NCBI GenBank assembly: GCA_004292855.1
Contig: RDXN01000083.1
Span: 1 to 41,740, forward strand
Length of the DNA stretch: 41,740 nt
DNA from: Cytophagales bacterium
Lineage (GTDB): Bacteria > Bacteroidota > Bacteroidia > Cytophagales > Spirosomataceae
Direction of reading: 5' to 3'
Shown here: in pieces, positions 1-41,740 of the stretch
How the letters are laid out: every line of letters begins with the position of its first letter
How positions within the stretch are numbered: the first letter of the stretch is position 1
Translations under genes and position numbers: made by a program
Notes under the pieces: generated by a model
What the model saw: the letters and a program-made list of their open reading frames with translations, nothing else
Databases searched by the model: none
What the model was told of the DNA's origin: nothing

Positions 1-1
1 C

Positions 2-79
2 GATGCTCATGGGTCGGGGGTGAAGAAATGGGCATTTCAACACTACGACCCTTTTGTCATTCTACCAAATCTAACCTAA
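2..79 (+). CDS. Possible C-terminal end of a gene entering from the left edge
   Basis: The first frame is open from the window edge to a TAA at 77-79. It would encode about 25 residues ending in FVILPNLT, with a plausible mix of aromatic and hydrophobic residues. No start codon or domain can be seen. It may be the tail of a real gene transcribed towards the convergent gene at 104-814, or a chance open frame. The call rests only on the open frame and composition, so confidence is low. Confidence 0.25.
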   Translation, partial: DAHGSGVKKWAFQHYDPFVILPNLT

Positions 80-103
80 AGTACTGCTCGGACTATTGAG
101 AAG

Positions 104-814
104 TCATGGTAGGAATGATTTGTCTCGTGCATACTTCTGGATCCTTCCCAATCGATTGGTCGTATACAGTGTATCGCTGGTGACTCTGTACTCGCCCAAA
201 TCTACATTACTCATCAGTAGAGGGTGATTTGATTCCGTAAACGTATGAAGATGCCCGCCTTGGGTGGTCCATTTAGGCTTTATGTTGCCAGATCGTGAAA
301 CATCTGCAATTCTAAATCCTGGATGCTTGTGATGAACCCCGTCCAGACTACCGTCAGGATAAAAAATCATATACGTATTTGGAACAACCTGCCTAGATAT
401 TTCGTCCAACTCTAACCACTTTCCGAAAAGGATTTGATCTAAGTTTCTAGGTTTTTGAGAATCAAGCTCTGAACTTGGCATTTTCTTTAGAGTAAGCCGT
501 TGAACAGCCAGATTGTCCGAAACCACCACATTTAGTAAATCCTTATCAAGCGTGGCCTGAATATTTTTTGGGTTTGTGGAGACCACAAATGAGCCATTGA
601 GCTGGTTGCCCTTGTGGGTGAAATAGACGTATTCAGTCCCGTTCTCAGAGAGAAAGATACCAGATACCGAACGATCTGACCCCAACTTAAGAATTAGGCT
701 CGTTGGGTGAATGGTATCCGCAGAGAAATACGTTCCCGGAAAATCCTTCAATTTCTGCGAAAAACTAACGGCTGTCCAGCCTATCAGAATCAAAGTCAAC
801 CAAGCCTTACTCAT
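104..814 (-). CDS. Secreted protein of unknown function
   Basis: A 236-residue protein with an N-terminal signal peptide: MSK, a hydrophobic stretch to about residue 18, and a likely cleavage after SFS-Q. The mature part is rich in beta-prone segments, with Tyr, Thr, Ser and Gly and short strands. There may be two related halves, roughly 22-110 and 125-236. The second half contains FGKWLELDE and MIFYPDGSLDG, a pattern like the lipocalin-type or 'Lipocalin_5/DUF' small secreted barrels common in Bacteroidota, but I do not recognise a specific family. It is more AT-rich than the genes to its right. It is a single gene, divergent from the next. Function unknown; export to the periplasm or surface is inferred from the signal peptide only. 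Confidence 0.7.
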   Translation of the reverse strand: MSKAWLTLILIGWTAVSFSQKLKDFPGTYFSADTIHPTSLILKLGSDRSVSGIFLSENGTEYVYFTHKGNQLNGSFVVSTNPKNIQATLDKDLLNVVVSDNLAVQRLTLKKMPSSELDSQKPRNLDQILFGKWLELDEISRQVVPNTYMIFYPDGSLDGVHHKHPGFRIADVSRSGNIKPKWTTQGGHLHTFTESNHPLLMSNVDLGEYRVTSDTLYTTNRLGRIQKYARDKSFLP

Positions 815-1008
815 AAAAAGAAGTGGGAAGTTGTTAGGGCAGAGGGTATGTGTTCAACAAATGTTGGGTGTCTCTCTACTATAAGTCGATTCTGAGACAC
901 AAAATGTAATCGTCAAGACGAAAAATATTTTTTGGAGGTAGCGCTACAAGACCATTCCATTGTTTTTCAAGCACTACGCGGCACTAAAACGGAACTAAGC
1001 GTATTTTG

Positions 1009-1052
1009 CAGACAAAATGGGGGAATTCCCTTAGTTTCCCCCATTTTGTCTG
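1009..1052. repeat. Perfect 17-bp inverted repeat (strong stem-loop) just upstream of a start codon
   Basis: The arm at 1009-1025 (CAGACAAAATGGGGGAA) is perfectly complementary to 1036-1052, with a 10-base loop. It ends 10 bases before the ATG at 1063. There is no T-run directly after it on either strand, so it does not look like a classical terminator. It would lie in the 5' untranslated region of the downstream mRNA, or be a mobile-element or regulatory palindrome. Confidence 0.8.
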
Positions 1053-1062
1053 TTACCAAGCT

Positions 1063-2652
1063 ATGCGCCAAACTGCTCTCCTGACCGCCCTCTTCATAAC
1101 TGCCGGAATCTTCACGGCAAATGCCCAAACCAGTACGCCCCCGGCAGCTAAAACACTGACGCCCGCCGAACAGAAACGGCAGGATAAACTTCAACGAGAT
1201 ATTGAGGAACAACGCCGGTTCAAGGCCGAAATGGCCGAGCGGCAACGTCAGTATTATGCAGAACAGGCCCAAAAAGAGGCTAAACGCAAAGAGAAAGAAG
1301 CCAAAAAACGGGGTGAAACACTTCCTGATGTAACAACGGAAACATCCAAGCCGACCTCCACTAACACCCCGCAGCCCACAACGCCGTCGGTAGCGACGCC
1401 CGCACCCGCGAAACCTTCTACGTCGAGCGAGCGGGCAACCGATATGAGTCGGCAAATAGAGGTTGAGAATCAACGAGCTGCTCAAAAAGCGCAGGCAGAG
1501 CGTGAGAAGCAAGCTCGCGAGCAGGCCCGGCAACTGGAGCGTGAACGAGTGGCTCGCGAGAAGGCCGAGCGTAAGAAGGCCTCTCAAACGGAGTCGGCAG
1601 CCCCTACGCCCACAACGATCCCTGCGCTTACGCCAGCCCCCGCGCCCGATACGCGTGAAGCCACCCGGCAGCGAAAAGAGACCGAGCGGCAACAGGCTGA
1701 ACAAACCCGTGAGGCCGCTAAACGTGAGCGCGAAACCATCCGAGAAATGGAAAAGGCCAAACGACGGCTTGGGTCGGGACCTGCCGTTGGCGAGGCCCGA
1801 CCGAACGCGGCCCGACCGAACGCGGCCCGACCGAACGCGGCCCGACCCGACACGATAGCCGGGTTTGGCCCTCGCAAGCAGTTTTTACCCAAAGACCATC
1901 TGTTTGCCCCGATTATTCTGGACCCGTTGCAATCACAAACCTACGGGAGTGTGCTGCCCCTGTTTTACGTGAATGGTGACCGTTATAAAGGGTCGATTGT
2001 ACCGTTTGCGTTTGGGATACAGAAGCCGTTTTTCCGGCGGCAAACCGGCACCAACCGGGCAAGCGAATGGGCGTTGGATGTGGCCTCGTTTACACAGTTC
2101 GAAGTATATCAGGACGAAAAAGTGAACAAGCAACGTCGGCAGCTTGTCAACACCGACTACCGGGTGGGCATCTCGTACCACCTGCGCCGGGGGCCGGGCA
2201 CATGGCGATTCCGGGCCTATCACCTGTCGTCGCACTTGGGCGATGACTACATTATTCGTAATCAGCTTAATTTCCGGCTCCCCAACTCCGTCAACTACGA
2301 ACTAATCGACGCGACCTATAGCCGACAGGTTCGTGACCTGCGGGTGTACGGCGGGGTAGGCGTTGGCCTGCGGGTGTCGGAGGAACGCAAGCCCCTGAGC
2401 TTGCAGGCCGGTTTCTGGTACAAAAAGCCGAGTACCAAAGCCGCGCAACTCGTGGGTGGTCTGGATATGAAACTCTGGCAACAAACCGATTTTCGGCCCG
2501 GCATTAAAGCGGGCGTGGGCGTTACGGCGGGGCGCGGGCCAAACAACCTGACTTTCCTGCTCGAAACGTATTCGGGTTTCCGGCCCTACAGCCTCTACGA
2601 AACCGACAAGGTATTTTGGCTTGGCTTCGGGGTGTATTTACAGCCGTTCTGA
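1063..2652 (+). CDS. Secreted, charge-rich coiled-coil protein with C-terminal beta-rich domain
   Basis: 529 residues from the ATG at 1063. An upstream in-frame ATG at 1006 lies inside the stem-loop and would put 19 residues before the signal peptide, so 1063 is preferred. Residues 1-22 form a signal peptide ending TANAQ. Residues 30-240 are highly charged and rich in Glu, Lys, Arg, Gln and Ala, which suggests a long helix or coiled coil interrupted by Pro/Thr/Ala-rich spacers. Three exact 15-bp repeats encode Arg-Pro-Asn-Ala-Ala. From about residue 265 the protein is Tyr, Phe and Arg-rich, with alternating strands ending LGFGVYLQPF; a terminal Phe is typical of outer-membrane barrels. I infer an envelope protein with a periplasmic coil and a barrel-like C-terminus. 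No named family recognised. Confidence 0.75.
   Translation: MRQTALLTALFITAGIFTANAQTSTPPAAKTLTPAEQKRQDKLQRDIEEQRRFKAEMAERQRQYYAEQAQKEAKRKEKEAKKRGETLPDVTTETSKPTSTNTPQPTTPSVATPAPAKPSTSSERATDMSRQIEVENQRAAQKAQAEREKQAREQARQLERERVAREKAERKKASQTESAAPTPTTIPALTPAPAPDTREATRQRKETERQQAEQTREAAKRERETIREMEKAKRRLGSGPAVGEARPNAARPNAARPNAARPDTIAGFGPRKQFLPKDHLFAPIILDPLQSQTYGSVLPLFYVNGDRYKGSIVPFAFGIQKPFFRRQTGTNRASEWALDVASFTQFEVYQDEKVNKQRRQLVNTDYRVGISYHLRRGPGTWRFRAYHLSSHLGDDYIIRNQLNFRLPNSVNYELIDATYSRQVRDLRVYGGVGVGLRVSEERKPLSLQAGFWYKKPSTKAAQLVGGLDMKLWQQTDFRPGIKAGVGVTAGRGPNNLTFLLETYSGFRPYSLYETDKVFWLGFGVYLQPF
1798..1842 (+). repeat. Three tandem copies of a 15-bp coding repeat
   Basis: The unit CGACCGAACGCGGCC occurs three times head to tail with no mismatch (1798-1812, 1813-1827, 1828-1842). 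It encodes Arg-Pro-Asn-Ala-Ala in the spacer between the coiled-coil and barrel-like parts of the host gene. Copy number could change by slippage without breaking the frame. Confidence 0.85.
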
Positions 2653-2675
2653 TAGCACAACGACCCCGACGGCCC

Positions 2676-2683
2676 TATCTTTG
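2676..2683 (+). promoter_or_regulatory. Bacteroidota -7 promoter element of purB
   Basis: TATCTTTG matches the Bacteroidota -7 consensus TAnnTTTG exactly. Only four bases separate it from the purB ATG at 2688. Transcription from this site should start at or next to the start codon, giving a leaderless or nearly leaderless mRNA. No clear TTTG -33 element was seen. Confidence 0.55.
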
Positions 2684-2687
2684 CCCG

Positions 2688-4028
2688 ATGGAATTATCTG
2701 CGCTGACGGCCCTGACGCCCGTCGATGGCCGCTACCGGCGGCAAGTGACCAATCTGGCTCCCTACTTTTCGGAATTTGGCCTGATTCGCTACCGGGTTCG
2801 CATCGAAATCGAGTATTTTATCGCGCTTTGCGAGTGGCCTTTGCCCCAACTCGCCGACGTCGACAAGGCACTGTTTCCACAGCTTCGGGAATTGTACAAC
2901 GGATTCACTGAGACCGACGCCCTGCGAATCAAAGAGATTGAGGCCACGACGAATCATGACGTGAAGGCCGTTGAATATTTCATCAAAGAAAAACTCCAAA
3001 CCCTGCCCATTGCCGACAAACTGGAGTTTATTCACTTCGGCCTGACCTCGCAGGACATCAATAACACGGCCATCCCGTTACTGCTTGATGATGCTGTGGG
3101 TGATGAAATTCTGCCACAATACCAGGAGGTACACAGAAAACTACAACAACTCGCCGAACGCTGGAAAGACGTACCGATGCTGGCCCGGACGCACGGACAA
3201 CCGGCTTCGCCCACGCGCCTGGGCAAAGAAATCATGGTGTTTGTAGAACGGCTTTACAAGCAACTGTATTTATTGGCGGGGATTCCGGCAGCGGCCAAAT
3301 TCGGCGGGGCAACGGGTAACTTCAACGCCCACCACGTGGCGTATCCAGACATCGACTGGCGGCAGTTTGGCGATCAGTTTGTAGAAAGTCTTGGGTTGGA
3401 ACGCTCGCAGGTGACCACCCAAATTGAACACTACGACATGCTCGCGGCCCTGCTCGATGCGTTCAAACGGGTCAATACGATTCTGATCGACCTTGACCGC
3501 GACATGTGGACGTACGTGTCGATGAACTACTTCAAGCAGAAATTGAAAGAGGGTGAGGTAGGGTCGTCGGCGATGCCGCACAAGGTAAACCCGATTGATT
3601 TTGAGAACTCCGAGGGCAATCTGGGTATTGCTAATGCCCTGTTTGAACACCTGTCGGCCAAGTTGCCCATCTCCCGGCTTCAGCGCGACCTGACCGACTC
3701 GACGGTGTTGCGGAACTTGGGCACACCGTTTGCACACTCCATTATCGCGATCAAAGCCACCTTAAAAGGTCTCGAAAAACTCGAACTGAACGAGGCCGCC
3801 CTGCATGCTGATCTGGAAGATAATTGGGCCGTTGTGGCCGAGGCCCTGCAAACGATTCTCCGGCGTGAGGGCTATCCACAACCCTACGAAGCCCTGAAAG
3901 CCCTGACCCGTACGAACCAAAAAATAACCGCCGACAGCATCCGGCAGTTCATTGACGAACTGGCTGTCTCGGATGCTGTCAAAGCGGAGCTACGGGCCAT
4001 AACGCCCTTCGGCTACACAGGTATCTAA
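2688..4028 (+). CDS. purB: Adenylosuccinate lyase
   Basis: 446 residues from the ATG at 2688; an upstream in-frame ATG at 2616 lies inside the previous gene and its translation does not match the family. Adenylosuccinate lyase performs two fumarate-releasing steps: SAICAR to AICAR in purine synthesis, and adenylosuccinate to AMP. It starts MELSALTALTPVDGRY as in bacterial PurB. It carries the lyase signature GSSAMPHKVNP near residue 290 and the TSQDINNTA segment near residue 120, which holds conserved substrate-binding residues. Length is normal for the longer (E. coli-type) PurB. It acts in the cytoplasm as a homotetramer (family knowledge). It ends convergently 16 bases from the cyclophilin gene. 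Confidence 0.96.
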   Translation: MELSALTALTPVDGRYRRQVTNLAPYFSEFGLIRYRVRIEIEYFIALCEWPLPQLADVDKALFPQLRELYNGFTETDALRIKEIEATTNHDVKAVEYFIKEKLQTLPIADKLEFIHFGLTSQDINNTAIPLLLDDAVGDEILPQYQEVHRKLQQLAERWKDVPMLARTHGQPASPTRLGKEIMVFVERLYKQLYLLAGIPAAAKFGGATGNFNAHHVAYPDIDWRQFGDQFVESLGLERSQVTTQIEHYDMLAALLDAFKRVNTILIDLDRDMWTYVSMNYFKQKLKEGEVGSSAMPHKVNPIDFENSEGNLGIANALFEHLSAKLPISRLQRDLTDSTVLRNLGTPFAHSIIAIKATLKGLEKLELNEAALHADLEDNWAVVAEALQTILRREGYPQPYEALKALTRTNQKITADSIRQFIDELAVSDAVKAELRAITPFGYTGI

Positions 4029-4044
4029 TGCAGAGTTGGGTATT

Positions 4045-4485
4045 CTAGGCGACCTCAGTCACGGTAATGCCCTGAATTTTGTCGCCCTGCTGGATTTGAT
4101 CAATGATGTCGAGACCCTCAACCACCTTGCCAAACACGGTATGGTTCCGGTCGAGGTGGGCAGTGTTCTGGCGGTTGTGGCAGATAAAAAACTGCGAACC
4201 GCCCGTGTTGCGTCCCCGGTGGGCCATGCTCAACACCCCCCGGTCGTGGTACTGATTCTCGCCCGTGAGTTCGCAGTCGATGGAGTAGCCGGGGCCACCC
4301 GCACCCGTGCCGCTGGGGTCTCCCCCCTGAATCATGAAGTTGTCAATAACACGGTGAAATTTAATTCCGTCGTAGTAGCCCGATTCGGCTAGTTTCACAA
4401 AGTTGGCGACCGTGTTCGGCGCGTCTTTCTCGAAAAATTCGATGGTCATTGTACCTTTATCGGTACGCATCTCGGCTCGTTTCAT
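4045..4485 (-). CDS. Cyclophilin-type peptidyl-prolyl cis-trans isomerase
   Basis: 146 residues covering just one cyclophilin domain. The family catalyses cis-trans isomerisation of X-Pro bonds. Visible signature segments are FHRVIDNFMIQGGDPSGTG, with the catalytic Arg of FHRV near residue 45, then GSQFFICHNRQ, and HTVFGKVVEGLDIID near the end. There is no signal peptide, so it should be cytoplasmic. Start chosen at MKRAEMRTDKGTM, directly behind a TAnnTTTG promoter box. It is transcribed alone, convergent with purB and divergent from the exopolysaccharide cluster. Confidence 0.95.
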   Translation of the reverse strand: MKRAEMRTDKGTMTIEFFEKDAPNTVANFVKLAESGYYDGIKFHRVIDNFMIQGGDPSGTGAGGPGYSIDCELTGENQYHDRGVLSMAHRGRNTGGSQFFICHNRQNTAHLDRNHTVFGKVVEGLDIIDQIQQGDKIQGITVTEVA

Positions 4486-4489
4486 AGGG

Positions 4490-4497
4490 CAAAGGTA
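4490..4497 (-). promoter_or_regulatory. Bacteroidota -7 promoter element of the cyclophilin gene
   Basis: On the minus strand the sequence is TACCTTTG, an exact match to TAnnTTTG. It is followed by four bases and then the ATG at 4485. This is the same tight spacing as at purB, implying a nearly leaderless transcript. Confidence 0.55.
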
Positions 4498-4613
4498 CGG
4501 CTGGTGGAATTATGTTTGACATCAGACGGTCGTCTTTCATCCAACTCCGTTACTTCCAGGCCCTGAACCCTTCTAAATAGGAAATATGGTCATGCTGTAG
4601 ACCTTCTGATTGT

Positions 4614-5789
4614 ATGCCTCTGCTCCTCTTTATCTGGTCTGTTCTGATTGCGTTTCTGTTGCTCAACGTGGTCTACCTGTTCGTTTGTGCGGTGGCGGGT
4701 CGGCTGGGTCGCGCCGACGACGTGGAGCTAATGCGCCTGCCCGACCGCTTCCGCCGGATCGCCGTGTTGATTCCGGCCTATAAAGAAGACGCCGTTATTA
4801 TCGACTCCATTCAGGCTAATCTGGCCCAGAATTACCCCGCCGACTGCTTCGACCTTGTGGTGATTGCCGACTCGCTCAAACCCGAAACGCTCGAAACCCT
4901 CCAAACGCTACCCGTGCGGGTGGTGCCGGTCGTGTTCGAGAAGTCGACCGTGACCAAGGCCATCAACGCGGGTTTATCGGCCATCGAAAAAGACAATTAC
5001 GAGATTGTGGCCGTTTCAGACGCCGACAATCACATGGCTCCCGACTTTCTGAGCCGGATCAATGCTGCGTTTGGGCAGGGTTGGCGGGCCGTACAGGGGC
5101 ACCGGGTAGCCAAAAATACGGCGTCGGGCGTGGCCGTACTCGATGCCATCAGCGAAGAGATCAACAACCACATTTTTCGGAAAGGCACGCGGGCGTTGGG
5201 CCTGTCGAGTGCCTTGATTGGGTCGGGTATGGCGTTCGACCACGCGCTGATGCGGGCAGCTATGCAGGGCCAAACCACAACCGGCGGGTACGACAAAGAA
5301 CTGGAAATGAACCTGTTGCTGGGCGGTCACTCGATTGCATTTCTGGAAAAGGCGTTGATTTACGACGAGAAAGTATCGAACGCCGACGTGTTTCAGAATC
5401 AGCGCACGCGCTGGATTGCCGCCCAATGGCAGTTTCTGACGCAGTACTTCGGTCGGGGTATGCGCGGCTTGTTGCAGGGCAACTGGGAGGGAGCCTTCAA
5501 GATACTGCAAACGCTGGTGTTACCACGTGTGTTGCTATTGGGTGTATTGGGGCTAACCACCTTTTTTGGATTTTTCGGGGGAGACACACTGTTCTGGGCT
5601 GTGCCCCTCTCGCTGCTAGCCATCTTGATTGGCACGCTTTTTATGGCCGTCCCTGCTTATCTTTGGCAACGGGTGCGCCTACGCGACCTCGCATTGATTC
5701 CGATGCTTATGCTACGCTTTGGAAAGGCCGTGTTGACTATGCGTAAGGCATTTACCAACTTTATGCATACCCCTCACGCGGTTAAATAA
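4614..5789 (+). CDS. Membrane-bound family 2 glycosyltransferase
   Basis: 391 residues. An N-terminal transmembrane helix (about 3-28) is followed by a GT-A catalytic domain: AVLIPAYKED near residue 52, the acidic motif DADN near 135, and QNQRTRW near 265, which fits the QxxRW motif of processive or polymerising GT2 enzymes. Three hydrophobic segments follow (about 300-365). Such enzymes transfer a sugar from a nucleotide donor at the inner face of the membrane. It stands alone 125 bases before the TolC-like gene and probably opens the polysaccharide cluster. The sugar cannot be read from sequence. It resembles GT2 proteins of surface polysaccharide loci rather than cellulose synthase, as it lacks the long cellulose synthase regions. 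Confidence 0.88.
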   Translation: MPLLLFIWSVLIAFLLLNVVYLFVCAVAGRLGRADDVELMRLPDRFRRIAVLIPAYKEDAVIIDSIQANLAQNYPADCFDLVVIADSLKPETLETLQTLPVRVVPVVFEKSTVTKAINAGLSAIEKDNYEIVAVSDADNHMAPDFLSRINAAFGQGWRAVQGHRVAKNTASGVAVLDAISEEINNHIFRKGTRALGLSSALIGSGMAFDHALMRAAMQGQTTTGGYDKELEMNLLLGGHSIAFLEKALIYDEKVSNADVFQNQRTRWIAAQWQFLTQYFGRGMRGLLQGNWEGAFKILQTLVLPRVLLLGVLGLTTFFGFFGGDTLFWAVPLSLLAILIGTLFMAVPAYLWQRVRLRDLALIPMLMLRFGKAVLTMRKAFTNFMHTPHAVK

Positions 5790-5941
5790 ACAGACCCGGC
5801 AAGGTGTTTGTTGGCTCGCAAATTATAAAATGACGAACGTGACATAATTGGAAATTTCCGTCAAAATTCTGTCGTCATTATCCTGACCCCCCATCCTGTC
5901 GATAGTTACCACGAATGAGTGTGTATCAACCCATAAAGAAC

Positions 5942-6736
5942 ATGCCTCGTCAGTATACAAGTATCAGTCTATTTTTTCTATTGATATTGTTTTTATCATC
6001 CGTTTGCCTGGCGCAACGGCCTAACTCCCGCAACCGGGTTTCGTTTGGGCAGTCGGTAGGTATCACGGGCGATTCGTCGTTTCTGGACGTCGACCAGGAC
6101 ATTGCCGTGCAGTTGATGCCCTTTGATGAGCTTGTACGGATGGCCGTAGCCAACTCACCAATTCTAAAATATCAGAATGAGATCGTTAGCTCGCTCAACT
6201 CGGAGCGCGATCTGGCTAAAGTACAGGTATTACAGAATGCGTCGGGCTTTGCGAGTTATTCGGGCGGCAACCAAAGCTTAGTCACGACGGGTATAAACCA
6301 ACGGGGCGATCAACTGGGACAAATTGCCAATGGCTACCGGCTTGGCGTCGATTTACGGGTGTCGCTCTACGATTTGTTTGGCCGGAAACATCAAATAAAG
6401 CGAGCCGACGCCGTGTATCGGTCGTCGGTGGCGCAGAAAGATGTATACGCGTTGCAGGTCCGGCGGGAGATGATTACCGTGTATCAGGATATGATTACGG
6501 CGCAGCAGGTACTCAAACTTCGGCTCACCGATGAGCAGTCGGCCATGACCGCCCTTCGGATCGCCGAAAACGAAAATCAGAAGGGGCAGAGCACGAGTGA
6601 GGCTTTTTCAATGGCTACCAATCGGTACGTTGAGGCCAAAGTGATTACCGAAACGGTGAAGGGCGATTTTATTAAGCAAGTGCATCAGTTTGAGGCACTC
6701 GTCGGGGTTCCTATCCAACGCATGAAACGCTTCTGA
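5942..6736 (+). CDS. Short TolC-like outer membrane protein
   Basis: 264 residues from the ATG at 5942; another ATG at 5915 would add nine residues before the signal peptide. Residues 1-25 form a signal peptide ending SVCLAQ. The rest is mostly helical with alternating hydrophobic and Gln/Glu/Arg residues, and contains DELVRMAVANSPILKYQNE and LYDLFGRKHQIKRADAVY, patterns of the outer membrane efflux protein (TolC) family. At about half the usual TolC length it holds one helical-hairpin repeat rather than two. The next gene, GumC/Wzz-like, starts one base after its stop, so the pair is co-translated. I infer an export role for the polysaccharide or the megasynthase product; no Wza-type porin is present in the window. 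Confidence 0.8.
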   Translation: MPRQYTSISLFFLLILFLSSVCLAQRPNSRNRVSFGQSVGITGDSSFLDVDQDIAVQLMPFDELVRMAVANSPILKYQNEIVSSLNSERDLAKVQVLQNASGFASYSGGNQSLVTTGINQRGDQLGQIANGYRLGVDLRVSLYDLFGRKHQIKRADAVYRSSVAQKDVYALQVRREMITVYQDMITAQQVLKLRLTDEQSAMTALRIAENENQKGQSTSEAFSMATNRYVEAKVITETVKGDFIKQVHQFEALVGVPIQRMKRF

Positions 6737-6737
6737 C

Positions 6738-8921
6738 ATGAATATTGAGGTTTTTTTACGGGTTCTTAGAAAACACCTGATCTGGTTTTTGGTGTTGCCC
6801 CTGCTCACGGCGGGTATGGCCTATTATATGACCCGCGACGAAGTGAAAGTATACACCTCGTCGGCATCGCTGTACACGGGTCTCTCGTCGGGGTACTCGA
6901 TCACGTCGGATTCCCGGCCCTCGTTCGGCGATCACTCAACGAGCGCGTTCGACAACATGCTCACTACGTTGCAGTCGAAAGAGACCTTGTTGGGCGTGGG
7001 GGGGCGTTTGTTGGCCGATCACCTGCAACTGGAACAGCCCGATTCGCTTATTCTGGGCCAGGCAGGGTTTGATCAACTTCAGGCAGACATTCCGGCTACC
7101 TTCCGAATTATGTTGCCCACCTGGGGAGGTAACAATGCCATGCGGCAAGCCATTGACAGTCTCGCCAAACTCCCCACCGACAACCCGGTGAAGCACTTGT
7201 TGCTCCAGTCGGATTCGCCGTACTCCATTTTTTCGATTGGCGAGAAGTTGCAAGCTGTGCCCCGCAAGAACTCCAACGACGTGATGTTGCTCGAATACGA
7301 GGCCAACGACCCCGGCGTGGCCCAACGGACGCTCTCGCATGCCATCGCGATGCTGAATGAGCGGTATTCGACCCTCAAGACCGCCGAAACCAACTCGGTG
7401 GTGGGTTATTACGAAAGTCAATTAGAAAAGGCGAAGCAGGCTCTCGATGGGGCTGAAGCTAATTTACGGGCATTCAGCGTAGAACACCGCGTGCTCGACT
7501 ACGACGAGGAAGCCCGTAACGTGGCGGCTTCGCGCGAGGCCTTGGTTCGGGAATACAATGAGGAACTGATGCGCCGGAACGCAGCCAAAGCGGCAATGGA
7601 TGCCCTCAAAGGCCGTATGCGGCAACGCGGTACTATTCGCAAAGCCAACAACGACCTGGGCGAACAACAAAAGCAACTGGCCGAAGCCGAAAAGCAGCTC
7701 GCCAACGCCCGTGCCTACAACCAACCCCGCAGCGAGATTACCCGCCTTCAGGCCAAGGTAAAGCAGGCCGAAGAGGAACTTCGCAGCAGTGCCCAACGCT
7801 ACGACGCGGCTACCTTGACTGACGAGTCGGCCCCGCAACAGGCGTTGAGCCAAAACCTGCTTGAGAAAACAATTGAATACGAAGAGTCGGCGGCCAAGCT
7901 CGAAACGTATCAGAAACGGATTGCCGAACTCGATGGAAAAACAACTGAATTTGGACCATTGGGGTCGCAACTCCGCTCGTTGAAGCGCGATTTGAGCGTG
8001 GCCGAAAAAGAGTATTTCGACGTACTCCAACACGTCGATCAGTCACGGATGAAGAAGCAGGACGTGGCCGCTGGCAAGCTCGAACCGCTCGACGCCCCCG
8101 ATTATCCACTCGTGCCCAAAGCCTCGAAGCGGTTGCAGTTGCTCATTATCGGCTTTGGGGTGGGTATTTTTCTGGCCTTGCTCCTCACAGCCCTGCGGTT
8201 CTGGATGGACAAGAGTCTTAACTCGCCTGAGCAGGCCGAAACGCAGATTGGCGTACCGATGGCGGCTATTTTCCCAACGGTCAAAAAGCCCAACGTGTAC
8301 TCTCGCGTGACGCGCACCGCCCGAACTATGTTTGAGCAGTTGTTCAATACCATCAACATTGAGGTAGCTCAAACAGAAGGAAAGCCGTACCCGCCAATCG
8401 TAACGGTTTTCAGTATCAGAACCAAACAAGGTAAAACCTGGGTGGCTGAGGGTCTAACCCGACTTTATAATGATGCCGATCAGCGTGTGGCGTTTTGCTA
8501 CCCGCGCACGTCGCCCAAAGATCGCCGGACGTTCAAAAATGGAGTGTCGTATTTTCCGTACACGGTCCGGCCCGATTTCATGAACGTGACGAGCCTGGAA
8601 TACCTGATCGACCATGACCATGAGTTCGAGGCTAGCCAGTTCGACTGGATTGTGCTGGAACTACCCGCATTGATCAACAGCCAAATTCCGGTGTACATGA
8701 TGAAGGAGAGCGTGCTGTCGGTGCTGGTTGTCGATGCCAACAGCGCGTGGGGCCGGGCCGAGCGGCAACTCCTGAGTTTGTACACCCGCGTGACGAATCA
8801 ACCCATGTTAGCGGTATTGAACCGTGTGGGGGGCGATCAGTTGCAGATTCCGACCCGCGACGACGCCAAACAGGAGCCTGTTTACCGGGATCAAACCACC
8901 GTGCCGACCACGGAAAACTAG
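6738..8921 (+). CDS. GumC/Wzz-like exopolysaccharide chain-length and export protein with degenerate kinase domain
   Basis: 727 residues. TM1 is near 14-33, followed by a Wzz-type periplasmic region and a long coiled coil (about 215-420, many KQLAEAEKQL-like heptads), TM2 near 465-490 (LLIIGFGVGIFLALLL), then a cytoplasmic BY-kinase-like domain. Family members control chain length and link polymerase to the export machinery. In the kinase-like domain the P-loop is reduced to TKQGKTW, the Walker A' region reads VAFCYPRTS with no Asp, the Walker B position reads IVLELPA with Glu in place of Asp, and there is no C-terminal tyrosine cluster. I infer a pseudokinase that keeps a structural role. 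It lies directly between the TolC-like gene and the megasynthase genes. Confidence 0.88.
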   Translation: MNIEVFLRVLRKHLIWFLVLPLLTAGMAYYMTRDEVKVYTSSASLYTGLSSGYSITSDSRPSFGDHSTSAFDNMLTTLQSKETLLGVGGRLLADHLQLEQPDSLILGQAGFDQLQADIPATFRIMLPTWGGNNAMRQAIDSLAKLPTDNPVKHLLLQSDSPYSIFSIGEKLQAVPRKNSNDVMLLEYEANDPGVAQRTLSHAIAMLNERYSTLKTAETNSVVGYYESQLEKAKQALDGAEANLRAFSVEHRVLDYDEEARNVAASREALVREYNEELMRRNAAKAAMDALKGRMRQRGTIRKANNDLGEQQKQLAEAEKQLANARAYNQPRSEITRLQAKVKQAEEELRSSAQRYDAATLTDESAPQQALSQNLLEKTIEYEESAAKLETYQKRIAELDGKTTEFGPLGSQLRSLKRDLSVAEKEYFDVLQHVDQSRMKKQDVAAGKLEPLDAPDYPLVPKASKRLQLLIIGFGVGIFLALLLTALRFWMDKSLNSPEQAETQIGVPMAAIFPTVKKPNVYSRVTRTARTMFEQLFNTINIEVAQTEGKPYPPIVTVFSIRTKQGKTWVAEGLTRLYNDADQRVAFCYPRTSPKDRRTFKNGVSYFPYTVRPDFMNVTSLEYLIDHDHEFEASQFDWIVLELPALINSQIPVYMMKESVLSVLVVDANSAWGRAERQLLSLYTRVTNQPMLAVLNRVGGDQLQIPTRDDAKQEPVYRDQTTVPTTEN

Positions 8922-8947
8922 TCGGACGAGTACTAACCCATACACGA

Positions 8948-11900
8948 ATGCGTACCTCTACCGGAATTCCTCAGCCGGGCATTAACGCGCCTATGTCGTT
9001 GATGGTCCATGAATTAGTCGAACAAACGGCGCGGCAGTATCCCGACCAACCGGCGGTGGTGTTTGGCCCTGACTCGCTCACCTACGCCGAGCTTGACCAA
9101 CAGGCCGACCGGCTCGCCCGACTAATTTTACAGCAAGCTCCCAAGACCAGCGCGGTTGGCGTGAGTACGACGCGCAGCATCGGTATGGTGGTGTCGGTGC
9201 TGGCGATTCTGAAAGCGGGCAAGGCGTACCTCCCACTCGACCCGGCTTACCCGGTGTCCAGACTCGAACAAATGCGCGACGATGCCGGACTGACCGTTTG
9301 CCTGGCTCCGGCCACCGACCACGCCCTGTTCTCGAACCTGGGTTTTTCCGTGATCGACCCCACTACTACCGACGACGCGCCCGAACCGCCAACCGTTCAG
9401 CAGTCCGACACGGCCTGTGTGCTGTACACCTCCGGCTCAACCGGCACGCCAAAGGGCGTTTTGTTGCCGCACGTGGGCATGGCAAACCTGATTCACTGGC
9501 AGATGGAACACTCAGCGGCACAACCCGGTCGGCGGACGATTCAGTTTTGTCATTTGAGCTTCGACGGGTCGTTTCCCGAACTATTTGTGCCGCTGGCAAC
9601 AGGCGGTACGGTCTATCTGATGACCGAACCGCAGCGGATTGAGGCCGGTCAGTTGCTCCATTTTTTAGTAGACAACGGCATCCATCGGGCGTTTTTGCCC
9701 TTTGTGGCCCTGCAATATCTGGCCGAAGCCGCTCAAGCTGAAGGGCTTTATCCCGAAACCCTCGTCGAACTGATAACGGGGGGTGAGGCTCTCAAAATCA
9801 CCGAACCCATTGCCCGGTTCTTCACGGCTCTGCCCGATTGCCCGCTGATGAACGCCTACGGGCCAACCGAAGCGAGCGTCTGGATTGCCGAAAACAAGCT
9901 CACCGGCGACCCTGCCAACTGGCCCACGTTGCCCCCGATTGGTCGGCCCATCGGCAACACCGATCTGTTGGTGCTCGATGAAAGGGGGAAACTGGCCCCA
10001 GTTGGCGAGGTGGGCGAACTCTGCATCGCGGGCACATGTCTCGCACACGGTTACCTAAACCGCTCCGAACTCACCGACGAGAAATTCATCGACTGGACAA
10101 ACGAAGCGGGCGAGTCGGTCCGCATTTACCGCACGGGCGATTTGGGCCGGTACGGGGCCGATAACATCATCGAGTTTGCAGGCCGTAAAGACGATCAGGT
10201 GAAAATTCGGGGAAACCGGGTCGAGTTGGGCGAGATTGAGGTGGCTCTGACCCGGCAGGCGGGGGTGCGGACGGCGGTGGTGGTGGCGCGGGAAGACGTG
10301 CCCGGCCTGAAACGCCTGATTGCCTACGTGGTAGCTGAGTCGCCCGCGCTCGACCTGAACGCGGTGCGCCAATCGCTCATTGCCGACTTGCCCGACTTCA
10401 TGTGGCCCGCTCAATACGTTTTGCTGGACGAAATTCCGCAGACCATAGCGGGTAAGATCGACAAGAAACGGCTACCCACCCCGCTCGTGCAACGACCCGA
10501 CTTGAGCGTGTTGTACCGCAAGCCCGTTACGACACTCGAAACAAACATCGCTACCATCTGGGCCGATCTGCTCCAACTCGACCGGGTGGGCCTCGACGAT
10601 AATTTCTTTGAACTGGGCGGAAACTCCCTGCTGGCCCAAAAAACCGTAGCCGAACTCAAAACCCGCCACGGCCTCGCGCTCCCCATCACCAAACTGTATC
10701 AGTTTCCAACGGTCAAACAGTTAGTAGCGATCAGTGAACAGCGATCAGTGAAAAGTGAACAGCAAATAGTTAGTGATGAGCAGTCACAATTCACCGCTCG
10801 CAATCCGAAATCAGATATTGCCGTCATCGCCCTATCAGGCCGGTTTCCGGGGGCTGAAACGATTGACGAGCTTTGGCAGGTGCTGACCGAAGGCCGCGAA
10901 ACCATCCGGTTTATGGAGGCCAACGAGCTACACGCGAGCGTTCCGGCGCACCGGCGCAATGACCCCGCCTACGTACGGGCGCGGGGCCTGCTCAACAACC
11001 CCGATCAGTTCGATCCGCTGTTTTTTGGCCTCACACCCGCCCTCGCCGAACTCATGGACCCTCAACAGCGGGTGTTTCTGGAAATCGCCTGGGAAGCCCT
11101 CGAACAGTCGGGGCATTTGCCCCAATATTTCGGCGGCTCAGTGGGGGTATTTGCGGGTTGCGGCCCCAATACGTATTACTTCAACAACGTGCAGCACCAC
11201 CCCGACCTGATAGAGCAGGTAGGCGCGGTGAACGTGACCACCGTTAACGAGAAAGATTACATTGCCTCGCGCACGGCCTATCAGTTGAACCTCAAAGGTC
11301 CGGCCGTGAGTGTGTATTCGGCTTGTTCGACGTCGCTGTTGGCCGTAGCGCAGGCCGTACAGAGCTTACGGAGCGGTCAATGCGACGTGGCTTTGGCGGG
11401 TGGCGCGGCCATTTCGGTTCCGTTCTACAGCGGGCATTTGTACCAGGAAGGGGCCATGCTGAACCACGACGGGCATACCCGCACGTTCCAGGCTGGTTCG
11501 ACCGGGACCGTGTTTAGCGACGGGGCCGGGGTAGTACTCCTAAAACCCCTTGAAGCGGCTCAACGCGATGGCGACACCATTTTTGCGGTGATTAAAGGGG
11601 TGGGGGTGAACAACGACGGTGCCGACAAAGGCAGTTTCACAGCCCCCAGTGCCGACGGACAGGCCGGAGCCATCCGCATGGCTATCGCCGACGCCCAAAT
11701 CGACCCGGCTACCATCAGTTACGTGGAAGCCCACGGCACTGCAACCCCGCTCGGTGATCCCATCGAAATTGAGGGGTTAACGATGGCTTTCGGTGAGGTG
11801 CCACAGAATGGATTTTGCCGGATTGGCTCCATCAAGAGCAACATGGGCCACCTGACGGCTGCGGCAGGAGTCGCGGGCCTCATCAAAACTGTATTGGCCC

Positions 11901-14900
11901 TGCATCACCGGCAACTTCCGCCTACCATCAACTACAATCAGCCAAACCCCGCCATCGACTTCGCCAACAGCCCGTTTTTGGTAAACGATACCCTGACGGA
12001 TTGGGCCACAATAGACGATCAGCCCCGTAGAGCGGGAGTGAGTTCGCTGGGCGTTGGCGGCACCAACGTCCATGTGGTGTTGGAGGAGGGAAGGAGTGGG
12101 CAGTTAGCAGTTGGCAGTCGGCAGTTGGAAGCAGTCGACAATGAACAACTGACGTGCCCTGTGTTGCTAACGTGGTCCGCCCGCACCGATGCCAGCCGCG
12201 AAGGCTACGCTCAGAAACTGGCCGGTACGTTGATCCGGAACAACTTACTGGATATTAACGATGTAGCTTATACTCTGCAAACGACCCGCGCCGATTTTCG
12301 GCAACGTCGGTTTGTAGTGGCCGGGTCGAACGAAGAGTTGGTCGATGCCCTGCGGGCTGATGCGCCCAAGAATATGACCAATGCCCTCAAAGCCACGCCC
12401 GACGAACTGGTGTTTTTGTTCCCAGGACAAGGTGCGCAGTTCATGGGCATGGGTCGCGAACTCTACGCGAGTGAGGCCGTGTTTCGGCAAGCCGTAGATA
12501 CCTGTGCCGACTTACTCGTCAATTATCTCGACACCGACATCCGGGCCGTTCTCTACCCGGACCCCGCCGACGGTAAAGCCGAAGGTCGGCTCAATAACAC
12601 CCGCTACACTCAACCAGCCCTGTTCGTGACCGAGTACGCCCTGGCGAAGCTCTGGATGGGTTGGGGCATTGAACCGTCGGTGCTGTGCGGGCACAGTATT
12701 GGTGAGTTTGTGGCGGCTCATCTGGCGGGGGTGTTTACCCTGCCCGATGCCCTCCGGCTCATTGCCACACGTGGGCGGCTCGTGAGCGAGCAACCCCGTG
12801 GGCGCATGTTGTCGGTGCGGATGGATGCCCAATCCGTTGCCCAACTCCTGCCGAATACGCTCTCGATGGCGGCCATCAACAGCAAAAGCCTGTGCGTGGT
12901 GGCTGGCCCCGACGAATACCTGGCCGATTTTACGCGCCTGCTCGACAGCCGCGAGATTCCAAACCGGTTGCTCGTCACGAGTCACGCGTTCCACTCGGCC
13001 ATGATGGACCCTGTGGTCGATGTGTTTGAGCGGGAAGTAAAACAGGTCGCACTGAATCGCCCGCAACGAGCCATCGTTTCGACCGTAACGGGTAAACTTC
13101 TCACCGATAGGCAAGCCACTGACCCGCGCTACTGGGCGACGCACCTGCGCGAAACGGTCCGGTTTGCCGATGCCGCCGATACACTGCTGGCAATGGGTAA
13201 CCCGCTCCTGCTTGAAGTAGGGCCGGGGCAGGCTCTGACAACATTGGTTCGTCAGCAGGCCACGCCCAAACCCGTGACGGTATTACCGGGGTTGTCGTCT
13301 CAACTCGATACCGAGTCAGCCACGCGGGCCATGCTCACCACGTTAGGGCAATTGTGGCTACACGGTGCCACGCCCAACTGGAAAGCTTTGTATGCCAACC
13401 GCGAACCGACCCGCGTTTTATTACCTACCTATGTCTTTGATCGAAAAACGTATTGGGTCGAAGCGGTGCCAGCCGCTCCTGCTTCCGTTGCCCCTGCCGA
13501 ACGGGTCGTTGCCCAATTTGAACAAGCTTCTTCTGTCCAACTACTACAATCACCCGCACCCATGAGACAACCGATCCTCGAACAACGTATTCTGGAACTG
13601 CTTGAAAAAGCGTCGGGCATCGACACGGCAGACATTACGCCCGACATGCCGTTTTTGGAAATCGGCCTCGATTCACTGTTGCTGACCCAGTTGGCGCAGA
13701 CATTTAAAAAGGAGTTCAATACGCCCATCACGTTCCGGCAACTCACGGGCGAGTTTGGTTCCGTGGCCCTGGTAGCCCAGCACCTCGACGCAACGCTGCC
13801 CGCCGACCGCTACCAACCCGCCCCAGTAGCCGCGCCAACGCAACAGACGGTCGCGCCTGTTGCCCAACAACCGCAATCCTACGCCCCAAACCGCATCGAC
13901 GGATCACCTGCGCCCCAGACTTCTGGCTTTGCGCCAACTGGCAATGACTCGGCATTAGGTCTGATTTCGCAGCAATTGCAAATTCTGGCCAAGCAAGTGG
14001 CTCTGTTGCAAGGCGGGACCGGCAGTGATCAGTTGCGGTCCGACGGTTCGGCAATCGGCAGTTTACAATCGGCAATCGGCAATGAACGGTCGGTGTCTAG
14101 CGTCCAGCGTCCAGAATCCAACGTCCAGCGTCCAGAATCCAATCCCCAATCCGATATTACCGCTGAAGAGGCTGCTGAACTCAAGAAACCGTTTGGGGCG
14201 ACGGCCCGAATCGAGCGGAAGGCATCTGGTTTGACGCCCGTTCAACAAGCGTTTATCGACAATCTCACGGCCACCTACAACGCAAAAACGGCGGGTAGCA
14301 AGGCTTACACCCAACACCACCGGCCCCACATGGCCGATCCGCGTGTGGTGACGGGGTTCCGGCCCACAACCAAAGAACTGGTTTACCCGCTCGTAGTAAG
14401 CAAGTCGAAGGGAAGCCGTTTGTGGGACATTGACGGCAACGAATATATCGACGTACTCAATGGTTTCGGCTCTACCATGTTCGGCTACCAGCCCGATTTC
14501 ATGAAGGAGGCCATGCACGCCCAAATTGAGGATGGGTACGAGATTGGCCCCCAACACGAATTGGCGGGTGAGGTAAGCGAACTTATTCGTGAGTTTACCG
14601 GGCACGACCGCGTGGCCTTGTGCAGCACCGGTTCGGAGGCTGTATTGGGTTGTATGCGCGTGGCCCGCACCATCACGGGCCGTTCATTGATCGTGGCCTT
14701 TTCCGGGTCCTACCACGGCATTGTCGATGAAGTATTGGTGCGCGGGACGAAGAAACTGAAGTCGTTTCCGGCGGCATCGGGTATCATGCCCGAATCGGTG
14801 CAGAACATGCTAATTCTGGACTACGGCACCGACGAAAGCCTCCAAATCATTCGCGACAGGGCCGACGAATTAGCGGCTGTGTTGGTAGAAACCGTGCAGA

Positions 14901-15733
14901 GCCGCCGACCAGAGTTTGTGCCGGTTGAGTTCCTGCGCGAGTTGCGGACCATCACCGAACAATCAGGAACGGCCCTGATTTTCGATGAGGTTATTACGGG
15001 CTTCCGTATGCACCCCGGTGGCGCACAGGCCCTGTTTGGGATTCAGGCCGATTTGGCGTCCTACGGCAAGGTGGTGGGTGGTGGCTTGCCCATCGGCGTC
15101 ATTGCGGGCAAAAAAGAATTCATGGATGCCCTTGATGGCGGTAGCTGGGAATACGGCGACGGTTCTGTACCCGAAGTGGGCGTTACGTACTTTGCCGGGA
15201 CGTTTGTTCGGCACCCGCTCGCCCTTGCAGCCGCCAAAGCCGCGCTTCTGCACATGCGCGAGATGGGGCCGGGCCTTCAACAAAGCCTGACCGACAAAAC
15301 AAACTGGCTCGCCGACCGTATGAACGCGCTCATCCGGCGGCACGGATTACCCATGTCTGTTGTGCATTTTGGCTCGCTTTGGAAAGTGAAATGGTCGGAG
15401 GATGTGCCTTATGGCGAGTTGCTGTTCACGATGATGCGCGAGAAGGGCGTTCATATTTGGGACGGTTTCCCCTGCTTCATGACCGAGGCCCACACCGATG
15501 CCGACCTGCAAACGATCCTGCGTTGTTTCTCCGAAAGCGTCGATGCGTTACTAAAATCCACCTTCTTACGCGCGAACACATCAAATAATGGCGTAACTTC
15601 GATAAATCCTGTACCTTTTGCAGTTGCACCTGTGCCGGGTGCCCGCTTAGGTCGTGATTTACAGGGTAATCCAGCCTGGTTCGTACCCAGCCCCGACGCT
15701 CCAGGGCAGTACGTTCAGGTTGTTGCCCCATAA
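8948..15733 (+). CDS. Hybrid NRPS-PKS megasynthase: A-PCP-KS-AT-ACP-aminotransferase
   Basis: 2261 residues from the ATG at 8948; the open frame extends upstream into the previous gene, but the match to A domains begins here. Domain order: adenylation 1-510 (YTSGSTGTPKGV, AYGPTE, GKIDKKRL); peptidyl carrier with Ser560 (GGNSL); ketosynthase about 620-1045 with Cys793 (ACSTSL), EAHGTA and SNMGHL; acyltransferase about 1155-1460 with Ser1250 (GHSIGE) and HAFH, the malonyl-CoA signature; acyl carrier with Ser1576 (GLDSL); class III PLP aminotransferase about 1770-2205 with Lys2041 (SYGKVVGGG). It loads an acid or amino acid, extends it by two carbons and converts the beta-keto to a beta-amino group, as known for mycosubtilin, iturin and microcystin synthases. 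There is no ketoreductase. The tail GARLGRDLQGNPAWF resembles the linker between aminotransferase and C domains. Product not recognised. Confidence 0.95.
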   Translation: MRTSTGIPQPGINAPMSLMVHELVEQTARQYPDQPAVVFGPDSLTYAELDQQADRLARLILQQAPKTSAVGVSTTRSIGMVVSVLAILKAGKAYLPLDPAYPVSRLEQMRDDAGLTVCLAPATDHALFSNLGFSVIDPTTTDDAPEPPTVQQSDTACVLYTSGSTGTPKGVLLPHVGMANLIHWQMEHSAAQPGRRTIQFCHLSFDGSFPELFVPLATGGTVYLMTEPQRIEAGQLLHFLVDNGIHRAFLPFVALQYLAEAAQAEGLYPETLVELITGGEALKITEPIARFFTALPDCPLMNAYGPTEASVWIAENKLTGDPANWPTLPPIGRPIGNTDLLVLDERGKLAPVGEVGELCIAGTCLAHGYLNRSELTDEKFIDWTNEAGESVRIYRTGDLGRYGADNIIEFAGRKDDQVKIRGNRVELGEIEVALTRQAGVRTAVVVAREDVPGLKRLIAYVVAESPALDLNAVRQSLIADLPDFMWPAQYVLLDEIPQTIAGKIDKKRLPTPLVQRPDLSVLYRKPVTTLETNIATIWADLLQLDRVGLDDNFFELGGNSLLAQKTVAELKTRHGLALPITKLYQFPTVKQLVAISEQRSVKSEQQIVSDEQSQFTARNPKSDIAVIALSGRFPGAETIDELWQVLTEGRETIRFMEANELHASVPAHRRNDPAYVRARGLLNNPDQFDPLFFGLTPALAELMDPQQRVFLEIAWEALEQSGHLPQYFGGSVGVFAGCGPNTYYFNNVQHHPDLIEQVGAVNVTTVNEKDYIASRTAYQLNLKGPAVSVYSACSTSLLAVAQAVQSLRSGQCDVALAGGAAISVPFYSGHLYQEGAMLNHDGHTRTFQAGSTGTVFSDGAGVVLLKPLEAAQRDGDTIFAVIKGVGVNNDGADKGSFTAPSADGQAGAIRMAIADAQIDPATISYVEAHGTATPLGDPIEIEGLTMAFGEVPQNGFCRIGSIKSNMGHLTAAAGVAGLIKTVLALHHRQLPPTINYNQPNPAIDFANSPFLVNDTLTDWATIDDQPRRAGVSSLGVGGTNVHVVLEEGRSGQLAVGSRQLEAVDNEQLTCPVLLTWSARTDASREGYAQKLAGTLIRNNLLDINDVAYTLQTTRADFRQRRFVVAGSNEELVDALRADAPKNMTNALKATPDELVFLFPGQGAQFMGMGRELYASEAVFRQAVDTCADLLVNYLDTDIRAVLYPDPADGKAEGRLNNTRYTQPALFVTEYALAKLWMGWGIEPSVLCGHSIGEFVAAHLAGVFTLPDALRLIATRGRLVSEQPRGRMLSVRMDAQSVAQLLPNTLSMAAINSKSLCVVAGPDEYLADFTRLLDSREIPNRLLVTSHAFHSAMMDPVVDVFEREVKQVALNRPQRAIVSTVTGKLLTDRQATDPRYWATHLRETVRFADAADTLLAMGNPLLLEVGPGQALTTLVRQQATPKPVTVLPGLSSQLDTESATRAMLTTLGQLWLHGATPNWKALYANREPTRVLLPTYVFDRKTYWVEAVPAAPASVAPAERVVAQFEQASSVQLLQSPAPMRQPILEQRILELLEKASGIDTADITPDMPFLEIGLDSLLLTQLAQTFKKEFNTPITFRQLTGEFGSVALVAQHLDATLPADRYQPAPVAAPTQQTVAPVAQQPQSYAPNRIDGSPAPQTSGFAPTGNDSALGLISQQLQILAKQVALLQGGTGSDQLRSDGSAIGSLQSAIGNERSVSSVQRPESNVQRPESNPQSDITAEEAAELKKPFGATARIERKASGLTPVQQAFIDNLTATYNAKTAGSKAYTQHHRPHMADPRVVTGFRPTTKELVYPLVVSKSKGSRLWDIDGNEYIDVLNGFGSTMFGYQPDFMKEAMHAQIEDGYEIGPQHELAGEVSELIREFTGHDRVALCSTGSEAVLGCMRVARTITGRSLIVAFSGSYHGIVDEVLVRGTKKLKSFPAASGIMPESVQNMLILDYGTDESLQIIRDRADELAAVLVETVQSRRPEFVPVEFLRELRTITEQSGTALIFDEVITGFRMHPGGAQALFGIQADLASYGKVVGGGLPIGVIAGKKEFMDALDGGSWEYGDGSVPEVGVTYFAGTFVRHPLALAAAKAALLHMREMGPGLQQSLTDKTNWLADRMNALIRRHGLPMSVVHFGSLWKVKWSEDVPYGELLFTMMREKGVHIWDGFPCFMTEAHTDADLQTILRCFSESVDALLKSTFLRANTSNNGVTSINPVPFAVAPVPGARLGRDLQGNPAWFVPSPDAPGQYVQVVAP
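10718..10794 (+). repeat. Heptanucleotide tandem repeats in the PCP-KS linker
   Basis: About eleven 7-base units in register: CAGTTAG, TAGCGAT, CAGTGAA, CAGCGAT, CAGTGAA, AAGTGAA, CAGCAAA, TAGTTAG, TGATGAG, CAGTCAC, AATTCAC. A 13-base stretch (AGCGATCAGTGAA) occurs twice, 14 bases apart. It encodes a Ser/Glu/Gln-rich flexible linker between the first carrier domain and the ketosynthase. Confidence 0.75.
12099..12128 (+). repeat. Heptanucleotide tandem repeats in the KS-AT linker
   Basis: Four in-register units, CAGTTAG, CAGTTGG, CAGTCGG and CAGTTGG, preceded by GG. They encode part of the segment after the ketosynthase (GQLAVGSRQLE). The 13-mer GGCAGTTAGCAGT at 12099-12111 is identical to 36969-36981 in the nuoM-nuoN gap. 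Confidence 0.8.
14048..14156 (+). repeat. Two families of heptanucleotide repeats in the ACP-aminotransferase linker
   Basis: 14048-14096 holds seven units of the type TCGGCAA. 14101-14156 holds eight units of the type CGTCCAG/AATCCAA, including an exact 21-base tandem duplication (14101-14121 and 14122-14142) that encodes VQRPESN twice. Three heptads make 21 bases, which preserves the reading frame. Confidence 0.85.
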
Positions 15734-15743
15734 GCCGCCATGT

Positions 15744-18700
15744 ATGACTAGTACAACTCATATACAGTACACCCCCGTCGATTTCGACCCGTTCGCTGGC
15801 CCATCCATTGAGCAACTCGTGCCCATAACCGAGCCTCAGACCGAAATCTGGCTGGCTTGTCAGTTTGGGGGCGACGATGCCAGCCGGGCTTACAATGAGT
15901 CGGTGTCGTTGCGGCTGCGCGGGTCGCTCAACCGGACGGCTCTGGAACGGGCTGCCAACGCGCTCGTCAGTCGGCACGAGGCATTACGGTCGGCGTTTAG
16001 TGGAGATGGGAAAACAGTCCTGATTTTTGAGCCAACGCCCGTTCAACTGACTTTTGCCGACTTGTCAGGAGAACCTGAAGTAGAGCAGCGAGCGGTTGTT
16101 AAGGCATTTCTGAGCGATCAGGCAAGGGTTGTGTTCGATTTGCAAAACGGCCCGCTGTATCAGATGGCTCTGCATCGACTGTCTGAGATCGAGCATCTGT
16201 TTACCCTTACGGCCCATCATATTGTGTGCGATGGCTGGTCGGCGGGGGTGGCTTTGCAGGATTTGGGCACGTTCTATACGGCCTTCGCGCACGGGAAAAT
16301 CCCTCTGTTACCACCCGCTGAGTCAGTTGGAGCGTTTGCCGTTGAAGAGCAGACGTTTATCCAATCGCCCGATTATCAAGCTGTTGAGCAGTTCTGGCTG
16401 AACCAATACGCCGATTCAGTTCCTACCGTTGATCTGCCCACGGACTTCCCGCGCCCACCCCGGCGCACGTACGCAAGCCACCGACAGGACTACCGGCTTG
16501 ATGACAACCTGACCGCGGCCCTCCGCAAACTCGGCCAACGCGCCGGATGCAGCCTTGTTTCAACACTACTCATCAGCTTTGAGGTTTGGCTCCACCGGCA
16601 GACGGGCCAAACTGATCTGATTGTGGGCTTACCCGCAGCCGGGCAGTCGGCAACGGGGCACGGGCGGCTCATGGGCCATTGCGTGAACCTGCTGCCCATC
16701 CGCTCGAAACCCCAACCCGACCAATCGTTCAGCGATTATTTGACTAGCCGCCGGGATGGTATTCTGGATGCGTTCGAGTATGGGCGGCTCACGTTCGGGA
16801 GTTTGCTCAAGAAACTCGCCATCCCCCGCGACTCGGCCCGTGTACCGTTGGTGCCGGTTATGTTCAACGTCGATTTTGGTCTGGACGAGGGTATTTTGTT
16901 TCATGACCTGGCAGTTGAGCTAATCAGCAACCCGCGTCAGTTCGAGGCTGTGGATCTGTTTGTGAACGCGGGTGGTACGCAACAGTCGCTCGTGATCGAG
17001 TGGTCGTACAACACCCAACTGTTCCGACCCGAAACTATCGACGGGTTCATGGCGCAGTTTGTGGCCCTCCTCCGCGAGGTTACGGCCAACCCAAACAGCT
17101 TACTCGGTTCACAAACGAAGACCGTTGCTGCTGATACGGCCAATGAAAGCCGGGTCGATGGCCCCATTGCCGGGTATCCCGGCGCACCCCTGCACGATTT
17201 GCTGGCTCAAACGGCCACTCGATACGCCCAAAAAACGGCTTTGGAGTTCAACGGGCAACAGTTGACCTATGCCGACTTGCACGATCAGGCAAACCTGCTC
17301 GCGCATCAATTGCGTGAGCGGGGCATTGGACCGGATACCATCGTGGGCGTAATGGTCGACCGGTCGGTCGAAATGGTCGTGTCGATTTTGGGCGTCTTGA
17401 AAGCCGGAGCCGCGTACCTGCCCCTCGATCCCGCGTTCCCGCACGACCGGCTGACCTTTATGCTTGCCGACGCCGGAGCCACGCTTGTACTGACGACTGG
17501 AAAATACGCCGGTCGCCTAAACCATTCGATACCCGAACTGATTGTTGATAAGGCACTTGCAAACGAAAATGTTAAACGGTCCGAAGCTCTTGTAGCTCAA
17601 CTTTCGCCCGATGCCACAGCTTATGTGCTCTACACGTCGGGGTCAACGGGCAAACCAAAGGGCGTCCCCATCAGCCACCGGAATCTGGTCAACCTGCTGT
17701 ATGGCATGATTGCCTGGCCGGGTATGACCGACAAAGACAAATTCCTGTCAGTTACGACTATTTCGTTCGATATTTCGAACGTCGAGCTGTTTTTGCCCCT
17801 GCTCGTGGGCGGTACGCTCGTGTTGGCCGACAGCGAAACGGCCAAAGACGGTCGCGCTCTGCTCGCGGCCCTGCAACAACCGGGTATCAGCGTGTTTCAG
17901 GCCACACCCGCCACACACCGGATGTTGCTGGCAAGCGGTTGGAATGACCCCTTGCCGCTCAAGCTTATTAGCGGGGGTGAACCCATGACGCCCGATTTGG
18001 CCAAAAAACTTACGGCCCGCACTCAATCGGTCTGGAACATCTACGGCCCCACCGAAACCACGATTTATTCGATTGGCAAGCAAATTTTTTCTGCAGACAC
18101 GGTCATCACCATTGGCAAGCCTGTTCAGAACACGCAGGTTTATTTGCTCGACGAACAGCAGCGACCCGTTGCGCCGGGAGCCGTGGGCGAAATTTGCATC
18201 GGGGGCGATGGCGTGGCCCGTGGCTACCTGAACCGCCCCGAACTCACCGCCGAAAAGTTCATCCAAAACCCGTTTGGGCCGGGAACCCTCTACCGCACCG
18301 GCGACCTTGGTCAATTGACGCCCGACGGCGAGATTTTGTGCCTGGGCCGTATGGACCAACAGGTGAAAATCAGAGGCTTCCGCATTGAATTAGGGGAGGT
18401 TGAAAACACGCTGGGCACCGTTGCCGACATTCGGGAGGTGGTTGTACTGGCCCGCGAAGACCGCCCCGGACTTGGGACCGTAGGCGGACAACGATTGGTG
18501 GCCTACGTGGTGCCCACAAACGATCCGCCTGCGCAACCGACTACGGCCCCACGTGAACGCGTGATGGCCTGGCGGCAACAAGCCCGCCAAACCCTGCCCG
18601 ATTACATGGTCCCCGCCGATTTTGTACTTGTGTCCTCGTTCGTGCTAACTCCGAGTGGCAAAATTGATCGCAAGGCCCTCGCCCAACTACGTGTAGGAAC

Positions 18701-19781
18701 GGCGGTCACAACGTCGCTTAACGGCAACGGAATCGGGAAGGAAGAAAAACTGTTACGTACGATCTGGTCGGAGGTGCTGGGTGTACACGACATTGGCCTG
18801 AACGACAGTTTTTTCGACCTCGGTGGGCACTCAATGCTGGCCTTACAAGCCATGACCCGGCTCGAAAAAGAAACCGACCGACGCTTGCCCCTTGCTACCC
18901 TGTTCGAGTACCCGACCATCGAAAAACTGGCCGACCTGCTCCGACAGGACAAACCTCAAACACCCACGCCCTCGCTCGTGACCATCAAGGGGTATGGGTC
19001 AAAAATGCCCATTTATATCGTGCATGGCGGGGGACTAAATCTGCTTACATTCAGGGGTTTGGTAGAGCACATGGACGCCGAACAGCCTATTTACGGCTTT
19101 CAGGCACGGGGCCTTGATGGCATTGAGGAGCCGCTCGACAACATGGACGCCATTGCCGCCGATTATCTGGAAGAACTGCTTCAGCAAAATCCCAATGGCC
19201 CTTATGCCCTCGCCGGTTACTCATTTGGGGGGTATATCGCCCTTGAAATGGCCCGCCAACTGAAGGCGATGGGCAAACCTGTAAAGCTGTTGGGGATGTT
19301 CGATACCAATGCCGAGGAGTCGGTAGAGGGCCGTCCGTTTCTGGACCGGATGGCCTGGAAATTGGGTCGCCAGTTGCCAAAAATGGCTTGGATTGGGCGT
19401 TCATTGATCGAGCAACCGTTGCCAACGCTCAAGTATCAGGGCGAATTTGTGGAGCGAAAAGTGAAGGGTGTACTGAGAGCGTTTGGTCTTGCTAATGAGA
19501 CCACTTATGAGGAGATTGGCGACGAAAATCTGATCCGCATCATCGAAAAGCACGAAATCGCCTTTCAGAACTACCGCATGAAGCCCTACGACGGGGCAAT
19601 TGACGTGTTCAAGGCTCGTAAGCGACTCTATTTTGTGGAGGATCGTGAGTTTTTGGGCTGGAAAAAATACGCACTTCGGGGGGTTCGCGTTCACCACGTT
19701 CCCGGCGACCATAAAGAAATGCTCTTGCCTCCCAATGACCGAGAATTTGCCCAGATTTTGCAGGCGGCTCTCGACAGGTAA
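15744..19781 (+). CDS. Terminal NRPS module: C-A-PCP-TE
   Basis: 1345 residues from the ATG at 15744, ten bases after the first megasynthase; the open frame reaches back to 15654 inside that gene, but the family match starts at MTSTTHIQY. Condensation domain about 30-450 with HHIVCDG (His158, His159, Asp163); adenylation about 475-970 (YTSGSTGKPKGV, IYGPTETT, SGKIDRKAL); carrier with Ser1030 (GGHSM); thioesterase about 1080-1345 with Ser1160 (GYSFGG) and a late GDH for the catalytic His. It should condense the beta-amino intermediate from the first enzyme with one amino acid and release the product by hydrolysis or cyclisation. The C-domain start resembles C domains that follow aminotransferase domains. 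All visible catalytic residues are intact. No MbtH-like protein or phosphopantetheinyl transferase is present, so these must act from elsewhere. Confidence 0.95.
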   Translation: MTSTTHIQYTPVDFDPFAGPSIEQLVPITEPQTEIWLACQFGGDDASRAYNESVSLRLRGSLNRTALERAANALVSRHEALRSAFSGDGKTVLIFEPTPVQLTFADLSGEPEVEQRAVVKAFLSDQARVVFDLQNGPLYQMALHRLSEIEHLFTLTAHHIVCDGWSAGVALQDLGTFYTAFAHGKIPLLPPAESVGAFAVEEQTFIQSPDYQAVEQFWLNQYADSVPTVDLPTDFPRPPRRTYASHRQDYRLDDNLTAALRKLGQRAGCSLVSTLLISFEVWLHRQTGQTDLIVGLPAAGQSATGHGRLMGHCVNLLPIRSKPQPDQSFSDYLTSRRDGILDAFEYGRLTFGSLLKKLAIPRDSARVPLVPVMFNVDFGLDEGILFHDLAVELISNPRQFEAVDLFVNAGGTQQSLVIEWSYNTQLFRPETIDGFMAQFVALLREVTANPNSLLGSQTKTVAADTANESRVDGPIAGYPGAPLHDLLAQTATRYAQKTALEFNGQQLTYADLHDQANLLAHQLRERGIGPDTIVGVMVDRSVEMVVSILGVLKAGAAYLPLDPAFPHDRLTFMLADAGATLVLTTGKYAGRLNHSIPELIVDKALANENVKRSEALVAQLSPDATAYVLYTSGSTGKPKGVPISHRNLVNLLYGMIAWPGMTDKDKFLSVTTISFDISNVELFLPLLVGGTLVLADSETAKDGRALLAALQQPGISVFQATPATHRMLLASGWNDPLPLKLISGGEPMTPDLAKKLTARTQSVWNIYGPTETTIYSIGKQIFSADTVITIGKPVQNTQVYLLDEQQRPVAPGAVGEICIGGDGVARGYLNRPELTAEKFIQNPFGPGTLYRTGDLGQLTPDGEILCLGRMDQQVKIRGFRIELGEVENTLGTVADIREVVVLAREDRPGLGTVGGQRLVAYVVPTNDPPAQPTTAPRERVMAWRQQARQTLPDYMVPADFVLVSSFVLTPSGKIDRKALAQLRVGTAVTTSLNGNGIGKEEKLLRTIWSEVLGVHDIGLNDSFFDLGGHSMLALQAMTRLEKETDRRLPLATLFEYPTIEKLADLLRQDKPQTPTPSLVTIKGYGSKMPIYIVHGGGLNLLTFRGLVEHMDAEQPIYGFQARGLDGIEEPLDNMDAIAADYLEELLQQNPNGPYALAGYSFGGYIALEMARQLKAMGKPVKLLGMFDTNAEESVEGRPFLDRMAWKLGRQLPKMAWIGRSLIEQPLPTLKYQGEFVERKVKGVLRAFGLANETTYEEIGDENLIRIIEKHEIAFQNYRMKPYDGAIDVFKARKRLYFVEDREFLGWKKYALRGVRVHHVPGDHKEMLLPPNDREFAQILQAALDR

Positions 19782-19853
19782 AAAAGTTGTTTAGTTTTGG
19801 GGGAATTAGTGGATTGACTCATTATTAATTTGCTCTTAAAATTTAGTTCAGGG

Positions 19854-19887
19854 AGTCGGACGGTTACAAAACTGCCCGACTTTTTTT
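19854..19887 (+). terminator. Rho-independent terminator after the megasynthase genes
   Basis: The stem AGTCGG(A)CGGTT pairs with AACTG(C)CCGACT around an ACAA loop, with one G-U pair and one internal mismatch, followed directly by a run of seven T (19881-19887). It separates the TolC/GumC/megasynthase transcript from the downstream glycan operon, although some read-through is possible. Confidence 0.85.
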
Positions 19888-19911
19888 ATAAGTTTCGGCA
19901 ACCCATTTGTC

Positions 19912-21099
19912 GTGACTAACCCACTTAATCGCTTCGTAATCTGGCTGTTTGCCTGGAGCTTCGTACTTTGTGCGGCTTCGCGCTGGCGCATAGCGGGCGT
20001 TGGCATAGGTGAAGTGAGCTTGAGTTTAGCGAGTGGGCTAACCTTATTACGAACCCGGTTTGCCCTACAATCTCCACCCGAATTAAGGATTTGGTTGCAG
20101 TTCGCAGGCCTTTCGGGCATAGCCCTGCTGACAGGAACACTGTGGGCATTGGCAGAGGGCATTTGGGAGCCAACCGGGTTCACCCATGACGCCCTCGCGC
20201 TATCCTTCTGCTTCGTCGCGCTCGACTTACTACTTCCGTTTCTGGCGGAGGACCCCCAACGACACCATTTCGTGAAGCATTGGCTGTGGGCCAGCCTGAC
20301 GCTGGTAGCGGCCAATCTGCTGCTTTACGAGTTTTATGGGGAACTGCTGGGCGAAGGTAAAATCTGGATCAATCGGTTCAGCGGTTTGTCGGCCAACCCC
20401 AACCAATTAGCCCTATATGTTTGTTCAATGCCCTTCTGGCTCTTGGCCCGGCCGCATTTGCTCCCCCGCTGGGTAACGGTTTTGGGGGTGATTGGCAGCC
20501 TGTATCTCGGCTGGCTGACGGGTTCCGACGCGCTTATGCTGGGTTGGTTTGCTGGCTTTGGCTGGCTCGCGGCACACGAGATTATGAACCGCCAATGGCG
20601 AACGAACCCAACTCAAAATACGTACGCCAAAACGCTGCTGATGAGCCTGTATAGTCTGCTACTCGTTAGCGGATTAGTCTTATTTTGGGCCTCTGCTACA
20701 GACATTTACGCCATTGGTGGACAAGGCGACCTGAGGGTGCTACGCTGGCAGAACGGTTTGCAAATTCTTACTCATTCTCCTCTGTTTGGCTTGGGTCCGG
20801 GCGCATTTTCGGGGGATCGTGGTCCCTTCGAGGGGCAGGAAGCGCATAATCTGTACATCGACTGGATGGCGTCGGGCGGGATATTGGCCGGGCTGGCTCT
20901 GATCTGGTTTCAACGTCGGGTGTGGTTCTCGTTGCGCAACCGTCATGCTCCTGCACTCACTGCCGGGTTCTTGTGTTTGCTGGTGTTTGGTCTGTTTCAC
21001 TACATGGCCCGGCATCCGGTGTTCTGGCTTGTTCACCTGCTTTGTTTGACTCATACCGTTCAGTCGGCTCCACAGGCGATTGGCAATTTTCCTAAATAA
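19912..21099 (+). CDS. O-antigen ligase/polymerase-like membrane protein
   Basis: 395 residues starting with GTG at 19912. About ten or more transmembrane segments cover almost the whole length. A large loop near residues 285-320 carries GLGPGAFSGDRGPFEGQEAHN, with the conserved Arg and His of the O-antigen ligase/Wzy_C family, followed by a helix. Members either polymerise repeat units or transfer glycan (or other groups) to an acceptor at the outer face of the inner membrane. It lies just after the terminator and nine bases before the amidotransferase gene, heading the second operon. Whether it acts as a Wzy polymerase or a ligase cannot be decided here. Confidence 0.8.
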   Translation: MTNPLNRFVIWLFAWSFVLCAASRWRIAGVGIGEVSLSLASGLTLLRTRFALQSPPELRIWLQFAGLSGIALLTGTLWALAEGIWEPTGFTHDALALSFCFVALDLLLPFLAEDPQRHHFVKHWLWASLTLVAANLLLYEFYGELLGEGKIWINRFSGLSANPNQLALYVCSMPFWLLARPHLLPRWVTVLGVIGSLYLGWLTGSDALMLGWFAGFGWLAAHEIMNRQWRTNPTQNTYAKTLLMSLYSLLLVSGLVLFWASATDIYAIGGQGDLRVLRWQNGLQILTHSPLFGLGPGAFSGDRGPFEGQEAHNLYIDWMASGGILAGLALIWFQRRVWFSLRNRHAPALTAGFLCLLVFGLFHYMARHPVFWLVHLLCLTHTVQSAPQAIGNFPK

Positions 21100-21108
21100 A
21101 TTCAACCC

Positions 21109-22950
21109 ATGTGTGGCATAGTTGGCTCCCTCAACCGCCCCTTCGACGACCCCGGCCTCCTGTTGCGCGACTTGCACCACCGGGGACCGGACGGGCATGG
21201 GAGCCTGACAATGGGGCCGCTTACGGTGCTACATACGCGCCTGGCTATTCAGGATCAGGGCGCGGGTGGTCATCAACCCATGCAACGGGGTCGGTATGTG
21301 CTGGTGTTCAACGGCGAAATCTACAACCACCGCGACCTCCGCCAATGTTACAACCTCACCTGCCAATCGGGTAGCGATACCGAAACATTGTTGGCCATGT
21401 GGGAAAAGTTTGGGCCTGCCGCGCTGCCCCAACTCGACGGTATGTTTGCCTTCGCTCTGTTCGATTCCGTTGAGCAACGGCTTTGGCTCGCCCGCGACCG
21501 ATTTGGGCAAAAACCGCTGTATGTGTGGCAAACGGGCACTCAACTTGTGTTTTGTTCGGAGTTGCGTACGCTTCAACGTCACCTGGCCCTACAACCAAAT
21601 CGTGCTGCCCTCAGCCGGTTTTGTCAGGCCGGTTATCTCATGTCGAGCGAAACGCCTTACCGACACGTTCGCTTGGTGCAGCCCGGTCATCTGGAACAAA
21701 TCGACGCACGAACGATGGCTTGTACGGAGACCGATTGGCGAAAATCGTCTCTCCCTCAACGTACTCCAATCGGACCACAATCGGCAACCCTAAACCGTCT
21801 GGAGCAAACGCTTACCCAAACCGTTCGGCAACATCTCGACACCACCGACCGCGAGGTGGGCGTGTTGCTCAGTGGAGGTGTTGACAGCGGATTGATAACA
21901 GCGTTGGCGGCCCAGTATCAGCCCGGTATCCGCACCTTCACGCTCTCGTTTGGCGGGGGTTTGTACGACGAAGCCCCCCTAGCTCGGCTGGTTGCCAATC
22001 GCTACCGGACCCGCCACACGGAGGTAGTTGTTCCCACGACAAATCTCGCCGATGAGGTACTCAATCTGCTACCCCGTTACGGCGAGCCGTTCATGGACAG
22101 TTCGGCCCTGCCGAGTAGTTGGGTGGCACGAGCCGCCCGCCAGCACCTCCCCGTTGTACTGACCGGTGACGGAGCCGACGAACTGTTTGGCGGTTACCGA
22201 CGCTACGTTCCGGCAAGGTTGGGCCTATACGACCTACCCGCGCCCGTTGCCCGCCTGCTGAGCAAACTAAGCACAGCTTTACCGCACCCTAAACAAAAAC
22301 AGTCGCGTTTCAGTCAGGCTTTGCGGCTGCTAGCCAGTACGCAACAAACTGGCCCAAGTCGCTATTTGTCAACCACAACCGACGTTATGACGGGGTACGA
22401 ATCGGCCCTGATTGATCCGGCTCCGCCCAATCAACTGACATCACTGCTTGCCGAAACCGACTCACTGAGCAACTTGCAACAACTACAGGCTCTGGATCGG
22501 GCTTTGCTGCTCCCCGGCGATCTGCTGAAGAAAATGGACATTGCCACAATGGCCCACGGTTTGGAGGCCCGTAACCCCTTTCTGAGTCAGCCTGTTGCAG
22601 ACTTCGCTTTGTCGCTGCCTGATAATCAGAAGATAGGCTGGCAAAACGGGGCTATTCGAACTAAAGTTTTACTTCGTCAACTGGCCCACCGCTATCTGCC
22701 TCCAGTTCTTGTGAACAAACCCAAACGCGGGTTTGAAGTGCCGCTCAGGCAGTGGCTCGACGGACCATTACGGGCTCTGACACACGATTTTCTGACCAAT
22801 CCGGGTCTGATCGACACGTTGATCGAACCCTCGTTTATCCGGCAACTGCTGGAACAACCGCGCCGATTTGCACCCGAAAAACGGGCCAAACTGCTCTGGA
22901 TGATGCTGTCCGTCGAAATCTGGCACCGCAGCCTACACCAACATGACTAA
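21109..22950 (+). CDS. asnB: Asparagine synthetase (glutamine-hydrolysing)-type amidotransferase
   Basis: 613 residues. Cys2 (MCGIVGSL) is the glutaminase nucleophile. The N-terminal Ntn-hydrolase domain (1-190) contains RGPDGHG and FNGEIYNH. The C-terminal ATP-pyrophosphatase domain holds the PP-loop SGGVDS at 255-260 and GDGADELFGGYRR near 365. The family uses glutamine ammonia and ATP to amidate a carboxylate, classically aspartate to asparagine. Homologues in polysaccharide clusters (WbpS/WbmE type) are linked to amidation of uronic acids, and others in NRPS clusters serve precursor supply. Here it sits between the ligase-like gene and a GT4 gene, which it overlaps by eight bases. I infer amidation of a sugar carboxylate or of the nonribosomal product rather than bulk asparagine synthesis. 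Confidence 0.9.
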   Translation: MCGIVGSLNRPFDDPGLLLRDLHHRGPDGHGSLTMGPLTVLHTRLAIQDQGAGGHQPMQRGRYVLVFNGEIYNHRDLRQCYNLTCQSGSDTETLLAMWEKFGPAALPQLDGMFAFALFDSVEQRLWLARDRFGQKPLYVWQTGTQLVFCSELRTLQRHLALQPNRAALSRFCQAGYLMSSETPYRHVRLVQPGHLEQIDARTMACTETDWRKSSLPQRTPIGPQSATLNRLEQTLTQTVRQHLDTTDREVGVLLSGGVDSGLITALAAQYQPGIRTFTLSFGGGLYDEAPLARLVANRYRTRHTEVVVPTTNLADEVLNLLPRYGEPFMDSSALPSSWVARAARQHLPVVLTGDGADELFGGYRRYVPARLGLYDLPAPVARLLSKLSTALPHPKQKQSRFSQALRLLASTQQTGPSRYLSTTTDVMTGYESALIDPAPPNQLTSLLAETDSLSNLQQLQALDRALLLPGDLLKKMDIATMAHGLEARNPFLSQPVADFALSLPDNQKIGWQNGAIRTKVLLRQLAHRYLPPVLVNKPKRGFEVPLRQWLDGPLRALTHDFLTNPGLIDTLIEPSFIRQLLEQPRRFAPEKRAKLLWMMLSVEIWHRSLHQHD

Positions 22951-24109
22951 ACTGTTGCGCATAACGACCATCCACGAATCGCTCCGGGTGCTGTTGCCCG
23001 GCCAATTGGCTTTTATGCGAGCGCAGGGGTTCACGGTTTGGGCCGCGAGTGCCGCCCCCGATGGCGCACCAACATCTATCGACGGTTGCCCGTTTTACCC
23101 ACTCCCACTTGTGCGCCAACCGGCCCCCTTCCGCGATGCATGGGCATTCTGTAAAACGTACCGACTCATCCGAACGCTTCGCCCCCACATTGTCCACACG
23201 CATACGCCCAAAGCTGGTTTTGTTGGCATACTGGCGGCATGGCTGGCGCGGGTTCCGGTTCGGATTCATACCGTTGCGGGCTTGCCCCTGATGGAACGGC
23301 GGGGCTGGAAGCGGTGGGTTCTGATTCAGGCCGAGCGGTTGACCTACCGATTAGCTACCCACGTTTGGTCAAACTCGTTCGGGCTGGAAACCTACATCCG
23401 GCAGTACATTTACGATGAACCTAAACTGTGGGTTATTGGCAACGGAAGCAGCAACGGGATTGATGTTGACTTCTTTCGGGCCAGGCCTTCGCTCACAACG
23501 CAAGCGTGTGTCCTCCGCGCTCAACTGGGCATTCCCACCAGCGCATTTGTTTGGGTCTTCGTGGGTCGATTCGTGCGAGACAAGGGGCTTACGGAGCTAG
23601 TGCAGGCCTTCCTATCCATACTCAAAACAGCCCCAAACACCTACCTGTTACTGGTTGGACGATCCGAACCCGACGATCCTATTGATGGAGAAACCGAGCG
23701 TTCGCTTACCGAAACGCCCAAAATCATCTCGGTTGGCTATCAAACCGATGTGCGCCCGTACATGGTACTTGGCGATGCACTGGTGTTGCCAAGCTACCGT
23801 GAGGGATTACCCAATGTGCTGCTTCAGGCAGGTTGTCTCGAACGGGCCGTTGTTGCTACTGACATTACTGGTTGCAACGAGGTAATTGTACCGGGTAAAA
23901 CGGGCTTGCTCGTCCGTCCAAAAGATGCCAATGCCCTGCAACAGGCCATGAATACGATGATGGATGATCCCGGCCTGTGTGCGCAAATGGGTCGGCTGGC
24001 TCGCGCCCATGTGAGGGGGCGATACGAACAGCAACAACTCTGGTACGCCCTTCTGACTGCTTACCGAGAAGCTCTTTCTACTAACCAACAGTTATGCACA
24101 TCCTCCTGA
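22943..24109 (+). CDS. Family 4 glycosyltransferase (PglA/WcaL-like)
   Basis: 388 residues with a GT-B fold. The N-terminal half contains RPHIVHTHTPKAGFVG (residues about 75-95), typical of capsule and O-antigen GT4 enzymes. The C-terminal half contains VFVGRFVRDKGL near 207 and the donor-binding region SYREGLPNVLLQAG near 280, where the usual second Glu of the EX7E motif is Gln. It begins eight bases before the stop of asnB and ends 16 bases inside the next gene, so the three are translationally coupled. It likely adds the second or a later sugar on an undecaprenyl carrier; donor and linkage unknown. Confidence 0.9.
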   Translation: MTKLLRITTIHESLRVLLPGQLAFMRAQGFTVWAASAAPDGAPTSIDGCPFYPLPLVRQPAPFRDAWAFCKTYRLIRTLRPHIVHTHTPKAGFVGILAAWLARVPVRIHTVAGLPLMERRGWKRWVLIQAERLTYRLATHVWSNSFGLETYIRQYIYDEPKLWVIGNGSSNGIDVDFFRARPSLTTQACVLRAQLGIPTSAFVWVFVGRFVRDKGLTELVQAFLSILKTAPNTYLLLVGRSEPDDPIDGETERSLTETPKIISVGYQTDVRPYMVLGDALVLPSYREGLPNVLLQAGCLERAVVATDITGCNEVIVPGKTGLLVRPKDANALQQAMNTMMDDPGLCAQMGRLARAHVRGRYEQQQLWYALLTAYREALSTNQQLCTSS

Positions 24110-25335
24110 TTCACGCTTACTTTTTACCGTCGGGGGCGGCTGGCAGCACGCGTTGGAACGAGATGACGCGGCACTGGGCCTCGGCCGGGCACCAGGTAAC
24201 GGTGCTGGCGGGCACCGTCGATTACTTCACAGGCAAGCCGTACGCGAACCTGCGCGAGGAGCAACATCACCCAAATATTCGGGTCGTACGGGCAGGCATG
24301 GGCCGTACTTACAACCGGGGGCGGTGGGGGCGTCTGCGAGCGTACTGGACGTTTTTCTGGACTAGCCTTCGGGCGGGATGGGTACTCCGGCTTGAATCGG
24401 TCGATGTCGTGCTGGCATCGTCGCCCCCGCTCACGGTAGGCCTTACGGGCTGGTTGCTGGCGCGGTGGTTTCAAAAACCGCTCGTGCTCGAACTCCGCGA
24501 CCTCTGGCCCGATGCCCCCATTCAATTAGGATATCTGCGCAACGCGTTGTTAATCAGGCTGGCCTACTGGCTCGAAGGCTTTTTGTATCGGCACGCCGAC
24601 CACATTATCACGCTAACGCCCGCTTTCGCGGAGATCTTGAGCGGTGAAAAACGTGTTTCCTCAACGCGCATCACAACCATTCCGAACGGAGCCGATTTGT
24701 CGACTACACAACTTGCCCTGACCCATTTCGACCGGGCGGCTTTCCGAACACAAAATGGCCTCGACGGTCGATTCTGGATTATCTACGCGGGCACACATGG
24801 CCCAGCCAATGGCCTGAGTATCGTGCTGGAAGCCGCCGAAAGCCTACGTTACGATCCCGTTGGATTCCTGCTCTTGGGCGACGGCCCCGAAAAAGCCCGG
24901 CTTCTGGCCGAGGTTGACAGGCGGAACCTGCCCAACATCCGATTTTTGCCCGCCCTACTCAAAACCGACACCCTCCGTTGGATAGCCGCTGCCGACGCCG
25001 GACTGGTGCTGATGCAACCTCTACCTATTTTCCAGACCATGCTTTCGGCCAAACTGTTCGATTATCTGGCCTGCGGAACCCCCGTGCTAGCCGCCATTTA
25101 CGGTCAAACTCGGCAACTCGTTGAAAAGCACGGCCTTGGTTTGTTTGTTGACCCGAATGTGCCAGATACGTGGTTCGACCAAATTAGCCTGTACCTCGCT
25201 CGCCCGTCGCTGGTAGAAAAACACAGCCAAAACGGCCTTGCTTACGCCCACCAATTAGCCAACCGGACCAATTTGAGCCAGCAATACCTAACCCTTCTGA
25301 ACCATGTACAACAAACTCATAAAACCCGCTCTTGA
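24094..25335 (+). CDS. Family 4 glycosyltransferase (WbuB-like)
   Basis: 413 residues with a GT-B fold. It begins MHILLIHAYFLPSGAAGSTRW, like WbuB-type enzymes, in which a disordered Gly/Ala/Ser loop binds the acceptor. It contains LVLELRDLWPDAPIQLG near 130, a membrane-proximal hydrophobic stretch following it, IIYAGTHGPANGL near 230 and KLFDYLACGTPVLA near 320. These enzymes transfer deoxy- or N-acetyl-amino sugars to lipid-linked intermediates. It overlaps the preceding GT4 gene by 16 bases and the following sugar transferase gene by 32 bases. Confidence 0.9.
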   Translation: MHILLIHAYFLPSGAAGSTRWNEMTRHWASAGHQVTVLAGTVDYFTGKPYANLREEQHHPNIRVVRAGMGRTYNRGRWGRLRAYWTFFWTSLRAGWVLRLESVDVVLASSPPLTVGLTGWLLARWFQKPLVLELRDLWPDAPIQLGYLRNALLIRLAYWLEGFLYRHADHIITLTPAFAEILSGEKRVSSTRITTIPNGADLSTTQLALTHFDRAAFRTQNGLDGRFWIIYAGTHGPANGLSIVLEAAESLRYDPVGFLLLGDGPEKARLLAEVDRRNLPNIRFLPALLKTDTLRWIAAADAGLVLMQPLPIFQTMLSAKLFDYLACGTPVLAAIYGQTRQLVEKHGLGLFVDPNVPDTWFDQISLYLARPSLVEKHSQNGLAYAHQLANRTNLSQQYLTLLNHVQQTHKTRS

Positions 25336-25924
25336 CCGACTTTTAGCCCTCATCGGGCTACTTACGTTGTGGCCTCTATTGCTCCTGATTGCGCTCGCTT
25401 CGGCTGTAAGCACCCGTTCAAATCCCCTCTTTCGGCAACAGCGCATGGGGCAGCATGGGCGTTTATTCTGTTTGTTTAAACTTCGCACCATGACCAACAA
25501 CCGCGACGCGTGTGGCAACCTCCTGCCTGATGCCGACCGCCTAACTTCGACGGGCAAATGGCTTCGGCAGACCTCACTTGATGAGTTGCCTCAACTGGTT
25601 AACGTCTTGTTGGGGCAGATGAGCCTTGTAGGGCCGCGCCCACTTTTAGCCACCTACGCAGTCACTCTGCTTTATCACGAACGGCATATTGTTCGGCCCG
25701 GCATAACCGGCTGGGCGCAGGTTCACGGACGGAATAGTTTAAGCTGGGAGCAAAAGTTCGCGCTTGATAGCTGGTATGTTCGCCATGTCTCGTTCCGAAC
25801 CGATTGTAGTATCCTCTGGCGTACCCTGTTCGTTCTGATTGATTCGTCACCCTCTGCAACACCACTGTCGCCATGCTTCTCTACGGAGCCGGAGGCCACG
25901 CCCGTGTCCTCATCAGCATTTTAA
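25304..25924 (+). CDS. Undecaprenyl-phosphate sugar phosphotransferase (PglC-like)
   Basis: 206 residues matching the small monotopic phosphoglycosyl transferases. A re-entrant hydrophobic helix at about 10-32 precedes the catalytic domain, with KLRTM near 65, the catalytic Asp-Glu of SLDELPQL near 95, LVGPRPL near 110, and RPGITGWAQVHGRN near 130. It transfers a sugar-1-phosphate from a UDP-sugar to undecaprenyl phosphate and so starts glycan assembly at the inner membrane. It is translationally coupled on both sides (32- and 52-base overlaps). With the acetyltransferase and aminotransferase next to it, the first sugar is probably a UDP-N,N'-diacetylbacillosamine-like diamino sugar. This is inference from the PglC-PglD-PglE order. 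Confidence 0.92.
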   Translation: MYNKLIKPALDRLLALIGLLTLWPLLLLIALASAVSTRSNPLFRQQRMGQHGRLFCLFKLRTMTNNRDACGNLLPDADRLTSTGKWLRQTSLDELPQLVNVLLGQMSLVGPRPLLATYAVTLLYHERHIVRPGITGWAQVHGRNSLSWEQKFALDSWYVRHVSFRTDCSILWRTLFVLIDSSPSATPLSPCFSTEPEATPVSSSAF

Positions 25925-26466
25925 ATGCTATCGGGCAGCCCGCTCAGGCCATTTTCGACGATGACCCTGCCAAGACTCTGGTCAGTGGTGTCCCGGTTGT
26001 TGGCTCGTACCGCGCCCATTTTCGGCCCGATTTGCCCTTTTTGTTAGCCGTTGGCGATAACCGGATTCGGCAACAACTGGCGCAGATCGTCTCGCACCCG
26101 TTCGGTACGGCGGTTCATCCGTCGGCGATAGTGGACCCAAGCGTAATTCTGGGTTTGGGAACGGTAGTTATGCACGGAGCCATTGTACAGGCCAACGCAC
26201 AGGTGGGCGAACACGTGATTGTGAACACACAAGCGTCTGTAGACCACGACTGTGTATTGGAGAGCTTTGTACAAGTTGCGCCGGGAGCAACCCTGTGTGG
26301 CAACGTTCGGGTAGGCAAGGGCACACTCATCGCTGCCGGAGCAGTTGTTGTGCCGGGCATCACGATTGGCCGCTGGTCGGTTATCGGGGCCGGGTCCGTT
26401 GTCACGCGCGACGTCCCCGACGGCGTTGTTGTGTGGGGTAACCCGGCGCGAATAATTCGGAGATAG
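25873..26466 (+). CDS. NeuD/PglD-like sugar N-acyltransferase
   Basis: 197 residues. An N-terminal Rossmann-like sugar-binding domain (MLLYGAGGHARVL) is followed by a left-handed beta-helix of hexapeptide repeats (from about 80). The catalytic His of the PglD family is visible in ASVDHDC near 120. These enzymes acetylate the 4-amino group of UDP-4-amino sugars with acetyl-CoA; some family members use other acyl groups. It overlaps the PglC-like gene by 52 bases, so the start could also lie slightly downstream, but MLLYGAGGHA is the expected N-terminus. It ends 17 bases before the PglE-like aminotransferase. Confidence 0.9.
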   Translation: MLLYGAGGHARVLISILNAIGQPAQAIFDDDPAKTLVSGVPVVGSYRAHFRPDLPFLLAVGDNRIRQQLAQIVSHPFGTAVHPSAIVDPSVILGLGTVVMHGAIVQANAQVGEHVIVNTQASVDHDCVLESFVQVAPGATLCGNVRVGKGTLIAAGAVVVPGITIGRWSVIGAGSVVTRDVPDGVVVWGNPARIIRR

Positions 26467-26483
26467 AAAAAACACCTAGCCCT

Positions 26484-27662
26484 ATGAACTTACATGATTC
26501 TCCTGAAAATCAGTCAATCATTCCTCTGTCTACTCCGCACCTGACAGGTCACGAATATGATGCTTTACAACGTACTCCACCCACACAATGGCCTGCGCTC
26601 GTCACGCAGTTTGAAGAAACCCTGAGTCAAACAGTTGGAGCAGCCGGATGCCTGGCAACACACTCTGGCACAGCGGCACTCGAGTTAGCCCTGCGCACAC
26701 TTGGCGTTGGAACCGATGATCGGGTTGTTTGCCCGACGCTAACGTTCTCCGCAACCGCCAACGCCATTACCAATTGCGGAGCAACGCCAATTTTTGTAGG
26801 CAGCGAACCCACCACCTGGGCCCTTGACCCCGATGCCCTCGAAACATTGCTTAAAACCCATGCCAAACGACCCAAAGCAATTATTGTGGTTGATTTATAT
26901 GGTATGCCTGCCCGTTGGCATGATCTGCAAGCCCTTGCCGAGCGATTTGGTGTCCCGCTCGTAGCCGATGCCGCCGAATCGCTGGGGTCGAGCCTGAACG
27001 GGCGGGCGTGTGGGACGCTGGGGCTGCTCAACGCCGTGTCGTTCAATCAGAACAAGATCATTACGGCTTCTGGGGGCGGGGCGATGCTCACAAATGATGC
27101 CCAATTGCTAGCCAAAGCACGAGTTATTGCTAATCAGGGTCGGCAAACCGAGGCCCCTTACGAGCAACTAACCGACGGCGGCAACTATCGACTGAACCCC
27201 GTTACGGCAAGCGTTGCAACCCAACAACTACAGGTGTTACCGCAATGGGTAGCACAGCGACGGGCAATTTTCGCCGACTATCAGAAAACTCTAAGCCACT
27301 TGGCAGGTATCAAGTTTCAGCCAGAATATCCGGGGGCATATGCAAACCGTTGGTTAACCACGTTGACGATTGATCCCAAACAAGCCTACTCTAGACGCGA
27401 CCAAACGGCACAGGCATTAAAAAAGGCCGGGATCGAAACCCGGCCTGTGTTCTGGTCTCTCCACCGTCAACAGGCGTATCGAGACTGTATGTACATTGGT
27501 GATTCACTAGCTGATCAACTAGCTCAAACAGGGCTTTGTTTGCCTTCCGGCTCCAATCTGACTAGCGAACAACGCCATCAGGTCGTTACAGCCCTTTGGC
27601 GGCTACACTCTTGCCCAAACCGATCAGAGCTTCAGGAGTTTGATACCCTATTACTTTCCTGA
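26484..27662 (+). CDS. DegT/DnrJ/EryC1-type sugar aminotransferase (PglE-like)
   Basis: 392 residues, type I PLP fold. Substrate and PLP segments: ATHSGTAALELALRTLG near 55, VDLYGMPARWHDL near 140, ADAAESLGSS near 160, and the PLP Lys in SFNQNKIITASGGG near 195. It makes 4-amino sugars from 4-keto nucleotide sugars using glutamate. It is the last gene of the operon and would feed the PglD- and PglC-like enzymes. The 4,6-dehydratase (PglF type) expected to make its substrate is not in the window. The last 25 or so codons overlap the thioredoxin-like gene on the other strand by 77 bases; the extension may come from loss of an earlier stop. Confidence 0.9.
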   Translation: MNLHDSPENQSIIPLSTPHLTGHEYDALQRTPPTQWPALVTQFEETLSQTVGAAGCLATHSGTAALELALRTLGVGTDDRVVCPTLTFSATANAITNCGATPIFVGSEPTTWALDPDALETLLKTHAKRPKAIIVVDLYGMPARWHDLQALAERFGVPLVADAAESLGSSLNGRACGTLGLLNAVSFNQNKIITASGGGAMLTNDAQLLAKARVIANQGRQTEAPYEQLTDGGNYRLNPVTASVATQQLQVLPQWVAQRRAIFADYQKTLSHLAGIKFQPEYPGAYANRWLTTLTIDPKQAYSRRDQTAQALKKAGIETRPVFWSLHRQQAYRDCMYIGDSLADQLAQTGLCLPSGSNLTSEQRHQVVTALWRLHSCPNRSELQEFDTLLLS

Positions 27663-28029
27663 CTACCTTGCCGTTGCCATCAATGAAAAGCAACGTTGGA
27701 TAGGCTTCGAGCGGGTAGCGTTGTGAGAGCATTGGCCCTTCGCCCCGCTCCATGTCCATCTTCACGTTGATGAACCGTTTGTTGAAGTAGTCGCCTACTT
27801 CTTTCTGCGTAAATACATTCTTCTGCAACATTTTGCAGGGACCACACCAACTAGCGTAGGCATCCAAAAAGATCAGCCGGTTTTCGGCTTTCGCTTTCTT
27901 CAGTACGTCGGCCCACGATGAGGTATTAAACTGAATGCCTTCTTCGGCTTTGGGTTTTTTATCCCCGGCCCAGGTAATGCTCGCTACCAGCAACAGCATC
28001 AGGAATGGTAGCCAAACTGTTTTTTTCAT
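27586..28029 (-). CDS. Secreted thioredoxin-fold protein
   Basis: 147 residues. A signal peptide (MKKTVWLPFLMLLLVASITWAG) precedes a thioredoxin-like domain with the redox motif WCGPCK near residue 60 and a cis-Pro context near AYPTLLFIDGNG. FTQKEVGDYFNKRFINVKMD matches the thioredoxin_7/DUF255-like group of Bacteroidota envelope thioredoxins. It probably reduces or isomerises disulfides, or supports cytochrome maturation, in the periplasm. Its 3' end overlaps the tail of the aminotransferase gene. It has its own candidate promoter at 28099-28129. Confidence 0.9.
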   Translation of the reverse strand: MKKTVWLPFLMLLLVASITWAGDKKPKAEEGIQFNTSSWADVLKKAKAENRLIFLDAYASWCGPCKMLQKNVFTQKEVGDYFNKRFINVKMDMERGEGPMLSQRYPLEAYPTLLFIDGNGKVVRKVIGYQTPEALIGLGKSVAAKGL

Positions 28030-28098
28030 CTCTAATCGAGTGGTTTAGTGGTATAACGATGTTATAAGCCTCTTTCGTTTCCCGGCTTTTTGGGACGA

Positions 28099-28129
28099 CG
28101 AAATTAATGCTCTTTCTCGATTATGCAAA
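28099..28129 (-). promoter_or_regulatory. Candidate Bacteroidota promoter of the thioredoxin-like gene
   Basis: On the minus strand a TTTG (-33 type) is followed after 19 bases by TAATTTCG, one base away from TAnnTTTG. The spacing fits the Bacteroidota sigma factor consensus. It lies about 70 bases upstream of the start at 28029. Confidence 0.4.
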
Positions 28130-28188
28130 CACCGCGCCAAAGGCAATCTCTCTACTGAGCCGTATGGTACATTCGCTTTGAAAAAATG

Positions 28189-28219
28189 TTTTCAAACAAT
28201 TTGTTTGTTTGTTTGAAAA
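28189..28219. promoter_or_regulatory. Palindromic operator candidate upstream of the TetR gene
   Basis: The arms TTTTCAAACAA (28189-28199) and TTGTTTGAAAA (28209-28219) are perfect inverted repeats. Nested inside is the 15-base perfect palindrome CAAACAATTTGTTTG (28193-28207). It sits immediately upstream of the TAGATTTG promoter box and overlaps the expected -33 region. TetR-family repressors typically bind such sites and autoregulate. Confidence 0.65.
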
Positions 28220-28220
28220 T

Positions 28221-28228
28221 TAGATTTG
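28221..28228 (+). promoter_or_regulatory. Bacteroidota -7 promoter element of the TetR gene
   Basis: TAGATTTG matches TAnnTTTG exactly and lies 14 bases before the ATG at 28243. A TTTG at 28200-28203 is 17 bases upstream, slightly closer than the usual 19-21. Confidence 0.5.
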
Positions 28229-28242
28229 ACCTTTGTGACCTT

Positions 28243-28848
28243 ATGGAAAGCACAGCAACCGATTCAAAGTCAGATAGTAAACGGAAGTTAATTCGTAAAG
28301 CGGCTGCCGAGTGCTTTGCCCGATACGGTTATGGTAAAACCACGCTTGACGATATAGGTAAGTCGGTTCGGCTCAACAAGGCCTCTCTTTACTACTACTA
28401 CAAGAGCAAGGACACACTCTTCATGGACGTGGTGCTGGAAGAAACAACGGCGTTTATGGGTGGACTTCAGGAGCGAGTTGCAGCCGCCAACACCCCAACC
28501 GATCAGGTCGTAACCTACCTCACCGAACGACTCCGTTACTATAAGCATGTGTTGAACTTACATAGCCTGACGATTGATGACCTGCAAACGCTCGAACCTC
28601 GTTTTGAAGAGCTTTATGCGGGTGTTCGCCAACAGGAGGTGCAGTTTTTGCAAACGCTGGTTGGGCAATTGAGTCAACAACCTCGCGACCTGGTTGCCCT
28701 CGCCGAACTCCTGCTCGACGTAGCCGACGGTCTTAAACACCAATTCGTACGCACCTCCGGGCGACAGTTCACAAACGAACTTGATTACTCAACCGTAGAA
28801 ACGAAAACAGAGCAAGCTATTCGATTAATTATCAATGGCTTGCATTAA
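28243..28848 (+). CDS. TetR/AcrR-family transcriptional regulator
   Basis: 201 residues from the ATG at 28243. An upstream in-frame ATG at 28186 would place the start upstream of the promoter box and inside the operator, so it is rejected. The N-terminal helix-turn-helix is clear: AAAECFARYGYGKTTLDDIGK, then LNKASLYYYYKSKDTLF, at about residues 15-60. The C-terminal helical domain (75-201) binds an unknown ligand. It is followed 27 bases later by a short-chain dehydrogenase that it probably controls together with itself through the palindrome at 28189-28219. Confidence 0.92.
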   Translation: MESTATDSKSDSKRKLIRKAAAECFARYGYGKTTLDDIGKSVRLNKASLYYYYKSKDTLFMDVVLEETTAFMGGLQERVAAANTPTDQVVTYLTERLRYYKHVLNLHSLTIDDLQTLEPRFEELYAGVRQQEVQFLQTLVGQLSQQPRDLVALAELLLDVADGLKHQFVRTSGRQFTNELDYSTVETKTEQAIRLIINGLH

Positions 28849-28875
28849 CAACTTAATAAATCACTCGTTCACTAA

Positions 28876-29712
28876 ATGAAAACCGTACTGATCACCGGAA
28901 CCTCATCGGGTATTGGCAAAGCCACCGCCCGCTACTTTTCCGAACAAGGCTGGAATGTTGCCGCCACCATGCGCAACCCAGCTAAAGAAACTGATCTAAA
29001 CCAGTTGCCCAACGTGAAACTGTTTGCGCTCGATGTAATGGACTCTGCCAGTATTGCGCGGGCTATTGTCGAGACTCAGGCGGCTTTTGGAGGCATCGAC
29101 GTCGTTGTTAACAACGCGGGCTACGGGGCCGTGGGTCCGTTTGAAGCCGCCACCGATGAGCAGATTCGCCGACAGTTCGATACGAACGTGTTTGGCGTCA
29201 TGAACGTAACGCGCGAAATCCTGCCCTACTTCCGCGAGCGTCGCAATGGAACAATCATCAACGTGACGTCAATGGGGGGCCTGATTACCTTTCCAATTTA
29301 CAGCATCTACCACGGTACGAAATGGGCGGTCGAAGGCTTTGCCGAAGCTCTCTCGTTTGAGTTGCGTCCGTTTAATATTCGGGTTAAAAATGTAGAGCCG
29401 GGGGCTATCAAAACTGATTTCTATGACCGCTCGCAGGATATTCTGACCAAACCCGGCCTGACCGCTTACGACGAATATGTGAGGGTAACAATGGAAAACT
29501 CACAGAAGCAGGGAGCCGATGCGCCGGGGCCAATTGTGGTTGCCAAAACGATTTTTAAAGCCGCCACCGACAGCTCATTTCGGCTACGCTACGTAACGGG
29601 TAACGCCCTGACGCCGACCTTGCTGTTTTTGCGTCGGCTACTGCCCCTGAGCTGGTTTCATGGTATTGTGAAGAGCGTGGTTGAGAAGGGCTTTAAACCG
29701 CAGGTTGCGTAA
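28876..29712 (+). CDS. Short-chain dehydrogenase/reductase
   Basis: 278 residues, classical SDR. The nucleotide-binding motif GTSSGIGKATA is at residues 8-18, NNAGYG near 78, and the catalytic Tyr-Lys pair in YHGTKWA near 150 (YxxxK) with the Ser of NVTSMGG. It oxidises or reduces an unknown substrate with NAD(P)(H). The sequence resembles the broad 'SDR next to TetR' oxidoreductases; the substrate cannot be inferred. It is likely transcribed with the TetR gene, and induced when the regulator's ligand is present. Confidence 0.9.
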   Translation: MKTVLITGTSSGIGKATARYFSEQGWNVAATMRNPAKETDLNQLPNVKLFALDVMDSASIARAIVETQAAFGGIDVVVNNAGYGAVGPFEAATDEQIRRQFDTNVFGVMNVTREILPYFRERRNGTIINVTSMGGLITFPIYSIYHGTKWAVEGFAEALSFELRPFNIRVKNVEPGAIKTDFYDRSQDILTKPGLTAYDEYVRVTMENSQKQGADAPGPIVVAKTIFKAATDSSFRLRYVTGNALTPTLLFLRRLLPLSWFHGIVKSVVEKGFKPQVA

Positions 29713-29765
29713 TGCTGAAGAGTCGCTAAAATAGGTATCTTGCCGGGGCAAACACCCACTGCTCC

Positions 29766-30929
29766 ATGCAAACTGTACTATCGGCCCCGTCGGGTCGCCT
29801 GCTCTCGCTCGACGCATTTCGGGGCCTCACGGTCGCGTCGATGATCCTGGTCAATAACGCCGGTGACTGGGACCACATTTATCCACCCTTCGAGCACGCC
29901 GATTGGCACGGCTGGACACCTACCGACCTGATATTTCCGTTCTTTCTGTTCATCGTGGGTGTTTCGATCACGTATGCGTTGGGGGGCGAAAAGGAGCGGT
30001 CTGCCCTTGCGGAAGGTAAAAAGGCAGGCGTTAGTGGCAAAATCGTCCGGCGAGGATTGACCTTATTTGCATTGGGGCTGTTTCTGAACTTTTTCCCCAA
30101 GTTCGACCCTACGCTGGTGCGGATTCCGGGCGTGTTGCAGCGGATCGGCTTGGTTTATATCGTTTGCTCGTTTATCTACCTCCGATACACCGAACAACAG
30201 CAACGGTGGTGGATCGTGGGCCTGCTGATTGGCTATTGGCTATTGATAACGGTTGTGCCGGTTCCGGGCATCGGTTACGCCAACCTAGACCCCACCACCA
30301 ACCTCTCGGCTTGGCTCGATAATCTGGTGCTGACACCCGCGCATGTCTACAAAGCCACCAAAGTCTGGGACCCTGAAGGAATTTTAAGTACCATTCCCGC
30401 CATTGCCACAGGCTTATTGGGCGTTCTGACCGGCACCTGGTTGCGTAGTGCAAAACCAACGCCTGAAAAAATTGCCTGGTTGTTTGCTGCCGGAGTTCTG
30501 GTAGCTCTGAGCGGCTACGTGGCCGACGCGTTTTTCCCCATCAACAAGAAAATCTGGACAAGCTCGTACGTACTACTCGCGGGGGGGCTGGCTATGATCG
30601 GATTAGCTACCTGCTACTGGCTAATTGATGTGATAGGCATAGACAGACCAGCGTATCGGCGATGGTCGCTGCCGTTTGTGGCATACGGTGTCAATGCCAT
30701 CACCGTGTTCTTCCTGTCGGGACTGATTCCGCGCATCATGAACCTGATCAAGGTACAAATGCCCGCCGGAACGGAGGTAGGGCTACAGGCCTATCTGTAT
30801 CAATCGTTTATTGCCCCTCTGTTTGCAAACCCGTACAATGCCTCGCTGGCAGGCGCACTCACCTGTGTGCTGATCTGGGCGGTGATTCTCTGGATCATGT
30901 ACCGCAAGAATATCATTATTAAAGTGTGA
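29766..30929 (+). CDS. NagX/HGSNAT-like membrane acyltransferase (DUF5009 type)
   Basis: 387 residues with about ten transmembrane helices. The start RLLSLDAFRGLTVASMILVNN and the segment HADWHGWTPTDLIFPFFLF (about 42-60) are hallmarks of the family that includes human heparan-alpha-glucosaminide N-acetyltransferase; the latter holds the conserved His. Bacterial homologues such as NagX are associated with amino-sugar use and recycling; the activity is inferred from family. A near-consensus TATCTTG lies about 25 bases upstream. It is followed by the crossed inverted repeat region. Confidence 0.85.
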   Translation: MQTVLSAPSGRLLSLDAFRGLTVASMILVNNAGDWDHIYPPFEHADWHGWTPTDLIFPFFLFIVGVSITYALGGEKERSALAEGKKAGVSGKIVRRGLTLFALGLFLNFFPKFDPTLVRIPGVLQRIGLVYIVCSFIYLRYTEQQQRWWIVGLLIGYWLLITVVPVPGIGYANLDPTTNLSAWLDNLVLTPAHVYKATKVWDPEGILSTIPAIATGLLGVLTGTWLRSAKPTPEKIAWLFAAGVLVALSGYVADAFFPINKKIWTSSYVLLAGGLAMIGLATCYWLIDVIGIDRPAYRRWSLPFVAYGVNAITVFFLSGLIPRIMNLIKVQMPAGTEVGLQAYLYQSFIAPLFANPYNASLAGALTCVLIWAVILWIMYRKNIIIKV

Positions 30930-30934
30930 AGCTA

Positions 30935-31052
30935 GTTTCATTGGCCTTTGGCCGTTTCAGGTTTCAATGGCTACGCCGTTTCAAGTTTCAGTACAACCCT
31001 AGAAACGGCCAAAGGCCAATGAAACCTGAAACGGCGTAGCCATTGAAACCTG
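30935..31052. repeat. Two crossed inverted repeats in an intergenic region
   Basis: Arm A1 (30935-30958) is perfectly complementary to A2 (31002-31025), 24 bp. Arm B1 (30958-30989) is complementary to B2 (31021-31052), 32 bp with one mismatch. The order A1-B1-A2-B2 is interlaced, not nested. Each arm is itself a small palindrome (GGCC-TTT-GGCC; GGC-TAC-GCC) framed by GTTTCA words. This resembles mosaic REP/BIME-type elements. It fills most of the 138-base gap between the flanking genes. Confidence 0.85.
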
Positions 31053-31067
31053 AAACCCTAAACCACC

Positions 31068-32384
31068 GTGACTGAAGCATTTCTATACTTTCTCTGGCAG
31101 TTCCGGTATTTCGATCATGCCGGTTTGATGACGACCGACGGGGAGCCGGTCGATATTCTGCATCCCGGCTTTCGGAACCCCAATGCAGGACCGGATTTCC
31201 TGAATGCGCGGTTGCTCATCAACGACGTGGAGTGGGTTGGCACGGTCGAGGCCCATGTGAAAGCATCGGATTGGCTCGCGCACAAGCACCAACATGACCG
31301 CGCTTACGACAACGTAATCCTGCACATCGTCTGGACCGACGACCGGCCTACTCAACCAGAGCTTCCCGGTATGGCCCGCCCCCGCCCAACCCGCACCGAC
31401 GGTTCACCCTTGCCCACGCTTGAGTTACACGGCCGCACTGGAGCCGATTTATTAGGCCGTTACCAGGCACTCACCGAGTCCCCCGATACGATTCCGTGTG
31501 CGGGGCAGTTTCGGGCCGTGAAGCCCCTGCGCATTACGGCTATGCTCGACAAGGTCATGCTACAACGCCTTGAACGGAAAGCTGCCGACGTAAAGGCACT
31601 CTACGAAGCCACGCAGGATTGGGAAGAAACAGCTTACCGATTACTGGCGATCAATTTCGGTTTCAAAATCAATGCTGAACCGATGGCCCAACTAAGCCGC
31701 GCCGTGCCGCACAAAGCCTTGATGAAACATAGAAATTCTATTCGTCAAATCGAGGCTATTCTGTTCGGGACGAGTGGCCTGCTCGATGGATTTGAGGAAC
31801 CCGATGAATACGCAACCGACCTCCGACAAGAATACCGATTTCTGGCGGCCAAATATGACCTGGCCGAGAAGCAGTTGCCCGCCCACGTCTGGAAATGGGG
31901 TCGGTTGCGGCCTGCCAACTTCCCCACGCTTCGGCTGGCGCAGTTTGCCCGGCTCATAGCCAATCACGGGAGTTTATTCTCGTTATTTGTTGGCATCGAC
32001 GATGCTCCGGCTCTACTCAAAAAGCTACAGATCACCCCCACTGACTACTGGAAATCGCATTACCGGTTCGGCAAAACCACCGAGAAAGCCGCCCCAACCC
32101 TAGGCGAGGCTTCGGCACAAAATATTCTAATCAATACGGTGGCCCCCCTTCTGGCCGCTTACGCCCATCACCGTGACAGGCAGGAGTACATCGACCGGGC
32201 CATCGCGTTGCTCGAACAACTTCCTCCCGAACGAAACACCATCACAAAAGGGTGGAGCGCGTTAGGCTTGGACGTTCGCTCGGCTTTCGACTCCCAGGCC
32301 TCCATCGAATTATTCAACGCGTTTTGCACACCAAAGAAATGCCTGAGTTGCCAGATTGGGGCCGATTTGGTAGGCCATAAATGA
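31068..32384 (+). CDS. DUF2851 family protein
   Basis: 438 residues starting with GTG at 31068. MTEAFLYFLWQFRYFD, followed by DILHPGFRNPNAGPDFLNARL and GTVEAHVKASDWLAHKH, is the characteristic N-terminal half of DUF2851 proteins, which are nearly confined to Bacteroidota and related phyla. No signal peptide or membrane segment is present. Conserved His, Asp and Glu residues in the N-terminal half hint at a metal-dependent or nuclease-like fold, but the function is unknown to me. A possible CxxC lies at the C-terminus (KKCLSCQIG). Its stop codon abuts the terminator hairpin of the opposing gene. Confidence 0.92.
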   Translation: MTEAFLYFLWQFRYFDHAGLMTTDGEPVDILHPGFRNPNAGPDFLNARLLINDVEWVGTVEAHVKASDWLAHKHQHDRAYDNVILHIVWTDDRPTQPELPGMARPRPTRTDGSPLPTLELHGRTGADLLGRYQALTESPDTIPCAGQFRAVKPLRITAMLDKVMLQRLERKAADVKALYEATQDWEETAYRLLAINFGFKINAEPMAQLSRAVPHKALMKHRNSIRQIEAILFGTSGLLDGFEEPDEYATDLRQEYRFLAAKYDLAEKQLPAHVWKWGRLRPANFPTLRLAQFARLIANHGSLFSLFVGIDDAPALLKKLQITPTDYWKSHYRFGKTTEKAAPTLGEASAQNILINTVAPLLAAYAHHRDRQEYIDRAIALLEQLPPERNTITKGWSALGLDVRSAFDSQASIELFNAFCTPKKCLSCQIGADLVGHK

Positions 32385-32418
32385 AAAAGTCCCATGGGTG
32401 TTAGCACCCGTGGGACTC
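32384..32418 (-). terminator. Terminator of the small secreted protein gene
   Basis: A 13-bp stem (32389-32401 with 32406-32418, one G-U pair) closes a TTAG loop. The A-run at 32384-32388 becomes a T-run on the minus strand. It ends the gene at 32442-32798; the plus-strand DUF2851 gene may use the same hairpin, although there is no T-run in that direction. Confidence 0.8.
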
Positions 32419-32441
32419 TGACAAACACAAATCTCTATTTA

Positions 32442-32798
32442 TCAAAGCTGAAAGCGAAGCCGTGCCGTATAAACTTGATTAGGTTCGGCACCAGCAATGT
32501 TTACTTTTAAACCGGTTAACTGACGGGTCAACTCTTTATTGAGATCTCCGTTGGCTGTTTGCACCTGCACATTGCTCACCCGATTATTGTTGACCGCATA
32601 CTGAACGACAACTACGCTGTTGTGAGCGGCTCCCAATAACGCGTCGGGATACGTAATGTTTGCACTTAACTGTTGCTCTACCGAAGTCGTTCGAGCGGGT
32701 GCTGCTTTTGCCTTACTCTTGTTTGAAAGCCGAGGATTGGCAAAAGCCCCAACCGACAAAAGAGCAACCAAACCGAATAATGCGATGGTAACTTTCAT
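32442..32798 (-). CDS. Small secreted protein with TonB-C-like domain
   Basis: 118 residues from the ATG at 32798, at MKVTIALFGLVALL; a longer frame to 32864 adds residues in front of the signal peptide and is not preferred. The signal peptide ends near AFANP. The mature domain (about 45-118) has the alternating pattern ITYPDALLGAAHNSVVVVQYAVNNNRVSN and ends RLRFQL. This is like the beta-alpha-beta C-terminal domain of TonB-type proteins, found as stand-alone periplasmic proteins in Cytophagales. Role unknown. It is divergent from the DoxX gene, with a shared AT-rich regulatory gap. Confidence 0.75.
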   Translation of the reverse strand: MKVTIALFGLVALLSVGAFANPRLSNKSKAKAAPARTTSVEQQLSANITYPDALLGAAHNSVVVVQYAVNNNRVSNVQVQTANGDLNKELTRQLTGLKVNIAGAEPNQVYTARLRFQL

Positions 32799-32883
32799 GT
32801 TGTTTAAAGCTTTTAAAGGTGAAAAAATCCAAACCCAGCCGGTTCGTCCATATATTGAGAGCACAATGCTCTGATGTGTTAAC

Positions 32884-32968
32884 CGAATGTTATCACAATA
32901 TTAAGCAAATGTTACGTCAATGTGAAGCGAATGTTATCAATTTAATAGGATTCTCACGAATGTTAACA
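32884..32968. promoter_or_regulatory. Array of CGAATGTTA-type boxes in a divergent intergenic region
   Basis: Four related boxes: CGAATGTTATCA (32884-32895), CAAATGTTACG (32906-32916), CGAATGTTATCA (32928-32939) and CGAATGTTAACA (32957-32968). The first three are spaced 22 bases apart (about two helical turns) and the last by 29. They lie between the small secreted protein gene and the DoxX gene, so they look like a regulator-binding array. The protein is unknown. Confidence 0.5.
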
Positions 32969-33003
32969 GAATTAAACCTAAAACATCCTTTAAGTAATCA
33001 AAA

Positions 33004-33351
33004 ATGAAGTCAATACCACTTTACATCATGGCCGCGCTGTATGTTTTTGCGGGCGTCATGCACTTTATCAAACCCGACAACTACATGGCGATTATGCCGC
33101 CGTATGTTCCAGCACACGGCCAAATGGTGTTTTGGAGCGGCATTGCCGAAGTAGTGCTTGGGATTGGACTGGTTTTTCCGGCAACGCGGTCATGGGCCGC
33201 CATTGGTCTTATTGTCCTTCTTATTGCCGTGTTCCCAGCCAACCTGTACATGGCTACCTCCGAAAAATTTGTGGCCCTACCCCGGTGGTTCGTTTGGGGA
33301 CGGCTACCGGTGCAGGGCCTGCTGATCTGGTGGGCGCGGCTGTATGTCTAG
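33004..33351 (+). CDS. DoxX-like small membrane protein
   Basis: 115 residues with four transmembrane helices (about 5-23, 38-56, 62-80, 95-113). IMAALYVFAGVMHFIKPDNYM and FWSGIAEVVLGIGLVFPATR match the DoxX/DoxD-like family. Members have been linked to thiol and redox functions in membranes, but most are uncharacterised. The last four bases overlap the convergent radical SAM gene. Confidence 0.85.
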   Translation: MKSIPLYIMAALYVFAGVMHFIKPDNYMAIMPPYVPAHGQMVFWSGIAEVVLGIGLVFPATRSWAAIGLIVLLIAVFPANLYMATSEKFVALPRWFVWGRLPVQGLLIWWARLYV

Positions 33352-34487
33352 GTCCAGTACAACACGGGCGCGTTCGGGAAACGCTTGGCCCACTCGTCAT
33401 AGAAGAACCGTTTGAGGGCCTTCATCTCATCGGGTAGGTACACGTATTTGGTGCCGCCAAACTTGTTGCGTTTTTCGGCGCGGGTGACCTCATCCATATC
33501 GAGCGTGGTGTTGGGATACCAGCTTTGCAGGACATCTTTGGAGCCGGGCGTGAAGCGGTGGGTAATAAACTCCGCGTTCACGTCGGTGGGGGTAACGCCG
33601 GGACCAAAATCAAGGGCATCAGCAAGGCGGTCGAGCAGGTGGGTATAGTGCTCGCGCCAATCGGGGATGGGCATGATAGGCGCAATGATTACGCCGACCG
33701 GATACCCGCCCCCCCCCAACTCTTCGGGCAAAGCCAACTGCCGCAATGCCCCTAAACGAGCCTCCACCGAGGCCGTGCCGCCTTCAAGTCGGCGGGCAAT
33801 AGACTCAGCGTTCAGACTCACGCGGGCACGGGTATGGCCTTTGTGATCAAGCGACAACAGGCCCTCAACCTGATTATATTTGGTCACGAAACGTAGTTGG
33901 GCGTTCTCGCGTGTACTGAAATAGCGGATGCTTTCAGCCAAACTGCCCGTGAGGTGCTCAATACCAATTACATCGGTGTAGCAACTCACCTCAAACGACG
34001 TTGGCTCGCCCCGACGTTCGCTGATGCCCAGGCGCGACGTTTGCTCATATTGTGCCGTATTAGACAACATGGCCGGGAGGTTGGCGTACGTACGAACCAC
34101 GGGCGGGCCAGCCAAACTACCGGCCAAATAACAATATTGACAGTGGGCAGGGCAACCCTCGGCAATGTTCATTTGCCAATCGGCAGAGGGCGGGATCGGT
34201 TGCAACCGAAACGCCGACGGGGGCGCATTCACCACAGCAAGCGTGTTCTTGGCAATCCGATAGGTCTCGCGGTCATCGGCACCGCGCAGGCCGGTGATGC
34301 GGTTGTTTTTCATCACCTCAATGGGCAGACCGAGTGCCGAAATCCGCTCGTACATCTGCTGCCCAAAGGGTTCGTTGAGCGCATCGGGCGTAAATACAAC
34401 GCGTCGGGGCATCCAAAGCCGGGCCGAGCGCGTGTCAACGGAAGGCGTGGCAGGATGGACAGCTAACTGATTGTCGGACAGATACAT
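33348..34487 (-). CDS. Spore photoproduct lyase-like radical SAM protein
   Basis: 379 residues. The iron-sulfur motif CPAHCQYC (CX3CX2C, residues about 111-118) binds the 4Fe-4S cluster and S-adenosylmethionine, as in the radical SAM superfamily. IAEGCPAHCQYCYLAGSLAG and DVIGIEHLTGSL fit the spore photoproduct lyase family, which repairs the thymine dimer spore photoproduct. The host is not expected to form endospores, so the substrate may differ (another DNA or nucleotide lesion). It is a single gene with a normal length for the family. The call to family is firm; the role is inferred. Confidence 0.85.
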   Translation of the reverse strand: MYLSDNQLAVHPATPSVDTRSARLWMPRRVVFTPDALNEPFGQQMYERISALGLPIEVMKNNRITGLRGADDRETYRIAKNTLAVVNAPPSAFRLQPIPPSADWQMNIAEGCPAHCQYCYLAGSLAGPPVVRTYANLPAMLSNTAQYEQTSRLGISERRGEPTSFEVSCYTDVIGIEHLTGSLAESIRYFSTRENAQLRFVTKYNQVEGLLSLDHKGHTRARVSLNAESIARRLEGGTASVEARLGALRQLALPEELGGGGYPVGVIIAPIMPIPDWREHYTHLLDRLADALDFGPGVTPTDVNAEFITHRFTPGSKDVLQSWYPNTTLDMDEVTRAEKRNKFGGTKYVYLPDEMKALKRFFYDEWAKRFPNAPVLYWT

Positions 34488-34574
34488 AGAAAAGAAACGT
34501 TGAGTGGCAATTTTCTATATTGATAACAATCCTCGGTGTGTTTTAGTCCATAAATTTTCGACTTTTCTTTACAA

Positions 34575-34602
34575 AAAAGCCCCGCTTTTGGGCGGGGCTT
34601 TT
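34575..34602 (-). terminator. Bidirectional terminator after the small lipoprotein gene
   Basis: An 11-bp perfect stem (AAAAGCCCCGC with GCGGGGCTTTT) around a six-base loop. A/T runs on both sides give a T-run on either strand. It serves the lipoprotein gene at 34627-34830 on the minus strand. Confidence 0.85.
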
Positions 34603-34626
34603 CAAAATGTCGGTGTAGTTCCGAGA

Positions 34627-34830
34627 TTACTTTGCGCTATCAGCAGGAGCAACAGCAGCCGAGTCGGTAGCCATTGTCGAGGCAGAATCGGTTGTCATGG
34701 CAGCCGAGTCAGTCGACATGGTTGTCGTTGCCGTTGAGTCAACAGCAGCTTCTTCCGTCTTTGGTTTGCTTTGGCAAGCGGCAAAGGTAATCATCGTTCC
34801 TACGAACAATAGAGCGAAGACTTTCTTCAT
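34627..34830 (-). CDS. Small lipoprotein with Thr/Asp/Ser/Ala repeats
   Basis: 67 residues. A lipoprotein signal peptide has the lipobox FAAC near residue 19. The mature part is almost entirely low-complexity, with repeated TDSA/STMATDSA units and no aromatic residues after the lipobox. Such a tail is probably unfolded and exposed from the membrane. A normal start context and a strong terminator right after it argue for a real, well-expressed gene. No function can be assigned; similar tiny acidic lipoproteins are frequent in Bacteroidota. Confidence 0.75.
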   Translation of the reverse strand: MKKVFALLFVGTMITFAACQSKPKTEEAAVDSTATTTMSTDSAAMTTDSASTMATDSAAVAPADSAK

Positions 34831-34890
34831 TGTCTTTTAGTGGTTTAATGGTTTCAGATGCAAATATTGATATTAACGTGTAAAATGCAA

Positions 34891-34926
34891 TAAAGCCCCT
34901 CATTTAATTTAAATTAAGGGGCTTTA
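34891..34926 (-). terminator. Stem-loop terminator after the GtrA-like gene
   Basis: TAAAGCCCCT (34891-34900) pairs perfectly with AGGGGCTTTA (34917-34926) around an AT-rich, partly self-complementary middle. It lies about 48 bases downstream of the GtrA-like stop codon. The T-run on the minus strand is short, so it may be a weak or bidirectional terminator. Confidence 0.6.
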
Positions 34927-34973
34927 CATCGAAAAAATTATGTTTGACAATAGGTCAAGTTGAATACGTTTGA

Positions 34974-35459
34974 TTAATCTGTATTTCGATTGCCCGTGAG
35001 CCGGTCATACATGCCCGTACTACGAAATGTGAGGAGTTTGTGACCAAAATAGTTAGCTAGAAAGCTGAATCCCATGCCAACTACGTGCGACGATTTTTCA
35101 CGCCAGAATACCTTCGCTTCAGGGAACAGAGGATTGGCTACGTAACGCAACGTGCCTACCGACACCAGATATTGAACAGCCCACGCCACCAGAGCGATCA
35201 CCAAAAACTTAACGGCTTCCCGGTTTGTGTTTCCGGTTTCTTTGGCCGAAAAAGCGAATAGTTTGGTTGGAACAAAGCTGATGACTGTAGCAGTCAAATA
35301 GCCCAGCAAGACGCTTGTATCGAAGCTATAGTCGAGAGATTCACGATAGAAAATCTGGCTGAAAAAGTTAACGGACGCGCCAAAGACCGCCGTCAAAAAG
35401 AACGTAAAGAACTCTCTGTGTCGACCTAGTTTATCTAGCTGCAAAATTCCCACGTTCAC
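34974..35459 (-). CDS. GtrA-like membrane protein
   Basis: 161 residues starting with GTG at 35459; a stop lies eight codons upstream and no better start is available. Four transmembrane helices (about 18-36, 45-68, 82-103, 122-143) and the C-terminal GHKLLTFRS match the GtrA family, whose members help flip or transfer polyprenyl-linked sugars. It is 102 bases downstream of nuoN on the same strand and may be co-transcribed. A link to the polysaccharide cluster is possible but not shown. Confidence 0.8.
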   Translation of the reverse strand: MNVGILQLDKLGRHREFFTFFLTAVFGASVNFFSQIFYRESLDYSFDTSVLLGYLTATVISFVPTKLFAFSAKETGNTNREAVKFLVIALVAWAVQYLVSVGTLRYVANPLFPEAKVFWREKSSHVVGMGFSFLANYFGHKLLTFRSTGMYDRLTGNRNTD

Positions 35460-35561
35460 GATCCAAAGCCAATTTGAGATTATTTATTGTTATCCAACTC
35501 TCAAAGGTGAAAATAAGTTAGAGGGCCTTTTCTAACGTTCTCATTTACTGATTGTATGGCG

Positions 35562-36959
35562 TTATACTAAACCCTGTATAATGCCCGGCACCACACCCAA
35601 CACGATGGTTAGAATGGTGGCGGCAATAAGCATATACTTGTAGAACGGGGCCACCCGGATGGCCGAGGTTTGCCCATCGCGCAGGTACATGGCGATAATG
35701 ACCCGGAAGTAGTAGTAAATCCCCACCGCCGACATTAACACGGCCACCACCAACAACCAAATGATTCCTTTATCGGCAGCGGTTGTGAACACCATAAACT
35801 TACCCCAGAAGCCCGCCGTGAGCGGAATACCGGCTAACGACAGCATCGACACGGCCATGACAAACCCAAGCAACGGGTTTTGCCGCGCCAGCCCGTTAAA
35901 AGCATCATAGCTCTCGTCGGTGGTGCGGCCCTCGCCCGATTGGTGTCGATTCACAAGCAACAATACTCCAAAAGCGGCAATGGTAGCGACCGAATAGGCC
36001 AGCGAATAAAACACCAACGCTCCTTTGCTTTGTTGACCAATGGCCGTGAGCGCGATGAGCAGATAACCCGCGTGCGAGATGCTCGAGTAGGCCATCATGC
36101 GCTTGAAGCTACCCTGATAAACAGCCGTTAGGTTGGCGACCAGCAGTGTTATAACCGTAATAACCGTCAGAATCATGCCCCAGAACGGGTAAATGCCGCT
36201 AAAGGACACCGACAGCAAGCGGAACAAGGCCGCGAACCCAGCCGTTTTTACCACTGTCGACATGAACGCGGTGAATAGGGTAGGGGCACCCTCGTACACG
36301 TCGGGCGTCCAGAAGTGGAACGGAGCCGCCGAGACCTTGAAAAGCATCCCGATCAGCACCATCAACATGCCCATGAACAGCAGTAAAGGTGATGTAAGCG
36401 TTTGCGCTGAAGACGCGTAGGCCCGAATATCGGAGATTACGAACGAACCTGTTGCGCCGTAAAGCAGGGCCATGCCAAACAGCATGATGCCGGTAGCGAA
36501 CGCGCCCATCAGGAAGTATTTCAAAGCGGCTTCGTTGGAACGGAGATTCCGCTTGTCACTGCCCGTGAGCACATACATAGCCACCGAGAGAATTTCAACG
36601 CCCACGAACAACATAATCAGGTTTTCAAACCCGATCATCATGATAGCCCCCACGAGTGAGAACAACATGATGGCGTAATATTCGGCGGGTTGAGCGGCCT
36701 CGTCTTCTAAGAAACTACTCGACAACGACACAACCATAAACGCCGACAGCAACACGATGGTCGTGAAGGCAATGGAGAGGTTGTTGGAGAGCAACATCTC
36801 GTTGAAATACATGTAGGTTTTACCCCAGTCGGCAAACGACGAAACCCCGGCAACGACGATAAACAACAGCGTGGCGGGCAACAAAATGGCCTTCGATTTG
36901 GCGAACCCCAGGAACAACAGGGCAATTCCGAAAACCGAGAGTAAAATGATCGGTAGCAT
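35562..36959 (-). CDS. nuoN: NADH-quinone oxidoreductase subunit N
   Basis: 465 residues with about 14 transmembrane helices. It is an antiporter-like proton-pumping subunit of complex I in the inner membrane. FHFWTPDVYEGAPTLFTAFMSTVVK near residue 215 and RMMAYSSISHAGYLLIAL near 290 are conserved NuoN segments; the Lys of MSTVVK and the preceding helices carry the proton path. It is the last of the nuoK-L-M-N series. The gap to nuoM (100 bases) holds a long inverted repeat, which is unusual within a nuo operon. Confidence 0.95.
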   Translation of the reverse strand: MLPIILLSVFGIALLFLGFAKSKAILLPATLLFIVVAGVSSFADWGKTYMYFNEMLLSNNLSIAFTTIVLLSAFMVVSLSSSFLEDEAAQPAEYYAIMLFSLVGAIMMIGFENLIMLFVGVEILSVAMYVLTGSDKRNLRSNEAALKYFLMGAFATGIMLFGMALLYGATGSFVISDIRAYASSAQTLTSPLLLFMGMLMVLIGMLFKVSAAPFHFWTPDVYEGAPTLFTAFMSTVVKTAGFAALFRLLSVSFSGIYPFWGMILTVITVITLLVANLTAVYQGSFKRMMAYSSISHAGYLLIALTAIGQQSKGALVFYSLAYSVATIAAFGVLLLVNRHQSGEGRTTDESYDAFNGLARQNPLLGFVMAVSMLSLAGIPLTAGFWGKFMVFTTAADKGIIWLLVVAVLMSAVGIYYYFRVIIAMYLRDGQTSAIRVAPFYKYMLIAATILTIVLGVVPGIIQGLV

Positions 36960-36968
36960 AAATTAGTT

Positions 36969-37059
36969 GGCAGTTAGCAGTAGCAGTAAGCAGTAGCGGT
37001 GGACAGGCATTGATCCCGATACGTCGGACCGCTGCCCACTGCTACTGCCTACTGCTACT
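36969..37059. repeat. 28-bp imperfect inverted repeat built from CAGTAG/CAGTTAG units between nuoM and nuoN
   Basis: 36979-37006 is complementary to 37032-37059 with 3 mismatches in 28, two of which become G-U pairs in the minus-strand mRNA. The left arm consists of 6-7 base tandem units (CAGTTAG, CAGTAG, CAGTAAG, CAGTAG). GGCAGTTAGCAGT at 36969-36981 also occurs in the first megasynthase gene. The stem-loop starts directly after the nuoM stop codon. Confidence 0.8.
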
Positions 37060-38505
37060 TTACTTTACATATTGCAACAGGTTCGTAACGGCGGGTTCGG
37101 TGAGTTTCAGGAACGAGGCAGGGTAGAGGCCCATCCAGAACACAAAAATCACGAGCGGAATCAGCACCCAGGCTTCGGAGCCGGTCAGATCGGCAAAGGA
37201 CTGCGTGTTGGCAGAGGGTTGCCCAAACATGGTTTTCTGGAACATGCGGAGCATATAAACCGCGCCCAAAATGATGGTCAGGCCCGCAAACGCGCCGAGG
37301 TAGTTGTTGTAGTCGAATACTCCTTTCAGCAACAAAAACTCACCCACAAAACCGTTGGTGAGCGGCAGAGCCACGCTGCCTAACATGATAATCATGAACA
37401 GGGCCGTAAGCTTGGGCGTCGTGCGCGTGATGCCGCCGAGTTGGTCGAGTTGGCGCGTCTTGGCCCGGTCGAAAATCAATTCGGCTACAAAGAACAAGCC
37501 CACCACGTTGATGCCATGAGCGAGCATCTGAATCAGGGCACCCTGCACACCGTAGGCTGTTTGCGAGAACACGCCAGCGGACATCAGGCCCACGTGAGCA
37601 AACGATGAATACGCGATAAGCCGCTTCATGTCGCGCTGCCGGATGGCAATGATTGAACCGTACACGATGCCAATCACCGAAAGTATGGCGGCTGTCATCC
37701 CCCAGGTATCAACACCTTCCGGTACAATGGGTAAAATGAACCGAATGACGCCGTACACGCCCATCTTGAGCATGATACCTGCCAGCAACATCGTCGCAGG
37801 CGTTGGCGACTCCACATAGGTGTCGGGTTGCCAGGTGTGGAACGGGAACACCGGCATCTTGATGGCGAACGCAATAAAGAACGCCCAAAATACCCACCCC
37901 TGCGCCGAGGGCGTCAGGTTCAGGTTGTAAAAATCGGTGATGGCCGACGAATGCGGCACAGGCGTCTGGTAATACAAATACACCAGCGCGACGAGCATAA
38001 ACAAGCTGCCGAAGATGGTGTAGATGAAGAACTTAAACGTGACCGGAACGCGGTTGGCCCCGCCCCATATAGCCGCTAGAAAATAAATCGGAATCAGCGC
38101 AGCCTCAAAGAACAGGTAAAACAGAAACGCGTCGCGGGCCGTGAACACACCCATCAAAGCCGCCTGCATGAACAGGATGAGGGCGTAAAACGAGTTCGGG
38201 CGGCTATAGTTTTGCCGGAAGGCCGACAAACAAATGAGCGGCACGAGTAAGCCCGTTAACAGAACGAGCAAGATGCTGATGCCGTCGATACCGCCACTGA
38301 ACCGGATGCCAAGCGCACCAATCCAGGGGTAGTCGAAGCCAAACTGCGACTGCGCGTCGGGCGTGAATCGACCAAAAATCCAGGCCGCCAACACCAGTTC
38401 GAGCATCGCGGCTGTGATGGCTACGCGCTTGGCGGTGTCGCCCTTGAGAAGGAGTGTGACGGTGGCCGCGAGGGCCGGAAACAAAATCAGAAGTAGCGTG
38501 AGCAT
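37060..38505 (-). CDS. nuoM: NADH-quinone oxidoreductase subunit M
   Basis: 481 residues with about 14 transmembrane helices, the second antiporter-like subunit of complex I. FEAALIPIYFLAAIWGG near residue 135 contains the conserved Glu of TM5. FPFHTWQPDTYVESPTPATML near 223 and DMKRLIAYSSFAHVG near 290 are signature regions. Start chosen at MLTLLLILFPALAA, 16 bases after the nuoL stop. Length is normal. Confidence 0.96.
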   Translation of the reverse strand: MLTLLLILFPALAATVTLLLKGDTAKRVAITAAMLELVLAAWIFGRFTPDAQSQFGFDYPWIGALGIRFSGGIDGISILLVLLTGLLVPLICLSAFRQNYSRPNSFYALILFMQAALMGVFTARDAFLFYLFFEAALIPIYFLAAIWGGANRVPVTFKFFIYTIFGSLFMLVALVYLYYQTPVPHSSAITDFYNLNLTPSAQGWVFWAFFIAFAIKMPVFPFHTWQPDTYVESPTPATMLLAGIMLKMGVYGVIRFILPIVPEGVDTWGMTAAILSVIGIVYGSIIAIRQRDMKRLIAYSSFAHVGLMSAGVFSQTAYGVQGALIQMLAHGINVVGLFFVAELIFDRAKTRQLDQLGGITRTTPKLTALFMIIMLGSVALPLTNGFVGEFLLLKGVFDYNNYLGAFAGLTIILGAVYMLRMFQKTMFGQPSANTQSFADLTGSEAWVLIPLVIFVFWMGLYPASFLKLTEPAVTNLLQYVK

Positions 38506-38521
38506 AGGTAGGTCGTTCCGA

Positions 38522-40468
38522 TCAGATATTCAAATAGCCCAGGACAGTCGTCCAATTCACAAAAAACCGGAGCGCGATAATCAGGGCGATACTCAGCACC
38601 ATCGCAAACATGTAGGAGCCAATGGAGCCGTTTTGCACGAGCCGCAACTGCCCAGACGCCGTCCGAACCAACCAGGCAACTGCCCCCACAACGCCATCGA
38701 CGACGAACTCGCCGAAGCTGTAGAAGCCATCGCCCAAGGCACGAACGGGCCGCACGATGATGCGCTCGTACAGTTCGTCCACATAAAATTTGTTGTACAC
38801 TACCTGAGCAGGCAACGAGCGCGGGTCTGAGTCGGGGGCGGGCAGGGCCGCGTTGCGTACGTACAATACATACGCGAAAGCGGCTGAGAGCAAGGCTACC
38901 CCCGCCGAAATTGCCATCAACATCAGTTCTTCGCTTGCCCCCATCACCGGCCCTCCAAACGCCGTGGGGTTCACCTGTTGTGAGCCTTCATAGAGCGGGG
39001 CCATAAACTCGGCCAGCATCGAATGGCCACCCAGCGCGTGAGGCACGTTCAGGAAACCGCCCACCACCGACAACACGGCCAGCACCATCAGCGGGATGGT
39101 CATGCTCAGGGGCGACTCGTGCAGGTGGTGCTTTTGTTCGGCAGTACCCCGGAACTCCCCGAAGAACGTCAGGAACAGCAGCCGGAACATGTAGAACGAG
39201 GTCATGGCCGAGCCAAGCACACCCAACACCCACAGGATTTTGTTGTGTTCCCAGACGTGGGCCAGAATTTCGTCTTTCGAGAAGAAGCCCGCGAACGGCG
39301 GAATACCCGAAATAGCAATGGTGCCAATCAGGAACGTCCAGAACGTGATGGGCAGGTATTTGCGGAGGCCACCCATGTTGCGGATGTCCTGCTCATCGCT
39401 CATCGCGTGGATGACACTACCCGCGCCGAGGAACAACAGGGCCTTAAAGAATGCGTGGGTGAGTACGTGGAACATGCCGCCCGTGTAGGCCGCAACGCTC
39501 AGACCCAAAAACATATAGCCCAATTGCGAAACGGTCGAGTAGGCCAATACTTTCTTGATGTCGTTCTGCATCAGGCCGATGCTTGCCGCCAACAGGGCTG
39601 TAGCAATGGCAATGCCGCCCATGATTTCGAGAGCCTGCGGGGCCAGGGTGTAGAGCACGTTGGCCCGTACGACCATGTAAATTCCCGCCGTAACCATCGT
39701 AGCCGCGTGAATCAGGGCCGACACCGGCGTGGGACCGGCCATCGCGTCGGGCAACCACGTGAACAGGGGAATCTGCGCCGACTTTCCCATTGCCCCTACA
39801 AACAGGAGCAACGCAATGGCCAGCACCGTTTTGTCGCCCACGCTCATCCCGGCTGCCGACTGAAACACGTCGCTGTATTCGACCGAGCCGAAGGTGGTGA
39901 AGATGAGGAAAATGCCCAGCAGGAAGCCCAAGTCGCCAATGCGGTTCATGACAAAGGCTTTGCGGGCAGCATTGTTGTAGCTGGTGTTGGTGTTCCAGAA
40001 GCCGATGAGCAGGTACGAGCAAAGGCCAACGCCCTCCCAGCCAATGAACATGATGACGAAGTTCGACCCCATCACCAGCAGGAGCATGAAGAACAAAAAC
40101 AGGTTCAGGAAGGCCATGAACTTGCCGTAGCCCTCGTCGTGCTTCATGTAGCCGATGCTGTACAGGTGAATAAGCGACCCTACGCCCGTCACAACCAGCA
40201 ACATAATCAGCGACAGTTGGTCGATCTGAAACGAGAAGTTGATCTGCATGTCGGCGACGCTGATCCAGTCGAACAAGGTAGCCTTGTAGGGTTGGTTGCC
40301 GCCCGCCCGGAAGTTGCTGAACAAAGCAATCACCGACAGAAACGACACGACCGGACCCGCTAGAGCCAACGGCCCGATCAGTGCGGTGGGTACTTTACGA
40401 AATCCTAACCCGTTGATTATAAAGCCGAGCAGGGGCAACAGGGGAATGAGAATACAGAGTAGTTCCAT
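38522..40468 (-). CDS. nuoL: NADH-quinone oxidoreductase subunit L
   Basis: 648 residues with about 16 transmembrane helices and the long lateral C-terminal helix typical of NuoL. Visible signatures: FIGWEGVGLCSYLLIGFW near 145 with the conserved Glu, PLFTWLPDAMAGPTPVSALIH near 237, and DIKKVLAYSTVSQLGYMFL near 305. It pumps protons at the distal end of the complex I membrane arm. It starts directly after the nuoK stop codon with no gap, so the two are coupled. Confidence 0.97.
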   Translation of the reverse strand: MELLCILIPLLPLLGFIINGLGFRKVPTALIGPLALAGPVVSFLSVIALFSNFRAGGNQPYKATLFDWISVADMQINFSFQIDQLSLIMLLVVTGVGSLIHLYSIGYMKHDEGYGKFMAFLNLFLFFMLLLVMGSNFVIMFIGWEGVGLCSYLLIGFWNTNTSYNNAARKAFVMNRIGDLGFLLGIFLIFTTFGSVEYSDVFQSAAGMSVGDKTVLAIALLLFVGAMGKSAQIPLFTWLPDAMAGPTPVSALIHAATMVTAGIYMVVRANVLYTLAPQALEIMGGIAIATALLAASIGLMQNDIKKVLAYSTVSQLGYMFLGLSVAAYTGGMFHVLTHAFFKALLFLGAGSVIHAMSDEQDIRNMGGLRKYLPITFWTFLIGTIAISGIPPFAGFFSKDEILAHVWEHNKILWVLGVLGSAMTSFYMFRLLFLTFFGEFRGTAEQKHHLHESPLSMTIPLMVLAVLSVVGGFLNVPHALGGHSMLAEFMAPLYEGSQQVNPTAFGGPVMGASEELMLMAISAGVALLSAAFAYVLYVRNAALPAPDSDPRSLPAQVVYNKFYVDELYERIIVRPVRALGDGFYSFGEFVVDGVVGAVAWLVRTASGQLRLVQNGSIGSYMFAMVLSIALIIALRFFVNWTTVLGYLNI

Positions 40469-40813
40469 TTACCACTTCAGTTTGTTGAGTGCCCCAATGT
40501 CGATGGAGCGCGTGTTGCGATAGATCATCACGATAATGGCGAGGCCCACCGAGACTTCGGCGGCAGCAACGGCCATGATAAAGAAGACGAAAACTTGCCC
40601 CGTGGAGTCGGATTTGTACGACGAGAAGGCGATCAGGAGCATGTTGACGGCATTGAGCATTAGCTCAATCGACATGAAGATGATAATGGCGTTCCGCCGG
40701 GTCAACACCCCGATAATGCCAATCACGAATAACGCTGTACTGAAAATCAGGTAGTAATTAAGCGGTATTTGCTGAATGACCTCCGGGATGAGTACCTGCT
40801 GAGTAGGTTGCAT
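40469..40813 (-). CDS. nuoK: NADH-quinone oxidoreductase subunit K
   Basis: 114 residues from the ATG at 40813; a longer frame to 40939 would run upstream through the promoter box and does not look like NuoK. Three transmembrane helices, with the conserved membrane Glu in MSIELMLNAVN near residue 50. PLNYYLIFSTALFVIGIIGVL is the typical NuoK first helix. It heads the nuoKLMN block in this window. nuoJ and the earlier nuo genes are not upstream; an AT-rich orphan gene and a probable transposase are found there instead. A TAnnTTTG box lies just upstream. Confidence 0.95.
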   Translation of the reverse strand: MQPTQQVLIPEVIQQIPLNYYLIFSTALFVIGIIGVLTRRNAIIIFMSIELMLNAVNMLLIAFSSYKSDSTGQVFVFFIMAVAAAEVSVGLAIIVMIYRNTRSIDIGALNKLKW

Positions 40814-40838
40814 AGTGAGCCGGTGATAAAAAGTCGGG

Positions 40839-40846
40839 CAAAGGTA
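40839..40846 (-). promoter_or_regulatory. Bacteroidota -7 promoter element of nuoK
   Basis: TACCTTTG on the minus strand, an exact TAnnTTTG match, lies 25 bases before the nuoK start. It suggests that nuoKLMN is transcribed from its own promoter. No convincing -33 TTTG at the right distance. The rest of the 297-base gap up to 41110 is AT-rich and shows no gene or RNA that I can recognise. Confidence 0.45.
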
Positions 40847-41110
40847 ATAAGAAATGGTGTCGTACGACGAAATCAAAAAGATGGAGTTTACGTTTGGATG
40901 CCCAATTTTATTTAGAATTTTGTTGTGATCTATGTACAAAGATTATTGACTCTTGTGATGCTTTAACCATGAGAGCTTTACAAGGTTAAATCGCACTCAA
41001 AAACTCTAACGCGTTCTTTTTAGAGAAGTGGAAACAGCTTTACTCATTAGTACCGTATGTCAACCACATTGGTATTCTAAACTATTTACTACTTCTAAAT
41101 AATCAATTTT

Positions 41111-41680
41111 ATGAAAAATATATCAATTGCCCTTACTGATTTTGTAAAGTCACTTCCCAATGAAATCATGCTTAGTAAAGGCGAATTGGCTGAATATGTA
41201 AAAAAATATTCAGAACTAATGGATCGTATTGACAAGTTAAATCCAGCAACTAAACTTGATATGAGTGAGAAATTCAATTCTTTATCACTCCAGTTCGATA
41301 ATTGGTTTAGGCGTCATGGTTATGGAGAAAGAAGGGCATTTGCAGTTCCCAAAAAGAAAAAGAAGGGAGGGTCGGCGACTATCAAACCCGAAAAGAAAGT
41401 TTTAACGACAAACGAAAATCCGAAAGAAACTGATTCGCAGAAAGGTCTCATTGACACAACAACTGTTATTTGTATTCCTTTGGATCGCTTAATCTTCGCA
41501 AATGGCTCGTTCGTTGCCAGTAAGTTTGTGGTTTCGGACAAGCGTTCGCAGAAATCATTCAATCACTTGAAGAATTATCTGACCAAATTTAAAAAAACAG
41601 AGTTAATAGTACTCGTTGATTCAAAAACAAGGAAAGTATTACAAGCTGATGTTACGCCACCATTCCGGCGGCTAGTTTAA
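41111..41680 (+). CDS. AT-rich orphan protein of unknown function
   Basis: 189 residues, not recognised. The N-terminal half (1-75) is helical with DKLNPATKLDMSEKFN. A Lys-rich patch (PKKKKKGG near 80) precedes a disordered linker and a C-terminal segment (115-189) with alternating strands (ELIVLVDSKTRKVLQADV). No signal peptide or membrane segment. Base composition is clearly lower in GC than all neighbours, which suggests recent transfer. It ends eight bases before a probable transposase start, so its 3' end may belong to, or be cut by, the mobile element. Nucleic-acid binding is only a guess from the basic patch. Confidence 0.6.
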   Translation: MKNISIALTDFVKSLPNEIMLSKGELAEYVKKYSELMDRIDKLNPATKLDMSEKFNSLSLQFDNWFRRHGYGERRAFAVPKKKKKGGSATIKPEKKVLTTNENPKETDSQKGLIDTTTVICIPLDRLIFANGSFVASKFVVSDKRSQKSFNHLKNYLTKFKKTELIVLVDSKTRKVLQADVTPPFRRLV

Positions 41681-41688
41681 TTTTGAGT

Positions 41689-41740
41689 ATGCAGACCACT
41701 CTAGACCTCTACACCGACTACTTGCTCAGTAGCTTTGGCC
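41689..41740 (+). CDS. Probable transposase, N-terminal fragment cut by the window edge
   Basis: The ATG at 41689 opens a frame reading MQTTLDLYTDYLLSSFG to the last complete codon. The pattern LDLYTDYLLSS resembles the start of DDE transposases common in Spirosoma-like bacteria (IS4/IS701-type). Only 17 codons are visible, so the family assignment is tentative. GC content returns to normal here. The left end of the element should lie within or just upstream of the AT-rich gene's 3' end. Confidence 0.45.
   Translation, partial: MQTTLDLYTDYLLSSFG

Follow-up and report, generated by a model that had tools for sequence, protein, structure and literature searches.

An NRPS-PKS assembly line with a built-in aminotransferase lies inside an exopolysaccharide (EPS) operon (4614–27662) on the forward strand of the window, by which we mean the whole stretch of DNA analysed, one entire contig of 41740 bases. 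The domains and setting of this line point, tentatively, to a small X-(beta-amino)-Gly-like peptide that may work with, and perhaps on, the EPS, its substrates, product, release, attachment and role being as we infer them from sequence. A free metabolite would be nearly as likely as an EPS-associated peptide.

Domain organization of the two synthases

NRPS1 (8948–15733, forward strand; 2261 aa) has the order A-PCP-KS-AT-ACP-AMT and NRPS2 (15744–19781, forward strand) the order C-A-PCP-TE, and Pfam bore out this order, which had been read from the sequence in a preliminary description of the line. NRPS1 matched AMP-binding, PP-binding (two stretches), ketoacyl-synt, Acyl_transf_1, and Aminotran_3, and NRPS2, searched from the GTG at 15654, matched Condensation, AMP-binding, PP-binding, and Thioesterase. 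The E-values ranged from 3.9e-48 to 1.3e-91 for the A, KS, AT, AMT, and C domains, and were 2.9e-25 for TE and 2.5e-28 and 6.3e-17 for PP-binding. The best start of NRPS2 was the ATG at 15744, 10 bases past the NRPS1 stop; counted from this codon, His158/His159 (C), Ser1030 (PCP), and Ser1160 (TE) were in place, as were Ser560 (PCP), Cys793 (KS), Ser1250 (AT), Ser1576 (ACP), and Lys2041 (AMT) of NRPS1, and every catalytic residue number quoted earlier as intact fits with this start.

In NRPS1, the A1 adenylation domain (8993–10483, forward strand, like all features below) scored over the TIGR01733 cut-off and keeps Asp235. Its code reads D-G-P-(A/F)-I-G-A-V-W; residue 278 of the A-domain code differs between two readings and residue 331 often falls in an alignment gap. 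We take the code positions to follow GrsA numbering, with the code meanings (Pro, Gly, Val, Ser, Thr, and Asn/Asp) assumed likewise. The KS domain (10811–11935) has Cys793 within ACSTS, and the AT domain (12410–13345) carries an HAFH motif, presumably of malonyl type. The AMT (14384–15457), a class-III aminotransferase, had mycosubtilin synthase subunit A as its best PDB match (6kfm, 2.7e-117, 423 residues), in keeping with its earlier assignment to the beta-amino-acid-forming kind. Thus, KS, AT, ACP, and a class-III AMT with their catalytic residues stand in one protein, a hybrid NRPS-PKS with a beta-aminotransferase. No KR, DH, or ER family was found in the Pfam search of NRPS1 and NRPS2, which fits an AMT working on a beta-keto group. 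NRPS2 comprises a C domain (15810–17111), which is the sole Condensation match in the contigs of this genome, an A2 core (17205–18230) with the code D-I-V-Q-I-G-I-I-Y of the glycine-like group, a PCP, and a TE domain (19008–19727). A phosphopantetheinyl transferase is encoded on a different contig (C25).

The NRPS-PKS genes lie within an EPS operon

Twelve co-directional genes with gaps of at most 130 bases occupy 4614–27662; this surrounding operon had gone unmentioned in the preliminary description. Upstream of NRPS1 are a membrane glycosyltransferase of the GT2 family (4614–5789; Glyco_tranf_2_3, 3.3e-25), found at the equivalent position in relatives, a short TolC-like outer-membrane protein with one OEP stretch (5915–6736; 6.1e-17), and a Wzc/Wzz-like polysaccharide chain-length protein (6738–8921; TIGR03007, XrtA system chain length determinant, 4.1e-17, below cut-off). 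NRPS2 is followed by a Wzy/O-antigen-ligase-like membrane protein (19912–21099; Wzy_C, 5.1e-07, 30 bits against a cut-off of 31.7) and an asparagine-synthase-type amidotransferase (21109–22950; Asn_synthase, 1.5e-80; TIGR01536 over cut-off; TIGR03108, XrtA amidotransferase, 345.5 bits, below cut-off). Beyond these lie a GT4 glycosyltransferase (22943–24109; Pfam), a WcaI-like GT4 glycosyltransferase (24094–25335; profile matches), an initiating sugar-phosphate transferase (25304–25924; Bac_transf, 6.7e-58), a NeuD/PglB-type sugar acetyltransferase (25873–26466; TIGR03570, 216.4 bits, over cut-off), and a DegT/LegC-like sugar aminotransferase (26484–27662; DegT_DnrJ_EryC1, 1.1e-82). None of the twelve genes belongs to an ABC, MFS, or RND exporter family. 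In a scan of 4000–21000, promoter and terminator sites were no commoner than in shuffles (5 versus 7.5 and 15 versus 20.1).

Distribution and EPS linkage in Bacteroidota

The genome belongs to the same family (f1, the Spirosoma family) as Spirosoma lacussanchae, in agreement with the bacteroidotal origin first suggested. Of 390 genomes examined in the order, 50 had a strong NRPS1 match, as did 38 of 395 in the class, although some of these matches were not full-length; 36 NRPS1/NRPS2 pairs with the AMT/C split were assembled from Bacteroidota. The window line is complete, as first described, but its division into two modules at AMT/C is not peculiar to this genome, and a unique two-module line was ruled out, relatives being common across order and class. 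NRPS2 was absent nearby in G010, G254, L018, L120, and the second copies of G001 and G002. The two genes look fused in two second copies, which have open frames near 3975 aa.

A line was scored as linked when an EPS-initiating sugar transferase (PF02397) lay no more than 25 kb from NRPS1, and as unlinked when none was found within that distance on the same contig; in the window this distance is 9.6 kb. Thirty f1 genomes matched at 1e-200, one of which (G003, contig of 6.8 kb) was left out. The line was linked in 21 of the remaining 29 (17 of 20 in a first subset, before nine further genomes including G033 and G035 were added), spanning six of eight genera, against 1.2 expected at random placement; linkage in f1 is thus far above chance. 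Outside f1, the test covered 23 of 57 matching genomes (10 of 24 in the order and 13 of 33 newly found in the class), and one was linked versus 1.0 expected (f12, 0/6; f19, 0/4; remaining class, 1/13). The exceptions within f1 were genus g31 (0/3), G254, G223, and G035 (short contig); the sugar transferase was 31–32 kb away, beyond the limit, in G010 and G262, the flanks of G033 and G035 were without one, and seven of eight second copies were unlinked. OEP and Wzc genes preceded NRPS1 in 14 of the 26 Spirosoma-family loci read, and in G001 and G002, of the same genus as the window, the EPS set corresponding to 19912–27662 still adjoins the line, on the opposite strand. S. lacussanchae CPCC 100624 (L011) shares the window's gene order GT2-OEP-Wzc-NRPS1-NRPS2.

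Conserved PKS-AMT core and variable A domains

Across the 36 pairs, KS and AMT were conserved (68–70% mean identity), whereas A1, C, A2, and TE were variable (46–51%). NRPS1 copies were compared for 39 of 40, with L127 left out. A1 codes were proline-like in 19 of the 36 pairs and A2 codes glycine-like in 28; about half of the relatives, G001 among them, thus have a proline-like A1 code, from which that of the window differs. A conserved KS/AMT chassis with variable A domains would fit a surface decoration that varies, although A-domain swapping is also found in ordinary NRPSs.

Relatives in Proteobacteria and on plasmids

Among seven proteobacterial plasmid loci drawn from the best 20 rows of a match list, six sit among polysaccharide genes: those of Rhizobium (two), Ensifer, Loktanella, Aliiroseovarius, and Variovorax VAI-C. 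In proteobacterial genome loci with flanks of up to 10 kb, EPS genes were found in only three of seven. The copies of Variovorax RA8 and of a Spirosoma linguale plasmid, the latter a divergent NRPS1 without NRPS2, adjoin copper ATPase/oxidase genes. BLAST pieces had raised the candidate of release onto a sugar by a terminal C domain in Proteobacteria, but Pfam showed C-PCP endings, which ruled it out; these were accompanied by a TE in Rhizobium, Loktanella, and Ideonella but by no TE match in Variovorax VAI-C. A Pfam scan of ten neighbours in the proteobacterial clusters gave no obvious gene that might attach the product to a sugar: one GINT1_N and one Hydrolase_4 scored over cut-off, one hydrolase and one porin below it, and six, one of them a TIGR04325 methyltransferase, had no Pfam match.

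Proposed pathway and product

In the pathway that we propose, A1 would load an alpha-amino acid X, KS/AT/ACP would add malonate to give a beta-ketoacyl thioester, and AMT would convert the ketone to an amine, so that a 3,4-diamino acid results. C-A2-PCP would append a glycine-like residue, and TE would release X-(beta-amino)-Gly or its lactam. The product would act together with the EPS that the neighbouring genes make, and would most probably be an acyl or peptidyl substituent of it. This EPS-associated product is favoured by the domains and residues together with the co-directional operon, the lack of an exporter family, and the sole genomic C domain, as well as by the f1 linkage, the polysaccharide flanks in Proteobacteria, and the EPS set kept beside the line in G001 and G002. 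Against it count the unlinked lines of other Bacteroidota, the f1 exceptions and unlinked second copies, the copper-flanked copies, the scarcity of EPS genes in the proteobacterial genome loci, the lack of an obvious attachment gene, and the ordinariness of A-domain swapping. A TE, moreover, normally gives a free acid or a ring.

The same TE ending agrees with a free diffusible metabolite (a signal, antibiotic, or antifungal), whose genes would travel with biofilm/EPS islands while the molecule itself stays separate from the polysaccharide; we hold this to be a serious candidate, if short of an even chance. Outside f1, 22 of the 23 tested genomes had no initiating sugar transferase near the pair, and the metabolite encoded by Flavobacterium BGC298 is antifungal or plant-protective according to a review (PMC7912845); a Flavobacteriales MAG (L019) has a member of the window NRPS-PKS family, possibly a different cluster. 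The f1 linkage, the EPS genes beside relatives in Alpha- and Betaproteobacteria, and a window operon without an exporter family argue the other way. Vicinal diamines bind copper well, and the predicted 3,4-diamino acid and the two copper-flanked copies would suit a metal-binding small molecule such as a copper chelator. We consider this improbable: the linguale copy is divergent and unpaired, no copper gene was present among the annotated genes of four proteobacterial EPS loci or the identified window genes, and with two such loci only, chance on plasmids is likely. Least probable of all is that the line supplies a dedicated starter or anchor on which the polysaccharide is built, and not a side group. 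The EPS setting speaks for this, and the PKS-like rkp genes of the rhizobial K-antigen offer a comparison; but the operon already has a sugar-phosphate transferase of the conventional kind to initiate chains on the lipid carrier, and a single extension cannot make a lipid.

If the EPS-associated product is indeed part of the polysaccharide, the line would be a route for putting non-ribosomal, polyketide-extended amino acids on bacterial slime, and would explain why the Spirosoma family, rhizobia, and roseobacters have such lines in their EPS islands. The broader idea of a cross-phylum decoration of secreted polysaccharides with non-ribosomal beta-amino-acid peptides, with A domains swapped between strains on a fixed PKS-AMT chassis like sugar-gene variation in O-antigens, seems to us rather doubtful. 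A free molecule would instead represent a metabolite family that is widespread in Bacteroidota, varies readably at its first residue, and has no product found in the literature searched.

Comparison with known systems

In the literature searched, from which most subscription journals fell outside coverage, we found no EPS-embedded NRPS-PKS with an AMT and, as in the preliminary description, no described product. A siderophore was rejected, as no iron-uptake family was present among the identified window genes. The AMT is a sequence relative of that of mycosubtilin/iturin subunit A, with the same beta-keto to beta-amino logic. However, mycosubtilin and iturin assembly lines begin with a fatty acid, whereas the window line starts with an amino-acid-loading A-PCP, so that its AMT would yield a 3,4-diamino acid. 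This amino-acid-type first A domain ruled out an iturin/mycosubtilin-type cluster. In support, a KS+AMT tree (66 rows; L034, L037, and L038 left out, as were L030 and L118, which lacked one domain, and all second copies) set the window group apart from three Paenibacillus rows, which may not be iturin-type, with an SH-aLRT of 100.

The domain order across the AMT/C junction is that of microcystin McyE-type KS-AT-ACP-AMT/C-A; microcystin has a long cyanobacterial pathway with tailoring domains, whereas the window line is a two-module, bacteroidotal one in an EPS setting. Flavobacterium BGC298, reportedly tied to plant disease suppression, is also a hybrid NRPS-PKS in Bacteroidota. XrtA-associated EPS loci contain an acyl-CoA ligase, hydrolases, and an amidotransferase, and the AsnB, Wzc, GT4, and A domains gave weak matches to such families below curated cut-offs, as did two hydrolases of Variovorax VAI-C (TIGR03101 and TIGR03100). 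The relatives in Rhizobium CCGE531, Loktanella, Aliiroseovarius, and Variovorax VAI-C (41–43% identity to the window line) likewise have the AMT module logic, a PPTase nearby, and polysaccharide flanks, and three of these four EPS-embedded loci carry TIGR04325 methyltransferases. The Rhizobium line differs in its arrangement, A-PCP / KS-AT-ACP-AMT-C-A-PCP / C-PCP-TE, and that of Variovorax VAI-C in its C-A-PCP-C-PCP end.

Domain organization and predicted chemistry of the assembly line

Pfam searches bore out the domains and their order in the preliminary description, A-PCP-KS-AT-ACP-AMT for NRPS1 (8948–15733) and C-A-PCP-TE for NRPS2 (15744–19781), where AMT is an aminotransferase domain, and the catalytic residues it had listed for the two proteins were all found at their assigned positions. 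The AT domain had an HAFH motif, which we take to indicate a malonyl-type AT, and no reductive domain was present among the Pfam domain matches of the line, so that the AMT would receive a beta-keto group. Because no condensation domain preceded the first A domain (A1), the amino acid loaded by A1, X, would carry a free amine at the outset. From knowledge of this family, X would be extended and then aminated to yield a 3,4-diamino acid. Domain logic makes the predicted steps fairly secure as far as a beta-amino acyl-glycine-like product; the TE could simply yield a free acid or a lactam.

Gene organization around the line

The line lay within twelve genes at 4614–27662, all on the + strand; no gap between them exceeded 130 bases, and several overlapped. 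They encoded, in addition to NRPS1 and NRPS2, a GT2 glycosyltransferase, a short TolC-like protein, a Wzc/Wzz-like chain-length protein, a Wzy-like protein, an asparagine-synthase-type amidotransferase, two GT4 glycosyltransferases, an initiating sugar transferase, a NeuD-type acetyltransferase, and a DegT aminotransferase. This region reads as an exopolysaccharide (EPS) operon with the NRPS-PKS inside. The TolC-like protein (5915–6736, 273 aa) contained a single OEP stretch, and its gene was clustered beside a Wzc-like gene in 12 units. Elsewhere in the window, 33348–34487 encoded a member of the spore photoproduct lyase family (SPL, 7.6e-88); this group of bacteria is not known to form spores.

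The window genome (96.5% complete) had one Condensation match, that of NRPS2, and two phosphopantetheinyl transferase (PPTase)-family matches. One of the latter, on contig C25, was HetI-like with a score below the cut-off and adjoined a glycosyltransferase 80% identical to one from the EPS block of the same-genus genome G002; contig C10 held matches to five further genes of that block. Genes that commonly flank the line are thus present, at least in part, elsewhere in the window genome.

Distribution and phylogeny

The NRPS1 query found matches at 1e-200 in 50 of the order's 390 genomes and, at 1e-220, in 38 of the 395 belonging to the class; these hits included partial and split ones. In 36 of the 45 units an NRPS2-type protein was clustered with NRPS1, and in 21 the retrieved flanking sequence contained a PPTase. 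In the midpoint-rooted KS+AMT tree (66 loci), one group comprised 61 rows, with members from Bacteroidota, Proteobacteria, and a small number of other sources; it was separated (SH-aLRT 100) from the remaining five rows, three of Paenibacillus and one each of Fischerella and Myxococcales. The window clustered with its two same-genus relatives (SH-aLRT 98). Across KS+AMT, the Spirosoma lacussanchae row was identical to genome G243, which places Spirosoma in family f1, that of the window genome, and the Hymenobacter caeli row was identical to G286, a genome of family f12. Stand-alone NRPS1-like genes beside a GNAT acetyltransferase, without NRPS2, were seen on Spirosoma linguale plasmid pSLIN02 (L120:19734–26555), neighboured by copper ATPase, multicopper oxidase, and DUF305 genes, and as the second copy of G002 (L111/L112), near phage-type integrase, CobW, and outer-membrane efflux genes.

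Linkage to polysaccharide genes

The link between the line and the polysaccharide is supported by the genomics of the Spirosoma family and by separate proteobacterial settings, not by the other Bacteroidota tested. Linkage was measured as the distance from NRPS1 to the nearest gene of PF02397, the EPS-initiating sugar-phosphate transferase family, in 29 of the 30 f1 genomes matching at 1e-200, G003 being left out for its 6.8 kb contig; the expected count was computed from PF02397 gene number and genome size. PF02397 lay within 25 kb of NRPS1 in 21 of the 29 genomes versus 1.18 expected, the genomes not being independent, yet differing in gene arrangement. By genus, the counts were 3/3 (g1), 1/1 (g3), 13/14 (g4), 1/4 (g8), 1/1 (g17), 2/2 (g18), 0/3 (g31), and 0/1 (g33). 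Of the 26 f1 loci read, 14 had an OEP-Wzc pair immediately ahead of NRPS1, and 11 of these 14 also had the window-type GT2; G005, G019, G020, and the G006 second copy carried other or rearranged EPS genes. Among the f1 second copies (G001, G002, G006, G240, G243, G311, G336, G353), only that of G006 lay within 25 kb of PF02397 (1/8).

Outside f1, NRPS1-PF02397 linkage was not enriched (1 of 23 tested Bacteroidota versus 1.01 expected). In the sole linked case, G516, the line was followed by PPTase, sugar transferase, Wzc, Wzy, and glycosyltransferase genes; a second NRPS2-like piece (L204:15500–18000) lay between glycosyltransferases in the EPS gene run, approximately 15 kb past the first. Three Pedobacter loci, outside this distance count, had two GT2 genes approximately 7 kb or less from NRPS2.

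Seven proteobacterial plasmid loci, taken from the 20 best plasmid rows, were read, and six had polysaccharide genes. Annotation showed them in Rhizobium CCGE531, Loktanella, Variovorax VAI-C, and Aliiroseovarius; in Ensifer canadensis and Rhizobium jaguaris, where the stretch was unannotated, they were detected by tblastn of a sugar transferase and a flippase. The Variovorax sp. RA8 locus had copper genes instead of polysaccharide genes; there, on plasmid 3 (L121:19602–44948), TIGR04325 methyltransferase and copper-binding genes lay near the NRPS-PKS pair. Among seven proteobacterial loci from genomes, read with at most 10 kb of flanking sequence, three had EPS genes (Ideonella, Xylophilus, and one unclassified). 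We identified no transferase for attaching the product to the polysaccharide.

Domain variation and adenylation codes

Mean pairwise identity among 36 Bacteroidota NRPS1/NRPS2 pairs was 67.8% for KS and 69.7% for AMT, and 48.0, 50.6, and 46.0% for A1, C, and the A domain of NRPS2 (A2), respectively; TE, compared in 31 of these pairs, gave 46.1%. Between the window and the same-genus G001 and G002, KS, AT, AMT, and TE were 71–77% identical, A1 and C 53–55%, A2 46–47%, and the short ACP 59%. When pairs of similar KS+AMT identity were compared among 39 NRPS1 copies, those whose A1 codes were unlike fell 9 to 14 points below like-code pairs in A1 identity. A domains are also swapped in ordinary NRPSs, and the variation seen here is therefore no proof of a surface role.

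The A1 code was proline-like in 19 of the 36 pairs, and the A2 code fitted the glycine-like D[IL][ALV]Q in 28. The window A1 code, D-G-P-x-I-G-A-V-W, had a counterpart among the loci read only in G003, whose A1 was 75% identical with one code position unlike. The solved structure closest to window A2 was linear gramicidin synthase A, followed by 8xjz and 5u89, the last presumably the glycine module of DhbF. A methyltransferase insert occurred in two scanned NRPS2 relatives (G002 and the second copy of G006), and Pfam detected none in the window NRPS2.

Comparison with known systems

Full-text searches across open-licence papers turned up no account of an NRPS-PKS line of this type inside EPS operons. 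In excerpts of a survey of Flavobacteriaceae and Weeksellaceae, 41 PKS/NRPS hybrid families are specific to Flavobacterium, and 11.4% of all clusters have at least 60% of genes in common with MIBiG entries (PMC10734526); an excerpt of a review links Flavobacterium BGC298 to a protective metabolite (PMC7912845). The genome G555 (family f30) carried an NRPS1/NRPS2 pair with a PPTase match (L220:10–10471), its codes being those of a Flavobacteriales MAG (L019), and this pair is a lead for comparison with BGC298. In a Rhizobium relative, the line was divided differently, as A-PCP / KS-AT-ACP-AMT-C-A-PCP / C-PCP-TE, and in Variovorax VAI-C two hydrolases adjoining the line resembled those of exosortase-A loci, below the cut-off. 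The module type of the window line is already known. Over 423 residues, the AMT segment of NRPS1 matched its counterpart in mycosubtilin synthase subunit A (E 2.7e-117).
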